A stretch of 50,193 nucleotides of DNA. It comes from Candidatus Thermoplasmatota archaeon (lineage in GTDB: Archaea; Thermoplasmatota; SW-10-69-26; JACQPN01; JAJPHT01). Both the position numbers and the translations under genes were made by a program. The stretch lies in the NCBI GenBank assembly GCA_035540375.1, contig DATLGO010000083.1, positions 1 through 50,193 of the forward strand, read 5' to 3'. Numbering within the stretch: position 1 is the first letter of the stretch; every line of letters starts with the position of its first letter. Of this stretch, positions 1 to 50,193 are shown in pieces. The notes under the pieces are model-generated. The model did not search any database, had not been told where the DNA came from, and saw only the letters and a program-made list of their open reading frames with translations.

Positions 1-29
1 GCCCCCGCCCGGTCGTCGTGGACGGGGGC
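1..29 (-). terminator. GC-rich hairpin after secreted protein A
   Basis: An inverted repeat GCCCCCG (1-7) / CGGGGGC (23-29) lies just past the stop codon of the minus-strand gene ending at 37. It could be a transcript-end hairpin. The sequence beyond it, where a T-run would be, lies outside the window, so the terminator role is only inferred from position. Confidence 0.45.
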
Positions 30-36
30 TACGGGA

Positions 37-1320
37 TCAAGGTCCGTGCCGGTAGTCGAACGGCGCGGTGGATCCTTCCGTGTCGTAGATGGCCCAGCTC
101 CGCGCCGCGCGATCCGTGGGCGACGGGTTGTGCGGCCGGTAGCGCGGGTAGTACCAGATGTCGATGAGCGCGGTGTCGTGCTTGTGCTCTGCATCGTAAT
201 CCGGGTCGCTCGGGTCCGGAAGGAACGGGTTGAACGGGTGGCTGAAGCCTTCGGCGTTGTCGTTGTCGTCGAAGCACGTCCACTCGCTTTTCACGGAGGT
301 CGAGGTGCCATCCGCATTGCGTTGGTAGGTGTTCGAATCGCAGCCGTTCGTGGCGCGGGTCGAGCTGAGGTTGTGGGTCGCGCCATTTGTCGTTCGGCCC
401 GGAAGGTCGTTCATGAACATGACGACTTCGGCGTTGTAGCGCCGGTAGTTGTGGTAGACGACGCCGTCCTCGGGGGACGGCCGCGGGTAGCTCGTGTTGT
501 GAGCGTAGGCGTCGTACGTGCACCCGTCCGGACCTTCGACGTTGCCATCGTAACAGACCAGCTGGCCGTCGATCAGCGCGGGCTGATTGTAGCCTGCCGG
601 GGGATTGTCGATGTATGCGCCGCAGTTGCTCACGCCGTCATCCGACGTGAAATCGGGAGAACCGAGGATGTTGACGAACCAGGCGACGGTCGACCCGATG
701 GTGTACGCCGTCTGGGTTCCCTGGGCGGGACCGTTCGGGAAGTCCTCGATCTTGTCGTACTGGTTGTAGCTATAGGAGATCTGGTATTTGTCGACGACGA
801 ACGTGTGGTCGTTCGGGTCCGTGATGAAGTACTGTTCTTGCCAGTTGGCGGTCCACTCCGGCGAGTTGAACGGGCTGGGGCGGCCTGCCGCATCGATCAC
901 GGGGGTCAGCGTGCCGCCGCGCTCTTCCGGCGTCCGGAAGCGCGGCGTGCCCGCGGGCACGACCATGACGAACCCGCCGCACGGATAGCGGTTGCAGGCG
1001 TAGGAACCGTCCGGCTCATAGGCGCAGTCGGTGAGGTTGGCGTTCGCCGAGGACATCGCCTGCTGGGGGCTGATGAGATACTGGTCGTTGAACCAGAGCT
1101 TGCCGCCCGAGACGACCTTCTCGCGGACGAGGACCGTGACGCCGGTGATGTTCTTGTTCGTCATCGCCTGGACGACGGTGAAGACGTTGTGGCCTTCGAT
1201 GACCTGCTCGGTCTTGAACTTGGTACCGTTCGAGACGACTTGACCGGCGACGACGACGCCGGGCAGGATCACGATGGCAGCCACCGCAGCGACGATGAGC
1301 AGCCGGGTCCTCCTTTCCAT
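37..1320 (-). CDS. Secreted protein A, paralogue of the protein at 43448-44659
   Basis: A 427-aa exported protein of unknown function. It has a signal peptide (MERRTRLL, then a hydrophobic run ending VVVAG at about residue 26) and no obvious second membrane segment. It shares a string of blocks with the protein at 43448-44659: EGHN, NITGVTVL, KLWFNDQYL, RYPCGG, DPNDHTF-VDKY, HNYRRYNAE, SHPFNP and HDTA. The pair is therefore a true family with conserved Cys, which suggests disulfides outside the cell. The ATG at 1320 is preceded by a Shine-Dalgarno GAGGAGG about 10 nt upstream. No clear TATA box is seen in the 140 bp upstream. Function unknown; a surface or pilus-like role would be a guess. 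Confidence 0.88.
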   Translation of the reverse strand: MERRTRLLIVAAVAAIVILPGVVVAGQVVSNGTKFKTEQVIEGHNVFTVVQAMTNKNITGVTVLVREKVVSGGKLWFNDQYLISPQQAMSSANANLTDCAYEPDGSYACNRYPCGGFVMVVPAGTPRFRTPEERGGTLTPVIDAAGRPSPFNSPEWTANWQEQYFITDPNDHTFVVDKYQISYSYNQYDKIEDFPNGPAQGTQTAYTIGSTVAWFVNILGSPDFTSDDGVSNCGAYIDNPPAGYNQPALIDGQLVCYDGNVEGPDGCTYDAYAHNTSYPRPSPEDGVVYHNYRRYNAEVVMFMNDLPGRTTNGATHNLSSTRATNGCDSNTYQRNADGTSTSVKSEWTCFDDNDNAEGFSHPFNPFLPDPSDPDYDAEHKHDTALIDIWYYPRYRPHNPSPTDRAARSWAIYDTEGSTAPFDYRHGP

Positions 1321-1463
1321 GAGAGTGGAGCCTCCTCGGAGGGAGGGAGACCATCGGCGGCCATCAAGGGTCGTGTGTCACCGGATGGAGGGACAGGCCC
1401 CCCGAGGGGACGGCCGACGGGAACGCAAAGGCCATCCGGGGCGCGGGGGTTGACCTCGCCCAC

Positions 1464-1548
1464 GCAGGGGTAATCAAGCCCGGCCAACGATGCTGGACTT
1501 AAGATCCGGTCCTGAAGAGGTTCGCAGGTTCGAATCCTGCCCCCTGCA
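1464..1548 (+). tRNA. tRNA-Leu (anticodon UAA)
   Basis: A full cloverleaf can be drawn. The acceptor stem GCAGGGG (1464-1470) pairs perfectly with CCCCTGC (1541-1547), with A1548 as discriminator. The anticodon stem is CTGGA/TCCGG around loop CTTAAGA, giving anticodon TAA. There is a long variable arm with a CCT/AGG stem, and a perfect T stem GCAGG/CCTGC around TTCGAAT. The long variable arm plus anticodon UAA identify leucine. CCA is not encoded and no intron is visible. The gene lies antisense to the 3' end of the minus-strand CDS 1474-4215. Confidence 0.95.
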
Positions 1549-4215
1549 TCGCGTTTTCGGCGGGATCAGGCCGGCGAGGGCGAGCGCCCCCCAAGCGAGG
1601 AGGGCGGGGAGCGGCGTCGAGGCCCGTTCGGCCTCGACGATGCGGACCGCCTCGTTCCCGACGGCGTCGCGGGCGACGAACGTGACGCGCGACCATCCGG
1701 GTGGCCGCGGCACGACGGCGCGGTGCAGACCCCCCGGCTCCTCGTCGAGCGCGACCTCGAGGGGTCCTTCCGCCCGCTCGAATCGGGCGACGACGCCGGT
1801 CGCGCCCTCGGTTTGCGCCGCAAGCTCGATCGATCGGTCGCCGACCGCGCGAACCGACGCCTCGACGATCGCCGGAGGCGTGGTGTCGAGGGTCACGTTC
1901 CAACGATCCGCCCGGACGAGGCCCTCGAGGGAGGTCGCGCGGACGGCGACCGTCTTGGGTCCGTCGCGCCAGCCGGCCGCCGAAACTTCGAAGGGATAAG
2001 CGAACGGCCTGTAACCTTCGCCCAGGTCGATCTCGGCCGAGCGCGTCGTGCCCGACCGGACCTCCGCGAAACGGAGGAGCCGCGACGCGAGGATCGCGCT
2101 GTCGTTGAAGTTGACGGGCACGAGACCCCCGTAGGGCTCGCCCGCGACCCTCCAGGCGGACCGGTGGGTATGGGAACGCCGATCCTCGGTGGCCTCCTCC
2201 GCGCGCGCCTCGATCGCATGGAGGCCTGCCTCGGAAGGCGCGAACGCGCCGCGCCACACGTCCGGGCCCGCGCGCTCGACGGGCACCGGCGTCCTCGCGC
2301 CCGAGGGCGCCGTCACGGTGATCGTCACCCGCGCGACGCCCGTCGCGTCGACGGCGCGCGCGACGAAGGGCGCGACCTGGCCGAGGAGTCCCGTCGCGGC
2401 GGGTTCGAGGAGCGCGATCTCGGGCGGCTCCGTGTCGTCCAGCGCGATCGCGGTCGCGTGGCGCGCATGGATCGAGGTCCGGTTCTCGACGACGGCATGG
2501 AGGGTGAGCGGCCCGCTCAGCGGGCCGGGGTAGGCGGGAACGTCCACCCGCAACGGCACCCTTTCGGGAACGCCCCCGGCGCCCACCTCGAGCGTCCACG
2601 CGCCGGACAGCCAGGAATGGTTGGATGAGGCGTGGACGACGACCCTCTCCGGGCGGTCCCCCCGATTGAGGACCGAGAATCCGCCGTCGACGCCGAAAAG
2701 CTCGAACCGCGAGCCCGGGACGAGGCGGAGCGTCGCGGGTCCGCGGATCTCCAGGCTCGGATGACGGACGTGGATCGCAACGCTTGCGGTCTCGCCCTCC
2801 CGGTTCGCGTCGCCCGCGACGGGAGCGACCTCCGCCCGCACCGAGAGGGACCCTCGAAGCCCGCCCGTGTCGATCGGCCAGACGAGATCGCGCGCGGCGC
2901 CGGGGTCGAGGGGCGGAACGGCGAGCGTGGTGGACGCGATGACGCGAGCGTTGTCGCGCAGCGCGACCTCGAGCCTGGATTCCGGGGCGGCGACCCGGCC
3001 GCGATTCGCGACCTCGATGAGGGCGGTCACGCGATCCCCGGCGTAGACCTCCGGCGGAAGGCCGAGCCGGCCGATCGCGAGGTCGGGGCCCGCCTTCACG
3101 ACGTCGACGGACGCCACGGCCGCGAGCGTGGCATGCGGCGCGCGCGGCTCGATGACGGCGCGGTCGACGGCGCGGACGGAGAGGTTGACGCGCGCGGCGG
3201 CCGCAAGCGCGAAGTCGGGCGCGACGCGGATCGTGACGCGTCGGCTCTCGCCCGGCGCGAGGTCGAGGACGGGGCGCGGGCTCGCGGGCAGGAGCCTCGA
3301 TGCGGCCGAGGGATCCTCGAGCGCGACCGAGACGGTGGCGAGCCGCCGGTCGACCTCTGCCTCCACCTCGTAGAGCGCGCGCGTTTCTCCGCGATGGGAC
3401 ACCGTGGCCGCGAGCGCGAGGGCTTCGCCGTCGAACGCCTGCGCGCGGTTCGGGAGTTCCGCGATCGCCAGGACGCGCCCGAGCGCGAAGGCGGAGTCGT
3501 TGACGCGGAGCGGGGGCGCGCTCGCCGACCGGGTCGCATCCGGATGGATCGAGGAGGCCGCGGTGAGGGAAAGCGCGAGCGCGTTCGCCGCCGAGGGGGC
3601 CTCGACCCGGAGGAATCCGTCGATCGCCTGGCCGGCTGCGAGCGTCGGTCGGGCCGACGACATCGCGACGCTCCATCCCTCGGACGCCGCGAGCGACAGC
3701 GCGGGCGCATCCGGCCCGTTACCGACGTTCGAGAGCCTGAAACGCAGGAACGTCGTCGCCCCGGGCGCCACGACCGGGTCCGCGACGGGATCGAACGAGA
3801 GCGCGAGCGCGGGGGCGTGGACGAACAGGTCCGCGCGACGCGTGTCGTTGTCGGGGTTCCCGTCGCCCGACGCCGTCGCGCGCGCGACGAGCACCTGCGC
3901 GCCCGCGCGAGCGGCATCGGCCAGGAAGGTCGTCCTGAACGTGGACGAGGAGCGGGAAGCGACGAACATCCGGTAGCCGAGAGGGTCGCCGGAAAGCGCT
4001 CGCGTGCCGTCCTCCCAGGTCACCTCGAGGCTCGCGACGACGCCCGCGGACCCCTCGTTGCGCACCGTGATGGCGATCTCGGCACGCTTCCCGGCCACGA
4101 CCGGGGTCGCGATGTCGACGGCGGCGACGCCGACGTCGACCGGCTCCTGCCCGACGACGGGGGGGACGAGGAGCGGCAGCAGGAGCATGGCGAGAAGCCA
4201 ACGCGCGCGGCTCAT
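1474..4215 (-). CDS. CARDB/NEW3-type membrane-anchored exoprotein; 3' end read through antisense tRNA
   Basis: A 913-aa exported protein, last gene of the MoxR/DUF58 operon. The signal peptide (MSRARWLLAMLLLPLLVPP, cleavage probably after VVGQ) is followed by tandem CARDB-like beta-sandwich modules. Typical phrases are EIAITVRNEGSAG near residue 45 and TALIEVANRGRVAAPESRLEV near 400; Ig-like modules follow. A hydrophobic segment at about 866-886 would anchor it. The reading frame does not stop there. It runs into the tRNA-Leu, and the last 24 residues (containing GQDSNLRTSS) are the antisense translation of that tRNA, with the TGA at 1474-1476. Its ATG overlaps the stop of the upstream gene (ATGA, 4212-4215). 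The module family is recognised by pattern; ligand unknown. Confidence 0.85.
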   Translation of the reverse strand: MSRARWLLAMLLLPLLVPPVVGQEPVDVGVAAVDIATPVVAGKRAEIAITVRNEGSAGVVASLEVTWEDGTRALSGDPLGYRMFVASRSSSTFRTTFLADAARAGAQVLVARATASGDGNPDNDTRRADLFVHAPALALSFDPVADPVVAPGATTFLRFRLSNVGNGPDAPALSLAASEGWSVAMSSARPTLAAGQAIDGFLRVEAPSAANALALSLTAASSIHPDATRSASAPPLRVNDSAFALGRVLAIAELPNRAQAFDGEALALAATVSHRGETRALYEVEAEVDRRLATVSVALEDPSAASRLLPASPRPVLDLAPGESRRVTIRVAPDFALAAAARVNLSVRAVDRAVIEPRAPHATLAAVASVDVVKAGPDLAIGRLGLPPEVYAGDRVTALIEVANRGRVAAPESRLEVALRDNARVIASTTLAVPPLDPGAARDLVWPIDTGGLRGSLSVRAEVAPVAGDANREGETASVAIHVRHPSLEIRGPATLRLVPGSRFELFGVDGGFSVLNRGDRPERVVVHASSNHSWLSGAWTLEVGAGGVPERVPLRVDVPAYPGPLSGPLTLHAVVENRTSIHARHATAIALDDTEPPEIALLEPAATGLLGQVAPFVARAVDATGVARVTITVTAPSGARTPVPVERAGPDVWRGAFAPSEAGLHAIEARAEEATEDRRSHTHRSAWRVAGEPYGGLVPVNFNDSAILASRLLRFAEVRSGTTRSAEIDLGEGYRPFAYPFEVSAAGWRDGPKTVAVRATSLEGLVRADRWNVTLDTTPPAIVEASVRAVGDRSIELAAQTEGATGVVARFERAEGPLEVALDEEPGGLHRAVVPRPPGWSRVTFVARDAVGNEAVRIVEAERASTPLPALLAWGALALAGLIPPKTRCRGQDSNLRTSSGPDLKSSIVGRA

Positions 4216-4658
4216 CCTTCAACGCTCCCGGAACGGCGAAGGGCGGCCGTCGCGCCCGCGAAGCCGAGGAGCGCGAGGGCCGCCGCGAGCGCGAAGGACG
4301 CGACGCCCGCATCCGGCGGAAGCGGCGCCGCGTGGGCGAGGAGGACGAGCGCGAGCGCGGCGGCCGGGCCCGCGAGGGGGAGTCCGGAGCCCGGCGGGCG
4401 CGTCGCGGCTTCGAGGGCGGCAAGCGCGGGAAATATCCAGGCGAGCTCCGCGGCCTCGAGCGCGCCGCGCGGGGCGAGCGCGAGCGCCAGGACGACGGCC
4501 GAGACGAGCCCGACGAGCTTCGAGCGGCCCGAGGGCAGGAAGGCGAGGACGACGCCCGCGGCGAGCGCGACCGAGCCCGCGGGATCGAGACCCGCCGCGG
4601 CGCGGAGGCCTGCGGAGGCCGCAAGAAGCGCCCCGGTCGCGAGGGCGTCAGCGCGCAA
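4212..4658 (-). CDS. Small multi-pass membrane protein
   Basis: A 148-aa, Ala/Leu-rich protein with about four hydrophobic segments (around residues 5-25, 28-62, 93-112 and 118-140) and few charged residues. It is very probably an integral membrane protein. It starts inside the 3' end of the DUF58 gene (11-bp overlap) and ends with an ATGA overlap with the next gene, so it is co-transcribed and probably translationally coupled. No family recognised. Its place between DUF58 and a surface protein suggests a membrane partner of the MoxR/DUF58 system. Confidence 0.75.
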   Translation of the reverse strand: MRADALATGALLAASAGLRAAAGLDPAGSVALAAGVVLAFLPSGRSKLVGLVSAVVLALALAPRGALEAAELAWIFPALAALEAATRPPGSGLPLAGPAAALALVLLAHAAPLPPDAGVASFALAAALALLGFAGATAALRRSGSVEG

Positions 4659-5853
4659 GGAGCGCCGCCTCCAGGTCCTCGCCGAGCTTCCAGTCGACGA
4701 TCTCGAATCCTTCGGCGCGGAGACGTTCGAGCGCGCGCGTCCGCGTCGCGAGCAGCTCGGGGCCCGCCTGGAGCGCGCGGAGAGGGGGTTCCGGCGCGAC
4801 GAGCGTCGGATTCGACCCCAGGTCGCGCGCGACCGCGAGGGCGCGCGCGAGGCTCGGATCGGCGACGCCGCTCGTGACGAAGTACACCGGGGAATTCCTT
4901 CGGATCGCTCCGAGATGCGAGCGCACGGCAGCCTCGAGAAGGCCCGCGCCTCCGCTCGCGCAGGCTCCGAGCGCGTCCAGAAGCTCGCCGAGGCGCGGGT
5001 TGGCTGCGAGCGAGGCCCGCCGCGCCTCCTCCTTCACGAGAACGAGCGTGAGGTGATCCTTCGCGCGCTCGTGGTGCGCGAGGATGCCCGCCGCCGCGCG
5101 ACCGCTCCTTGCGCGCGCGGACGTTTCCGCGGGACCGAGGTCCTCCTTCGCGCGAAGGTCGAGGAACACGACGACGCGGGCGTAGCTTTCGCGCGTCACC
5201 TGATTGACGATGGTCTCCCCCGCGCGCGCGGACGCTTTCCAGTTGATGCGCCGCACGCTGTCGCCGGCGCGGTATTCGCGCAGCGCGAAGAACTCCATGC
5301 CGTCGCCGGGTCGGGCGACGCTGTGCGCGCCGAGCGCGGGCTCGGGATTGCGCGCGGACGCGCGGTGGCGGCCGAGCGACGCAGGCACCGGACGCACGCG
5401 GACGTCGATGCGCGGAGCGATCTCGACGCGGCGCTCGAAGAGCCCGAAAACGTCGCGATGGGCGAGCGCATGGGGGCCGAGGTCGCTCGGGCCCCAGACG
5501 CGGGCGCGCCAGCCGAGCGTGAGGGTGGTCGCGCCCTCGCGGAGCCTGAAGGGGATCTCGCTCATCGGCCCCGCGAGCGCGGCCCCGCCGCGCGGGACGA
5601 GGATCGCGCGCGTCGAACGCCGGCCGCGGATCGTGAGCCGCTCCTCGAAGGCCTCCCCCTCGACGAACCGGTCGCGGGGAAGCTCCCGCAGGCCGAGGAG
5701 GGCCGGCGCGCGCAGCGTCGCGGCGGCAAACGCGAAGGCCGCCGCGATCCCGAGGGTCGCGACCGCGAACGACGGGCTGCCCAGGGCGAGGGCCGCGAAG
5801 GCGCTCGCAAGGAGCGCGCCGGCCGCCGCGCGTCCCTTGAGGGTGAGCCTCAT
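4648..5853 (-). CDS. DUF58 domain protein
   Basis: A 401-aa protein with two N-terminal hydrophobic segments (residues about 10-48) followed by a cytoplasmic DUF58 domain. The hallmark REYRAGDSVRRINWKASAR is present around residues 190-210, preceded by GDGMEFFAL; the C-terminal half resembles the von Willebrand A-like fold usual for the family. DUF58 proteins are almost always partners of MoxR ATPases and are thought to take part in assembly or modification of envelope complexes. The open frame extends far upstream, but the ATG at 5853 overlaps the MoxR stop (ATGA) and begins the first plausible membrane segment, so it is the start chosen. Confidence 0.92.
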   Translation of the reverse strand: MRLTLKGRAAAGALLASAFAALALGSPSFAVATLGIAAAFAFAAATLRAPALLGLRELPRDRFVEGEAFEERLTIRGRRSTRAILVPRGGAALAGPMSEIPFRLREGATTLTLGWRARVWGPSDLGPHALAHRDVFGLFERRVEIAPRIDVRVRPVPASLGRHRASARNPEPALGAHSVARPGDGMEFFALREYRAGDSVRRINWKASARAGETIVNQVTRESYARVVVFLDLRAKEDLGPAETSARARSGRAAAGILAHHERAKDHLTLVLVKEEARRASLAANPRLGELLDALGACASGGAGLLEAAVRSHLGAIRRNSPVYFVTSGVADPSLARALAVARDLGSNPTLVAPEPPLRALQAGPELLATRTRALERLRAEGFEIVDWKLGEDLEAALLAR

Positions 5854-6851
5854 GGTTTCACCGTGAACTTGGGAAGGGGCGTCGCTTGGAGGATGTCGGC
5901 CATCACGTCCTTCGCCGCGCGACCCGACAGGCGCGCCTGCGGTCGGAGGATGATGCGGTGCGCGAGCGCGGGGACCGCGAGGGCCCGGACGTCCTCCGGA
6001 ATGACGTAGGTGCGACCCGAGAGCGCCGCCCACGAGCGCGCGAGCTTGAAGACCGCGAGGCTCCCGCGGGGCGACGAGCCCGCGAGGACATCGGGGTGCG
6101 ACCGCGTGCGCGTGATGATGTCCGTGATGTAGTCGTAGACGGGGCCGCTGACATGCACGTGCTCGATGGCCCTCGCGAGACGGTGCAGGATCTCCGAGGA
6201 AGCCACCGGCGTCACCTGGAAGTTGTCCTGGCCTCGTCGCGCGCGGCGCTCGAGGATCTCGCGCTCCTCCTCGCGCGAGGGGTATCCCATGCTGAGCTTC
6301 AGCATGAAGCGGTCGAGCTGGGCCTCGGGCAGGGGGTACGTGCCTTCCTGCTCCACGGGATTCTGCGTCGCGAGGACCATGAACGGCGACGGGAGGCGGT
6401 GCGTAGCCCCCTCGATCGACACCTGCTTCTCGGCCATCGCCTCGAGGAGCGCCGATTGCGTCTTGGGCGAGGCGCGGTTGATCTCGTCCGCGAGCAGGAA
6501 GTTCGTGAAGATGGGGCCTTGCCTCAGCGAGAAGGTTCCCGCGTTCTGGTCGTAGATCGATCCGCCCGTGATGTCGCCCGGCAGGAGGTCCGGCGTGAAC
6601 TGCACCCGCCTGAACTCGCACCCGGAGGCCTGGCTGAGCGCGCTCGCCATGACCGATTTTGCGAGGCCCGGCATGTCCTCGAAAAGGATGTGGCAGCCTT
6701 CCGTCACCATGCCCGCGGCGACGTAACGGAGAACCTCGTGCTTGCCCACGATGACCTGCCGAACCTGCGAGAGGATCGCTTCGACGTTCGCGCGCGCCTC
6801 GAGGACGGCGGCTTCGATCTGCTTGGGCGAGGGGGCTTCTCGTGAAGTCAT
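5850..6851 (-). CDS. MoxR-family AAA ATPase
   Basis: A 333-aa cytoplasmic ATPase. The Walker A loop is the MoxR variant EDMPGLAKS (about residues 54-62). Walker B is LLADEINRAS (about 109-118), sensor 1 lies in VLATQNP (about 152-158) and the arginine-finger region is near LDRFMLKL. The C-terminal lid domain contains the SSPRGSLAVFKLARSWA block typical of MoxR. Length is normal for the family. MoxR proteins act as chaperones with DUF58/VWA partners, and the gene for such a partner lies immediately downstream. Both ends are 4-bp ATGA overlaps with neighbours, which fixes the ATG at 6851 although the frame is open much further upstream. Confidence 0.95.
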   Translation of the reverse strand: MTSREAPSPKQIEAAVLEARANVEAILSQVRQVIVGKHEVLRYVAAGMVTEGCHILFEDMPGLAKSVMASALSQASGCEFRRVQFTPDLLPGDITGGSIYDQNAGTFSLRQGPIFTNFLLADEINRASPKTQSALLEAMAEKQVSIEGATHRLPSPFMVLATQNPVEQEGTYPLPEAQLDRFMLKLSMGYPSREEEREILERRARRGQDNFQVTPVASSEILHRLARAIEHVHVSGPVYDYITDIITRTRSHPDVLAGSSPRGSLAVFKLARSWAALSGRTYVIPEDVRALAVPALAHRIILRPQARLSGRAAKDVMADILQATPLPKFTVKP

Positions 6852-7768
6852 CGAGATCGATCTCCAGGCGGGTCTCTTCCGTTCCTGAGAGGGATGTCCG
6901 CAGGCGTCTCGCGGAGGAGGTCGGCGACGAGCCGGAGGCTCACGTCCTCCCGCGGATCGCGCGCGGGGACGAGCGCGAGGGCGCAGGCGACGAGGACGGC
7001 GGCCCCCGCGGCGAGCATCGCGAGGTCGCGGCCCGCAACATCGGCGACGGCGAGCGCGAAGAGCCCGGCCGCCGCGATCGGCCGCGCCGAAGGGTCCGGG
7101 GAATAGACGAGGCGGGCGTCGCCGGTCGGGGGATCGACGAGCGCTTCGAGCGCTTCCGGCTCGAGGCGACCGGGTCGGCTCGCGGCGACGAAGACGACGC
7201 GCCCCTCGCCGTGACGAGCCGCCACGGCGACCGCGAAGGGCCCGGCGGGCTCGCCGGCGTCGAGCCGCGCGTTGTCGTTGGTGTCGCGGTAGGCGCGGCC
7301 CGTCGCGAGGGCGATCGGGTCGAACCCGGTTTCGCCCGGATCGATGGCGAGGAGCCCGGAGGCCCCGAACGTGATCCCTTTGGAGAGGACGGGCGCCTTC
7401 GCGTCCTCGACGCCGTGGACGATCCCCGCGAGGACCCGCGGCGCCTCGCTTGCGCCGGGCCTTCGCGCGAGCGATGGATCGGAGGAGAGGATCCAGACGT
7501 CCCCTCCCCGCTCGGCGTATGACCAGAGGACCGCGCGTTCGGCGTCGAGGACGATCCTGCGACCGGCCACGACCACGGCGTCCGGATCGCGCGCGGCGTC
7601 GCCGATCCACGCGAGGGGCGATGCGGTCCGGATCACGTCCCATCCCCGCGTCGCGAACGCTTTCTCGGGTCCGTCCTCCGGCGCCGTCGCGAGATCGATC
7701 GCGCTCGCGACGGTCGCGAGCCCGAGGAGAGACGAGAGCGCGAAGGCCGCTATCCGCCACGCCTTCAT
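6848..7768 (-). CDS. DUF4350-like membrane-anchored protein
   Basis: A 306-aa protein with an N-terminal signal or anchor segment (MKAWRIAAFALSSLLGLATV) and a second hydrophobic region near residues 245-285. The outer domain has the pattern of DUF4350 proteins that accompany MoxR/DUF58 genes: a short N-terminal stretch on a 'day of decision' fold, then ERAVLWSYAERGGDVWIL, where a glycine-rich strand follows a helix. A DTNDNARLDAGEPAG segment (about 168-182) looks like a small calcium-binding loop. It overlaps both neighbours by ATGA, so it belongs to the operon. The DUF4350 assignment rests on size, topology and context and is moderate. Confidence 0.8.
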   Translation of the reverse strand: MKAWRIAAFALSSLLGLATVASAIDLATAPEDGPEKAFATRGWDVIRTASPLAWIGDAARDPDAVVVAGRRIVLDAERAVLWSYAERGGDVWILSSDPSLARRPGASEAPRVLAGIVHGVEDAKAPVLSKGITFGASGLLAIDPGETGFDPIALATGRAYRDTNDNARLDAGEPAGPFAVAVAARHGEGRVVFVAASRPGRLEPEALEALVDPPTGDARLVYSPDPSARPIAAAGLFALAVADVAGRDLAMLAAGAAVLVACALALVPARDPREDVSLRLVADLLRETPADIPLRNGRDPPGDRSR

Positions 7769-10700
7769 CGGATGCCTCCCGGAAGACCTCGCGCCAGGAT
7801 ACGGTCGAGCGCGTCGGCGGCGGCGAGGGCGACGCCCGGATCGTGGGCCTCCGCATACACCACGTCGTTGAACGCTCCCGTGAGGATCGCGACGTCGGCG
7901 CGATCCTCCGCGCGGTCGCCCGTCGCGCGCGCGGCCACCTCGGCGAACCCGAGCGTCTCCGCCGCCTCGTCCGTGAGCTTCGCGAGGGCGGCAAGCTCGA
8001 GGTAGACCTCGTAGAGCGCCGCGTAGTCCGGATCGTCGCGGCGCAGCCGCCGGGCCGCGGCCGCGAGGACCGGCGCCGCGGTCGCCCGCGGCCATCGCCG
8101 CCAGGCCGCCGCGATCGCCGCGGCGAGGACGGCGAGCGCGAGCGCCGCGGGCGCGGCGAGGTCGCGCCCGGGAGGCGCGACGCCGCTCGGCACGATCGTC
8201 AGGACGAGGACGTCTCCGCCGGCGGACGCGTTCTCGTGGCGCACGCGATAACGCGCCTCGTCGAGCCGCGAGGCGGGGATCGAGACGACGGCTTCGCCCC
8301 CCGCGTCGGTGGTGAACCGCCAGGGCGAGGAGCCGAGACCCTCGACGAGGAGCGTCGCGTTCGGGACGGGCCGGCCATCCGCCCGCGCGACGATGCGCGC
8401 GAGCATCGGCTCGCCGGCCCGCCCCGGCGTCGTCGAGACGATCGCGAGGCCCACGGGGGCCACGACGTCGATGCTTCCGGCGAAGGCCGGGGCCGACACG
8501 AAGGGCGCTTCGACCTCGACGACGAGCGCGTGGCTTCCGGGCTCCGCGGAGCCGGGCACGTCGAAGGCGAAGGCCGGCCCGGGTCCGCGGTGGACGACGC
8601 GGCCATCGAAGCGGACCGACGCGGCGGCGAAGGCGAGCGGCGCGCCCGACGGATCGACGAGGTCGACGCGGCCGCGGATCGTCCCGCCCGGCGCGACCCA
8701 CCGGGGAACGTCGACCGCGAGGGTGCCGCGCTCGACGACGGCGAGCCGCGTCTCGAGGAGGGCCGCCTCGACGAGGGGACCTTCCTCGACGGCGAGGACC
8801 ACGTCGATGGGGCCGGGAACGCTCGCGACGGCGAGGGGAAGGGAGACGGCGAGGGCGCCGTCGTCGCCCGTCATCGTCCGGAGGTCGCCCCACGCGCCCC
8901 GCACCCGGACGGGGACGCGTGGCAGGGGCTCGCCGGTGGCCGCGACGACGGCGGCCTTCAGCACGGGGTCCCCGCGGACGAGAGAGTCCTCGAGCACGTG
9001 GATGGCGGGAGCGTCGCGCGCAACCAGGGTCCTCGAAGCGTTCACGGAAAGGAACACGCCGTCGATCGAGCCCGCGTAAAGGACGGACACCTCGACCGGA
9101 CCGATCCGCGTCGGATGGAAAGCGCGGCCGAAGCGGCCCTCGTCGTCGGTCACGACGCGCGCCGTCGCCTCGTCGAAGCGGAGAAGCACGGGTTGCCGCG
9201 CGAGGGGCGCATCGTCGCTCCCGACCCGCCCGGTCACGAGGGTCGGGCGGCCGCGCACGACGGAGGTCGCGTCGAGCGCGAGGACCGGCGCGTGCGTGAC
9301 GGTGAGCGTGGTCGCGACGCGGGCGCTTCCTTCGACCGCGTCGTCGAAGGCGAAGGCGAGGACGCGCGCGCCGGGCGGAAAGGCGCCGCCCGGGAAGGAG
9401 AAACGCGCGATTCCCTGGCCGTCGGTCTCCGCCGTCGCGTTGCGCTCGAGGGCGATCGTCCGGCGCGGCATCGGCTTCCCTTCGGCGTCGACGAGGCGGA
9501 CACGGACGGTCACGGCCTCGTCGTCGCGGGCCGCCACGGGGGTCGCCTCGAGCCGCGGATCGCCCGCGACGTGGAGCACCAGCCGCGACGCGGCGGGGCG
9601 CGCGAGGGCGCCGCCCGCGAATCGAGCCTCGAAATCCGAGGCGCCGAGGGGCGCGTCGGCCGGAAGGTCGAGGACGACGCGGAACCGACCCTCGGGCCCC
9701 GTCGTCTCGCGGCCGCGGAAGTCGAGGAATTCCCACGCCACCGTGGCCCCTTCGAGGCTCGAGCCGCCCGCATCCGTGAGACGCCCCGCGATCGCGAAGC
9801 TCGCGCCGGGTCGGGGCGCGAACGGGGGCGGTTCAAGGATGAGCCGCACGGGCGCAAGCGCGGTGACGCGGTGCTCGGCCGCGGTCGCAAGAAGGGCGCC
9901 TTCGCGACCCGCGAAGGAGAACGCGTAGCGGAACGTTCCCGGATCCGACGGCAGCGCGAGGGAGACGTTCGCGGCGCCGTCGGCCCCGGTCACGAGGACG
10001 CCGCCCGGCGCCGCGTCCGCGAGGACGGCCTCGCCCGCGAGGGGCCGGCCGAAGCCGTCCTCGAGGCGCGCGGTCAGGCGGATGCGCGCCCCCGCGTCGG
10101 CGGTCGAAACCCCCTCGACCGTGAGCCGGGCGGGAACGACGAGGGACACGGTCTGACGCGGGGAATCCGCCCCGAGGAATCCCGCGCGCCGCGTGCCGTC
10201 CGGCAGCGCGTGGAGGCCGGCGGCGCGGCCCGACGCGAAGGGGGAGACGTTGTAGACCCAGGCGAAGACCTCGGTCCCGCCTTCGCGGGCGTGCGCGGCG
10301 AGCTGCGCGAGATCGTTGCGGTGGCGACCCGCTCCCGCGTCGTCGGCGAAGACGGCGACGCCGGAGCTTCCCGCGGGGGCGTCGACCTCGGACGCGAGGC
10401 GGGCGCGACCCTCGAAGGCGCCGCGCGCGTCGGTCACGGCCGCGCCGAGCACGTGCTCGCGCCGCCCGGCCGACAGGATCACGGTCGCGTTCGCGACGCT
10501 TTCACCGGAGACCGTCGCGACGGCGCCCGCGAACGGCGCGGTCCCGTCGAGGGCGAGCGCGGGGCCGAGAAGGTCGAGCGTGACCCGGACCTGGGCCCGG
10601 GGCGGCAGCGGACGGGTCCGGTCGGCGGGATCGTCGCCCACCGCTTGCGCGCGCCGCAGCCGCTCGAGCGGGGGGAGGCCGACGTCGCGCGGGTCGCCCG

Positions 10701-13700
10701 CCACGAGGCGGTTTCGCTGGTTGGCGGGCCAGGGATCCTCGCCGTTGCCGTCGTCGAGCCCGTCCTCGTCGCGGTCGCGCGCGAGCTTCTCGCCGGGCGC
10801 GAGGCCCCATCGCCACGGCCCGTGCAGGGCTTCCTCCCACCAGGCCGGGCGACCCGCGGCGTAGGCGGTCCAGGCGCCCGTGGGCGCGGCGGGCGAGAAG
10901 CCGTGAAGCACGGCCCAGCCGTCCGGCACGCCGTCCCCGCCCGTCGAGAGGCGCGTCGGGTCCGCGCCGGTGGAGAGCTCGCCGAGGATGTCGACCGATC
11001 CGTCGGGAAGGGCGTGGACGATGAGGCCACGGGCGGCGAGGTTCGCGACGAGGGACGCGTCGTCGGCGCGTTCGCGCGGGCGAACCGCGCGGCCGAGGAC
11101 CTCGGAGAGGGAGCGGCCGTCGAGGAGGCCGTCGCGGTCGGTGTCGGGGTCGCGGGGGTCGGTCCGGACGCGGGCGCGCCCGGGTCCGGCCGCGAAGCCG
11201 AGAAGCTCCTCGACGTCCGTGAGACCGTCGCCGTCCGTGTCGGTCGAGGAGCGTCGCAGCCGATCGTCGTCGGCGGGGTCGAGAGGATCGAAGCGGACGC
11301 TCGCCTCGTCCGCGTCGGGCGCGCCGCCGCCGTCCGTGTCGGCGGCGAAGGGCGACGTGCCGAGATGATACTCCGCGAGCGTCGGGAGCCCGTCGCTGTC
11401 CGGATCCAGGTCCGCGTCCGGCGCGAGGGGGCTCAACCCGTCGCCCGACAGCCGGCGCCATGCGCTCTCCCACGCATCGGGGAGGCCGTCGCCGTCCGAG
11501 TCGTCGAGGTAGGGATGGGTGCCGTTGGCTTCGGCCGCGCGATACCCGTAGGCGCCCTCGCCCACGACGCGGCGCAGCGCGGGGGCGATCGGCGGGCCGT
11601 CGAAGCGCTCCCACGCGAGCAGCGTCCCGGGGGGCACCGGTTGCACGCGCGTGTAGCGGAACGGCGCGGCGAAGCCGCCGTCGTCGCGGCCGATGCGCGG
11701 GATCGGGCGGTCCGCGGGAAGCGTCAGGGGTCCGGGCGCGCCCGGGTAGACGACGCCGAGGTCCTCCGCGGGGAGACCGAGATACACCGTTCCCCAGAAG
11801 ATCTTCCAACCGTCGGCAAGCCCGTCGGGGCTCGACGAGCGCCGGTTGGGATCGGAGCCCGCCTCGTACTCGGCGAGGTTCGTCGCGCGGAACGTCTGCG
11901 CGCGCGCGACGCGACGTCCGTCCATCTCGACGATCGTGGTCCAGACGGCCACGTCGTGGTCGAGGTCCCGCTCCGCGTCGGACAAGCCGTCGTGGAAGCT
12001 GCTCCAGAGCGAAGGATCCAGGTTCCAACCGCCGAGCGCGTCGTCGTAAATGCCGAAGCGGATCTCCCACGCGTCCGGCAACCCGTCCATGTCGGTGTCG
12101 TTGCGCGCGGGATCCGTCGCGGGCCGCTTGCGATCCGATGCGAAGGGGCTTTCGCGATACGACGTCGGGTCGACCTCCCATCCGTCGGCGAGCCCGTCGT
12201 CGTCCGCGTCCCGGTCGAGGAGGTTCGGCCGCCCGTCGCCGTCCAGGTCGCCCGCGGGGCCGAGGGCGGCGAGGCCGTCGCTTCCGAAGAGATCGAGGCC
12301 GCGGGGTCGCGGATCCGGCCCCCATTCGTAGAGCCGGCCGAGACGGTAGACGTCCACGCGACGCATCCAGTAGTCCGCTTCGACGCCGTCGTCGAGACCG
12401 TCCTCGTCGCTGTCCGGGACGGTCGGATCGAGCGCGGGCAGGACGAGGCCGCGCCACGGCCGGGCGCCCACCTCCTCGCCATCGAGCAGGCCGTCGCCGT
12501 CCGTGTCGGGTCGCGCGGGGTCCGTGCGGGGGAAGACGCGCGATCCGAGACGGCCCGCGAACTCGACCGCGTCGTCGAGCCCGTCGGCGTCGGTGTCGCG
12601 CCGCGTCGGGTCCGATCGCACGCGGCGGGCGTCCGAACCGTGGCCCACCTTCCATCCGACGATTTCGGCGAGGTCCGTGAGGCCGTCGCCGTCGGTGTCG
12701 TTCGAGCGGGGATCCGAGCCGCCCCACCACGGCCCGACGCTCGACTCGTTCCACCCGAGCGGCCGCCCGGCGGCATACTCGTCGAGCAGCGTGAGCGCGA
12801 CCGCCGATCCGTCGACGGGGTCCACGCCGCGCTCCGTGACGAACGCGCCGAGGTTTTCCGCGAGCGGGTCGAAGCCGTGGGCGACGAGCCACCCGTCGGG
12901 CACGCTCGCGCCGCCGGAGGCGGCGCGGCGCGGATCGAGTCCCCCGCCCGCGAGGACGACGTCGCCGTAAAGCCGCCGCGACGCCTCGAATTCCTGGAGG
13001 TTCGTGAGGCCGTCGAGATCGGTGTCCTCGAAGGCGACCGCGGCGTCGAAGAGATCGAAGCCGTGCGCCGCGAGCCACCCGTCCGCGAGACCCGACCCGG
13101 AGGTCGAGAACGCGCGCGGGTCCGTCCCGAGCGCGATCTCGAGAAGGTCGTCGAGGCCGTCGGCGTCCCCGTCCGCGCGTCGCGGGTCGAGTCCGCGCGT
13201 CCAGGCTTCGCCGACCGTCCACGGGACCTCGCCCGCGCGCCGGTCGATCACCGTCGGGTCGAGGGGATCGAACCCGTGGGCGATGAGCCAGGCGTAGGGC
13301 ACGCCGCGGCCGTCGACGTCCCACCGCGTGGGATCGAGGCCGGACCACCACGGCCCGTCCTCGGTCTCGTCGTGACCGGCCGGCCGCCCGTGCGCATACA
13401 CCTCGCCCAGGCTCATGCGCCACGCGACTGGAAGGCCTCCGGGCCCGTAGACCGCGGGGCTTTCCGGGGGCCGCGGGTAGGGCGCGACCCGCTCGGCGAG
13501 GCCGGGGTCGCCCGGGTCGAGCCCGAAGCGCTCGATCCAGGCGTCGGGAAGCCGCTCCGGGGCCGAGGGGCGGAAGGGGTCGCGCCCGAGGACCGCGTTC
13601 TCGACGACGTCCGGCACGCGGTCGCCGTCCGCGTCGGGGACGCTCGCGGCCCGCAGCTCCCACGCGGCCGCGGGCCACGCCCAGGCCGCCGCGGAGGCGA

Positions 13701-13860
13701 TGACGAGGCCCGCGGCCACGACCGGGAGGCTTCGTCGGAGCGCGCGCCGGCGTCGCGCGAGCGCCGCGAGCGCGCGGCGGGCGGCGGGCGGGGCATCGAC
13801 GCTGCGCCTCACGGGGCCGTTAGTGCGGATTTCGCGCCAAAAGCCTTTCGCGGGATTCAT
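7765..13860 (-). CDS. Giant surface protein: DxDxDG repeats, Ig-like modules, DUF4129-like cytoplasmic tail
   Basis: A 2031-aa first gene of the MoxR/DUF58 operon. An N-terminal hydrophobic segment lies at about residues 44-67. Residues about 70-1050 hold roughly 15 thrombospondin-type-3-like calcium loops (DTDGDGLTDLAE type) interleaved with a second repeat of the form DGWLVAHGFDPL. Residues about 1060-1890 are tandem Ig/carboxypeptidase-regulatory-like beta modules (repeated 'TDDEGRF', 'TTDAGGEA' turns). A membrane segment at about 1898-1920 follows, then a tail of about 110 residues with DYAALYEVYLELAAL and an all-helical pattern resembling DUF4129, the domain that normally closes MoxR/DUF58 operons. 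The ATG at 13860 is 23 nt from a TATA-like TAAAAT (13883-13878); an in-frame GTG at 13812 is an alternative. No transglutaminase domain is seen. Confidence 0.85.
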   Translation of the reverse strand: MNPAKGFWREIRTNGPVRRSVDAPPAARRALAALARRRRALRRSLPVVAAGLVIASAAAWAWPAAAWELRAASVPDADGDRVPDVVENAVLGRDPFRPSAPERLPDAWIERFGLDPGDPGLAERVAPYPRPPESPAVYGPGGLPVAWRMSLGEVYAHGRPAGHDETEDGPWWSGLDPTRWDVDGRGVPYAWLIAHGFDPLDPTVIDRRAGEVPWTVGEAWTRGLDPRRADGDADGLDDLLEIALGTDPRAFSTSGSGLADGWLAAHGFDLFDAAVAFEDTDLDGLTNLQEFEASRRLYGDVVLAGGGLDPRRAASGGASVPDGWLVAHGFDPLAENLGAFVTERGVDPVDGSAVALTLLDEYAAGRPLGWNESSVGPWWGGSDPRSNDTDGDGLTDLAEIVGWKVGHGSDARRVRSDPTRRDTDADGLDDAVEFAGRLGSRVFPRTDPARPDTDGDGLLDGEEVGARPWRGLVLPALDPTVPDSDEDGLDDGVEADYWMRRVDVYRLGRLYEWGPDPRPRGLDLFGSDGLAALGPAGDLDGDGRPNLLDRDADDDGLADGWEVDPTSYRESPFASDRKRPATDPARNDTDMDGLPDAWEIRFGIYDDALGGWNLDPSLWSSFHDGLSDAERDLDHDVAVWTTIVEMDGRRVARAQTFRATNLAEYEAGSDPNRRSSSPDGLADGWKIFWGTVYLGLPAEDLGVVYPGAPGPLTLPADRPIPRIGRDDGGFAAPFRYTRVQPVPPGTLLAWERFDGPPIAPALRRVVGEGAYGYRAAEANGTHPYLDDSDGDGLPDAWESAWRRLSGDGLSPLAPDADLDPDSDGLPTLAEYHLGTSPFAADTDGGGAPDADEASVRFDPLDPADDDRLRRSSTDTDGDGLTDVEELLGFAAGPGRARVRTDPRDPDTDRDGLLDGRSLSEVLGRAVRPRERADDASLVANLAARGLIVHALPDGSVDILGELSTGADPTRLSTGGDGVPDGWAVLHGFSPAAPTGAWTAYAAGRPAWWEEALHGPWRWGLAPGEKLARDRDEDGLDDGNGEDPWPANQRNRLVAGDPRDVGLPPLERLRRAQAVGDDPADRTRPLPPRAQVRVTLDLLGPALALDGTAPFAGAVATVSGESVANATVILSAGRREHVLGAAVTDARGAFEGRARLASEVDAPAGSSGVAVFADDAGAGRHRNDLAQLAAHAREGGTEVFAWVYNVSPFASGRAAGLHALPDGTRRAGFLGADSPRQTVSLVVPARLTVEGVSTADAGARIRLTARLEDGFGRPLAGEAVLADAAPGGVLVTGADGAANVSLALPSDPGTFRYAFSFAGREGALLATAAEHRVTALAPVRLILEPPPFAPRPGASFAIAGRLTDAGGSSLEGATVAWEFLDFRGRETTGPEGRFRVVLDLPADAPLGASDFEARFAGGALARPAASRLVLHVAGDPRLEATPVAARDDEAVTVRVRLVDAEGKPMPRRTIALERNATAETDGQGIARFSFPGGAFPPGARVLAFAFDDAVEGSARVATTLTVTHAPVLALDATSVVRGRPTLVTGRVGSDDAPLARQPVLLRFDEATARVVTDDEGRFGRAFHPTRIGPVEVSVLYAGSIDGVFLSVNASRTLVARDAPAIHVLEDSLVRGDPVLKAAVVAATGEPLPRVPVRVRGAWGDLRTMTGDDGALAVSLPLAVASVPGPIDVVLAVEEGPLVEAALLETRLAVVERGTLAVDVPRWVAPGGTIRGRVDLVDPSGAPLAFAAASVRFDGRVVHRGPGPAFAFDVPGSAEPGSHALVVEVEAPFVSAPAFAGSIDVVAPVGLAIVSTTPGRAGEPMLARIVARADGRPVPNATLLVEGLGSSPWRFTTDAGGEAVVSIPASRLDEARYRVRHENASAGGDVLVLTIVPSGVAPPGRDLAAPAALALAVLAAAIAAAWRRWPRATAAPVLAAAARRLRRDDPDYAALYEVYLELAALAKLTDEAAETLGFAEVAARATGDRAEDRADVAILTGAFNDVVYAEAHDPGVALAAADALDRILARGLPGGIR
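10730..13650 (-). repeat. Thrombospondin-3-like DxDxDGxxD coding repeats
   Basis: About fifteen copies of a calcium-loop motif (D-T-D-x-D-G-L-x-D-x-x-E) are encoded here, inside the 2031-aa surface protein. They alternate with about six copies of a DGWxxxHGFDPL motif. Known TSP3-type loops bind Ca2+ and stiffen extracellular stalks. Boundaries are approximate. Confidence 0.8.
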
Positions 13861-13879
13861 ACGTGGAACCGGCCGCAAT

Positions 13880-13898
13880 TTTACATGATTCCTCCAAT
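13880..13898 (+). promoter_or_regulatory. Shared 19-bp surface-gene element, copy 1 (distal tandem copy)
   Basis: Reads TTTACA-TGATT-CCTCCAAT. It has the same 5-bp spacer as the other copies and one mismatch in the left half. It lies 42 bp (about four helical turns) upstream of copy 2 and overlaps, in opposite orientation, the TATA-like TAAAAT of the divergent minus-strand operon. Confidence 0.6.
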
Positions 13899-13921
13899 TC
13901 TTGGGCGCGCCACGGACGGGT

Positions 13922-13940
13922 TTCACACTGTTTCTCCAAC
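13922..13940 (+). promoter_or_regulatory. Shared 19-bp surface-gene element, copy 2
   Basis: Reads TTCACA-CTGTT-TCTCCAAC. It ends 5 bp before a TATA-like GATAAC (13946-13951), which in turn begins 29 nt before the ATG at 13975. This is the position expected of a BRE or an activator site for a leaderless gene. The distance from element end to ATG (35 nt) is identical to that of the copy at 16515. Confidence 0.7.
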
Positions 13941-13945
13941 ACCGC

Positions 13946-13951
13946 GATAAC
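13946..13951 (+). promoter_or_regulatory. TATA-like box of the beta-helix protein gene
   Basis: GATAAC begins 29 nt before the ATG at 13975. This matches the spacing of the other leaderless promoters in the window (28-30 nt). Confidence 0.5.
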
Positions 13952-13974
13952 CGCGCGGGACGTTCACGGACCCC

Positions 13975-15438
13975 ATGCGCCGCGCCGCTTCGACCGCGCT
14001 CCTCGTCCTCGCCTTCCTGCTCGCCCCGCCCTCGGCCGCGGCCTCGGAATCGCAGGTGTGGGACGAGGACCGCATCGTCCGCGACGACGTCGTCGTTCCC
14101 GCGGGAACGACGCTCGTCGTGCGCGGCGCGAGCGTCACGCTCGCGAACGCGGCGCTCCGCATCGAGCCCGGCGGGGCGCTCCGCCTCGAATCGCTCCCGG
14201 GGCGATCCGCGAAGATCACGGGCGAGGGCGACGGAAGCTTCGTGGTCGCCTACGGCCCGACGACCCTCGCGGGACGCCCCGACGCGCCGGCCATCGTCGA
14301 AGGGTTGGGAGGCCTCGCGAGCGTGACCTCCGGAAGCTTCGCCTTCACGCGCGGCTTCGCCGTCTCCTCGGCGCCCTTCGAGGCCGACCACGCGGTCTTC
14401 CGCAACTACACGTCGGGCCTTCTGCTGCAGGTCGCCGACGCGACGCTGCGCAACGTGACCTTCGAGAGCGGGCGCGGGCTCGGCCTCGTCACCGCGGGCT
14501 CGCACGTGTTCGTCGATGGGCTGCGCCTCGTCGGGCCGGGCGCCTCGGCCGTCATCACCGGGAGCGCGAAACCCGCGACGCTCGCGAACGTCTCCGCCTT
14601 CGCCGTGCGCGAGGCGCTCCGCGTCTCGAAAGCGCAGGTCGAGGCGCAAAACGTCGAGGTCGAGATCGCGGAACGCTGCGTGTTCGTCGAGGGCGCCTCG
14701 ACGCTCGCGCTCCGCGCGGCGCGGTGCGTCGACTTCACGCAGGCCGCCCTCGAGGCCGTGCCGGCGGTCAAGGGCGTGCCGCGCGTCGACGTCGCGGGGC
14801 TCGTCGCATCCTCGCGCTCGCACGGGGCGAGCTGGATCGTTCGGACGCAGCACGGCGCCCTCCGCCTCGCGGATGCCGCGCTCGGACCCGGCGCGAAGGT
14901 CGGGGTCTACGGGGACGCCGTCGTGCCCGCGATCTCGAACGTCACGTTCAGGGGCCTCGGCGAATGGAACGTCCGCCTCGACGCGCCGCCCGACGTCGTC
15001 GACCCGTCCGCGGCCGCGCTCGGCGAGACCGCGGGCCTCGGTCGCCTCGTCGCGACGGCCCTCGCGACCGTCCGCATCGAGGCGCCCGCCGCCCTCGGCA
15101 TCGACGAGGCGATCGTCCACGTCCTCGACGCGGGAAACCGCACGCCGGTGCGCGCGCCGATCCGCTCCGCCGCCGCGAGCGTGACCTTTCCCGTCGTGAC
15201 CGACCGCGTCGACGCCGCGGGCCTTTACGTGCGACCCGCGTACGTCGTGCGCGTCGAAGCGTCCGGCCTCGCGGGCGAAGCTGCGCTCGACCGCGAGGGA
15301 CGCGCCGTGGTCGAGCTCGCGCCTGCGGCTTCGCCCGCGAGCCTCCCCGGCCCCGGCGCGCTCGCCCTCGTCGCGGTGCTCGCCGCCCTCGCCGGGTGGC
15401 GTCGCGCACGTTCAAGCTCGCTTCGCGCAACCGCGTGA
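13975..15438 (+). CDS. Secreted beta-helix-like protein with Pro-Gly-Pro C-terminal anchor
   Basis: A 487-aa protein with a signal peptide (MRRAASTALLVLAFLLAPP, cleavage near AAAS-ES at about 24). A long region follows with short repeated strands rich in 'ADATLRNVTFESGRG' and 'GSHVFVDGLRLVG' type segments. This pattern is typical of a right-handed parallel beta-helix, as in surface-associated or polysaccharide-related archaeal proteins. The C-terminus is LPGPGALALVAVLAALAG followed by WRRAR, a layout like PGF-CTERM archaeosortase substrates but with PGP. No catalytic residues can be assigned. It starts leaderlessly behind elements 13880/13922. The next promoter element begins two bases after its stop codon. 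Confidence 0.88.
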   Translation: MRRAASTALLVLAFLLAPPSAAASESQVWDEDRIVRDDVVVPAGTTLVVRGASVTLANAALRIEPGGALRLESLPGRSAKITGEGDGSFVVAYGPTTLAGRPDAPAIVEGLGGLASVTSGSFAFTRGFAVSSAPFEADHAVFRNYTSGLLLQVADATLRNVTFESGRGLGLVTAGSHVFVDGLRLVGPGASAVITGSAKPATLANVSAFAVREALRVSKAQVEAQNVEVEIAERCVFVEGASTLALRAARCVDFTQAALEAVPAVKGVPRVDVAGLVASSRSHGASWIVRTQHGALRLADAALGPGAKVGVYGDAVVPAISNVTFRGLGEWNVRLDAPPDVVDPSAAALGETAGLGRLVATALATVRIEAPAALGIDEAIVHVLDAGNRTPVRAPIRSAAASVTFPVVTDRVDAAGLYVRPAYVVRVEASGLAGEAALDREGRAVVELAPAASPASLPGPGALALVAVLAALAGWRRARSSSLRATA

Positions 15439-15439
15439 A

Positions 15440-15458
15440 TTCACAACGCTCCTCCACA
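15440..15458 (+). promoter_or_regulatory. Shared 19-bp surface-gene element, copy 3
   Basis: Reads TTCACA-ACGCT-CCTCCACA, starting two bases after the stop of the preceding gene. The ATG it serves is further away (15534) than in other copies, leaving a leader of about 40 nt with a Shine-Dalgarno AGGAG at 15518-15522. No good TATA box follows. Confidence 0.6.
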
Positions 15459-15533
15459 AAAGACGACGCCTTCCGAAGCCTTTCCTGGTTGCCTTGCGCT
15501 TCGCGCGGGGCGACAACAGGAGACAAGAAAACC

Positions 15534-16433
15534 ATGAACAGGAAGATGGTCGTGGCTGCCTTCGCGGCGGCCATGGTGAGCATGTACGCGGCACCCCTCG
15601 TGGCGGCCCACCCGGGCCCGACGCAGGCCAACCCGTATGAGCCGAGCACGTTCCACGGCATCGGATGCAACGTCGGGGTCGGTCAGGCGACGCACGAGTG
15701 GTCGGCCGTTTCCGGCTTCAGCGTGCACATCGAGTTCAGCTCCGGCGACTCGGCCACGAGCGGCGGCGGCATCACCATCGTCGACGACAGCTGCATGTAC
15801 TTCGCGCAGACGCCCGTTCCGACGGACCCGACCGGCACGAGCGCGGGCGACAACGACTACGAATGGGGCTTCTCGGGAGGCCACGTCCCCGCCTGGCACA
15901 ACCACGGCGGCGCGAACGAGTACCCGTGCGTCTCGGTCACCTCGACGCCCGCGACCGACGTCGTCTTCAGCGTCGGCTCGGACCGCGACGGCGTGAACGG
16001 CGTCACGCCCGACACCACGCCTCCCGGCGCGAGCCCCGACGTCATCGACGGGTCCTACGCGACAACGGGCGGCACGGGCTGCAGCGACGGCACGCGCCGC
16101 AGCGACGGCAACACCGGCTCGATCATGACGGGCGGCGACGGCCCGGGCTGCAACGACGGCATGGGCGCGGGCGCGAACGGCTGCGTCACGTTCTTCGACG
16201 CGACGGGCGCCTCCTACGACGCGATCGAGGGCGCCTGGGTCTTCATCGACTTCGGCCCGATCGTCGCGTACGACAACGTCGCGCTCTTCGAGTGCCGCGG
16301 CAACGAGCACGGGGTCTTCACGTCCCCGCCCGCGGGGACGCCTCCGAACCCCGGCCGCTGCGTCGACTGGATCAACGGCTTCTTCGGCTCGGGCATGAGC
16401 GTCCCGACCTGGGGCCACATCTTCACGCAGTAG
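15534..16433 (+). CDS. Secreted Cys- and Gly-rich protein
   Basis: A 299-aa exported protein with signal peptide MNRKMVVAAFAAAMVSMYA ending near LVAAH (residue about 25). The mature part is rich in Gly, Asp, Thr and Cys (for example IGCNVGV, DDSCMYF, DGPGCNDG, ANGCVTFF, LFECRG, RCVDWI). This suggests a disulfide-stabilised beta fold exposed outside the cell. There is no membrane anchor, so it may be released or bound to other surface proteins. AGGAG lies 11 nt upstream of the ATG, and a strong hairpin/T-run terminator follows, making this a separate transcript. No family recognised. Confidence 0.87.
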   Translation: MNRKMVVAAFAAAMVSMYAAPLVAAHPGPTQANPYEPSTFHGIGCNVGVGQATHEWSAVSGFSVHIEFSSGDSATSGGGITIVDDSCMYFAQTPVPTDPTGTSAGDNDYEWGFSGGHVPAWHNHGGANEYPCVSVTSTPATDVVFSVGSDRDGVNGVTPDTTPPGASPDVIDGSYATTGGTGCSDGTRRSDGNTGSIMTGGDGPGCNDGMGAGANGCVTFFDATGASYDAIEGAWVFIDFGPIVAYDNVALFECRGNEHGVFTSPPAGTPPNPGRCVDWINGFFGSGMSVPTWGHIFTQ

Positions 16434-16444
16434 CGCCTCCCCCC

Positions 16445-16476
16445 GGGCGGACCGCAACGGTCCGCCCCCCTTTTTT
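16445..16476 (+). terminator. Hairpin plus T-run terminator
   Basis: A perfect 10-bp stem GGGCGGACCG (16445-16454) / CGGTCCGCCC (16458-16467) with loop CAA is followed by CCC and six T residues (16471-16476). It lies 11 bp after the stop of the 299-aa secreted protein gene. Confidence 0.85.
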
Positions 16477-16514
16477 CCCTGACATGAACGGGCCGACCTC
16501 GCCCTCGACCCGGA

Positions 16515-16533
16515 TTCACAAACGTCCTCCAAT
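16515..16533 (+). promoter_or_regulatory. Shared 19-bp surface-gene element, copy 4 (consensus)
   Basis: Reads TTCACA-AACGT-CCTCCAAT. It ends 35 nt before the ATG at 16568, exactly as copy 2 does before 13975. No clear TATA sequence is visible at the expected place (about 16539), so the element may be the main promoter determinant here. Confidence 0.7.
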
Positions 16534-16567
16534 ACCGTCTTCAACACTGAGTCCCACTGCCGGGGCG

Positions 16568-19500
16568 ATGCGGAGGCTCGCCCGATCGCCCGACGGGTCC
16601 GTCCGACGCAGCGCGCTCCTCGTCCTCGTCCTGCTCCTTGCGCCCTCCGTGGTCGCTCACCACGAAACGCCGAACACGGCGGGCGACGGCCTCCCCAAGA
16701 CCCCGGATCCCGTGCGCGACGCGGAGAACGCCCTCGCGAACCTCTCCACCACCCCGACGCTCGACCACGCGCGCGACCAATTGCTCGCGATCGAGCGCGC
16801 CGCCTTCGAGACCGCCCGCGAGGAGGCGCGGGCGCGCAACGTCAGCGCCGAGGTGCTTCCCTCAGGCCTCGCGCCCGTGTTCCGCGACGCGTTCGACGCC
16901 GGCCATCGCGTGGGCGGCCTCGGGGACTGGCGCGTCCTCGCGGGGGCCTGGCGCGTGGACGGGGCGGTGGGGCTCGACGGTTCGGCGGCCTACACCATGA
17001 CGAACGCCACCCACGGCCGCTACGCCTCGGGCGAGAGCCTCCTCGTCTCGCCCGCGATCGATCTTTCCGCCTATCCGGCGCAGGCGGGCGCCGTTCCCTA
17101 CGCGGCGAACCACGTGAGCCGCCAGGTGCTGCTCCTCTTCCGCCAGGCGTACACCTTGATGAACCTCGTCGACGGCGGGCAGGTCTACCTGTTCCTGCGG
17201 GACCCCGAGGCGCCGGGCGCGCGCCGGATCCTCCTCGAGCCGATGGCCGGCTTCGGCGCCTACGCGGACGGCGTCTCCGCGCTCGGCGGGCGCGGCTTCA
17301 CGGGCCACCGCGACTGGCACCAGGTCGGCTTCGACCTCACGCCGTTCTCGGGGCGCACCCTCTGGCTCGGCTTCCGCCTCGTCGCCTCGCCGAAGGCCGA
17401 CGCGACGCCGCCCCCCGACTGGCCGTCCCAATTCGAGGGGGCCGCGCCGTACGGATGGCGCCTCGACGACCTCGAGGTCGTGACGCCGGCGTGGGGTCTC
17501 AACCTCAAGGTCGTGGACGTCACGGGCCCGTCGTTCCGCCTCGACGAGAAGGATCCGCTCGTGCGGATCCCGCCCGGCGAGAACGCGACCGTCCGCGCCG
17601 AGATCCTTCACGCCGCGGCATCGGCGCGCGAAGCGGTCGCGCGGCTCACCGTGGACGGACTCGGGAAGCCCACGGTCGCGACGGCCCGCGCCTTCCTCCG
17701 GCCGGGCGAGGTCTGGCGCCCCGCGGTCACGTTTCTCGCTCCGGACACGCCCGGCGCCCGCGTGACGGTCACGGCGGAAGCGTGGTATCCCGGCCTCGAC
17801 GGCGGTCCCGCGCCTGGCGATCCGACGCCCGACAACGCGGACAGCCGCACGTTCCTCGTGTCGCGCGTGCAGCGCGCCGACGTGCGCGTGACGCCCTCCT
17901 CGTCCATGGTGGACGACGGCGGGACGGTCCACGCGACGGTCCGGGTGACGAACACGGGCAACAGCGACCTGCGGGCGATCCTCGACGTCCGGGAGCACCT
18001 TCCGTCCGGCGTCGGGACGCCTGCGGGCTCCGGCGGCACGGCCGAGCTGGGCGCCCTCGACGTGGACCTCGCGCCGGGCGCCGCGCGGTCGTTCGTGCTG
18101 GCGGCGCGCCCGGTCGCGCGCGGGGAGCACGCGATCGTCGCGCGCCTCGTCGACGCAGGCGTTCTCGTCGCGAACGCGACCGCGCGCTATTATGTGCACG
18201 CCTCGCCCCCGCCGGCGTTCTTCGACCCGGGCGACGCCGCGCGACCGTGGCGGTGGACGGCGGAGCGGGCCACGGCCGTGCCGGTCCTGGATGACTGGAT
18301 GTGGGTGAGCCGCCATTCGGGGGCGGCCGTCCCCAACACGCTGATCGCGCGGGCCACGCCGGACGCGACGGCAGAGGGCGACGGCGTCCGCTTCAAGGAC
18401 CTGAAGCTCACGGCGCGGTACTTCCCCCTCGAGATGGTCTCGATGGTCGTCGAGATCAGCCGCCCCAACCCCGTCGGCTTCGGGGCCTCGACGGACGCCG
18501 CGCGTTCCGTCGTCTGGCGCCACGAGGTGGACGTGGCGGGATCCCCCGAGATCAAGGAGCAGCGCCTCGCGTGGCAGGACCTCGCGGTCTACGTCGATCC
18601 GCTCGAGACGGAGGGGTATCTCGACACCTGGTCGGCGCGCGGGCTCGAAGTGGCCGTCCGCGCGGCGCATGGCGCGACGGCGGGAAACGCGACGGGCCTT
18701 TTCCTCGACGACCTTCGTCTCTCGGGCGTCCCCGTCGGCGGCGATCCCGCGGATCGGCTCGACATCGTCCGGATCACCGGCAACGAGACGTACATCCGCG
18801 GGGCGCCTCCGACCGACGTCGGCCCCGTCTTTCCGAGCGCCTGCGCCTGGGAGCGCGAAACCTTTCTCGAGATCCTCGTGAAGCAGCACTGCTGGCGCCG
18901 GGTGAGCGCGGCGGACGCGCGCGCGGCGCTTTCCGCCCCCGATTGGAGCCGCCTCGCCGGCCCCGTGCCCGCCCGTCTCGGCCGCTCCGACGCGATCGCC
19001 GTCATGGACACGACGGCGTCGAACGATCCGTCGCGCCTGCTCTCGCAGCCCATCCGCCTCGAGGCCGCGACCTCGCCCGTCCTGACGTTCGACCACGCGT
19101 ACGCTTTCACGAGCGCCCCGCTCGACACCCCCGGCCTCGTGAACAGCTTCAGGATCGGCAAGGTCGGCTTCGTGGAGGTCCAATGGCTCCTGCCGGACGG
19201 CACGTGGTCTCCCTTCCATCGGCTCGAGCCCGTCGGAGGCTACCCGCACCCCCTCGAGAAGAACGACGCCGGCCAGACCCGCACGAAGGGCGCGGTCACC
19301 TCGTGGACGCCCTATTTCGGCTTCTACCATCCAGGGGCCTGCGACATGGACGTCTTCGCGGGCTGCGACGGGGGCGGTTACTACAAGAACGTCGACGCGT
19401 CCGGCCAGCTCCGTTGGCGGGAGTACCCTCCCACGCCCAAGCGGGAGACCTCGACGTTCTTCCTCGATCCCTCGCGGCTCGGCGGCAAGAACCTGTCCGA

Positions 19501-22500
19501 CGCCGTGATCCGCATCGCCTTCCACGCATCGAGCTCCCAGGGCGCCGGCGGTTCGTCGAAATCGGTCTGGACGATCGACAACGTCCGGCTGAACCCGGTC
19601 CGCGCCTTCGCGTCCGACGGCAGCCTCGAAGGCCTCGCGCTCGCGATCCCCTACGACTGGCGGACGCTCGGGGTCGGTCCCGGAACGCGCGCGCCCATCA
19701 ACGCGACCGTACGAAACGTCGGCCTCTACCCCGAGGACTTCGCCGTCGCGCTGAACGTTTCGCGCCTCAACGGAAACGGCACGGAGCGGACGTTCCCCGT
19801 CGGGCGGCTGCTGCCGAACGAGACGCGCTCGATCCTCCTCGAGTGGGACGTCCCCGACCTCGACGAGACGATCGCCTACGAGATCCGCGCGCGCGTGTTC
19901 GTCGCGGGCACCGGCGCAAGCGACGAGAACTTCTTCAACGACGAACGGTCGATCGGATCCGCGGGCGAGCTCGTGGCGCGTCGGCGCGTCGACGCGGCGG
20001 TCGAGGCGCGGGTCTTCCCGTCCGAGGGTCGCGAGGATCTCGCGCGCCATCTCCCGATCACCCTGGTGAACCGCGGCAACGTGCCGCTCGACGACCTCAT
20101 CGTTCGACGCACGCTGGAGCGCGCCGTCCAGGGCGGTTCGATCGTCGTCTCCGACCGGACGTGGATCGTGCGGGGCGCGCTCGACCCGGACCCCGCGGGC
20201 GTTCCCCTCCGCCGGCTCGCGACGGATCCCCCGCTCACCGCCGCGGACGAGTACCTCACGCCCGGCGCCTCGGGTCTCTACCGCCTGCGCGTCGAGGTGA
20301 CGCTTGCGCCCGGGCTTCGCGACGAGCGGCCCGACGACAACGAGCAGACCGCGAAGCTCGTGGCGAGGGCCGCGCTCGCGTTCGAGGATTTCGACCGGGG
20401 CTTCGCATGGCGCACCCCCGCGCCCGACGTCTGGGACCGGGGCGAGGGATTCCGCAGCGCTTCCGGGCTCGAAGCCTCGAACCGCTCGAGCGGGCTCCTG
20501 CGGCCGATGACCGACGCGTGGGTCGAGACGCCAATGCTGCCGCTCTCGCGCGCGCAGGACGCCGTCGTGAACCTCTTCACGCGCCACGACCTCGAACGCG
20601 GCTACGACGGGGGGCTCCTCGAGATCTCGACGGACGGATCGACCTGGTTCCCCGTTCCCCCGACGTCGGCCGACGATTCGAGCGTCGGCTACGCCTCGCA
20701 TCTCGTGGGCTCGAACCCGCTTGCGGCCGGCATCGACCCTTCGGACGAGGCGCGGGCCCTCACAGGATCGAGCTTCGACGATCCGCGGAACCTGGACGGT
20801 TGGATTCCGCTTTCGTTCGACCTCGCGAACGTGCCGGGCCTTTCCGAGAACGTGGAATTCCTCCGGGTCGCGCCGCCCGCGGGCCCCCCGGGGCCGATCG
20901 AGCGCATCGGACGCGGCGCCTATGCGTGGCCCGCGCTCACGACGTCCCCGTCCGATCCCTCCGCGCGATGGGAACTGCACAATCTGACCGAGGATCTGCG
21001 GGCCGTCGAAGGGACCTTCTGGTGGAGCGGCTTCGCGACGACGGGCTCCGTGGAAAGCGTCCGTAGCCTGGAACGGAATTTCAACGTCTCGACGGCCGGC
21101 CCGGACGAGGTCGTCACGTTGTCCTGGCGCGACGCGCGTTCGGGGACGCAAGGATCGGATTGGAGAGGCATCGGCGGTTCGTACGAGTTCGCGTTGCTCC
21201 AGCGCGACGCGCAAGGCATCCTTCGCCCGTTGAGCACGCACGCCGACCTCGAAGCCGCGGACATCGGGAACGGGTGGAGCCTCGTCTCGATCCCCGTGGA
21301 GGCGGTGGACAAGAACCGTGATTTCACCGCGCGCTGGACCTTCCGATCGAAGTCGGTGAGCGTCGCGAACCTCGGCTGGGCCATCGAGAACGTGACCCTG
21401 GCCGCATCCCGCGTCGAAAACGGCCGCTGGGTCGTCTCGAGCGTGTTCTCGCCCGCCGACGAGGAGGTCTCGGGGTGGACGGCGAACGGGTGGACCCGCG
21501 TCGAGGCGATCCCGTCGCGACCCGCCCCCTGGGCGCTCGTGGCCGGCGCGGGTCCCGAAGGAATGCCCCAATCCATATGGCGCTTCAACTTCGCGCCCAA
21601 TGCGGACGCGCGCCTCGTCTCGCCCGCGATCGACCTCGCCGGCGTCGGCGGGACGAGCGCCACGCTCGAGCTCGTGCATCGCCGGTCGATGCATGTGAAG
21701 GACGACACGTCGACCGCGATCACGTCCGGGACGGATTGGCGCTTCGACCGCCACTATCAGGCCGGCGTCGTGGAGGTGTCGGCGTTCAACACGACGAGCG
21801 GCCGATGGGATCCCTATCGTCAAGTGTTCGGGAAGCCCGCCGGACCCTCCCAGGAACCGCGAAGTCGAGCCGTCGACGCCGGGAACGGGGCGCCGTATTC
21901 GCACCCGATCTCGGACGCCGGCGACCCGTTCCCTCGATTTACCCGCGAATTCTTGCAGAAATTCAAGGTCGCGGGGCTGTCGACGACGTACAACCGCCTC
22001 TTGAGCGTCCCGACGTCGTATGCCTTCTCGGGCCAAACGGCCGGGTCGGGTTTCGAGCGCAGCGTCTTCGATCTCTCCGCGTTCATGGGCAAGCAGGTCC
22101 GCATCGCCTTCCACGCATGGTCGACGCCGACGACGGCGAGCGGCTCGTGGTCCATCGCGCGGGCCGAGATCGCGGGTCGCGTGTTGAGCGCCCCCGACGC
22201 GACGCTGCGCTTCCGGCTCGGCACCGACGCGAGCGTCCTTCCCGGGTCGTGGTCGATCGACCAGTTCGAGGTCTCGGCCCGCCTCTACGGCCGCAGCGTC
22301 GGCGTCCACCTCGACCCCATCCGGGTTCCCGTCTCCTCGGAGCCCTTCGTCGTGTCCGGCCACCTGCGCAACTACGGGGCCGAGGCGAGACCGTTCCTCG
22401 GCGTGGGCCTCGCCGATCGGACCGCGAAACCGATCGCGCTCGCGACGGTGCGCGAAGGCGGCGTCGTCGCGGCCCCGGGCTATCTCGCGGCCGCGGGCCC

Positions 22501-25500
22501 GTTCCATCTCGCGCCCGCCGGCGAGCCCGGCTCCGAGGCGCGATTCGGGTTCCTCGTCAAGCCGGCGGCGGGGGCGAACTTCCACACGATCGGCTTCGAG
22601 CTTCTCGAGGCCGGATTCGCGCAGGGGAGCGCCGCCTATGCGGCGGCCGACGACGAGGTCCCGGGCCGCGCGAAGCGCGCCGTTCATCTGCCGATCGTCG
22701 AGTCGCGGGCGGCCGCGATCGAGGACCTCGCGTTCGCCCCCTCGGTCCTCGCGGCCCCGGGCGAGGTGCGGGCGTCCGGCCGCGCGCACAACGTCGGAAC
22801 GCGCACGCTCGACCTCGTCCTCGCGGCGACGTGGCGCGACCCCGACGGCCACGCGATCGCGTCCGTCCAGATCCCCGTCGGCGAGATCCCGCCCGGCGAC
22901 CGGCGGACGTTCGAGATCCCGAGGGTGAATCTCACGCGGTCGGGCAACCACACGCTGCGGCTGCAGCCCCTCGAAGGACAGACGCCCCTCGGCGCGCCCC
23001 TCGACCGCGTCTACCGCGTCGCGACGAGCGACGTCGCGCTCGTCACCTCGTTCGAGTCGAGCCTCGAGCCGTGGTCGGGCTCCGGCTTCCGGCGCGTGGA
23101 CGACGACCGCGCGGGCGGGGCGTGGAGCGTCCTCTTCGGCGCGACGAACGAGGAGCACGCGCGCGGCCAAGCGGCGACGGGTTCCGGGACCCTCGCGAGC
23201 CCTCGCCTCGACCTGCGACACGCGCTTCCGGACACCACCCTCACGTTCTGGCACAAGCCGGCCTTCGGTCCCGCGGGATCGCTCTTGCTGCGTTGCGACG
23301 CGACGGCCATTCCGTGGCCCGCGGGCGCGCGCGCGGCGGGGCGGGCCCCCGCGTGGGAGTTCGTCGAGGTGCCGCTTCCGCCCTCCTGCCTGGGGCGGAA
23401 CACGACCCTCGTCTTCGCGATCGCGAACGCCGACGGGCAAGGCTGGAGGCTCGACGACGTCGGCGTGACGATGGGACGGCCGTCGATCGCCCGCGCGCCC
23501 GCATCCTTCGAGGTCGGCGACAGCGCGGTGAAGCAATTCCCGGTCCGTGTCGCGAATCCGGGGAGCGTCCCGAAGGCGATCCGCGTCGGGATCGAACCGC
23601 GCCTCTCGACGCTCCTCCCCGATCAGCGCGCTTGGTTCTCGGCCGAACCCGACGTCCTGCTCCTCGGCCCCGGCGAGTCGGGGCGCGTCAACGTGCGGGT
23701 CGAGACGCCGGCCGCACGCGGGCTCTTCTCGCAATCCCTTGTCGCGACCGTCCAGGCGGTCGACGCGCTCGCCCCGGGCACAGGCAGGTCCATCGTGCTG
23801 CCGTTGCGATTCGAGCCCGCGGCGCGACCCGACCTCAGCGTCGCCGTGGCCATCGACGGCCGACCCGTCGGCCCGGCGCGGTTCGAGGTGGAGGAGGCGG
23901 TTCCCCACGAGGTCTCCCTCGTCGTGATCAACCAGGGGGCGGTGCCGAGCCGCGCGACGCGCGTTGAGCTTTCGATCGTCGACGAGCGGACGGGCGCGCC
24001 CGTCTGGTCGCACGAGGACGAGGTCCCCGCCCTCGCCCCCTTCGGAGGCTCGGAGGAAGCCGCGCTCGTCGCCGGTTCGTGGCGACCCGAGTACGGGGCG
24101 CGCGGCAACCATTCCCTGCGGATCGCGGTCGACCCCGATCGCCTCCACGCCGACTACGACCGGGCCAACGACAACCTCGCCCACCGCCTCGCGGTCACGC
24201 GGCTCGTCCGGCCGGATCTCGTCGCCGACCCGACGGGCCTCTTGGCCGCGAAGCCCGACGGAACTCCGGTCGCTGAAGCGGTGCCCGGCGAGCTCGTGCG
24301 GATCCTGGGCAGCGTCACGAACGCCGGCATCGCGCCTGCGCGCGACGTCGTCGTCCGCATGCTGAACGGGGCTTCCGTCCTCAAGGAGGAGCGGTTCGAT
24401 GCGCTCGCGCCGGGCGAGACCCGATTCGTCCACGTCACCCAGTTCGCGCCCGCCGCCTCGACGACCTACCGGCTCCAGGCGTCGACGGCCGACGTCGAGC
24501 TGTTCTCGTCGAACAACGAGGCCACGCTCGCCCTCCCGATCTTCCCGCCCGAGATCGCGATCGCGCGCCTCGCGTCGCCGAAGGTCGTCGAGCCCGGGGT
24601 CGAGGCCACCATCGTCGTTCCCCTGTCCAACGTCGGCGCCCATCCGTGGACGCTCGATCTCTCGGTGAGCGGCGGGCGCGGTTCGGTCGAGCCTGACCGT
24701 GTCGCGCTCGCGCCCGGCGAATCGCGGGAGGTCGTCGTCCGTCTCGCCGTCCCGCCCCACGCCGCGGGTCCCCGTCCCGCGGTGCTGCGCGCGGAAGGCG
24801 CGGGGGGCCTCGTCTTCGAGCGGACGCTCCCGATCACGATCCGCGAGGTCACACGCGTCGACGTCGTCCCGATGTACGCGCGCGGGCCCCCCGCGACCGT
24901 CCGGGTCGACGTGGTCGTCGTGAATCCGGGCAACACGCGGACGAGCCCCCTTCTCGAGGTCCTCGACGCCGACGGCGCGAGGCTCGCCGCGCGGGCGCTC
25001 GAACCGCTCGATCCCGGCGCGACGCGAACCGAGACCGTCGTCGTCGGGCTCCCGCGCGCCACGCCGGCGGGCCACGTCCCCGCGATCGTCCGCGCGAGCG
25101 CGGGAACGGCCGAGTCCCGGTCGGAAACCCTGCTCGACGTCCAGGCCTGGGGCGCGGTCGAATTCCGGGCCCCGTCCGTTTCCGGCAACGGGGAACGCGG
25201 ATTTTTCGCGTGGGAGATCGTCTACGACGGGAACGTGGCGAGCGTGCGCCGCCCCGCGCTTTTCGGCGCGCCCGAGGGCGTCCGCGCGACCTTCGATCGC
25301 AATGAGATCCGACTCGACCCCGGCGCGACCCTCCTGCTCAACGCCTCCCTCGAGGTCGACGAGGGGGCGGCGCCGGGCCTCCACGAGCTTCGCGTCGCCC
25401 TGATCGATCCCGGGCGGCCCTCGAGCCTCGCCGAGCTCAAGGCCGAAAGCGCCACGATCCCGCTCGATCTCAGACGCGCGCGACTCGCGCTCGAGGCGAC

Positions 25501-25897
25501 CCTGCCGCGCGCCGCCGACGCGGGGCGCGACGTCGAGATACCGGTGCGCGTCACGAACATGGGCGATCGCGCCTCGTCCGTCGTCGCCGTCGATCTCTAC
25601 GTCGACGGCGTCCTGCAGGCGACGATCGCGCTTGATCCGATCGCTCCCGGTCGGGCGAAGGATGCCATCCTGCGGTGGACGCCGCGCGACGGCGCGCGCA
25701 ATCTCGCGGTCGTGCTGGACCCCCGCGGCCCCCACGCCCTCGACGCGCCGGCCGTCGCCGCGACCGTGCTCGTGCAGGCGACGATCGAGGGGAATCTCGA
25801 GAACGCGCGGCGGAGCGTGCCGGGACCCGAGGCGCTCTTCGCCGCCGTCGCCGCCCTTGTCGCGTTCCGGGGGAGGCGATCGCCACGCGGTCGCTGA
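16568..25897 (+). CDS. Giant secreted protein (3109 aa) with jelly-roll/MAM-like and CARDB modules
   Basis: The signal peptide (RRSALLVLVLLLAPSVVA, residues about 13-30) is followed by alternating modules. Jelly-roll domains of MAM/immune-inhibitor-A type end in W-x-I/L-D-D/N-V/L strands (WRLDDLEV near 296, WTIDNVRL near 1000, WRLDDVGV near 2295) or contain VRIAFHA (about 990 and 1845). CARDB-like modules show TVRVTNTGNSDLRA near 450 and LVRILGSVTNAGIAPARD near 2575. The C-terminus is SVPGPEALFAAVAALVAFRG followed by an Arg-rich tail, the same Pro-Gly-Pro anchor layout as the 487-aa protein. No protease motif was found despite the immune-inhibitor-like domains. It overlaps the next gene by 4 bp (CTGA), so they are co-translated. 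Probably a cell-surface adhesin or S-layer-associated protein. Confidence 0.88.
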   Translation: MRRLARSPDGSVRRSALLVLVLLLAPSVVAHHETPNTAGDGLPKTPDPVRDAENALANLSTTPTLDHARDQLLAIERAAFETAREEARARNVSAEVLPSGLAPVFRDAFDAGHRVGGLGDWRVLAGAWRVDGAVGLDGSAAYTMTNATHGRYASGESLLVSPAIDLSAYPAQAGAVPYAANHVSRQVLLLFRQAYTLMNLVDGGQVYLFLRDPEAPGARRILLEPMAGFGAYADGVSALGGRGFTGHRDWHQVGFDLTPFSGRTLWLGFRLVASPKADATPPPDWPSQFEGAAPYGWRLDDLEVVTPAWGLNLKVVDVTGPSFRLDEKDPLVRIPPGENATVRAEILHAAASAREAVARLTVDGLGKPTVATARAFLRPGEVWRPAVTFLAPDTPGARVTVTAEAWYPGLDGGPAPGDPTPDNADSRTFLVSRVQRADVRVTPSSSMVDDGGTVHATVRVTNTGNSDLRAILDVREHLPSGVGTPAGSGGTAELGALDVDLAPGAARSFVLAARPVARGEHAIVARLVDAGVLVANATARYYVHASPPPAFFDPGDAARPWRWTAERATAVPVLDDWMWVSRHSGAAVPNTLIARATPDATAEGDGVRFKDLKLTARYFPLEMVSMVVEISRPNPVGFGASTDAARSVVWRHEVDVAGSPEIKEQRLAWQDLAVYVDPLETEGYLDTWSARGLEVAVRAAHGATAGNATGLFLDDLRLSGVPVGGDPADRLDIVRITGNETYIRGAPPTDVGPVFPSACAWERETFLEILVKQHCWRRVSAADARAALSAPDWSRLAGPVPARLGRSDAIAVMDTTASNDPSRLLSQPIRLEAATSPVLTFDHAYAFTSAPLDTPGLVNSFRIGKVGFVEVQWLLPDGTWSPFHRLEPVGGYPHPLEKNDAGQTRTKGAVTSWTPYFGFYHPGACDMDVFAGCDGGGYYKNVDASGQLRWREYPPTPKRETSTFFLDPSRLGGKNLSDAVIRIAFHASSSQGAGGSSKSVWTIDNVRLNPVRAFASDGSLEGLALAIPYDWRTLGVGPGTRAPINATVRNVGLYPEDFAVALNVSRLNGNGTERTFPVGRLLPNETRSILLEWDVPDLDETIAYEIRARVFVAGTGASDENFFNDERSIGSAGELVARRRVDAAVEARVFPSEGREDLARHLPITLVNRGNVPLDDLIVRRTLERAVQGGSIVVSDRTWIVRGALDPDPAGVPLRRLATDPPLTAADEYLTPGASGLYRLRVEVTLAPGLRDERPDDNEQTAKLVARAALAFEDFDRGFAWRTPAPDVWDRGEGFRSASGLEASNRSSGLLRPMTDAWVETPMLPLSRAQDAVVNLFTRHDLERGYDGGLLEISTDGSTWFPVPPTSADDSSVGYASHLVGSNPLAAGIDPSDEARALTGSSFDDPRNLDGWIPLSFDLANVPGLSENVEFLRVAPPAGPPGPIERIGRGAYAWPALTTSPSDPSARWELHNLTEDLRAVEGTFWWSGFATTGSVESVRSLERNFNVSTAGPDEVVTLSWRDARSGTQGSDWRGIGGSYEFALLQRDAQGILRPLSTHADLEAADIGNGWSLVSIPVEAVDKNRDFTARWTFRSKSVSVANLGWAIENVTLAASRVENGRWVVSSVFSPADEEVSGWTANGWTRVEAIPSRPAPWALVAGAGPEGMPQSIWRFNFAPNADARLVSPAIDLAGVGGTSATLELVHRRSMHVKDDTSTAITSGTDWRFDRHYQAGVVEVSAFNTTSGRWDPYRQVFGKPAGPSQEPRSRAVDAGNGAPYSHPISDAGDPFPRFTREFLQKFKVAGLSTTYNRLLSVPTSYAFSGQTAGSGFERSVFDLSAFMGKQVRIAFHAWSTPTTASGSWSIARAEIAGRVLSAPDATLRFRLGTDASVLPGSWSIDQFEVSARLYGRSVGVHLDPIRVPVSSEPFVVSGHLRNYGAEARPFLGVGLADRTAKPIALATVREGGVVAAPGYLAAAGPFHLAPAGEPGSEARFGFLVKPAAGANFHTIGFELLEAGFAQGSAAYAAADDEVPGRAKRAVHLPIVESRAAAIEDLAFAPSVLAAPGEVRASGRAHNVGTRTLDLVLAATWRDPDGHAIASVQIPVGEIPPGDRRTFEIPRVNLTRSGNHTLRLQPLEGQTPLGAPLDRVYRVATSDVALVTSFESSLEPWSGSGFRRVDDDRAGGAWSVLFGATNEEHARGQAATGSGTLASPRLDLRHALPDTTLTFWHKPAFGPAGSLLLRCDATAIPWPAGARAAGRAPAWEFVEVPLPPSCLGRNTTLVFAIANADGQGWRLDDVGVTMGRPSIARAPASFEVGDSAVKQFPVRVANPGSVPKAIRVGIEPRLSTLLPDQRAWFSAEPDVLLLGPGESGRVNVRVETPAARGLFSQSLVATVQAVDALAPGTGRSIVLPLRFEPAARPDLSVAVAIDGRPVGPARFEVEEAVPHEVSLVVINQGAVPSRATRVELSIVDERTGAPVWSHEDEVPALAPFGGSEEAALVAGSWRPEYGARGNHSLRIAVDPDRLHADYDRANDNLAHRLAVTRLVRPDLVADPTGLLAAKPDGTPVAEAVPGELVRILGSVTNAGIAPARDVVVRMLNGASVLKEERFDALAPGETRFVHVTQFAPAASTTYRLQASTADVELFSSNNEATLALPIFPPEIAIARLASPKVVEPGVEATIVVPLSNVGAHPWTLDLSVSGGRGSVEPDRVALAPGESREVVVRLAVPPHAAGPRPAVLRAEGAGGLVFERTLPITIREVTRVDVVPMYARGPPATVRVDVVVVNPGNTRTSPLLEVLDADGARLAARALEPLDPGATRTETVVVGLPRATPAGHVPAIVRASAGTAESRSETLLDVQAWGAVEFRAPSVSGNGERGFFAWEIVYDGNVASVRRPALFGAPEGVRATFDRNEIRLDPGATLLLNASLEVDEGAAPGLHELRVALIDPGRPSSLAELKAESATIPLDLRRARLALEATLPRAADAGRDVEIPVRVTNMGDRASSVVAVDLYVDGVLQATIALDPIAPGRAKDAILRWTPRDGARNLAVVLDPRGPHALDAPAVAATVLVQATIEGNLENARRSVPGPEALFAAVAALVAFRGRRSPRGR

Positions 25898-28800
25898 CGG
25901 TCTTCTGGGCGCTCGCCATCCTCCTTCCCGCCCTGGCCTCGCCGGCGGGCGCGGCGGCGCCGTCGCCATGGTGGGGCCCGACGGGGCACCACGAGGGCTG
26001 GCATCTGCGGATTCCCGTCACGATCACCAACCCGCACACGCGCGCCGTCCACGACGCGACCGTCGGGATCGATCTCGACGTCGCCGCGGCCCTCGTGACC
26101 GCGGGGTGGCCCTCGGCGTCGTCGGGCGGTCGGACGCGGCTCCAGGCGTTCGACCTCGAGGCTTCGTCGGTGCGCGTGGTCGAAGGCGACCGCGAGGTCC
26201 CTTCGAGAGCGACCGCCGGATTCCGGGGGCGATCGGGGCACCACGACCCCCGACTCTCGCCCGAGATCCACGTCGAATGGGTCCTTCCGGGCGCGACGCC
26301 CGCGGGCGCTTCGCGGGTCTTCATGGTCTACTTCGATACGCGCGCGAACGGCGCCAAGACGCCCGCCGAGCACGACGAGCGCGCCGCGGCGCCGCTTGCG
26401 GCGCGGCATTGGATCAGCCGCGGCACGACGCTCTTCGGGGCCGCATCGACCGTCCGGCTCCTCGGCCTCGAGGACGGGACGCGCGCGACCGTCTCGGCCT
26501 ACGTCGGAGCGCGCCCCGTCGGGCTCGGGACCTTCGACGTCGAGGCCGGATCGGTCCGAAGCGTGAACGTCGGAAACGAAGCGGCCCTCGTGCGCATCGA
26601 CGCGGACAAACCCATCATCGCCTACGGCGCGGATCCGGTCAAGGGCGTGATGGGCCCCGTCCCGAGCGCCGAGGGCGGCCTCCTCGGCCGGACGTTCGCG
26701 TTCGAGCCCGGCTCGACGGGACACCTCGTGCTCGCGCCGCGGGAAACGGCGAACGTGGTCGAAGGAAGCTCGCGCTACGCCGTGCACGGCGGACGGGTCC
26801 AGGTCGTCCCGGCGGGCGGCTCGGCGGCCATCGCAAACCTCGAGGCGGATGCGCCGGTCCTCGTCTTCGCGTGGCCCGCCGACGAAGGCAAGACGCAGCT
26901 TCCGTCCGTCGACGGCGCGCCGGTCGGGAGCCGCCTCGTGGGCTTCGCGGGGCCCGGGACGGCGCCGGCCTCGCTCGCGCGCGATCCCCGATGCCACGCA
27001 GACGGCATGACCGTCGGCTTCGGCGAGGTTCTCGTGACGGCGCGGGACGCGCCCACGTGGTTCAGGGGACGCGATTTCCTGTCGGGCAACCTCGTCCTGC
27101 CCACCGATGGGACGGGCCAGCCCTCGACCCGCAGCGAGGAGGCCGCGCCCGGCGAACCGGCCCGCGCTGTCGTGCGCGCGACCCGCTGCCCCGTGCTCGT
27201 CCACGCGACGGGCTCGCGGACGGCCGACGCCGTGGCATCCGGAACGCTCGCCGCCTTCGGCGGTCCGTCGCGTCCGCTCGGCGCGCAGGAACGGTTGCGC
27301 ACGCCGCTCGGCGGCGACGGGGGCATGACCTTCGAGACGAGCTGGCCCGTGGATGTGCTCGCCTTCCATCCCGCGACGACCGTGACGATCGAGCGGGCCG
27401 GGACCGCGCCGGCGAAGGTCGGCCTCGGCGCGGGCGACCGCCACGGCATCGAAGCCAGCCACGACCGTCCCGCCATCCTCCGGGCCACGAAGCCCGTCGC
27501 CGTGGTGCCGGTCGAGCAGGGTTACTACTTCGCGGGCATCGACGATTCGCTCGGGCGGACCGCCATCGTCGGCCCGGCGCAGTACCGGGGTCATCTCGTG
27601 AACCTCGCCCCGGCGGCGGAGGCGGCCGAGCCGCTCGTCGGCCTCGCGGGGCCCGGGATACCCGCAACCTTCCGGCTCGTCGTCACGAATCTCGCCCGCG
27701 ACCATCGCGGCGCGCCGGTGCAGGATACCGTCCGCCTCGCGACGCCGCCCGCCCCCGAGGGATGGCGCGTCGCGCTTTCGAGGAGCGTCGTCACCCTCGC
27801 GGGAGGCGAGTCGCGGGAGATCGTCGTGACCGTGACCCCGCCTGAGGACGCGCGCGAAGGGGCGCGACTCGCGTTGTCGGTCGCCGCGACCTCGGCGTCG
27901 AACAGCCTCGTCGAGGATCGCGTTCCCCTCGTGACGCTCGTCCGCGCGACCTTCGGCGTCGACCTGTGGTTCGATCGGGAGCACGGGCCGCGCAGCCGCG
28001 TCTTCACGTTCGACGCGGGCGACGAGCGGCGGGCCACCGTCGCGATCCGCAATCTCGCGACGGTGCGCGACACGATCACGGTCGTCGCAAGGGCGATCTC
28101 GAGCGACTGGACGAGCCTCCTCGGATCCGGGACGTCGTCGTTGTCCCTCGATCTCGAAGCGGGAGAGGTCCGCGAGATCCCGCTCGTCATTCGGGCTCCC
28201 GCGGAGAACGCCACCCAGAGCGTCCTCGAGATCGTCGCGGTCTCGAGATCGGACGCAAGCGCGACGGCGAAGATCGCCGGCATCGTGCGGATCCGGCCGG
28301 ATGTCCGCATCGCGCTCGAGGTCGCGTCCCAGACGCTCGAGATTCCGCCGGGGGCGTCGGCCGATTTCCGCGTGACCTTGACGAACCGGGGAGGCGACGC
28401 CATCGGCGCCTCGTTCAACGTGACGGCGGCGCGCCCTCCCGGATGGCGGGCTCCCGTGATCCGGTTCGGCGCCTACGAAATCGACGAGCTGTCGGGCATC
28501 CCCCCGCAGAAGTCGGTGACGTTCAACGTGACGGTCGCCGTTCCCGAGACCGCGGCGCGGACCGACCGCGCGGAGCTCCGGTTCACGGCGCGGACGATCC
28601 CGACCTTCGTCGGCGACCCCGTGTCGAGCGAGGCGATCGACCTTCTCGCGCTCGCGGGCGTTCGACGGGACCTCGAGATCGTCGACGCGCCGACCCTCGT
28701 CGCCGTCGACGCCGACAATCGCGCGTCGATCGTCTTCGAGGTTGAAAACCGCGGCAACGGGAACGAATCGTTGCGGATCGTGCCGCGCCGGCTGCCCGCG

Positions 28801-29682
28801 GGCGCGACCGCGCTCGTGCAGAGCGCCGCGACGGTGCCCCGCGACGGGAGCGCGCGCATCGGGCTCGACGTCGCCCTCGCCGCCACGACCGACCCGGGCG
28901 TCCACGCGATCGGCGTCCACCTCGCCGTCGACGGGGGGGCCGCCATCGCGGCGAGCGTCAATCTTTCCGTGCCGCGGCGCCCGGCGCTCGCGTTCGAGGC
29001 GCTGGGTCAGCCGATCGTCCTCGCGGGACGCGTGAGCGCGCTCGAGGTGGACGTGCACAACACCGGCAACGTTCCGCTCGCGCTCCCTCCCGCCTTCGAG
29101 GAGAGGCCCGGTTGGAACGTGACGTGGGACGCGCCGGCGTCCATCCTTCCGGTCGGCGGCGTCGCGCGCGGCCGGATCCTGGTCGCGGCCCCCGCGGGCG
29201 TCGAAGGGCCTGCGTCCCTTCCGCTCTCGGCGCGGACCGGGTCGGGCGCGCTCGCGGTCGACGTCCGCACCGTCTCGCTCGAGGTGGTCGAGGCGGAGCC
29301 CGACGGGGCCACCATCGTCGTCGTCGTCCGGAACTCGGGGTCGGCCGACGCCCACGCGGTCGCGATCGAGTTCGTGCGGGATGGAACCCTCGTCGATCGC
29401 CTCGTCCTCCAGCGCATCGCCGCCGGTGGCGAGGCGCGCGCGATCCTCGCCGCGCCCGGCGAAGGTCGGCTGCGCGTCGACGCCGACGGGCGGTTCCACG
29501 ATGTTCCCATCGAGGTGGCCGCGGGCGGGACGGCCCGCCCGGTTCCCGCCGTGGGGCTCGCCGCGGTCGTGGCCGCGACGCTCCTTGCGGGGCGGATGCG
29601 GCGCTTTTCACACATGCCCTCCAATGCCGACATATCCTGGCACGACCATGCCCTTCCACCCCTCAGGGAGGCAAAACCGTGA
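25894..29682 (+). CDS. NEW3/CARDB-type exoprotein with apparent CTG start
   Basis: About 1262 aa. A signal peptide (TVFWALAILLPALASPAGA) is followed by a unique N-terminal region of about 580 residues. NEW3/CARDB-like modules then run from about residue 590 (TFRLVVTNLARDH, ADFRVTLTNRGGDAIGASFN, ALEVDVHNTGNVPLALPP). A C-terminal membrane segment VPAVGLAAVVAATLLAG precedes RMRR. No ATG, GTG or TTG lies in frame between the upstream overlap and the signal peptide. The only candidate in the right place is the CTG at 25894, which overlaps the preceding stop as CTGA, mirroring the ATGA and GTGA junctions elsewhere. The last 25 residues after RMRR are encoded by the promoter and leader of the next gene. 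The start is the weakest part of this call. Confidence 0.8.
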   Translation: MTVFWALAILLPALASPAGAAAPSPWWGPTGHHEGWHLRIPVTITNPHTRAVHDATVGIDLDVAAALVTAGWPSASSGGRTRLQAFDLEASSVRVVEGDREVPSRATAGFRGRSGHHDPRLSPEIHVEWVLPGATPAGASRVFMVYFDTRANGAKTPAEHDERAAAPLAARHWISRGTTLFGAASTVRLLGLEDGTRATVSAYVGARPVGLGTFDVEAGSVRSVNVGNEAALVRIDADKPIIAYGADPVKGVMGPVPSAEGGLLGRTFAFEPGSTGHLVLAPRETANVVEGSSRYAVHGGRVQVVPAGGSAAIANLEADAPVLVFAWPADEGKTQLPSVDGAPVGSRLVGFAGPGTAPASLARDPRCHADGMTVGFGEVLVTARDAPTWFRGRDFLSGNLVLPTDGTGQPSTRSEEAAPGEPARAVVRATRCPVLVHATGSRTADAVASGTLAAFGGPSRPLGAQERLRTPLGGDGGMTFETSWPVDVLAFHPATTVTIERAGTAPAKVGLGAGDRHGIEASHDRPAILRATKPVAVVPVEQGYYFAGIDDSLGRTAIVGPAQYRGHLVNLAPAAEAAEPLVGLAGPGIPATFRLVVTNLARDHRGAPVQDTVRLATPPAPEGWRVALSRSVVTLAGGESREIVVTVTPPEDAREGARLALSVAATSASNSLVEDRVPLVTLVRATFGVDLWFDREHGPRSRVFTFDAGDERRATVAIRNLATVRDTITVVARAISSDWTSLLGSGTSSLSLDLEAGEVREIPLVIRAPAENATQSVLEIVAVSRSDASATAKIAGIVRIRPDVRIALEVASQTLEIPPGASADFRVTLTNRGGDAIGASFNVTAARPPGWRAPVIRFGAYEIDELSGIPPQKSVTFNVTVAVPETAARTDRAELRFTARTIPTFVGDPVSSEAIDLLALAGVRRDLEIVDAPTLVAVDADNRASIVFEVENRGNGNESLRIVPRRLPAGATALVQSAATVPRDGSARIGLDVALAATTDPGVHAIGVHLAVDGGAAIAASVNLSVPRRPALAFEALGQPIVLAGRVSALEVDVHNTGNVPLALPPAFEERPGWNVTWDAPASILPVGGVARGRILVAAPAGVEGPASLPLSARTGSGALAVDVRTVSLEVVEAEPDGATIVVVVRNSGSADAHAVAIEFVRDGTLVDRLVLQRIAAGGEARAILAAPGEGRLRVDADGRFHDVPIEVAAGGTARPVPAVGLAAVVAATLLAGRMRRFSHMPSNADISWHDHALPPLREAKP
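29607..29625 (+). promoter_or_regulatory. Shared 19-bp surface-gene element, copy 5 (consensus), inside upstream coding sequence
   Basis: Reads TTCACA-CATGC-CCTCCAAT. It lies within the 3' end of the 1262-aa protein gene. A TATA-like CATATC (29631-29636) follows, predicting a transcript start near 29660, then a Shine-Dalgarno GGGAGG (29666-29671) and GTG at 29679. Confidence 0.7.
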
Positions 29683-30323
29683 TCCACAACTCGAGAACGC
29701 TCGTGACGACCCTGCTCGCTCTCGCGATCTTCATCGGCTTCGCGCCCGCGACCCTCGCGTCCGAGGCGCACCCGCAGAGCGACCAGCACGCCTACGCCGG
29801 CCCCGGCCTCGCGGCGGCCCATTTCCACGACAAGCAGTACGGCGCGAAGATCAAATTCGACGTGAAGGCGGACTTCGGCCGACCCGACTGCGTGGCGCAG
29901 GTGCTCGTCCGCACGATTCCGCTCCTTCCGCCCCAGGTGACCTTCTCCGAGGACACGCCCACGGGCGTCGGAGGCGCGTGCTTCCCGTGGGAGACCGCCT
30001 CGGGCGACGACACGGGCGACATTGTGACGCTCCGCGCCCAGGAGTTCCGCGCGCCCACCCCGCCCGTCTGGATCGCCTGCGTCGACTTCGACGGCGACGG
30101 ATTCTGCCGCTCCGACGGCAGCGACATCGTGGACGTCTGCACGACGGGCCTCACCTCGCTCGCGGGCAGCCTCTCGCTCACCACGAACGGCACCTGCGAC
30201 ATCTACAACGACCCCGGCGCCGCGGTGAAGACCACCTACGCCATCTTCGTGGGCACGATCGACGTGGAGAAGGGCGTCTACGACGCGTCGACGGCCATCC
30301 AGGGCCTCGTCTATCTCCAGTAG
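29679..30323 (+). CDS. Small secreted protein
   Basis: A 214-aa exported protein with a signal peptide (NSRTLVTTLLALAIFIGFA, cleavage near TLAS-EA at about 27) and a beta-rich mature domain with several Cys (PDCVAQV, GGACFPW, IACVDFD, GFCRSDG, DVCTTG, GTCDIY). An acidic DFDGDGFCRSDGSD stretch near residue 140 resembles a calcium loop. The start is GTG, with GGGAGG eight nt upstream and a GTGA overlap with the preceding stop, so it can be translated both by coupling and from its own promoter at 29607. A hairpin/T-run terminator follows. Family not recognised. Confidence 0.85.
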   Translation: MIHNSRTLVTTLLALAIFIGFAPATLASEAHPQSDQHAYAGPGLAAAHFHDKQYGAKIKFDVKADFGRPDCVAQVLVRTIPLLPPQVTFSEDTPTGVGGACFPWETASGDDTGDIVTLRAQEFRAPTPPVWIACVDFDGDGFCRSDGSDIVDVCTTGLTSLAGSLSLTTNGTCDIYNDPGAAVKTTYAIFVGTIDVEKGVYDASTAIQGLVYLQ

Positions 30324-30340
30324 GTCCGTACCGCGATTCC

Positions 30341-30376
30341 CAGGCTGGGAGGAGAACGCCTTCCAGCCTGTTTTTT
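30341..30376 (+). terminator. Hairpin plus T-run terminator
   Basis: Stem CAGGCTGG (30341-30348) / CCAGCCTG (30363-30370) is followed directly by TTTTTT (30371-30376). It lies 18 bp after the stop of the 214-aa gene and ends the cluster transcript. Confidence 0.85.
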
Positions 30377-30442
30377 GCTCCCATCTACGTTGGCGAGCGT
30401 CGCGAAGCGCTCGCGCGAAAACGCGCTTCGCCCGACCTCTGC

Positions 30443-30458
30443 GCGAAAACTATAATTG
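30443..30458 (+). promoter_or_regulatory. BRE/TATA promoter
   Basis: GCGAAAAC (30443-30450), a good BRE, sits directly before TATAATTG (30451-30458). This is the most canonical archaeal promoter in the window. It predicts a transcript start near 30480 and a leader of about 26 nt for the gene at 30506. This gene does not carry the 19-bp shared element. Confidence 0.8.
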
Positions 30459-30478
30459 CGCGCAAATCCTCCGAGAAT

Positions 30479-30498
30479 CCGGGTTCACTACCCGGAGG
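30479..30498 (+). promoter_or_regulatory. Leader hairpin overlapping the ribosome binding site
   Basis: CCGGG (30479-30483) can pair with CCCGG (30491-30495) around a 7-nt loop. The Shine-Dalgarno GGAGG (30494-30498) shares two bases with the stem. The predicted transcript begins at about the first stem base. It could modulate translation, but the stem is short. Confidence 0.35.
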
Positions 30499-30505
30499 CT
30501 GAGTC

Positions 30506-31102
30506 ATGAACATCCGAGCCATTCTTGCTATTGCCCTCGCGCTCACGGTGAGCGCGCCCGCGGTCCTCGCGGGAACCCCGCAAAACCCCGAAATCACCGA
30601 CCCGGCCGACACGCCGTCGTTGGATCTCGACATCCGCAAGGTCTGGGTGACGAACGAAGCGAGCAGCGTCACCTTCCACATCCAGGTCACGGACCTCACG
30701 CTCCGGCAACCGCTTCTCGACGCCACGGGGGCCGAATATCGGTACCACTGGCGCATCGACGGCAAGATCCGCGACCTCCCGTTCAACATCGAGGGAACCG
30801 TCGCCTACGCCAACACCTGGACGCCCGCGGGCGTCGCCTTCGGGATGTCGGCCTACGGCATCGGCACGTACGCGTCGTCGACCATGACGGGCAGCCGGAT
30901 CGAGCTCGACGCCGCGAACGACGTGGTCCGCCTCGTTTCCCCGCGCCCGACGGCGGGCAATTTCGCGATGCCCGAAGGGACGGTCCTGACCGACCTCAAG
31001 GCGTCCACGTTCATCGGACACACCGCCCACCCCGCCTTCCCCGGCGCGGCCCGGACGAGCGTCGACGTGACCGCGGTGGGCCGCGCCTACACGATCGAAT
31101 AG
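30506..31102 (+). CDS. Secreted beta-sandwich protein
   Basis: A 198-aa exported protein with signal peptide MNIRAILAIALALTVSAPA (cleavage near VLAG-TP at about 23). The mature part alternates hydrophobic and polar residues (SSVTFHIQVTDLT, YRYHWRIDGK, SVDVTAVGRAYTI), consistent with an all-beta, DOMON- or Ig-like domain. There are no Cys and no anchor. It has its own BRE/TATA promoter and GGAGG seven nt before the ATG, and ends before two hairpins, so it is a single-gene unit. I do not recognise a specific family. Confidence 0.85.
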   Translation: MNIRAILAIALALTVSAPAVLAGTPQNPEITDPADTPSLDLDIRKVWVTNEASSVTFHIQVTDLTLRQPLLDATGAEYRYHWRIDGKIRDLPFNIEGTVAYANTWTPAGVAFGMSAYGIGTYASSTMTGSRIELDAANDVVRLVSPRPTAGNFAMPEGTVLTDLKASTFIGHTAHPAFPGAARTSVDVTAVGRAYTIE

Positions 31103-31164
31103 CCCGGCCGCAAGGCCGGGGTTCCCACGCCCCCGACGCCGCGCTCGGTTCCGGGGGCTTTTTT
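31103..31164 (+). terminator. Double hairpin terminator
   Basis: CCCGGCC-GCAA-GGCCGGG (31103-31120) begins directly after the stop codon and has a GNRA-type loop. A second stem GCCCCCG (31129-31135) / CGGGGGC (31152-31158) is followed by TTTTTT (31159-31164). The region to 31315 between the convergent genes otherwise holds only GC-rich sequence. Confidence 0.82.
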
Positions 31165-31315
31165 AGTCTATTCCAGACCTCGACCGCAGGGCCCGCGCCG
31201 AGCCTTGCCGCGGGCTGAATCCCGATGCGAGCCACCCGGGGGCCCCGGGCGCACGATCGCTTCGGGCGGCCGATCGGGCGCGTTCGGCGTCCGTTTCCCG
31301 CCGCGCTTTTCGCCC

Positions 31316-34300
31316 TCATCGATCGCGACGTCGCGGTCGCGCGAGAATCCATCCGATCGCCAGGGCGACCAACGCTTCCGTCCCGAGCGGCGTGGGGCGG
31401 GCGGCGAAGCTCTGGGTCGACGTCGAAGGACTCGACAGGCCGAGCACGACCACGGGTCCCGCAAGCGCGCGGCCGTCCGCAGGGTACCCGACGGTCCAGT
31501 CGGGACCCGTTGCGAGGAACGAGAAACGGTGGGAACCCGAAGCGATCGTCTCCGGTCCGACGGAAACCCGCGCGACGTACGAACAGGGGCTGGAGCACGA
31601 GGGGTCCTCGCGCTCCATCCGGTGGGGCGCGCCGTCCACCAGGACGACGATGTCGGCGTCCGCAGCGTCGCTCGCGTCGATCCTGAACGCGTAGATACCC
31701 GGTCCCGCGAGGCGGGGCTCGACGCGTCCGCCCGCAAGCCGCGGTTCGCGCGGCACCTCCACCGGCACGAGCGCGGGCGCGCCCGCGAGACCCGCGGCGT
31801 CGACGGCCTCGACGCGCACGACGTGACGTCCCGGCGAAAGCGTCGCGACGGTCGAGGTCCCGTTCACGAGGACGGGGCCGGAGGACGTGGTGAGGCGGTA
31901 GGCCACGACGCCGACGTCGTCCGTCGCGGCGTCCCAGCGCAGCCCGACCCGCCCGGCGCCCAGGTAGGTCGCGATGAGACGCTCGACGGACGACGGGGGC
32001 GCGGTGTCCGGCGTCGTGCGGGCGCGCAGCGTGGCGCTCGCGGCGTGACCGGCTTCGTCCGCGACCTCCAGGGCGACGACATGCTCGCGTCCCGCCCCGA
32101 GACCTTCGAGGTCGAGCCAGTGGTGCGTGGCCGGCGAAGACGAGCGCGCTTCGCGGCCGCTCGCGCGCAGAAGCGCGTGCGTCGGCTCGTCCGTCACGAG
32201 CAGGATGCCGATCGCGGAGGCGCGCGCCTCGTGGACCTCGGCCAGCACGATGCGGGGCGGCGTTCCGTCCACGCGGGCGCGCGCGATGCCCTCGACGACG
32301 TCCTCCCCGTCGACGACGCGGTACGGGATCGCGACCTCGGCGTCGGGAAGCGACGCCGGTACGGGATGCTCGAGGAGGTAACGTCCCGGCCCCGTCCGGG
32401 CAAGCGCGGTCCGGTCGGAGCCGCCGAGCGCGGAAAGATCCGCGACGACGCCGTCGGAGACGTCCCGCGCGAGCGCCACCTCGAGCCGCGCAAGCCCGCC
32501 GGGGGCGAGGGCCGCGCCGCCCGCTCCGTTCGCAAGCGAGGACGCAACGACCGCGAGGCCCGCGCGCTCGACCGGAGCGCGGCGATCGAGGGTCGCCACG
32601 TTGCCGGCGCGGTCGGGAACGCGGAGCTCCATGCGGGCCTCCTCGCCCGCGAGGGGGGGAACGCGACAGCGGAGCAGGTCGCCCAGACGAAGGGGCGCGC
32701 ATCGCGCGCCGTCGAACGTCCAGTCGATCGCCTCGAGGTCGAAGCCGCTTCCGCGCTCCTCGACTTCGACCAAGGCCCATGCGCCGGGAGCGAGAACGAG
32801 CGCGCGCGACGCGCGCACGACGGGCGCTTCCCGGTCGAGCACCACGGCGACGGCCGCGCTCTCGCCGCGATACCGCCCGTCGCTCGCGCGCGCGAAGACG
32901 GCGTGCACGCCGTCCCACGCGTCGCCGAGATCGACGGCGACGGGCGCGCCGTTCGGCGCGCCGCGGGCGAGAACGCGCTCGACGCCGCGCGGCGATCGAG
33001 CCACGACGTCGATCACGGCCCGGGCGTCGGATCCGTCGTGGCGCGAAACGTTCGCGAGGACGGCGAAGGGCCCTCGCGAGACCGCCTGGCCGACGACGAG
33101 CGAAACGTCGAGCCCGGAGCCCGTCGCGGTCTCGAGGATGTCCGAAAGCGTCTCGATGCCCCCGGGCCCGATCGAGAGGGTCCTGAGGTGAAGGCTGCGC
33201 TCGGGCTCGAGACCGGTCACGCGGACACGATGCGTGCGGCTCTCGACGCCGATCGGCGTCCGATCTCCGAGGCGGATCGTCTCGCCGTATTCGACGGCGC
33301 CGCGCGCGGGAACGTCGGTGATCCACTCCACGACGAGCCAGGTGGGGCCGCGCTCGACGACCGTGGGCGTCGTCGCGGCGACGCGGGTCCCATCGACCGA
33401 GACGGCGACGACCGCGCTCGCCGCGTGACCCATCCGGTCGACGGCCGTGACCGCGACGCGCGCGGACGCGTTTTCTGCGAGGCGATCCACCGTGAAGTAT
33501 TCCGATCGATGGACGCGCTCGACCGGGTCCCAAACGAGGACCGCCGCTCGGGCCCTGGACACCGAGGACACGTCGGCGGTCACGGCGATGGCCGCGGGTT
33601 CTGCGACGTCGTCCGCGACGCGCGCGAGGAGACGGGCGCGCTCGCCAGCGTGACCCTTGACGCGACCCGACCCGAACTCGATCCAGGCCTCCTCGATCAC
33701 GGGCGGCGAGCCGTCCACCGCAACGATTCCCGCGGTCGCCTCGCGCACGTTGCCGGCGGCGTCGACCGCCCGCGCGACGGCCACGTGAACGCCCTCGGCG
33801 TCGGCCGTCCATATCGCTTCGTGGCGGCCCGATCCGCGCGGCGACATCGCGATCTCGTCGCCTCCCACCGCGAGGGTGACGCTCGCGAGCCCGAGCCCGT
33901 CATCGAAGGCGAGGACCTGGAACGGGACGGGCGTTCCCGGTCGGACGTCGTGACGCGCGGGCGATGCGACGATCGAGGGCGCACGCAGGTCGATGGGTCG
34001 CGTCGTCCAACGACCGGCGACGAGGGCCGCGGACACGCCGTCGCGGAGCTCGTTCTCCGTCGCGGGCCACGGGCGGACCCCCGGAGGGAGGCCTTCCACG
34101 TTTCCGGCGGCGTCTTCGCTCACCGCGAACACGCTCAGCGCGAAACCGTCCCGCGCGCCCGCGAGGGTCACGTTGCCCGTCGCGCGCAGGGGCGCGCTTC
34201 CGTTCGCCGCCCACTCGACGAGCGCCAGGCGAGACCACGCTCCCTGCCCCGGGGCCTCGGCTGGCGCGAGACGCGCGTACACGACCGTGCGGGTCACGCC

Positions 34301-37300
34301 CGAGCCCGCGTCCTCGACCGTGAAGGGAACGTTGAGCGTCGACCCGTTGACGGCCGCGGCCCCAAGGCTCGGCGGGAGGTCGATCGTGGTCCGCGGGGCC
34401 ACGGGATCGACAAGGAGGGGCTCGAGAACGCGATGGCTGCGACCCGACAGGTCCGTGAGGTTCGTCGAGAGCGCGTAGGTTCCGGGGGGCACGCCGGAAA
34501 GGTTCCACGTCACGCGCGCCCAACCCTGCGCAAGCTGTTCCTCGGCGATCGGGATCGTCGCGCCCGCGCCCACGAGCGAGACGTTCACCCGATGTCCCGG
34601 GCTCGCGCGGGCGGGCACGGTCGGCGCCGCGACGGGCGAGGCGGTTCCCCCCTGGCCGAGCGCGACCACCTCGTAGACGAGGTCGACGTCCGTGGGCGGC
34701 GCGTCGACGTGCGACGTGGCTTCGACGTTCGCGATCTTCTCGCGCGCGAGCGTGTCGAGCCGCGTCCGGTAGAGATCGTACGATTCCGCGAGCGCGCCCG
34801 CGTTCCAGGCGAGACGGACCCGGGTCGCGGCCGAGGCGGAGGCGAGGCCGGTCGCGGGTCCCGGAAGCGTCGCGCTCACGACCGTCGCGACGGCGGCGCC
34901 CGGCGTCGTCTCGAGCCCGTGCTCGGTGATCCGGACGACGTCGATGCGGTGCGTCGCCGGGGAGGCCCCGGGCGCGCCGTCCCGGAAGCGCAGGGCGGGA
35001 GCGCGCGCGTCGACGTGCCCCACGATCTCGAAGGCGCCCGTGGCGTTGCGCCGCAAGACGTCGTAGCCGACGACCGTCTCGCCTCGCGTCGCGGGCGGCG
35101 CCCAGGTCAGATGGACGGCTCCCGCGGCCGAGACGCCGCTCGGGACGGTCGAGCAATCCGACGACGCGCAGGCTTCCGCGGGGGGGTCGACGAAGGCGGG
35201 GCGCGGCATCGCGATCCATTCGTCCGGACCGGGCCTCGCGAGCGGCTCGTCCCCGCATCTCAGGCACCCGTGATCCTCGACGTCGCGCTCCACGAGGAGC
35301 GCGAGCTCGACGGGGCCGTTCGCGCTCGAGAGGGCCCGCGGGACGACGGGCGCGACCGCGCGCGGTCCGTTGTCGACCACGACGGATCGGAAGGCGCGCC
35401 AGGGTTCGAGGTCCGGCGCGGCCGGCAGGGAAGCGGGGCCGGCCGCGATCCGCGCGCGCGGATAGGCCGAAGCCGTCACCCCATGGGCGCCGTCGTCGAA
35501 ACGCCTGCGCCCATCCCCGTCCCGCGCGTCGGTGGGCCACGCCGCGACCCACCGCGAGCCCGAACGGACGCCGTCCGCGAGGCGCACGCCATCGATCGCG
35601 AACTCGACGCGGTCCACGAGCTGCGGCGCCATCGCCGCGAGCGCGCCCTCGATCCTCGCTTCGAGGAGGCTCTCGCCGGAGAGGGGACCCTCGGTCGCGC
35701 CGCCCACGTCGAGCCGGACGGAGATGGCGGGCGAGAGGACGGAGGCGAGCGCGTCCGCGGCCTGCCCCGTGGCGGCGGCGTCGAGACCGAACGCCGCGAA
35801 CCTCCCGAGCGCGGTCGACGCCTCCTGTTTCCAGAACCAGCCCTCGCGACCCGACGAGGGACGCGCCGACGCGGCGACCGCGTTCGTCCACGCGGGATTG
35901 TCGCCCCGGTAGCGATCGAGCCCGGCGCCATCGACGAAGAAGGCGAAACCGAGACCGGAAGCCCCGGGAAGGACGGAGAGCGACGCCTGGCCGCGCCCGC
36001 CGGGCGAAAGGAGGTACGCGTCGTGCCCCGCGCGATCGACGAGCGTCGCGCTCGTCGCGACGTTCGAGGCGGCGGGCACGGCGACGAACGCCTGCGCCTC
36101 CGTGCCGGCTTCGTAGGTGTCGTCGCCGCTTGCGTCGACGAGGATGGCCATGCCTTCGCGCGCGTAGGCCTGGACGCGATCGGGCGCGCCCCGCGCGGCG
36201 GATCTCGTGAGGTCGCGACCGCTGCCGTCGTAGAGGAGCGCGACGCCGCCCTTGAGCGCCGCGGCCTGACCGTGCCCCGGCGAAAATTCCCGCGGGACGA
36301 GGACCCGGACGTCGTCGCCGTCCGCGTCGAAGAGGACGCCGACGGCTCCGTTGCGGGCGAAGCCCTGCGACTCGTTCTCGGCGCGGAGCGTGTCCGCGCC
36401 CGCGCCCGCGAGCGCGAGGAGACCGACGGTGACGCCGGGCGAGAAGGGCCCGAGCGCCGCGACCGCGCTCTCGTACGAAGCGGGCGCGCCCGCGATGTGG
36501 GTCTCGCCGGCCCCCTGCGCGAGCCGTCCGGCGGTGAGCGTGTTTTCTCCGCCGTGGTCGAGGAGGACGCCCCATCCGGCCGCGCCGTACCCCTGGCCGC
36601 TTGCCGCGGCGTCCGGCGCGCGGACGCCGGGCCCGAGCGCGATCGCGTAGTCGTCCGGGGCCGAACCGCGCCGCTCGAGGAGGCCGACGCCTCCGAGGGC
36701 GGCGCCCTGGGCGTGGGCGCGCGCGAGCGCCGGGGGAGCGGTCACCGTGTCGTTCTCGAGCCGCACGAGGAAGGAGGCGGCGCCGTCCCCGGCGACGACG
36801 AGCACGCCGATGCCGAGCACCCCGGCCCCTTGGGCGGCGCCGTACACGGCGCGGGCGCCGACGCACGCGGCGCATCGGCTCGCGTTCACCGTCGCCTCGA
36901 AACGGTCGCGTCCGGCGGCGTCATGGAGGAGGCCGACGCCCAGCACGCCCGCCCCCTGCGTTCCCGCGACGGCGACGCTCGTCCCGGCGGGGGCCCGTCC
37001 GCCGACGGGCGAGGCCCCCTCGTAGCGGTAGAGGTCGTCGCCCGCGAGGTCGAGCGCCACCGCCACGGGGTGCGTCGGGGTCGAGCCCCCCGCCCGGTTC
37101 CGGTAGACGTCGTTGCCGCCGAGGTCGACGATCATGGCGTAGTCCACGTCGGCCTCGTAGAGGGTCGGCGTCGCGTCGCCGACCGCGAGCCCCGCGGCGG
37201 GCAGCCGGAGCACGAAACCGGTTCCGCCCACGGGTCGATCCGAAGGGTCCTGCGCGTCCGTCCCGGCGAGCGCTTCGAGGACGTCGCCCGCGAGCGGGCC

Positions 37301-40201
37301 GTCGCCGTCGCCGTCCTCCCCCGGCCGCGCGACGTCGATGAAGATGGCCTGCGATGCCGTCCGGACGCGATTGTTGCGCGCGGGCGACGCGTCCCGGGAC
37401 GCGTTCGGGGCCGACACCGCGTACACGTCGGATCCGCCGAGATCGGCGAAGAGCGCGACGCCCGGTCCCGAGGATTGTCGGAGGTCCTCGTTCTCCGCCA
37501 GGGTGTCCACCACGATCACGTAACGGTCGTTTCCTCCGAGGTCGATGAAGGCGCTCCGGCCGGAGGCCTCGGCGCGCGCCTGCAGGCGGGCCTCGTGATC
37601 ATCGTCGCCGTCGAGATCGAGGAGCGCCGCGAAGCCCGCGGTCGCGACCGCGGCGTTCCTTACGACATAGCGGTCGCGGCCCGCCGCGTCCAGGAGGACG
37701 CCGTACGAGCTTGCGCCCGACGCGTGGGCGATGTCGCGCGCGAGGTAAGCGTCGTCGCCCGCAAGGTCGAGGAGGAATCCCCGCCCCGCTGCGAGGACGC
37801 CGTGCTCTCCCGCCTCGTAGCGATCGTTGCCCCCGAGATCGATCGAGACCCCGCCGACGGCCGTGTTGTTTCCGTACGCGTCGGCGTCGTCGAGACCCAG
37901 GTCGATCGTCAGGAGGGCGGGGCGATCGAACCGGCTCGGCGCGCCGGCGAGGCCGACGGCGAGCCGCCCCGGCACGTGGACGAGAAGGCCGTCGTCGCGC
38001 GGCGTGAGCGGCGTCGCGACGACGGCGTCGCCCGGCCGGTTCGGATCCGAGCCGAGGAGGGCCTCGATCAGGTCCGGAACGCGGTCGTCGTCGCGGTCGG
38101 ACGTGGCGGGGTCGGGGTCGGGCGACGTGTCCACGCCGTCGGGGACGAGGTCGCCGTCCCCGTCGCCCACGGTCTGGACGCGCGGGCCGAGGTGGACGAC
38201 CACCGCGCGCTCCCGTCCCGGCGAGAGGGCGGCGACAGGCGCGGGGTCGTTCGCGCGCGGGAACGCGTCGACGCCCGCGGCGTCGAGGAAGAGCGCGACG
38301 CCGCGCGCCCCCGAGGCCGTCTCCGGCCGGGGGAGGCCGAAGCAGGCCGCGGGAGGCGCAGGGCAGGTCCCGTTGTACCGGTCGTCCCCGCCGAGGTCCG
38401 CGAGGCCCGCGAACGTCGCGCTCGCGGGCGACGCGTCGTGGAGCGCGGAGAATCCGCTTCCGCGGTACGTGTCGTTTCCCGAGACGTCGACGAGGAGGCC
38501 GGTCGCGAACGAGGCCACGTCGGTCGTGCGCGCGCGACCGAGGGGACCCGAGGATTGGTAGCGGTCCGCGCCGAGGAGGTCGATCGTCATCCCCACCGCG
38601 TCGACGCCGTGGGCGAGCGCGAGCTCGCCGCCGTCGTAGACGTCGCTTCCGGCCGCGTCCACGAGGAGGCCGAGCGCGGGCGCCCCGGGGCGTCCGCGCG
38701 CCGCGCCGAGCGTGAACGGCTCGACGGCGCGGTAGCGATCGTTCCCGCCGAGGTCGATCGCGACCGAGGAGCGGAGCATGGCGGCGTCGACGGGCGTCCT
38801 GAGGGTCGGGCCCGCGAGATCGAGCCCCGCAAGCGGGGCTTCGTAGACGTCGTCGCCGCCGAGGTCGAGGAGCAGGGCGGGCGCGAAGGGCAGGACGTCG
38901 CGCGTCACGTGCGTCGCGTCGGCGCCGAGGATGACGATCAGGCCATCGTTGTACAGGACGCCGGGCGCGCCGAGGGTGGTCGCGGGGACGCGGGCGGCGC
39001 CGACGAGCGCGAGCGCGCGCGCCTCCGCGACGACCCCGGCCGAGGCCTCGAGGACGCGTTCGCGGCGGGCCCCGATCCCGGCGACGCCTTCGCGCAGGAG
39101 GATCGCCTCGTCGCGGGTGAGGGGGCCGTCCGCGGCGAGCAGGGCCGCGAAGCGCTCCGATGCGTCGGGCGTGGCCGCGTCGCGATGGGCGGCGAGGGCG
39201 CGGAGGAGACGCCCGACCGCCGCCGCGAGATCCGACCCGAGGAGCCTCTCGAGATCGGACGCGTCGGCGCGGGTCGCCGCGGAGGGGGCGTCCGGCTCGC
39301 GGCGCAGGCGCGCGAGGGCTTCGGCGAGGTCGACCTCGAGCGCGGGCGGCCGCGCCGCGACGGCCGCTTCGAGCAGCGCGTGGAAGTTCGGAGCATCCGC
39401 GGCGAGCGAGGCGTTCGCGCCCGCGCGCAGGAGCCGCGGCCACTCGGCCGCGAGCGTGGCGGCGAGACGCGCCCCGCCGTCGCGGCCGGCGGCCTCGAGG
39501 AGGCGCCCGAGGGGATGGGCGAGGTCGGGAGGGACGCCCTCGACAGGGTCGGCGCGGGAGACGGCGGTCGCCCCGCCCGCGAGCTTCCGCAGGACGAGGT
39601 CCACGTCCGCGCCAGGGTCGAGCGGGGGGCTTGCCAGCCTTGCGCGGTCGGCCGCCTGCGCCGCCGGAAGGGCACGCCGCGCCGCCTCGACGGCGGCGTG
39701 CGCGACGCGGGCGGCCTCCAGCAGCGCGTCGAGGTCGATCGCCGCGAACGGGTCCCCCTCCCCGGTCGCGGCCTCGCTAAGCGCGCGGTCGAGGTCTTCG
39801 GCGGTCGCGGCGGCAAAGGCCTGGTCGCGAAGCGTCCGCGCGCGGGCGACGCCGCCCGCGAGGCGCTCGACCTCGGCGGCGACGGCCGGATGGTCGAACG
39901 CGAATCGGGCGAGGGCCGCGCGTTCGGCCTCCGTCGCCGGTCGACCGAGCGCCTCGAACCAGGCGCTCCATCCGCCGTTCGCGAAGGGCGAACGGGGCGC
40001 GCCGAGCAGCCCGGAGACCGTCGTCGCGCCGAGGGCGAGGTCCTCCCCCAGGAGGGCCGGGAGCGGAGAACCCGCCTCCCGGACCGGGGTCCCGCCCGCG
40101 GCGGCGAGGGCGGGATGCAGCAGGAGCAGGACGAGGAGGACGACCCGACCGGCGGGGCCGGCCGACCGGGGGCGGGATCCTGCGATCGGCGCGGTCGACA
40201 T
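31316..40201 (-). CDS. Giant secreted protein (2961 aa) with D-GG-x-D-x-Y repeats and FN3/Ig modules
   Basis: The signal peptide (RVVLLVLLLLHPALAAAGG) ends at about residue 37. Residues about 40-430 are helical and Ala-rich (AARVAHAAVEAARRAL). Residues about 437-1437 carry some 27 copies of a repeat centred on LLxDLGGNDRYxxxx, interrupted near 680-720 by thrombospondin-3-like loops (DGDGDLVPDGVDTSPDPDP). The rest is FN3 and Ig-like modules (RVGLRWDAATDDVGVVAYRL near 2790), with several 'DRAGN' and 'DAAGN' turns. A C-terminal segment (TEALVALAIGWILA) and RPRRRDR form the anchor. The ATG at 40201 rather than one 54 nt upstream is chosen because the shared promoter element and a TATA-like TTATCG (40240-40235) lie between them. 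Probably a calcium-binding surface or adhesion protein. Confidence 0.88.
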   Translation of the reverse strand: MSTAPIAGSRPRSAGPAGRVVLLVLLLLHPALAAAGGTPVREAGSPLPALLGEDLALGATTVSGLLGAPRSPFANGGWSAWFEALGRPATEAERAALARFAFDHPAVAAEVERLAGGVARARTLRDQAFAAATAEDLDRALSEAATGEGDPFAAIDLDALLEAARVAHAAVEAARRALPAAQAADRARLASPPLDPGADVDLVLRKLAGGATAVSRADPVEGVPPDLAHPLGRLLEAAGRDGGARLAATLAAEWPRLLRAGANASLAADAPNFHALLEAAVAARPPALEVDLAEALARLRREPDAPSAATRADASDLERLLGSDLAAAVGRLLRALAAHRDAATPDASERFAALLAADGPLTRDEAILLREGVAGIGARRERVLEASAGVVAEARALALVGAARVPATTLGAPGVLYNDGLIVILGADATHVTRDVLPFAPALLLDLGGDDVYEAPLAGLDLAGPTLRTPVDAAMLRSSVAIDLGGNDRYRAVEPFTLGAARGRPGAPALGLLVDAAGSDVYDGGELALAHGVDAVGMTIDLLGADRYQSSGPLGRARTTDVASFATGLLVDVSGNDTYRGSGFSALHDASPASATFAGLADLGGDDRYNGTCPAPPAACFGLPRPETASGARGVALFLDAAGVDAFPRANDPAPVAALSPGRERAVVVHLGPRVQTVGDGDGDLVPDGVDTSPDPDPATSDRDDDRVPDLIEALLGSDPNRPGDAVVATPLTPRDDGLLVHVPGRLAVGLAGAPSRFDRPALLTIDLGLDDADAYGNNTAVGGVSIDLGGNDRYEAGEHGVLAAGRGFLLDLAGDDAYLARDIAHASGASSYGVLLDAAGRDRYVVRNAAVATAGFAALLDLDGDDDHEARLQARAEASGRSAFIDLGGNDRYVIVVDTLAENEDLRQSSGPGVALFADLGGSDVYAVSAPNASRDASPARNNRVRTASQAIFIDVARPGEDGDGDGPLAGDVLEALAGTDAQDPSDRPVGGTGFVLRLPAAGLAVGDATPTLYEADVDYAMIVDLGGNDVYRNRAGGSTPTHPVAVALDLAGDDLYRYEGASPVGGRAPAGTSVAVAGTQGAGVLGVGLLHDAAGRDRFEATVNASRCAACVGARAVYGAAQGAGVLGIGVLVVAGDGAASFLVRLENDTVTAPPALARAHAQGAALGGVGLLERRGSAPDDYAIALGPGVRAPDAAASGQGYGAAGWGVLLDHGGENTLTAGRLAQGAGETHIAGAPASYESAVAALGPFSPGVTVGLLALAGAGADTLRAENESQGFARNGAVGVLFDADGDDVRVLVPREFSPGHGQAAALKGGVALLYDGSGRDLTRSAARGAPDRVQAYAREGMAILVDASGDDTYEAGTEAQAFVAVPAASNVATSATLVDRAGHDAYLLSPGGRGQASLSVLPGASGLGFAFFVDGAGLDRYRGDNPAWTNAVAASARPSSGREGWFWKQEASTALGRFAAFGLDAAATGQAADALASVLSPAISVRLDVGGATEGPLSGESLLEARIEGALAAMAPQLVDRVEFAIDGVRLADGVRSGSRWVAAWPTDARDGDGRRRFDDGAHGVTASAYPRARIAAGPASLPAAPDLEPWRAFRSVVVDNGPRAVAPVVPRALSSANGPVELALLVERDVEDHGCLRCGDEPLARPGPDEWIAMPRPAFVDPPAEACASSDCSTVPSGVSAAGAVHLTWAPPATRGETVVGYDVLRRNATGAFEIVGHVDARAPALRFRDGAPGASPATHRIDVVRITEHGLETTPGAAVATVVSATLPGPATGLASASAATRVRLAWNAGALAESYDLYRTRLDTLAREKIANVEATSHVDAPPTDVDLVYEVVALGQGGTASPVAAPTVPARASPGHRVNVSLVGAGATIPIAEEQLAQGWARVTWNLSGVPPGTYALSTNLTDLSGRSHRVLEPLLVDPVAPRTTIDLPPSLGAAAVNGSTLNVPFTVEDAGSGVTRTVVYARLAPAEAPGQGAWSRLALVEWAANGSAPLRATGNVTLAGARDGFALSVFAVSEDAAGNVEGLPPGVRPWPATENELRDGVSAALVAGRWTTRPIDLRAPSIVASPARHDVRPGTPVPFQVLAFDDGLGLASVTLAVGGDEIAMSPRGSGRHEAIWTADAEGVHVAVARAVDAAGNVREATAGIVAVDGSPPVIEEAWIEFGSGRVKGHAGERARLLARVADDVAEPAAIAVTADVSSVSRARAAVLVWDPVERVHRSEYFTVDRLAENASARVAVTAVDRMGHAASAVVAVSVDGTRVAATTPTVVERGPTWLVVEWITDVPARGAVEYGETIRLGDRTPIGVESRTHRVRVTGLEPERSLHLRTLSIGPGGIETLSDILETATGSGLDVSLVVGQAVSRGPFAVLANVSRHDGSDARAVIDVVARSPRGVERVLARGAPNGAPVAVDLGDAWDGVHAVFARASDGRYRGESAAVAVVLDREAPVVRASRALVLAPGAWALVEVEERGSGFDLEAIDWTFDGARCAPLRLGDLLRCRVPPLAGEEARMELRVPDRAGNVATLDRRAPVERAGLAVVASSLANGAGGAALAPGGLARLEVALARDVSDGVVADLSALGGSDRTALARTGPGRYLLEHPVPASLPDAEVAIPYRVVDGEDVVEGIARARVDGTPPRIVLAEVHEARASAIGILLVTDEPTHALLRASGREARSSSPATHHWLDLEGLGAGREHVVALEVADEAGHAASATLRARTTPDTAPPSSVERLIATYLGAGRVGLRWDAATDDVGVVAYRLTTSSGPVLVNGTSTVATLSPGRHVVRVEAVDAAGLAGAPALVPVEVPREPRLAGGRVEPRLAGPGIYAFRIDASDAADADIVVLVDGAPHRMEREDPSCSSPCSYVARVSVGPETIASGSHRFSFLATGPDWTVGYPADGRALAGPVVVLGLSSPSTSTQSFAARPTPLGTEALVALAIGWILARPRRRDR
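35890..38890 (-). repeat. About 27 degenerate DLGGNDxY coding repeats
   Basis: Repeats of the form hydrophobic-D-L-G-G-N/D-D-x-Y recur roughly every 25-60 codons inside the 2961-aa protein. Examples are LLLDLGGDDVYEAPL, VAIDLGGNDRYRAVE, LLVDVSGNDTYRGSG and VLLDAAGRDRYVVRN; the later ones degenerate (VLFDADGDDVRVL). The acidic Gly-rich turn resembles RTX-like calcium loops but is not the canonical nonapeptide. Boundaries are approximate. Confidence 0.8.
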
Positions 40202-40244
40202 GAGGCCTCCGTCGGCGACAGTTCGAGTGCAAAACGATAAGCGC

Positions 40245-40263
40245 ATTGGAGGCACGCTGTGAA
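40245..40263 (-). promoter_or_regulatory. Shared 19-bp surface-gene element, copy 6 (consensus), minus strand
   Basis: On the minus strand it reads TTCACA-GCGTG-CCTCCAAT. Four bases later comes TTATCG (40240-40235), a TATA-like hexamer predicting a transcript start near 40211, ten bases before the ATG of the 2961-aa protein. It is the only copy on this strand and keeps the same orientation relative to its gene. Confidence 0.72.
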
Positions 40264-40320
40264 ATCGCCGCCCCCGGCGGCGCGCACGGCGCGGAAGACC
40301 CGTGTGCGTCCGGTGCGACG

Positions 40321-40731
40321 TCAGTGGGCGGGATCGTGGGCCCCGATCGTGTCCGTGTACGCCACGTGCACCATGAGCGTGTCCCGGAGGCCTCGCAGCT
40401 CGTCCGTGAACTGCCGCACGGCCGCGGCCGGGCCCTCGACGAGGAACACCTCGACGCAGTTGCCGCCCCCGTGGCTGTGGATGGCGCTCCGGATGATGCG
40501 CGCATGCGCATGGCGCAGCTCGAGGACGCGGCGGGAGTTCTCCTCGTAGACCGCCGTCACCGTCGCCGTGCGCGGGCCGCGCCCGCCGCCGCCCTGCGCC
40601 GCGAGGGTCGCGATGAGGTGGCGCAGGGCCGCCCGCACCACGTCGCTGCGGCCGGCGTAGCCGCCGCCCGCGATGAGGTCGTCCACCTGGGCGACGAGGG
40701 GGTCCGGGAGGCTCACGCTGAAAACGCTCAC
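40321..40731 (-). CDS. NikR-like ribbon-helix-helix metal regulator
   Basis: A 136-aa cytoplasmic regulator. The N-terminal ribbon-helix-helix (FSVSLPDPLVAQVDDLI ... GRSDVVRAALRHLI, residues 4-44) is followed by an ACT-like NikR C-terminal domain (residues about 55-130). The nickel-site pattern is present as H-x10-H-x-H-x4-C (RHAHARIIRSAIHSHGGGNC). Usual archaeal NikR has five residues between the last His and Cys; here there are four. Divergent transcription from a ZnuABC-type transporter implies that it controls that uptake system, so its metal could be zinc or manganese rather than nickel. The start is GTG at 40731, with no Shine-Dalgarno of its own, overlapping a short upstream ORF by GTGA. 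Confidence 0.88.
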   Translation of the reverse strand: MSVFSVSLPDPLVAQVDDLIAGGGYAGRSDVVRAALRHLIATLAAQGGGGRGPRTATVTAVYEENSRRVLELRHAHARIIRSAIHSHGGGNCVEVFLVEGPAAAVRQFTDELRGLRDTLMVHVAYTDTIGAHDPAH

Positions 40732-40757
40732 AAGGCTTTCATGATTCCTAGGAACAT
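40728..40757 (-). CDS. Possible 9-codon leader peptide coupled to the NikR-like gene
   Basis: An ATG at 40757 follows an ideal Shine-Dalgarno AGGAGG by about five bases and opens a 9-residue frame (MFLGIMKAL). Its TGA overlaps the GTG start of the regulator (GTGA). The regulator itself lacks a ribosome site, so the leader may load ribosomes onto it. A 10-bp palindrome TTCCTAGGAA (40745-40754) lies within the frame. The peptide sequence carries no metal ligands. Inference from spacing only. Confidence 0.45.
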   Translation of the reverse strand: MFLGIMKAL

Positions 40758-40766
40758 CAAGCCTCC

Positions 40767-40793
40767 TGTGAACGGCGACCCCGACCTTTCACA
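40767..40793. promoter_or_regulatory. Operator dyad TGTGAA-N15-TTCACA
   Basis: A perfect inverted pair, TGTGAA (40767-40772) and TTCACA (40788-40793), has half-site centres 21 bp apart, that is two helical turns. It lies in the divergent region between the NikR-like gene and the metal transporter. The layout (6-bp half sites, about 16-bp gap) is that of E. coli-type NikR operators (GTATGA-N16-TCATAC). It is a likely binding site for the adjacent regulator; the half-site sequence differs from the E. coli one. Confidence 0.55.
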
Positions 40794-40838
40794 ACGGTTG
40801 CGGAGAACGGCCGTGGCCATTGCGAGCAACAAGGAAGA

Positions 40839-40847
40839 TTCATAAAC
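40839..40847 (+). promoter_or_regulatory. TATA-like box of the metal transporter operon
   Basis: TTCATAAAC starts 28 nt before the ATG at 40867, predicting a leaderless transcript. Its complement TTTATGAA could also serve minus-strand transcription. Confidence 0.65.
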
Positions 40848-40866
40848 GCCGCCAGGCTGGACGCTC

Positions 40867-41766
40867 ATGGCCTCCATGCCTTCCCGCCTCGCCCTCGTCG
40901 CCGTCGTCCTCGTCGCCGCCGGTTGCGTCGGCCCCGCGCCCGCGCCGCGCGACGACATCGTCGCCTCGTTCTACCCCGTCCAGTTCCTCGCCGAGCGCAT
41001 CGCGGGCGACGACCTCGCCGTGGGCGTGCTCGTCTCCGCGGGCGTCGAGCCGCACGAGTACGACCTCCGGCCGAGCGACGTCGCGCGCCTCGGCGCCGCC
41101 CGCCTCGTCCTTCTCCACGGCGCCGACCTCGAAGGCTTCGCGAGCGAGGTCGCGACGGCGACGGCGAAGCGCGGGGTGCCGGTCGCGACGGTGACGGAGG
41201 GCATCGACCTCCGCAAGGCCATCGAGGAGGGCGAGGAGGTCGACGACCCGCACGTGTGGCTCGACCCCGTGCTTTTCGCCGAGGAGGCGAAGAACGCGCT
41301 CGCGGCGATCGAGGCCGCGGACCCCGCGAACGCGACCGCGCACCGCGCGCGCGCCGCGACCCTCGCCGCCGACCTCGCGACGCTCGCCGACGCGTACGAG
41401 GCGGGCCTCGCCATGTGCAAGAAGCGCGCGATCATCACGACGCACGCGGCCTTCGGCTACGTCGCGGCGCGGTACAACTTCACCGAGCACAGCGTGAGCG
41501 GCCTCGAGCCCGAGGCCGAGCCATCCGCGGAGGCCGTCCGGGCCGCCTCCGACCTCGCGCGCCGCGAGAACATCACCGTCATCTTCTTCGAGACGCTCGT
41601 CTCGCCGAAGGTCGCGCAGGTGATCGCGAACGAGATCGGCGGGGAGGCGCGCGTGCTCAATCCGATCGAGGGCCTCACGGACGAGGAGGCCGCGCGCGGC
41701 GAGGACTACTTCTCGATCATGCGGCAGAATCTCGCGGCCCTGCGGCACGCGATGGAGTGCGCCTGA
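40867..41766 (+). CDS. znuA: Metal-binding lipoprotein of a ZnuA/TroA-type ABC transporter
   Basis: A 299-aa cluster A-I solute-binding protein. The lipobox VLVAAGC (Cys at about residue 18) gives lipid anchoring outside the membrane. The expected metal ligands are seen: His in VEPHEYDL (about 61), His in DDPHVWLD (about 136), His in ITTHAAFG (about 197) and an acidic residue in FFETLVSPK (about 242). There is no His-rich loop, so zinc and manganese cannot be told apart. The gene starts leaderlessly and overlaps the ATPase gene (TGATG). Regulation is expected from the divergent NikR-like protein via the dyad at 40767. The symbol follows the family, not proven specificity. Confidence 0.9.
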   Translation: MASMPSRLALVAVVLVAAGCVGPAPAPRDDIVASFYPVQFLAERIAGDDLAVGVLVSAGVEPHEYDLRPSDVARLGAARLVLLHGADLEGFASEVATATAKRGVPVATVTEGIDLRKAIEEGEEVDDPHVWLDPVLFAEEAKNALAAIEAADPANATAHRARAATLAADLATLADAYEAGLAMCKKRAIITTHAAFGYVAARYNFTEHSVSGLEPEAEPSAEAVRAASDLARRENITVIFFETLVSPKVAQVIANEIGGEARVLNPIEGLTDEEAARGEDYFSIMRQNLAALRHAMECA

Positions 41767-42539
41767 TGGCGGTCAAGCCCCCGACGATCGAGGCGCGCGG
41801 CGTCACCGTGGAGTACGGTCGCGAACGCGCGCTCGAGGACGCGAGCCTCACGATCGCCGCGGGGGAGTTCGTGGGCGTGGTGGGTCCCAACGGCGCGGGC
41901 AAGAGCACGCTCCTGCGCGCGCTCCTGGGACTTGCGCCGATCCGGCGCGGCGAGTCCAAGCTCTTCGGATCGCCCGTCCACGACTTCACGGACTGGAGCC
42001 GCATCGCGTTCGTGCCGCAGAACGCGAGCCAGGTCGATGCGCAGTTTCCCGCGACCGCGCTCGAGATCGCGCTCCTCGGGAGGGTTCCGAAGCGCGGGCT
42101 CTTCCGGCCGCTCACCGCGGGCGACCGCGCGAAGGCGCTCGGCGCGATGCGCGAGGTGGGCGTCGAGAAGCTCGCCGGCCGCCTCGTCGGGACGCTTTCG
42201 GGGGGCGAGCGGCAGCGCGTGCTCCTCGCGAAGGCGCTCGCCTCGGATCCCGACCTCCTCATCATGGACGAGCCGACGACGGGCGTCGATCCCGGCGCGC
42301 GCGCGGAGTTCTACGAGCTGCTCGACCACCTGAACCACGACCACGAGATCACGATCGTCCTCGTGAGCCACGACGCGGAGGCCATCGCCGAGACGGCGCA
42401 CCGCGTCGTCGTCGTGAACCGCCGCATCGTTTTCGACGGGACGCCCGCGGCCTTCCGCGAGGAGGGCGCGCTCTCGGGCGCCTACGGCTTCGACATCCGT
42501 CACGCCCGGACGGGCGTGCATCCCGGAGGCGAAGCCTGA
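41766..42539 (+). CDS. znuC: ABC transporter ATPase of the metal uptake system
   Basis: A 257-aa ATP-binding subunit with Walker A GPNGAGKST (about residues 41-49), Q-loop FVPQNAS (about 84-90), signature LSGGERQR (about 142-149), Walker B LLIMDEP (about 162-168) and switch His in LVSHD (about 199-203). Length and the C-terminal VVNRRIVFDGTP segment fit the ZnuC/MntB subfamily. It overlaps the upstream lipoprotein gene (TGATG) and the downstream permease gene (TGATG), giving a compact three-gene transporter that takes up zinc or manganese. Confidence 0.93.
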   Translation: MAVKPPTIEARGVTVEYGRERALEDASLTIAAGEFVGVVGPNGAGKSTLLRALLGLAPIRRGESKLFGSPVHDFTDWSRIAFVPQNASQVDAQFPATALEIALLGRVPKRGLFRPLTAGDRAKALGAMREVGVEKLAGRLVGTLSGGERQRVLLAKALASDPDLLIMDEPTTGVDPGARAEFYELLDHLNHDHEITIVLVSHDAEAIAETAHRVVVVNRRIVFDGTPAAFREEGALSGAYGFDIRHARTGVHPGGEA

Positions 42540-43363
42540 TGGTCGCGGGCCTCGCGGAGGCGTTCTCGTACGAATTCATGCAGCGCGCGCTCCTTGCGGG
42601 CGCGTTCGTCGCGGTGACCTGCGCGGTGCTCGGCGTCTTCATGCTCCTGCGCGGCCAGGCGCTCCTCTCGGACGGTCTCGCGCACATCAGCTTCGCGGGC
42701 ATCGCGCTCGCCCTCCTCGTCGGTTGGGCGCCGCTCGAGATGGCGCTCGTCGCGGCGGCCCTCGGCGCCGTCGGCATCCAGCTCCTGCGCGAACGGGGCC
42801 TCGCGAAAAGCGACGTCGCGATCGGGCTGTTCTTCACGGGCGGCCTCGCGCTCGGCATCGCGCTCGTGAGCCACGGCCGCGGCATCACGGGCGGCATCTC
42901 GACGTACCTCTTCGGCAGCATCCTCGCCGTGAGCGAGGAGGACGTCCTCGTCGTCCTCGCGCTTGCCGCGGGCGTCATCCTCGTGATCCTCGCGCTCTAC
43001 AAGGAGCTGCTCTACCTCGCCTTCGACGAGGAGGCGGCGCGCGTCGCGGGCCTCCCCGTCCGATCGATGGGGTACCTCTTCAGCATCCTCACCGCGGCCT
43101 CCGTCGTCCTCGCCGCGCGCGTCGTCGGGGTCCTCCTCGTCGGCGCCCTCATCATCGTCCCGGCCGCGACGGGCCTCCGGCTCGCAAAGAGCTTCCGCGC
43201 GGCGCTCGCGCTCTCGATCGCCTTCGGCCTCGCCTCCGTCGCGCTCGGGCTCTGGGCGAGCCTCGCGCTCGACGTCGCGGCGGGCGCCGCCATCGCGCTT
43301 GCGGCCCTCGTCCTCTACACGCTCGCGACGGCGGCGTACGCGGCCACGCGGCGCGCGGCGTGA
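42539..43363 (+). CDS. znuB: ABC-3 family permease of the metal uptake system
   Basis: A 274-aa integral membrane protein with about eight hydrophobic segments. Family blocks such as GQALLSDGLAHISFAGIAL (about residues 38-56), a central LFGSILAVSEED loop (about 122-133) and GVLLVGALIIVPAATGLRLA (about 197-216) match ZnuB/MntC-type permeases. It forms the channel for the preceding ATPase and lipoprotein. A bidirectional hairpin lies beyond its stop. Confidence 0.92.
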   Translation: MVAGLAEAFSYEFMQRALLAGAFVAVTCAVLGVFMLLRGQALLSDGLAHISFAGIALALLVGWAPLEMALVAAALGAVGIQLLRERGLAKSDVAIGLFFTGGLALGIALVSHGRGITGGISTYLFGSILAVSEEDVLVVLALAAGVILVILALYKELLYLAFDEEAARVAGLPVRSMGYLFSILTAASVVLAARVVGVLLVGALIIVPAATGLRLAKSFRAALALSIAFGLASVALGLWASLALDVAAGAAIALAALVLYTLATAAYAATRRAA

Positions 43364-43393
43364 TCGGACGGAAAATCACGAGAAGATGACCGC

Positions 43394-43425
43394 GGAGGGC
43401 CGGGATCGGGGGCTCCCGACCCTCC
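43394..43425. terminator. Hairpin between convergent genes
   Basis: GGAGGG-c-CGGGA (43394-43405) pairs with TCCCG-a-CCCTCC (43414-43425) apart from one internal mismatch. There is no T-run on the plus side. It lies between the permease gene and the convergent gene ending at 43448 and may end both transcripts. Confidence 0.5.
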
Positions 43426-43447
43426 GGGGCGTGTTCGAATCGCTGGC

Positions 43448-44659
43448 CTACTGGAGGTGGAACGGCGCGCCGCTGCCTTCCACGTCGAAGATCCGGTAGT
43501 TGCGGACTGCGGGCTCGGGCGCAGGGCGCGACGAGCCGTACCAGTAGAGGTCCACGAACGCGGTGTCGTGCGCGTGGTCCTTGAGCTTCCCGCCGCCGTT
43601 GTCCGTCGGATTGAACGGGTGCGAGTTGCCCTCCTTGTTGTCGTTGCCGCTCGGACAGTACCATTCCGTCCAGGGCTTCGCGCCGCCGGCCTGCGATTCG
43701 CAGCCGTTGGTGTCGTCGGACGCGTTGCCGTGGAGCTTGCCGCCCTTCACGGTGGTCTTCGCGTAGTTGGGCGTGAAGCCGCTCACGAAGTCCTCCATGT
43801 AGAAGACCAGCTCGGCGTTGTACCGGCGGTAGTTGTGGTACTGGACCTTCGTCGACTTGTCGAAGGTCGAGTTGTAGGCGTCGTAGGCGCACCCGCCGCC
43901 GGGCGTCTCGCCGAAGAGGGCGGGGTTGCCGTCGTAGCAGTACGAGGCGCCGCCGTTGTTTCCGGGGTTGGTGGGCTCGTAGTAGCCCGCGGACGGGTTG
44001 TCGATGAACGGGTTGCAGTTCGAGTTGCCGTCGTCCGCGACGAAGACGGGGCTTCCGCGCAGGTTCGCGACCCACACGAACCACTTGTTCGTGTACTGCT
44101 CCGGCGGGGGCAGGTTGCGGTCGGTGAAGAACTTCTCGAGGTCTTCGCCGCGACCCTGGTAGTTGGGGTTGCGCTCGGCGACCTTGCGGTACTTGTCGAC
44201 GATGAACGTGTGGTCGTTCGGGTCCGTGACGTAGTAGGACTCGATGTACTCCGTGCGCTTCGCGGCCGCCCCGGGCGACGGGTGGCCCGCCTGCACCGCG
44301 GCGACGGCGCCGCCGCAGGGGTAGCGGACGCAGCCGTACTGCGTGTTGTTCATCTTGTAGCCGCATTCGACGAGACCGGAGTTCGTCGTGTTGAGCGTCG
44401 CCTGGACCTGGTCCGGGCGGAGCAGGTACTGGTCGTTGAACCAGAGCTTGCCCTGCGCCATCACGATCTCGCGCGCGAGGACGGTGACACCGGTGATGTT
44501 CCGGTTCACGACGGCCTGCATCACCGTGTACACGTTGTGGCCTTCGACGACCTGCTCGGTCTGAACGCCCAGCTCGCTGTAGACCTGTGCGAACGCGAGC
44601 CCAGGGGCCATGATCACAAGACCGATCACGGCGACAGTCATGATTCCGCGGCGCGACAC
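43448..44659 (-). CDS. Secreted protein B, paralogue of the protein at 37-1320
   Basis: A 403-aa exported protein with signal peptide VSRRGIMTVAVIGLVIMA ending near LAFAQ. It shares EGHN, NITGVTVL, KLWFNDQYL, RYPCGG, DPNDHTF-VDKY, HNYRRYNAE, SHPFNP and HDTA blocks with protein A, about 42 kb away on the same strand. The frame is open to an ATG at 44713, but a TATA box (44705-44698) lies downstream of that ATG. The start is therefore the GTG at 44659 (or the adjacent TTG at 44662) behind GGGAGG (44674-44669). Alignment of VSRR with MERR of protein A supports this. Function unknown. Confidence 0.88.
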   Translation of the reverse strand: MSRRGIMTVAVIGLVIMAPGLAFAQVYSELGVQTEQVVEGHNVYTVMQAVVNRNITGVTVLAREIVMAQGKLWFNDQYLLRPDQVQATLNTTNSGLVECGYKMNNTQYGCVRYPCGGAVAAVQAGHPSPGAAAKRTEYIESYYVTDPNDHTFIVDKYRKVAERNPNYQGRGEDLEKFFTDRNLPPPEQYTNKWFVWVANLRGSPVFVADDGNSNCNPFIDNPSAGYYEPTNPGNNGGASYCYDGNPALFGETPGGGCAYDAYNSTFDKSTKVQYHNYRRYNAELVFYMEDFVSGFTPNYAKTTVKGGKLHGNASDDTNGCESQAGGAKPWTEWYCPSGNDNKEGNSHPFNPTDNGGGKLKDHAHDTAFVDLYWYGSSRPAPEPAVRNYRIFDVEGSGAPFHLQ

Positions 44660-44697
44660 CAACTCGGGCCTCCCGGGACGGCATGACCCCTGTGGCG

Positions 44698-44705
44698 GTA
44701 TATCC
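44698..44705 (-). promoter_or_regulatory. TATA box of secreted protein B gene
   Basis: On the minus strand GGATATAC (44705-44698) lies about 40 nt before the chosen GTG. The hexamer ATATAC predicts a transcript start near 44674, just at the Shine-Dalgarno. Protein A has no equivalent box. Confidence 0.6.
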
Positions 44706-44772
44706 TCCGCCATGTCACCCCGGTGAGGGACAAGAGGCCGCCCGGAGCGGCCGCCGGAGCGAAGCCGCCCGG

Positions 44773-44778
44773 TTTATC
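44773..44778 (+). promoter_or_regulatory. TATA-like box of the archease gene
   Basis: TTTATC begins 29 nt before the ATG at 44802, in the same geometry as the other leaderless genes here. Confidence 0.6.
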
Positions 44779-44801
44779 TCCGGGACCTCCGCTCCCCCCG
44801 C

Positions 44802-45218
44802 ATGGCCCGCGGATTCGAGCACGTCGACCATACCGCGGACCTCGCGATCCACGCCTGGGGCGCGACCCTGGGCGAGGCCTTCGAGGAGGCCGCGCGCGGC
44901 CTCTTCGCCTACATGACCGAGATGGAGACGGCGCGGCCCGTCGGCGCCTTCCGCTTCGTTCTCGCCGAAACGACGCCCGAGCGGCTCCTCCACGCCTGGC
45001 TCGAGACGCTCCTCTTCCACCATCAGCGGGACCTCCTCGTCTTCTCGCGGTTCCGCTGCGACGTCGCGCCCGACGGGTTGAGCCTCGAGGGCGTCGCCGA
45101 GGGCGAGGCCTACGCGGCCGAACGGCATGGCCCCATCCACGAGGTGAAGGCGGTGACCTACCACGACATGCGCATCGTCGCGTCGCCGCCGCGCGTGGAA
45201 GTCGTCGTGGACATCTAG
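44802..45218 (+). CDS. Archease, RtcB activator
   Basis: A 138-aa cytoplasmic protein. The N-terminal FEHVDHTADLAIHAWG (residues 5-20) is the archease hallmark, with the conserved acidic residues and HTAD. The C-terminal EVKAVTYHDMRI segment (about 115-126) and the terminal acidic VVVDI are also typical. Archease helps RtcB turn over as a multiple-turnover RNA ligase and guanylate its active-site His. The rtcB gene lies 1.2 kb downstream on the same strand but with its own promoter. The stop shares a CTAG with the stop of the convergent small gene. Confidence 0.93.
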   Translation: MARGFEHVDHTADLAIHAWGATLGEAFEEAARGLFAYMTEMETARPVGAFRFVLAETTPERLLHAWLETLLFHHQRDLLVFSRFRCDVAPDGLSLEGVAEGEAYAAERHGPIHEVKAVTYHDMRIVASPPRVEVVVDI

Positions 45219-45493
45219 CGGAGCCAGCGGCCGCGGCCGCGCGGGCTCATCTCGAAGCCGCCCGCGACCGGGTTCAGGTCGCCCTCGTCCTCGAGGTGCG
45301 ACTGGACCCACTTTGTGGCCTCGCGGACCTTCGTCGCGCTGACGCCGCCGCCCCCGCGCTCGACCGCCGTGAGGGCGGCGCGCTCCATCTCCTTGAGCGT
45401 GACGGGACGGCTGGACTTGAGGAGCTCCTCGACGATGGCGTCCCGGATATCGTGCAGGAGCCCCTCGTCGATGCCCGTGGGTTTCGGGGGCAT
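45215..45493 (-). CDS. Small basic protein, possible winged-helix
   Basis: A 92-aa protein without signal peptide or Cys. It appears helical at the N-terminus (GLLHDIRDAIVEELLKS) and has a VTLKEMERAALTAVER ... SATKVREATKWVQSHL pattern suggestive of a helix-turn-helix. A short Gly/Arg tail follows (SPRGRGRWLR). It converges on archease with a 4-bp CTAG shared by both stops. Family not recognised. The proximity to archease and RtcB could mean an RNA-related role, but this is only context. Confidence 0.7.
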   Translation of the reverse strand: MPPKPTGIDEGLLHDIRDAIVEELLKSSRPVTLKEMERAALTAVERGGGGVSATKVREATKWVQSHLEDEGDLNPVAGGFEMSPRGRGRWLR

Positions 45494-45562
45494 GGAAAAA
45501 GTGCCGTGGCGGGCAGACGTTTGCCCCTATATGGCCCCACCGGTGCTGCGACGCGGTCGATT

Positions 45563-45581
45563 TTTACGCGGTCCCGCCAAT
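45563..45581 (+). promoter_or_regulatory. Degenerate copy 7 of the 19-bp surface-gene element
   Basis: Reads TTTACG-CGGTC-CCGCCAAT, three mismatches to consensus with the 5-bp spacer kept. It is followed by a TATA-like GATATG (45585-45590). The next convincing start is the GTG at 45776, so a leader of about 160 nt is implied. The TATA match raises confidence despite the degeneracy. Confidence 0.5.
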
Positions 45582-45775
45582 ACGGATATGATTTCGCGAG
45601 GCCCATGCCGCGCGCGGGCCGGTCGCTTCGACCTCCGTTCCGCGATCGTCCCCGGGGCCCTCGCTGCGCTTCTTGCGGGGGACCCTCCCTTTCCCATGGG
45701 CGCTCGACCCCGCCGGATCGCCGAGCGCTAAGCTTTTCATGGTCCTTCGTCCATGGTGGACCGAGGAGGAAGACC

Positions 45776-46345
45776 GTGGGAACGCTCTTCGATCATCTGT
45801 CGGCCCTCTTCGCGGCGCCCCAGCCCGTGCCCGTCGAGGACCTGCGGACGTCCCTCACGAGAAGCCTCCCCCGCCGCGCCATCCTCGAGGTCGTGGAGCG
45901 CTCGCCGGGGATCCCGCTCGGCGTGCTCATCACGCGGCTCCCGTATGGTTCGGGAACCGTCTATCATCATCTTCAGGTCCTTGAGCGCGCGGGCCTCGTC
46001 ACGACGATGGCGTCCGGCCGTCGGCGCCTCATCTATCCTACGGCTCCCTCCGCGACGGCCCCGCCGGACACGCGGCATCTCGTCCTGCTCAGCACGCCCA
46101 CGGCGAGGAGGATCGCCCGCGTGATCGTCGACCGCCCCGGCTGCTCGATCGGGGAGATCTTCCTGAGGACGGGCGCGTCCCCGCGGATGGTGTACTACAA
46201 CCTGAAGCAGCTCACCGCCGCGGGCCTCGTCTCCTCGGCGTCGGCGACGCGCTACAAGCAGCTTACGGCGTCCCCGGCCCTCCCCATCATCCTGGCCCGC
46301 GCCGAACGGATGGTCGCGGAAGCGGACCGGGGCGCGCGGACCTGA
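45776..46345 (+). CDS. Dual winged-helix transcriptional regulator
   Basis: A 189-aa protein with two tandem winged-helix domains. The first (residues about 30-95) contains RRAILEVVERSPGIPLGVLI and GTVYHHLQVLERAGLV. The second (about 105-170) contains RRIARVIVDRPGCSIGEIF and RMVYYNLKQLTAAGLV. This layout is common in archaeal ArsR/MarR-like regulators that bind long asymmetric sites. The start is GTG at 45776 with GGAGGAAG just upstream. Two promoters are possible: a nearby TAAGCTTTT (about 45729) and the element at 45563. It carries no sensor domain or metal-binding Cys cluster, so its signal is unknown. Confidence 0.85.
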   Translation: MGTLFDHLSALFAAPQPVPVEDLRTSLTRSLPRRAILEVVERSPGIPLGVLITRLPYGSGTVYHHLQVLERAGLVTTMASGRRRLIYPTAPSATAPPDTRHLVLLSTPTARRIARVIVDRPGCSIGEIFLRTGASPRMVYYNLKQLTAAGLVSSASATRYKQLTASPALPIILARAERMVAEADRGART

Positions 46346-46354
46346 GCCCAAATC

Positions 46355-46360
46355 CTTAAT
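46355..46360 (+). promoter_or_regulatory. TATA-like box of rtcB
   Basis: CTTAAT begins 30 nt before the ATG at 46385, again the leaderless geometry. Confidence 0.55.
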
Positions 46361-46384
46361 CCCGAAGCCCCCGTCTCGGCCTCG

Positions 46385-47839
46385 ATGCCCTGGACCGGCA
46401 AGCTCGAGCGGATCGACCCCTGGCGCCTGCGGATCCCCGTGGGCGAGAAGCCCGGCATGCGCGTCCCGGGCAAGATCTTCGCGAGCGAAGCCATGATTTC
46501 GGACCTTGCGTCCGACAACGCCGTCGAGCAGGTCGCGAACGTCGCGACGCTTCCCGGCATCGTCGGCGAAAGCCTCGCGATGCCCGACATCCACTGGGGC
46601 TACGGCTTTCCGATCGGCGGCGTCGCGGCGTTCGACGCCGAGGAGGGCGTGCTCTCCCCGGGCGGCGTCGGCTTCGACATCAACTGCGGCGTCCGCCTCA
46701 TCCGCACCGACCTCACGGAGCGCGAGGTCCGCCCGCGCCTCCGCGAGCTCGTCGACACGCTCTTCCGCCTCGTGCCATCGGGCGTGGGCTCCAAGGCGCG
46801 CGTGCGCCTCTCGAAAGGCGACACGCGCGACGTCTTCATGGAAGGCGCCGCGTGGGCGATCGGCCAGGGCTACGGCTGGAAGGACGACCTCGAGCACATC
46901 GAGCACCGCGGCACAATGCCCGGCGCGAACCCCGACAAGGTCTCCGACAAGGCCGTCGAGCGCGGCGCGCCGCAGGTGGGAAGCCTCGGCGGCGGGAACC
47001 ATTTCCTCGAGATCCAGCGCGTCGACCAGATCTTCGACGAGGCGACCGCGCGCGCGTACGGCCTCACCGAGCCCGGCCAGGTGTGCGTCATGATCCACTG
47101 CGGCTCGCGCGGCGCGGGCCACCAGATCTGCACCGACTACCTCGACAGGATGGAGCGCGCCGCCGAGCGCTACCGCATCGCGCTCGTCGATCGCCAGCTC
47201 GCGGCGACGCCCGCGAACTCGCGTGAAGGCGAGGACTACTACGCGGCCATGTGCGCGGGCGCGAACTTCGCGTGGACGAACCGCCAGCTCATCACGCACT
47301 GGGTGCGCGAGGGCTTCCACGCGGTTTTCCAGCGCGACCCCGAGGCGATGGGCATGCGCCTCGTGTACGACGTCTCGCACAACATCGCGAAGCTCGAGGA
47401 GCACGAGGTCGACGGGCGCCGCCGCAAGGTGTACGTGCACCGCAAGGGCGCGACGCGCGCGTTCGCGCCGGGCCATCCCGACGTTCCCCCGCTCTACCGC
47501 GCGGTCGGGCAGCCGGTGCTCGTCCCCGGCGACATGGGCACGTCGAGCTACGTGCTCGCGGGAACGGACCAGGCGATGCGGGAAAGCTTCGGAAGCGCCT
47601 GCCACGGCGCGGGCCGCGTGAAGTCGCGCACGGCCGCCGCGAAGGCGTGGCGCGGGGAGGACGTGATCCGGGGGCTCGAGGCGCGCGGCATCATCGTGAA
47701 AGCGGCGAGCGCGCGCGTCGCGGCCGAGGAGGCACCGGACGCCTACAAGAACGTGAGCGACGTCGTCGACGTCTGCCACGGCGCGGGCATCGGGCGCAAG
47801 GTCGCGCGCATGGCGCCGATCGGCTGCGTCAAGGGATGA
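46385..47839 (+). CDS. rtcB: tRNA-splicing/RNA-repair ligase RtcB
   Basis: A 484-aa cytoplasmic RNA ligase that joins 2',3'-cyclic phosphate (or 3'-phosphate) and 5'-hydroxyl ends using GTP and Mn2+; it acts in archaeal tRNA splicing. Metal-site residues are present: Cys in GFDINCGVRL (about residue 101), His in GGGNHFLE (about 206), His in MIHCGSRG (about 237) and His in YDVSHNIAK (about 332). The guanylated His lies in ACHGAGR (about 407). The C-terminus ends IGCVKG as usual. Length is normal and there is no intein. It has its own leaderless promoter downstream of the winged-helix gene. Confidence 0.97.
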   Translation: MPWTGKLERIDPWRLRIPVGEKPGMRVPGKIFASEAMISDLASDNAVEQVANVATLPGIVGESLAMPDIHWGYGFPIGGVAAFDAEEGVLSPGGVGFDINCGVRLIRTDLTEREVRPRLRELVDTLFRLVPSGVGSKARVRLSKGDTRDVFMEGAAWAIGQGYGWKDDLEHIEHRGTMPGANPDKVSDKAVERGAPQVGSLGGGNHFLEIQRVDQIFDEATARAYGLTEPGQVCVMIHCGSRGAGHQICTDYLDRMERAAERYRIALVDRQLAATPANSREGEDYYAAMCAGANFAWTNRQLITHWVREGFHAVFQRDPEAMGMRLVYDVSHNIAKLEEHEVDGRRRKVYVHRKGATRAFAPGHPDVPPLYRAVGQPVLVPGDMGTSSYVLAGTDQAMRESFGSACHGAGRVKSRTAAAKAWRGEDVIRGLEARGIIVKAASARVAAEEAPDAYKNVSDVVDVCHGAGIGRKVARMAPIGCVKG

Positions 47840-47847
47840 GATGACGG

Positions 47848-47882
47848 CCCGCCGATCCGCCGGAGAGACGCGGATCGGCGGG
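47848..47882. terminator. Strong hairpin between convergent genes
   Basis: A perfect 13-bp stem CCCGCCGATCCGC (47848-47860) / GCGGATCGGCGGG (47870-47882) with a 9-nt loop lies 8 bp after the rtcB stop. No T-run follows on either side. It lies between rtcB and the convergent gene ending at 47938. Confidence 0.6.
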
Positions 47883-47937
47883 GCCGTGGGGTGACCGGAC
47901 CCGCCGGTGTGTCGCGGGCGACGGGTCGTGTTCAGGC

Positions 47938-48363
47938 TCAGGGGCGGCGCGAGACGAGGATCGCGACAAGGCCGATGGCCGCCGCGACCGCCGCGAGGGC
48001 GACGCCGGGGACCGCGAGGTCCTGGCTGCGGACGTCCTTCTTGGCCGACGTCGTGTCGACCTCCTGATCGTTCTTCGGGCCCGAGCCGTCGAGGTACTGC
48101 ACGTCGCCGCGGCAGGCGTACTCCGCGCTTCCGTCCATGCACGAGCCCTCGCCGCGGGTGAGGTTGTCGCCCGAGGAGGAGTCGTCGACGGGCTTGCTGC
48201 ATTCGATGCACTCTTCGTCGCCGTACGGCTGCGGCTCCTCGGAACCGGCGGAGGTCGTACAGAACCGGTCGGGCGGACAGTCGGGCTTGCCTTCGTAATA
48301 CTCCGCCGCCGCGAGGGGGGCCATCGTCAGCAGGCTCACGAGCGCGAGGATGAGGGTGCGCAT
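47938..48363 (-). CDS. Small Cys-rich membrane-anchored exoprotein
   Basis: A 141-aa protein with signal peptide MRTLILALVSLLTMAPLAA (cleavage near AEYY at about 20). A short acidic, Cys-rich ectodomain has seven Cys (DCPPDRFC, ECIECSK, SCMDGS, YACRG). A C-terminal membrane segment begins VPGVALAAVAAAIGLVAIL and ends SRRP. The layout (outer domain, VPG, hydrophobic helix, short basic tail) matches the larger surface proteins in the window. The frame is open a further 87 nt upstream, but the ATG at 48363 directly precedes the signal peptide. Function unknown. Confidence 0.82.
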   Translation of the reverse strand: MRTLILALVSLLTMAPLAAAEYYEGKPDCPPDRFCTTSAGSEEPQPYGDEECIECSKPVDDSSSGDNLTRGEGSCMDGSAEYACRGDVQYLDGSGPKNDQEVDTTSAKKDVRSQDLAVPGVALAAVAAAIGLVAILVSRRP

Positions 48364-48464
48364 GGTCTTCGACCCAAGGAGGTCGGCCCAGGACTTCTGG
48401 CCTCGGAATTGGGCGGGGCGCGGCCCAACGGGCCGTTCCCTGACCGACACGACACCTGAACGTG

Positions 48465-48470
48465 TTTATG
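48465..48470 (+). promoter_or_regulatory. TATA-like box of the small CARDB gene
   Basis: TTTATG begins 29 nt before the ATG at 48494. This favours that start over the in-frame ATG at 48479. Confidence 0.6.
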
Positions 48471-48493
48471 CCGGCAGGATGCTGGGGCCGGCC

Positions 48494-48958
48494 ATGCGCG
48501 CCGTCCTCGCCGCCGCCGTCCTTCTCGTCGCGATGATCCCCGCCGCGGGCGCGACCGCCGAGCCGAAGCTGCCCGATCTCACGATCTCCGACATCGCCTA
48601 CCGCTGGATCCTCACGAAGCGCGAGCCCTACGAGCCCGACCCGCTGAACCAGGCCACGCTCGCCCCCGCGACGAACCGCGTCGAGGTGAACCTCACCGTG
48701 ACGAACCTCGGCAACGCGAATGCGACCGACGTGCGCGTCCTCATCGTCTTCGGCGTGGGCGTGACGCTCAGCGCCAATCCGAACATCGGCACCGTCCTTG
48801 CGGGGCAAAGCGTCCAGGCGACCGTCGTGGTGAGCGTCCCCGCGCCGCAATACTGCTTCAAGGTGGACGGCCACAACACGATCGCGGAATCGAACGAGGC
48901 GAACAACGACGGCGGCTGCCACCTCATCGAGGGCGCCGACCTCGTCGGGTTCGCGTGA
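48494..48958 (+). CDS. Small secreted CARDB-domain protein
   Basis: A 154-aa exported protein: signal peptide MRAVLAAAVLLVAMIPAAG (cleavage near ATAEP at about 23), then a single CARDB-type domain. It shows LPDLTISDI at the start, VEVNLTVTNLGNANATDVRV in the middle, VLAGQSVQATVVVSV, and the closing ESNEANNDGG typical of CARDB. No anchor is seen. It is leaderless from the TATA box at 48465. Two Cys (CFKVDG, GGCHLI) may form a disulfide. Probably binds to or stabilises other surface components. Confidence 0.88.
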   Translation: MRAVLAAAVLLVAMIPAAGATAEPKLPDLTISDIAYRWILTKREPYEPDPLNQATLAPATNRVEVNLTVTNLGNANATDVRVLIVFGVGVTLSANPNIGTVLAGQSVQATVVVSVPAPQYCFKVDGHNTIAESNEANNDGGCHLIEGADLVGFA

Positions 48959-49446
48959 CGGCGGTCAAAGAACCGCTCAAACGACGTTATACCCCACCCG
49001 GGGACTGTCCGTCCCGGGTGCCGGAATGCTCCGGGAGGCTTTCGATCACGCATGGGCCGTGTGTGCCACGACACGCGTGACGCGGGACCCCCCGGCGGTC
49101 CTTCCTGCGATCGGTCCACGATCAACCGCTCACAACCAAGCCTCCGCGTCCGTTCGCGCGCCGCCTCCCTCCGTTTCCGCGGCGCTCGCCGGAAAGGGCC
49201 CTTCCGCCTTCCGGAGCGCCGGCGCCCACTCCCTCCGACCGCAAACCCCGCGTCCCCGTGCCGTACCGGACGCGGGGGCGGCCGCGCCGCGCGCGCGACC
49301 GCTTCCTCTCCTCGACGGGAGCGCCCGGGGACCCGCCGCGCGCGGGTCGCGGGCCTTTTCCGTTTTCGTAGCCCCCCGCGGCGACACCCGAACCGTCAAC
49401 CCGCGCCCCGCGAACGGCCGCGCGCTTGCGACGCGGGAGGCTTGAC
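48959..49446. other. 488-bp region without a supported gene
   Basis: It contains a TTATAC box-like sequence (48988-48993) and a hairpin CACCCGGG (48995-49002) / CCCGGGTG (49013-49020). A stretch of GC-rich sequence follows up to the Shine-Dalgarno GGGAGG just before 49447. An open frame from 49026 to 49445 exists, but its third codon positions are clearly less GC-rich than those of the true genes here. A leader or small RNA from the TTATAC is possible but unproven. Confidence 0.4.
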
Positions 49447-50193
49447 GTGGCGCGCCGACCGATGCTCGAGGCCGCCCTCGTCCTCGCGCTTCTCGCCTCC
49501 ACCGCCTCCGCGCAGGTGGTGGGCGGCTCGTTCGGCGCGGAGGCCGACCCGGCCGAGCGCGTGGGCGACGAGGGGCGATTCCTCGTGGTCGTCCGCAACC
49601 ACCACCGCCTCGACGCCGACCTCCGTCTCGACGTCCTCCGCAACGCGGGCAACCTGACGGTCTCGATCGACCCGCCCACGCTGCGCGTCCCCGCCGGCGG
49701 GTCCGACGCCTTCGCTGTCCGCCTCGCGCTCCCCGACGGCGCGGCGCCCGGCGCGCGGCACGTCGCGACGCTCCGCGCGCGCGACCCCTCGCTCGGCAGC
49801 GCGCCGCCGGTCGACCTCGCGCTCGTCGCCCCGATGTCGCCCTCCCAACCCGCGCCCGCGCCGCGGCCCGACCTCGCGATCGAGGCCGTCGAGCGCGCGC
49901 TCGACGCGGCCTCCGGGGAGACCGTGGTCGCCGCCTTCGTGGTGCGCAACACGGGCGGAACCCCGCTCCACGTCCTTCTCGACGCCGTCGCGCCCGACGG
50001 CTGGCGGCCCGCGCTCGACGCGGCCGCCCTCGCCCTCGACCCGGGCGTCGCCGCGACCGTCCAGGCGCTCGCGACCGTTCCCGCGGGCGCGGGCGGCACG
50101 ACGGCGCGTCTCGCCGTCGTCGCGACCGCGGGCGACCTTGCCCGCGAGGCCGCGACGCTCGTCCACGTCGCGCCCGACGCGCCGTCCGAGGCG
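49447..50193 (+). CDS. Partial exported CARDB/NEW3-like protein
   Basis: The gene continues past the window end; 249 codons are visible. The start is GTG with GGGAGG six nt upstream. A signal peptide (MLEAALVLALLASTASA) ends near residue 22. Beta-sandwich modules then resemble NEW3/CARDB (RFLVVVRNHHRLDADLRLDV near 43-62, VVAAFVVRNTGGTPLHVLL near 160-178). This is the same architecture as the exoproteins at 1474 and 25894. No promoter of the shared-element type is convincing upstream. The anchor and true length are unknown. Confidence 0.82.
   Translation, partial: MARRPMLEAALVLALLASTASAQVVGGSFGAEADPAERVGDEGRFLVVVRNHHRLDADLRLDVLRNAGNLTVSIDPPTLRVPAGGSDAFAVRLALPDGAAPGARHVATLRARDPSLGSAPPVDLALVAPMSPSQPAPAPRPDLAIEAVERALDAASGETVVAAFVVRNTGGTPLHVLLDAVAPDGWRPALDAAALALDPGVAATVQALATVPAGAGGTTARLAVVATAGDLAREAATLVHVAPDAPSEA

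Follow-up and report, generated by a model that had tools for sequence, protein, structure and literature searches.

A conserved bipartite promoter element of a probable secreted-protein regulon in a Thermoplasmatota archaeon

The window analyzed here is the whole 50,193-bp stretch of contig DATLGO010000083.1 from a Thermoplasmatota archaeon. A minus-strand assembly operon and a plus-strand series of genes for secreted proteins diverge from a spacer (13813-13974), which separates the minus-strand gene starting at GTG 13812 from the plus-strand gene starting at ATG 13975. Two 18-bp boxes lie in this spacer, and further copies are found elsewhere in the cluster. The features are listed below.

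4648-5853, minus strand: DUF58 protein of the assembly operon (PF01882)
5850-6851, minus strand: MoxR-type AAA ATPase of the assembly operon (PF07726)
7765-13812, minus strand: 2015-aa membrane protein with Big_1 and CarboxypepD_reg domains, first gene of the assembly operon
13836-13851, minus strand: core promoter of the minus-strand operon, GCGAAAGGCTTTTGGC, at -39 to -24 of GTG 13812; its score, 12.8, is the highest in the spacer for this strand
13878-13883, minus strand: TAAAAT, at -66 to -71 of GTG 13812, partly inside the distal copy
13880-13897, plus strand: distal copy, TTTACATGATTCCTCCAA, at -95 to -78 of ATG 13975 and, reversed, at -68 to -85 of GTG 13812
13922-13939, plus strand: proximal copy, TTCACACTGTTTCTCCAA, at -53 to -36 of ATG 13975, ending at the BRE
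13936-13951, plus strand: weak core promoter of the 13975 gene, CCAACACCGCGATAAC, at -39 to -24; score 4.75 (99% of background, 3.5)
13975-15438, plus strand: secreted 487-aa surface protein (P0001) with a signal-peptide-like N-terminus and a hydrophobic C-terminus
15440-15457, plus strand: copy with one mismatch, TTCACAACGCTCCTCCAC, 76 bp ahead of ATG 15534
15534-16433, plus strand: secreted 299-aa protein
16515-16532, plus strand: copy, TTCACAAACGTCCTCCAA, at -53 to -36 of ATG 16568
16568-25897, plus strand: giant 3109-aa secreted surface protein with a hydrophobic C-terminus
25675-29682, plus strand: ORF of a second large secreted protein, whose true start lies downstream of 25675; no element of its own
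29607-29624, plus strand: copy, TTCACACATGCCCTCCAA, overlapping the end of the preceding ORF, 54 bp ahead of GTG 29679
29679-30323, plus strand: secreted 214-aa protein
30506-31102, plus strand: secreted 198-aa protein, no copy of its own
31316-40201, minus strand: giant 2961-aa secreted surface protein
40246-40263, minus strand: copy, TTCACAGCGTGCCTCCAA, 44 bp ahead of ATG 40201

Gene calls and start codons are those of our own codon-based caller and of author assignment; the caller's minus-strand ORF 7765-15120 was replaced by hand with 7765-13812, and 13975-15438 was added by hand. Outside the spacer, the copies at 15440, 16515, 29607 and 40246 each lie 35-76 bp ahead of a signal-peptide gene. 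The ORF at 25675-29682 probably belongs to the transcription unit of the 16568 gene, and the 30506 gene probably shares a unit with the 29679 gene. Since the secreted genes that lack a copy directly trail others in the same direction, each surface unit, as delimited by gene order, starts with a copy. A predicted archaeal secretion system combining a MoxR-type ATPase with S-layer-like proteins is described in the available part of PMC5898192. The cluster is flanked by two minus-strand proteins (43448-44659 and 37-1320) whose N-termini are alike (EQVVEGHNVYTVMQAV and EQVIEGHNVFTVVQAM, respectively).

The consensus of the element is TTYACA-N5-YCTCCAA, which is 18 bp long, bipartite, asymmetric and non-palindromic. 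A pattern search confirmed the initial annotation in that the copies at 13880 and 13922 are present on the same strand, 42 bp apart from start to start, and TTYACAYNNTTYCTCCAA fits both exactly. With up to three mismatches, TTYACAYNNTTYCTCCAA has seven matches in the window, compared with 0.07 expected from shuffles. The pattern TTCACANNNNNYCTCCAA occurs five times in the 3,131,388-bp genome, four of them in the window, and its reversed-pattern control does not occur. Eight exact copies of TTYACANNNNNYCTCCAA, the TTYACA form, are present in the same genome (3.13 Mb), of which five are in the window and three on contig C50. The chance of at least five of the eight exact copies falling in this 50 kb is 6×10−8, and that of a second same-strand exact copy less than 100 bp away is 2.6×10−4. 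When one mismatch is allowed, the genome contains 12 copies, compared with one for the control. The two boxes in the spacer are copies of one real, repeated cis-element and not a product of chance.

A matrix scan of the window yielded six sites at 22-32 bits, and the next-best match scored 11.8 bits. Because the matrix was trained on these window sites, their own high scores follow by construction, and the information resides in the gap beneath them. Among 350,633 bp of other stretches of the same genome, no site reached 22 bits (best, 21.7). The 42-bp spacing was found once in the matrix scan; the other spacings between same-strand neighbors were 56, 110, 131 and 156 bp, with three of these four pairs including a weak partner of 17-18 bits and an overlapping 9.8-bit match at 11 bp set aside. 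A recent tandem duplication was considered as the origin of the pair at 13880 and 13922 and is ruled out, since the two 42-bp units are identical at 6 of 24 positions outside the 18-bp box (hand count).

The genomes compared are denoted G000 (the window's own genome), G001 (same family), G002 (same order) and G003-G006 (order and class). An exact-pattern search of 60 genomes, G000 included, returned a match in seven. G001, the only genome among those searched that is listed in the same family, had six matches compared with none for the control; five others, all of the phylum, had one match each, and the control matched in three genomes, once each. With at most one mismatch, there are 30 copies in G001 (control, 0) and five in G002 (control, 4), the latter amounting to no genome-wide enrichment. 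A scan of genome contigs pointed to two loci, the G001 locus (L152, JAJPHT010000028.1) and L153, a distant locus with a different gene context and no divergent pair. The record JAJPHT010000028.1 is titled Proteobacteria bacterium, yet it has archaeal-type leaderless promoters and is listed in the same family as the window's genome; the title is probably wrong. Promoters of this leaderless BRE/TATA type mark G000 and G001 alike as archaeal, presumably Thermoplasmatota.

In G001, the ortholog of the 13975 gene, with 27% identity, and the assembly-gene ortholog, of 2040 aa, point away from each other, and one element lies between them, at -38 to -55 of the former. In G002, 259,001 bp outside the training set were scanned, the first two stretches before the rest were fetched as background. 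The four best matrix scores (22.0, 21.1, 18.1 and 15.5 bits; the fifth was 14.6) all fall in the syntenic cluster on its contig C23. Three of them are found about 90-105 bp ahead of the starts called for a giant protein of 3133 aa and for secreted proteins of 346 and 205 aa, and another, with the diverged sequence TTCAAAAAAAAGCTCCAA, adjoins the 2075-aa assembly gene. These genes are the counterparts of the window genes carrying copies, the small and giant ones being assigned by position and N-terminal resemblance rather than by a tree. Counterpart promoters in two related genera thus retain the element, in G002 as diverged copies. The assembly-gene homologs of G003-G006 lie in one-way clusters, and no element of at least 13 bits was found in the stretches fetched around these homologs of the 2015-aa gene. 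A paralogous assembly operon on contig C27 of G001 is also a one-way cluster, with no element of at least 13 bits in the 18 kb fetched.

The targets were characterized at 40 sites with at most one mismatch, namely 10 of the 12 in G000 and all 30 in G001; the two G000 sites left aside (C47:10724 and C48:59534) were dropped after their contexts had been inspected. A site was assigned a target if a same-strand gene start had been called 20-200 bp downstream of it, and signal peptides were assigned by a simple hydrophobicity rule. Such a start was found at 26 of the 40 sites, and 23 of the 26 products have signal-peptide-like N-termini. For G000, this holds in 7 of 7 rows (six genes, with rows 13880 and 13922 counting one shared gene), compared with 66 of 178 unit-leading genes (P = 0.0012, Fisher's exact test); the proportion is 7/8 if C48:59534 is included, which lies 40 bp ahead of a gene without a signal-peptide-like N-terminus, and C47:10724 has no called downstream gene. 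For G001, the proportions are 16 of 19 compared with 78 of 201 (P = 1.4×10−4, Fisher's exact test), and the three exceptions include a giant gene with a probably miscalled start and a TPR-family protein whose N-terminus, as called, is short. No start was called 20-200 bp downstream at the remaining 14 sites, including all three exact copies on C50; two of the 30 G001 sites fall inside called genes, and one C50 copy overlaps a low-scoring small ORF. We conclude that the box is a conserved element at the promoters of an archaeal secreted-protein regulon. Two identical weaker boxes, TTCACAAGAATCGTCGAA, were also observed 1.3 kb apart on contig C98 of G000 (7864 and 9168 of L077); they resemble G001 variants and may represent further regulon members.

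Among unit-leading genes of both G000 and G001, AT content peaks at -34/-33 (BRE) and at -30 to -25 (TATA) from the start codon, and by these distances many of the genes are leaderless. Core promoters were scored with a 16-bp matrix (consensus CCAAAACCTTTATGAC). Among plus-strand windows of the spacer, the core promoter CCAACACCGCGATAAC of the 13975 gene ranks only fourth and was picked for its leaderless register; better windows at -138 (11.4) and -101 (5.6) are both out of that register. The -138 window (CCAAAAGCCTTTCGCG, 13837-13852) is the core promoter of the minus-strand operon read backwards, and that promoter may fire in both directions. With a core promoter at -39 of ATG 13975, the proximal copy ends at the BRE, and its final four bases are overlapped by CCAACACCGCGATAAC. 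The box at 16515 occupies the identical position relative to ATG 16568. Core-promoter scores are 7.97 for the 16568 gene, 9.93 for the 40201 gene and 4.75 for the 13975 gene; the strong divergent promoter, at 12.8, has no abutting box. Judged by score, only a minority of the 40 sites have the box directly upstream of a BRE/TATA, and next to many copies no TATA is detectable.

The initial annotation had taken TAAAAT as the TATA-like sequence of the MoxR/DUF58 operon and proposed that one factor could activate the surface cluster while blocking or tuning the assembly operon. The partial overlap of the distal copy with TAAAAT is real. TAAAAT itself is not among the good core-promoter matches, and it was rejected as the minus-strand TATA given the core promoter at 13836-13851. 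The distal copy therefore cannot block the operon by overlap. The other part of the proposal fares better: the proximal copy occupies the position typical of an archaeal activator site, and a link of the element to both divergent units is plausible. An element in the same orientation is found upstream of the assembly operon in three genomes, at -68 to -85 in G000, -63 to -80 in G001 and -68 to -85 in G002, with the G001 position counted from GTG 5245, which we chose over the called 5305 for the longer basic N-terminus it shares with G000 and G002. On this sequence comparison, the distal copy plausibly serves the divergent operon. The distances from element to minus-strand TATA are about 40, 36 and 28 bp in G000, G001 and G002 (hand count), and being unequal they indicate no fixed face-of-helix relation. 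In our reading, each promoter has its own copy, and the shorter spacer of G001 lets a single element fill both positions.

The spacing had also been given weight, as 42 bp corresponds to four helical turns at 10.5 bp per turn. The arithmetic is correct, and conservation of the spacing in relatives is contradicted by the single copy in G001 and by the 56-156 bp between other neighbors, so that it was rejected as a conserved rule, an outcome that the initial annotation had itself named as a refutation; the four-turn argument possibly holds, at most, for this one promoter. Under such an argument, the distal copy would be a second cooperative site for the 13975 gene on one face of the DNA, unrelated to the minus-strand operon. 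This would account for two co-oriented copies exactly 42 bp apart, and four EarA sites lie upstream of one BRE in the system described in the available part of PMC5512572. However, G001 makes do with one copy, the spacings elsewhere vary, and the G002 element stays by the assembly operon with the 13975 homolog 2.8 kb away, a distance at which it can hardly serve that homolog. We regard the cooperative arrangement as rather doubtful.

It appears fairly probable to us that both copies are putative sites of one regulator, an activator and likely a tandem winged-helix protein, whose regulon comprises secreted and surface proteins, with the distal copy serving the operon. One sequence-specific regulator would bind both copies and coordinate the secreted and surface proteins. 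Bound to the box, probably a binding site for a cell-surface gene activator, it would help TBP/TFB onto the weak 13975 core promoter, as we infer from EarA, Ptr2 and TFB-RF1. The distal copy, about 40 bp upstream of the TATA of the MoxR/DUF58 operon, would most likely belong to that operon, with a modulating or co-activating role and not a blocking one. Together, the boxes would tie surface proteins and assembly machinery to one signal. The regulator would most likely be a tandem winged-helix protein of the kind encoded on C50, which is the weakest step of the proposal.

The box could instead be a repressor operator, where a protein bound against the BRE silences the surface genes until it is released by a signal. 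The box does abut the BRE, and two G001 copies are reversed and situated 0-12 bp from the start codons of small winged-helix-like proteins; at the leaderless 13975 and 16568 genes, however, it lies upstream of the BRE/TATA and not over them, and many adjacent core promoters are weak, the usual setting for an activator (available parts of PMC5512572 and PMC5937170). A repressor operator seems unlikely. Yet another explanation is that the element is itself a specialized core promoter, in which a dedicated TFB/TBP pair uses TTCACA or CTCCAA as the TATA, without any further regulator. Parts of the element do look like a degenerate core promoter: when the core-promoter matrix is run over the element itself, offsets -8, -6 and 5 average above every offset outside it, and the nearest called downstream start is never less than 34 bp away. 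These observations are set against a separate TATA-half fixed 4 nt past the end of the element at 12 of 40 sites (2 expected; the highest of 42 offsets tried, followed by offset 18 with 8 of 40), against the leaderless register, which puts the TATA of the 13975 and 16568 genes at -30 to -25 and outside the element, and against the two constrained 6-bp blocks, which span 18 bp and exceed a BRE/TATA; we consider a specialized core promoter quite improbable. A chance match or a coding or repeat artefact has a negligible probability, for although two-copy families frequently arise by chance in a 50-kb window, it is contradicted by the counts, the shuffles, the reversed-pattern controls, the G002 positions and genome counts far above controls in G000 and G001.

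As a site for an activator, the box would work, by analogy, like known archaeal activator sites adjoining the BRE. Ptr2 of Methanocaldococcus jannaschii is an Lrp-type protein. It has multiple sites upstream of the BRE, a position like that of the box, and stimulates by recruiting TBP, as stated in the available part of PMC5512572. The same text describes EarA as the activator of the archaellum (fla) operon of Methanococcus maripaludis, with four 6-bp sites just upstream of the BRE/TATA. The resemblance is in several copies of a short site directly upstream of the BRE/TATA at a surface-structure promoter; unlike the four 6-bp sites of EarA at one operon, the element here is an 18-bp bipartite box distributed over many secreted-protein genes. 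TFB-RF1 of Thermococcales recognizes a 13-nt palindrome, TCTGAANTTCAGA, at two operons, and in the available part of PMC5937170 the site is at a conserved distance upstream of a weak BRE, with the regulon kept across relatives. The box TTYACA-N5-YCTCCAA is similar in its position upstream of the BRE and in its retention across relatives, and differs from the TFB-RF1 site in being asymmetric, not a palindrome like TCTGAANTTCAGA, and in having more targets.

On contig C50, four copies surround a gene for a tandem winged-helix protein (L034 6251-6781; C50 26253-26780) and two TPR proteins, the latter consisting of an outer domain, one TM segment and a cytoplasmic TPR. In G001, the two best matches of this winged-helix protein are on C19 (3072-3566), next to the 13975 ortholog, and on C11, with elements on either side; in G002, the top match is on C23 at 87249, about 8 kb past the gene corresponding to 16568. 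Among solved structures, none matched the C50 protein below E 0.1. Tandem winged-helix proteins form a large paralogous family, present in 7 of 7 genomes searched. In G001, 5 of 28 tandem winged-helix genes lie within 3 kb of an element, compared with 1.33 expected (P = 0.009), the query having been picked for lying beside elements; P is 0.066 at 5 kb. Since the proximity is significant at 3 kb and not at 5 kb, the link is only suggestive, and the tandem winged-helix protein encoded beside TPR membrane proteins is suggested as the best candidate regulator. Full-length members of the TPR family occur in multiple copies in G000 and G001, and the eight other genomes searched gave only partial matches or none (G003), a distribution that parallels the strong form of the element. 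The neighborhood of a tandem winged-helix protein and a TPR membrane protein at L034 6251-11426 (C50 of G000) recurs in G001 at L028 880-3584, L032 6500-8990 and L031 12280-14731, and the two are possibly an undescribed archaeal signaling pair.

The reversed G001 copies lie at L031 9473-9490 and L032 9264-9281, directly before (0-12 bp) the start codons of genes for small winged-helix-like proteins of 67-90 aa, an arrangement that looks like autorepression. One such protein, P0006, has six matches in G001, and at the start codons of two of these lies a reversed element. It has only two weak matches in G000 and is for that reason ranked below the tandem winged-helix proteins as a candidate regulator. 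A decidedly tentative extension pairs a TPR membrane sensor, which has a large outer domain, with a tandem winged-helix protein in one signaling module. Through the box, this module might control the secretome of an archaeal family; its two winged helices would each recognize a different half, TTCACA or CTCCAA, which are 12 bp apart, and feedback boxes would stand at the module's own genes. In the window, the doubled box would let one such protein set the surface proteins and the MoxR/DUF58 operon together.

To our knowledge, few archaeal regulons are known outside cultured lineages. No description of the element was found in the literature searched, which comprised titles and abstract openings among the matches listed and few subscription journals. 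With these results, an uncultivated lineage gains a defined box, candidate regulators, a promoter geometry that lends itself to testing, and a list of targets in which secreted proteins and giant surface proteins abound. They also open the question of how archaea coordinate surface proteins with their assembly machinery.
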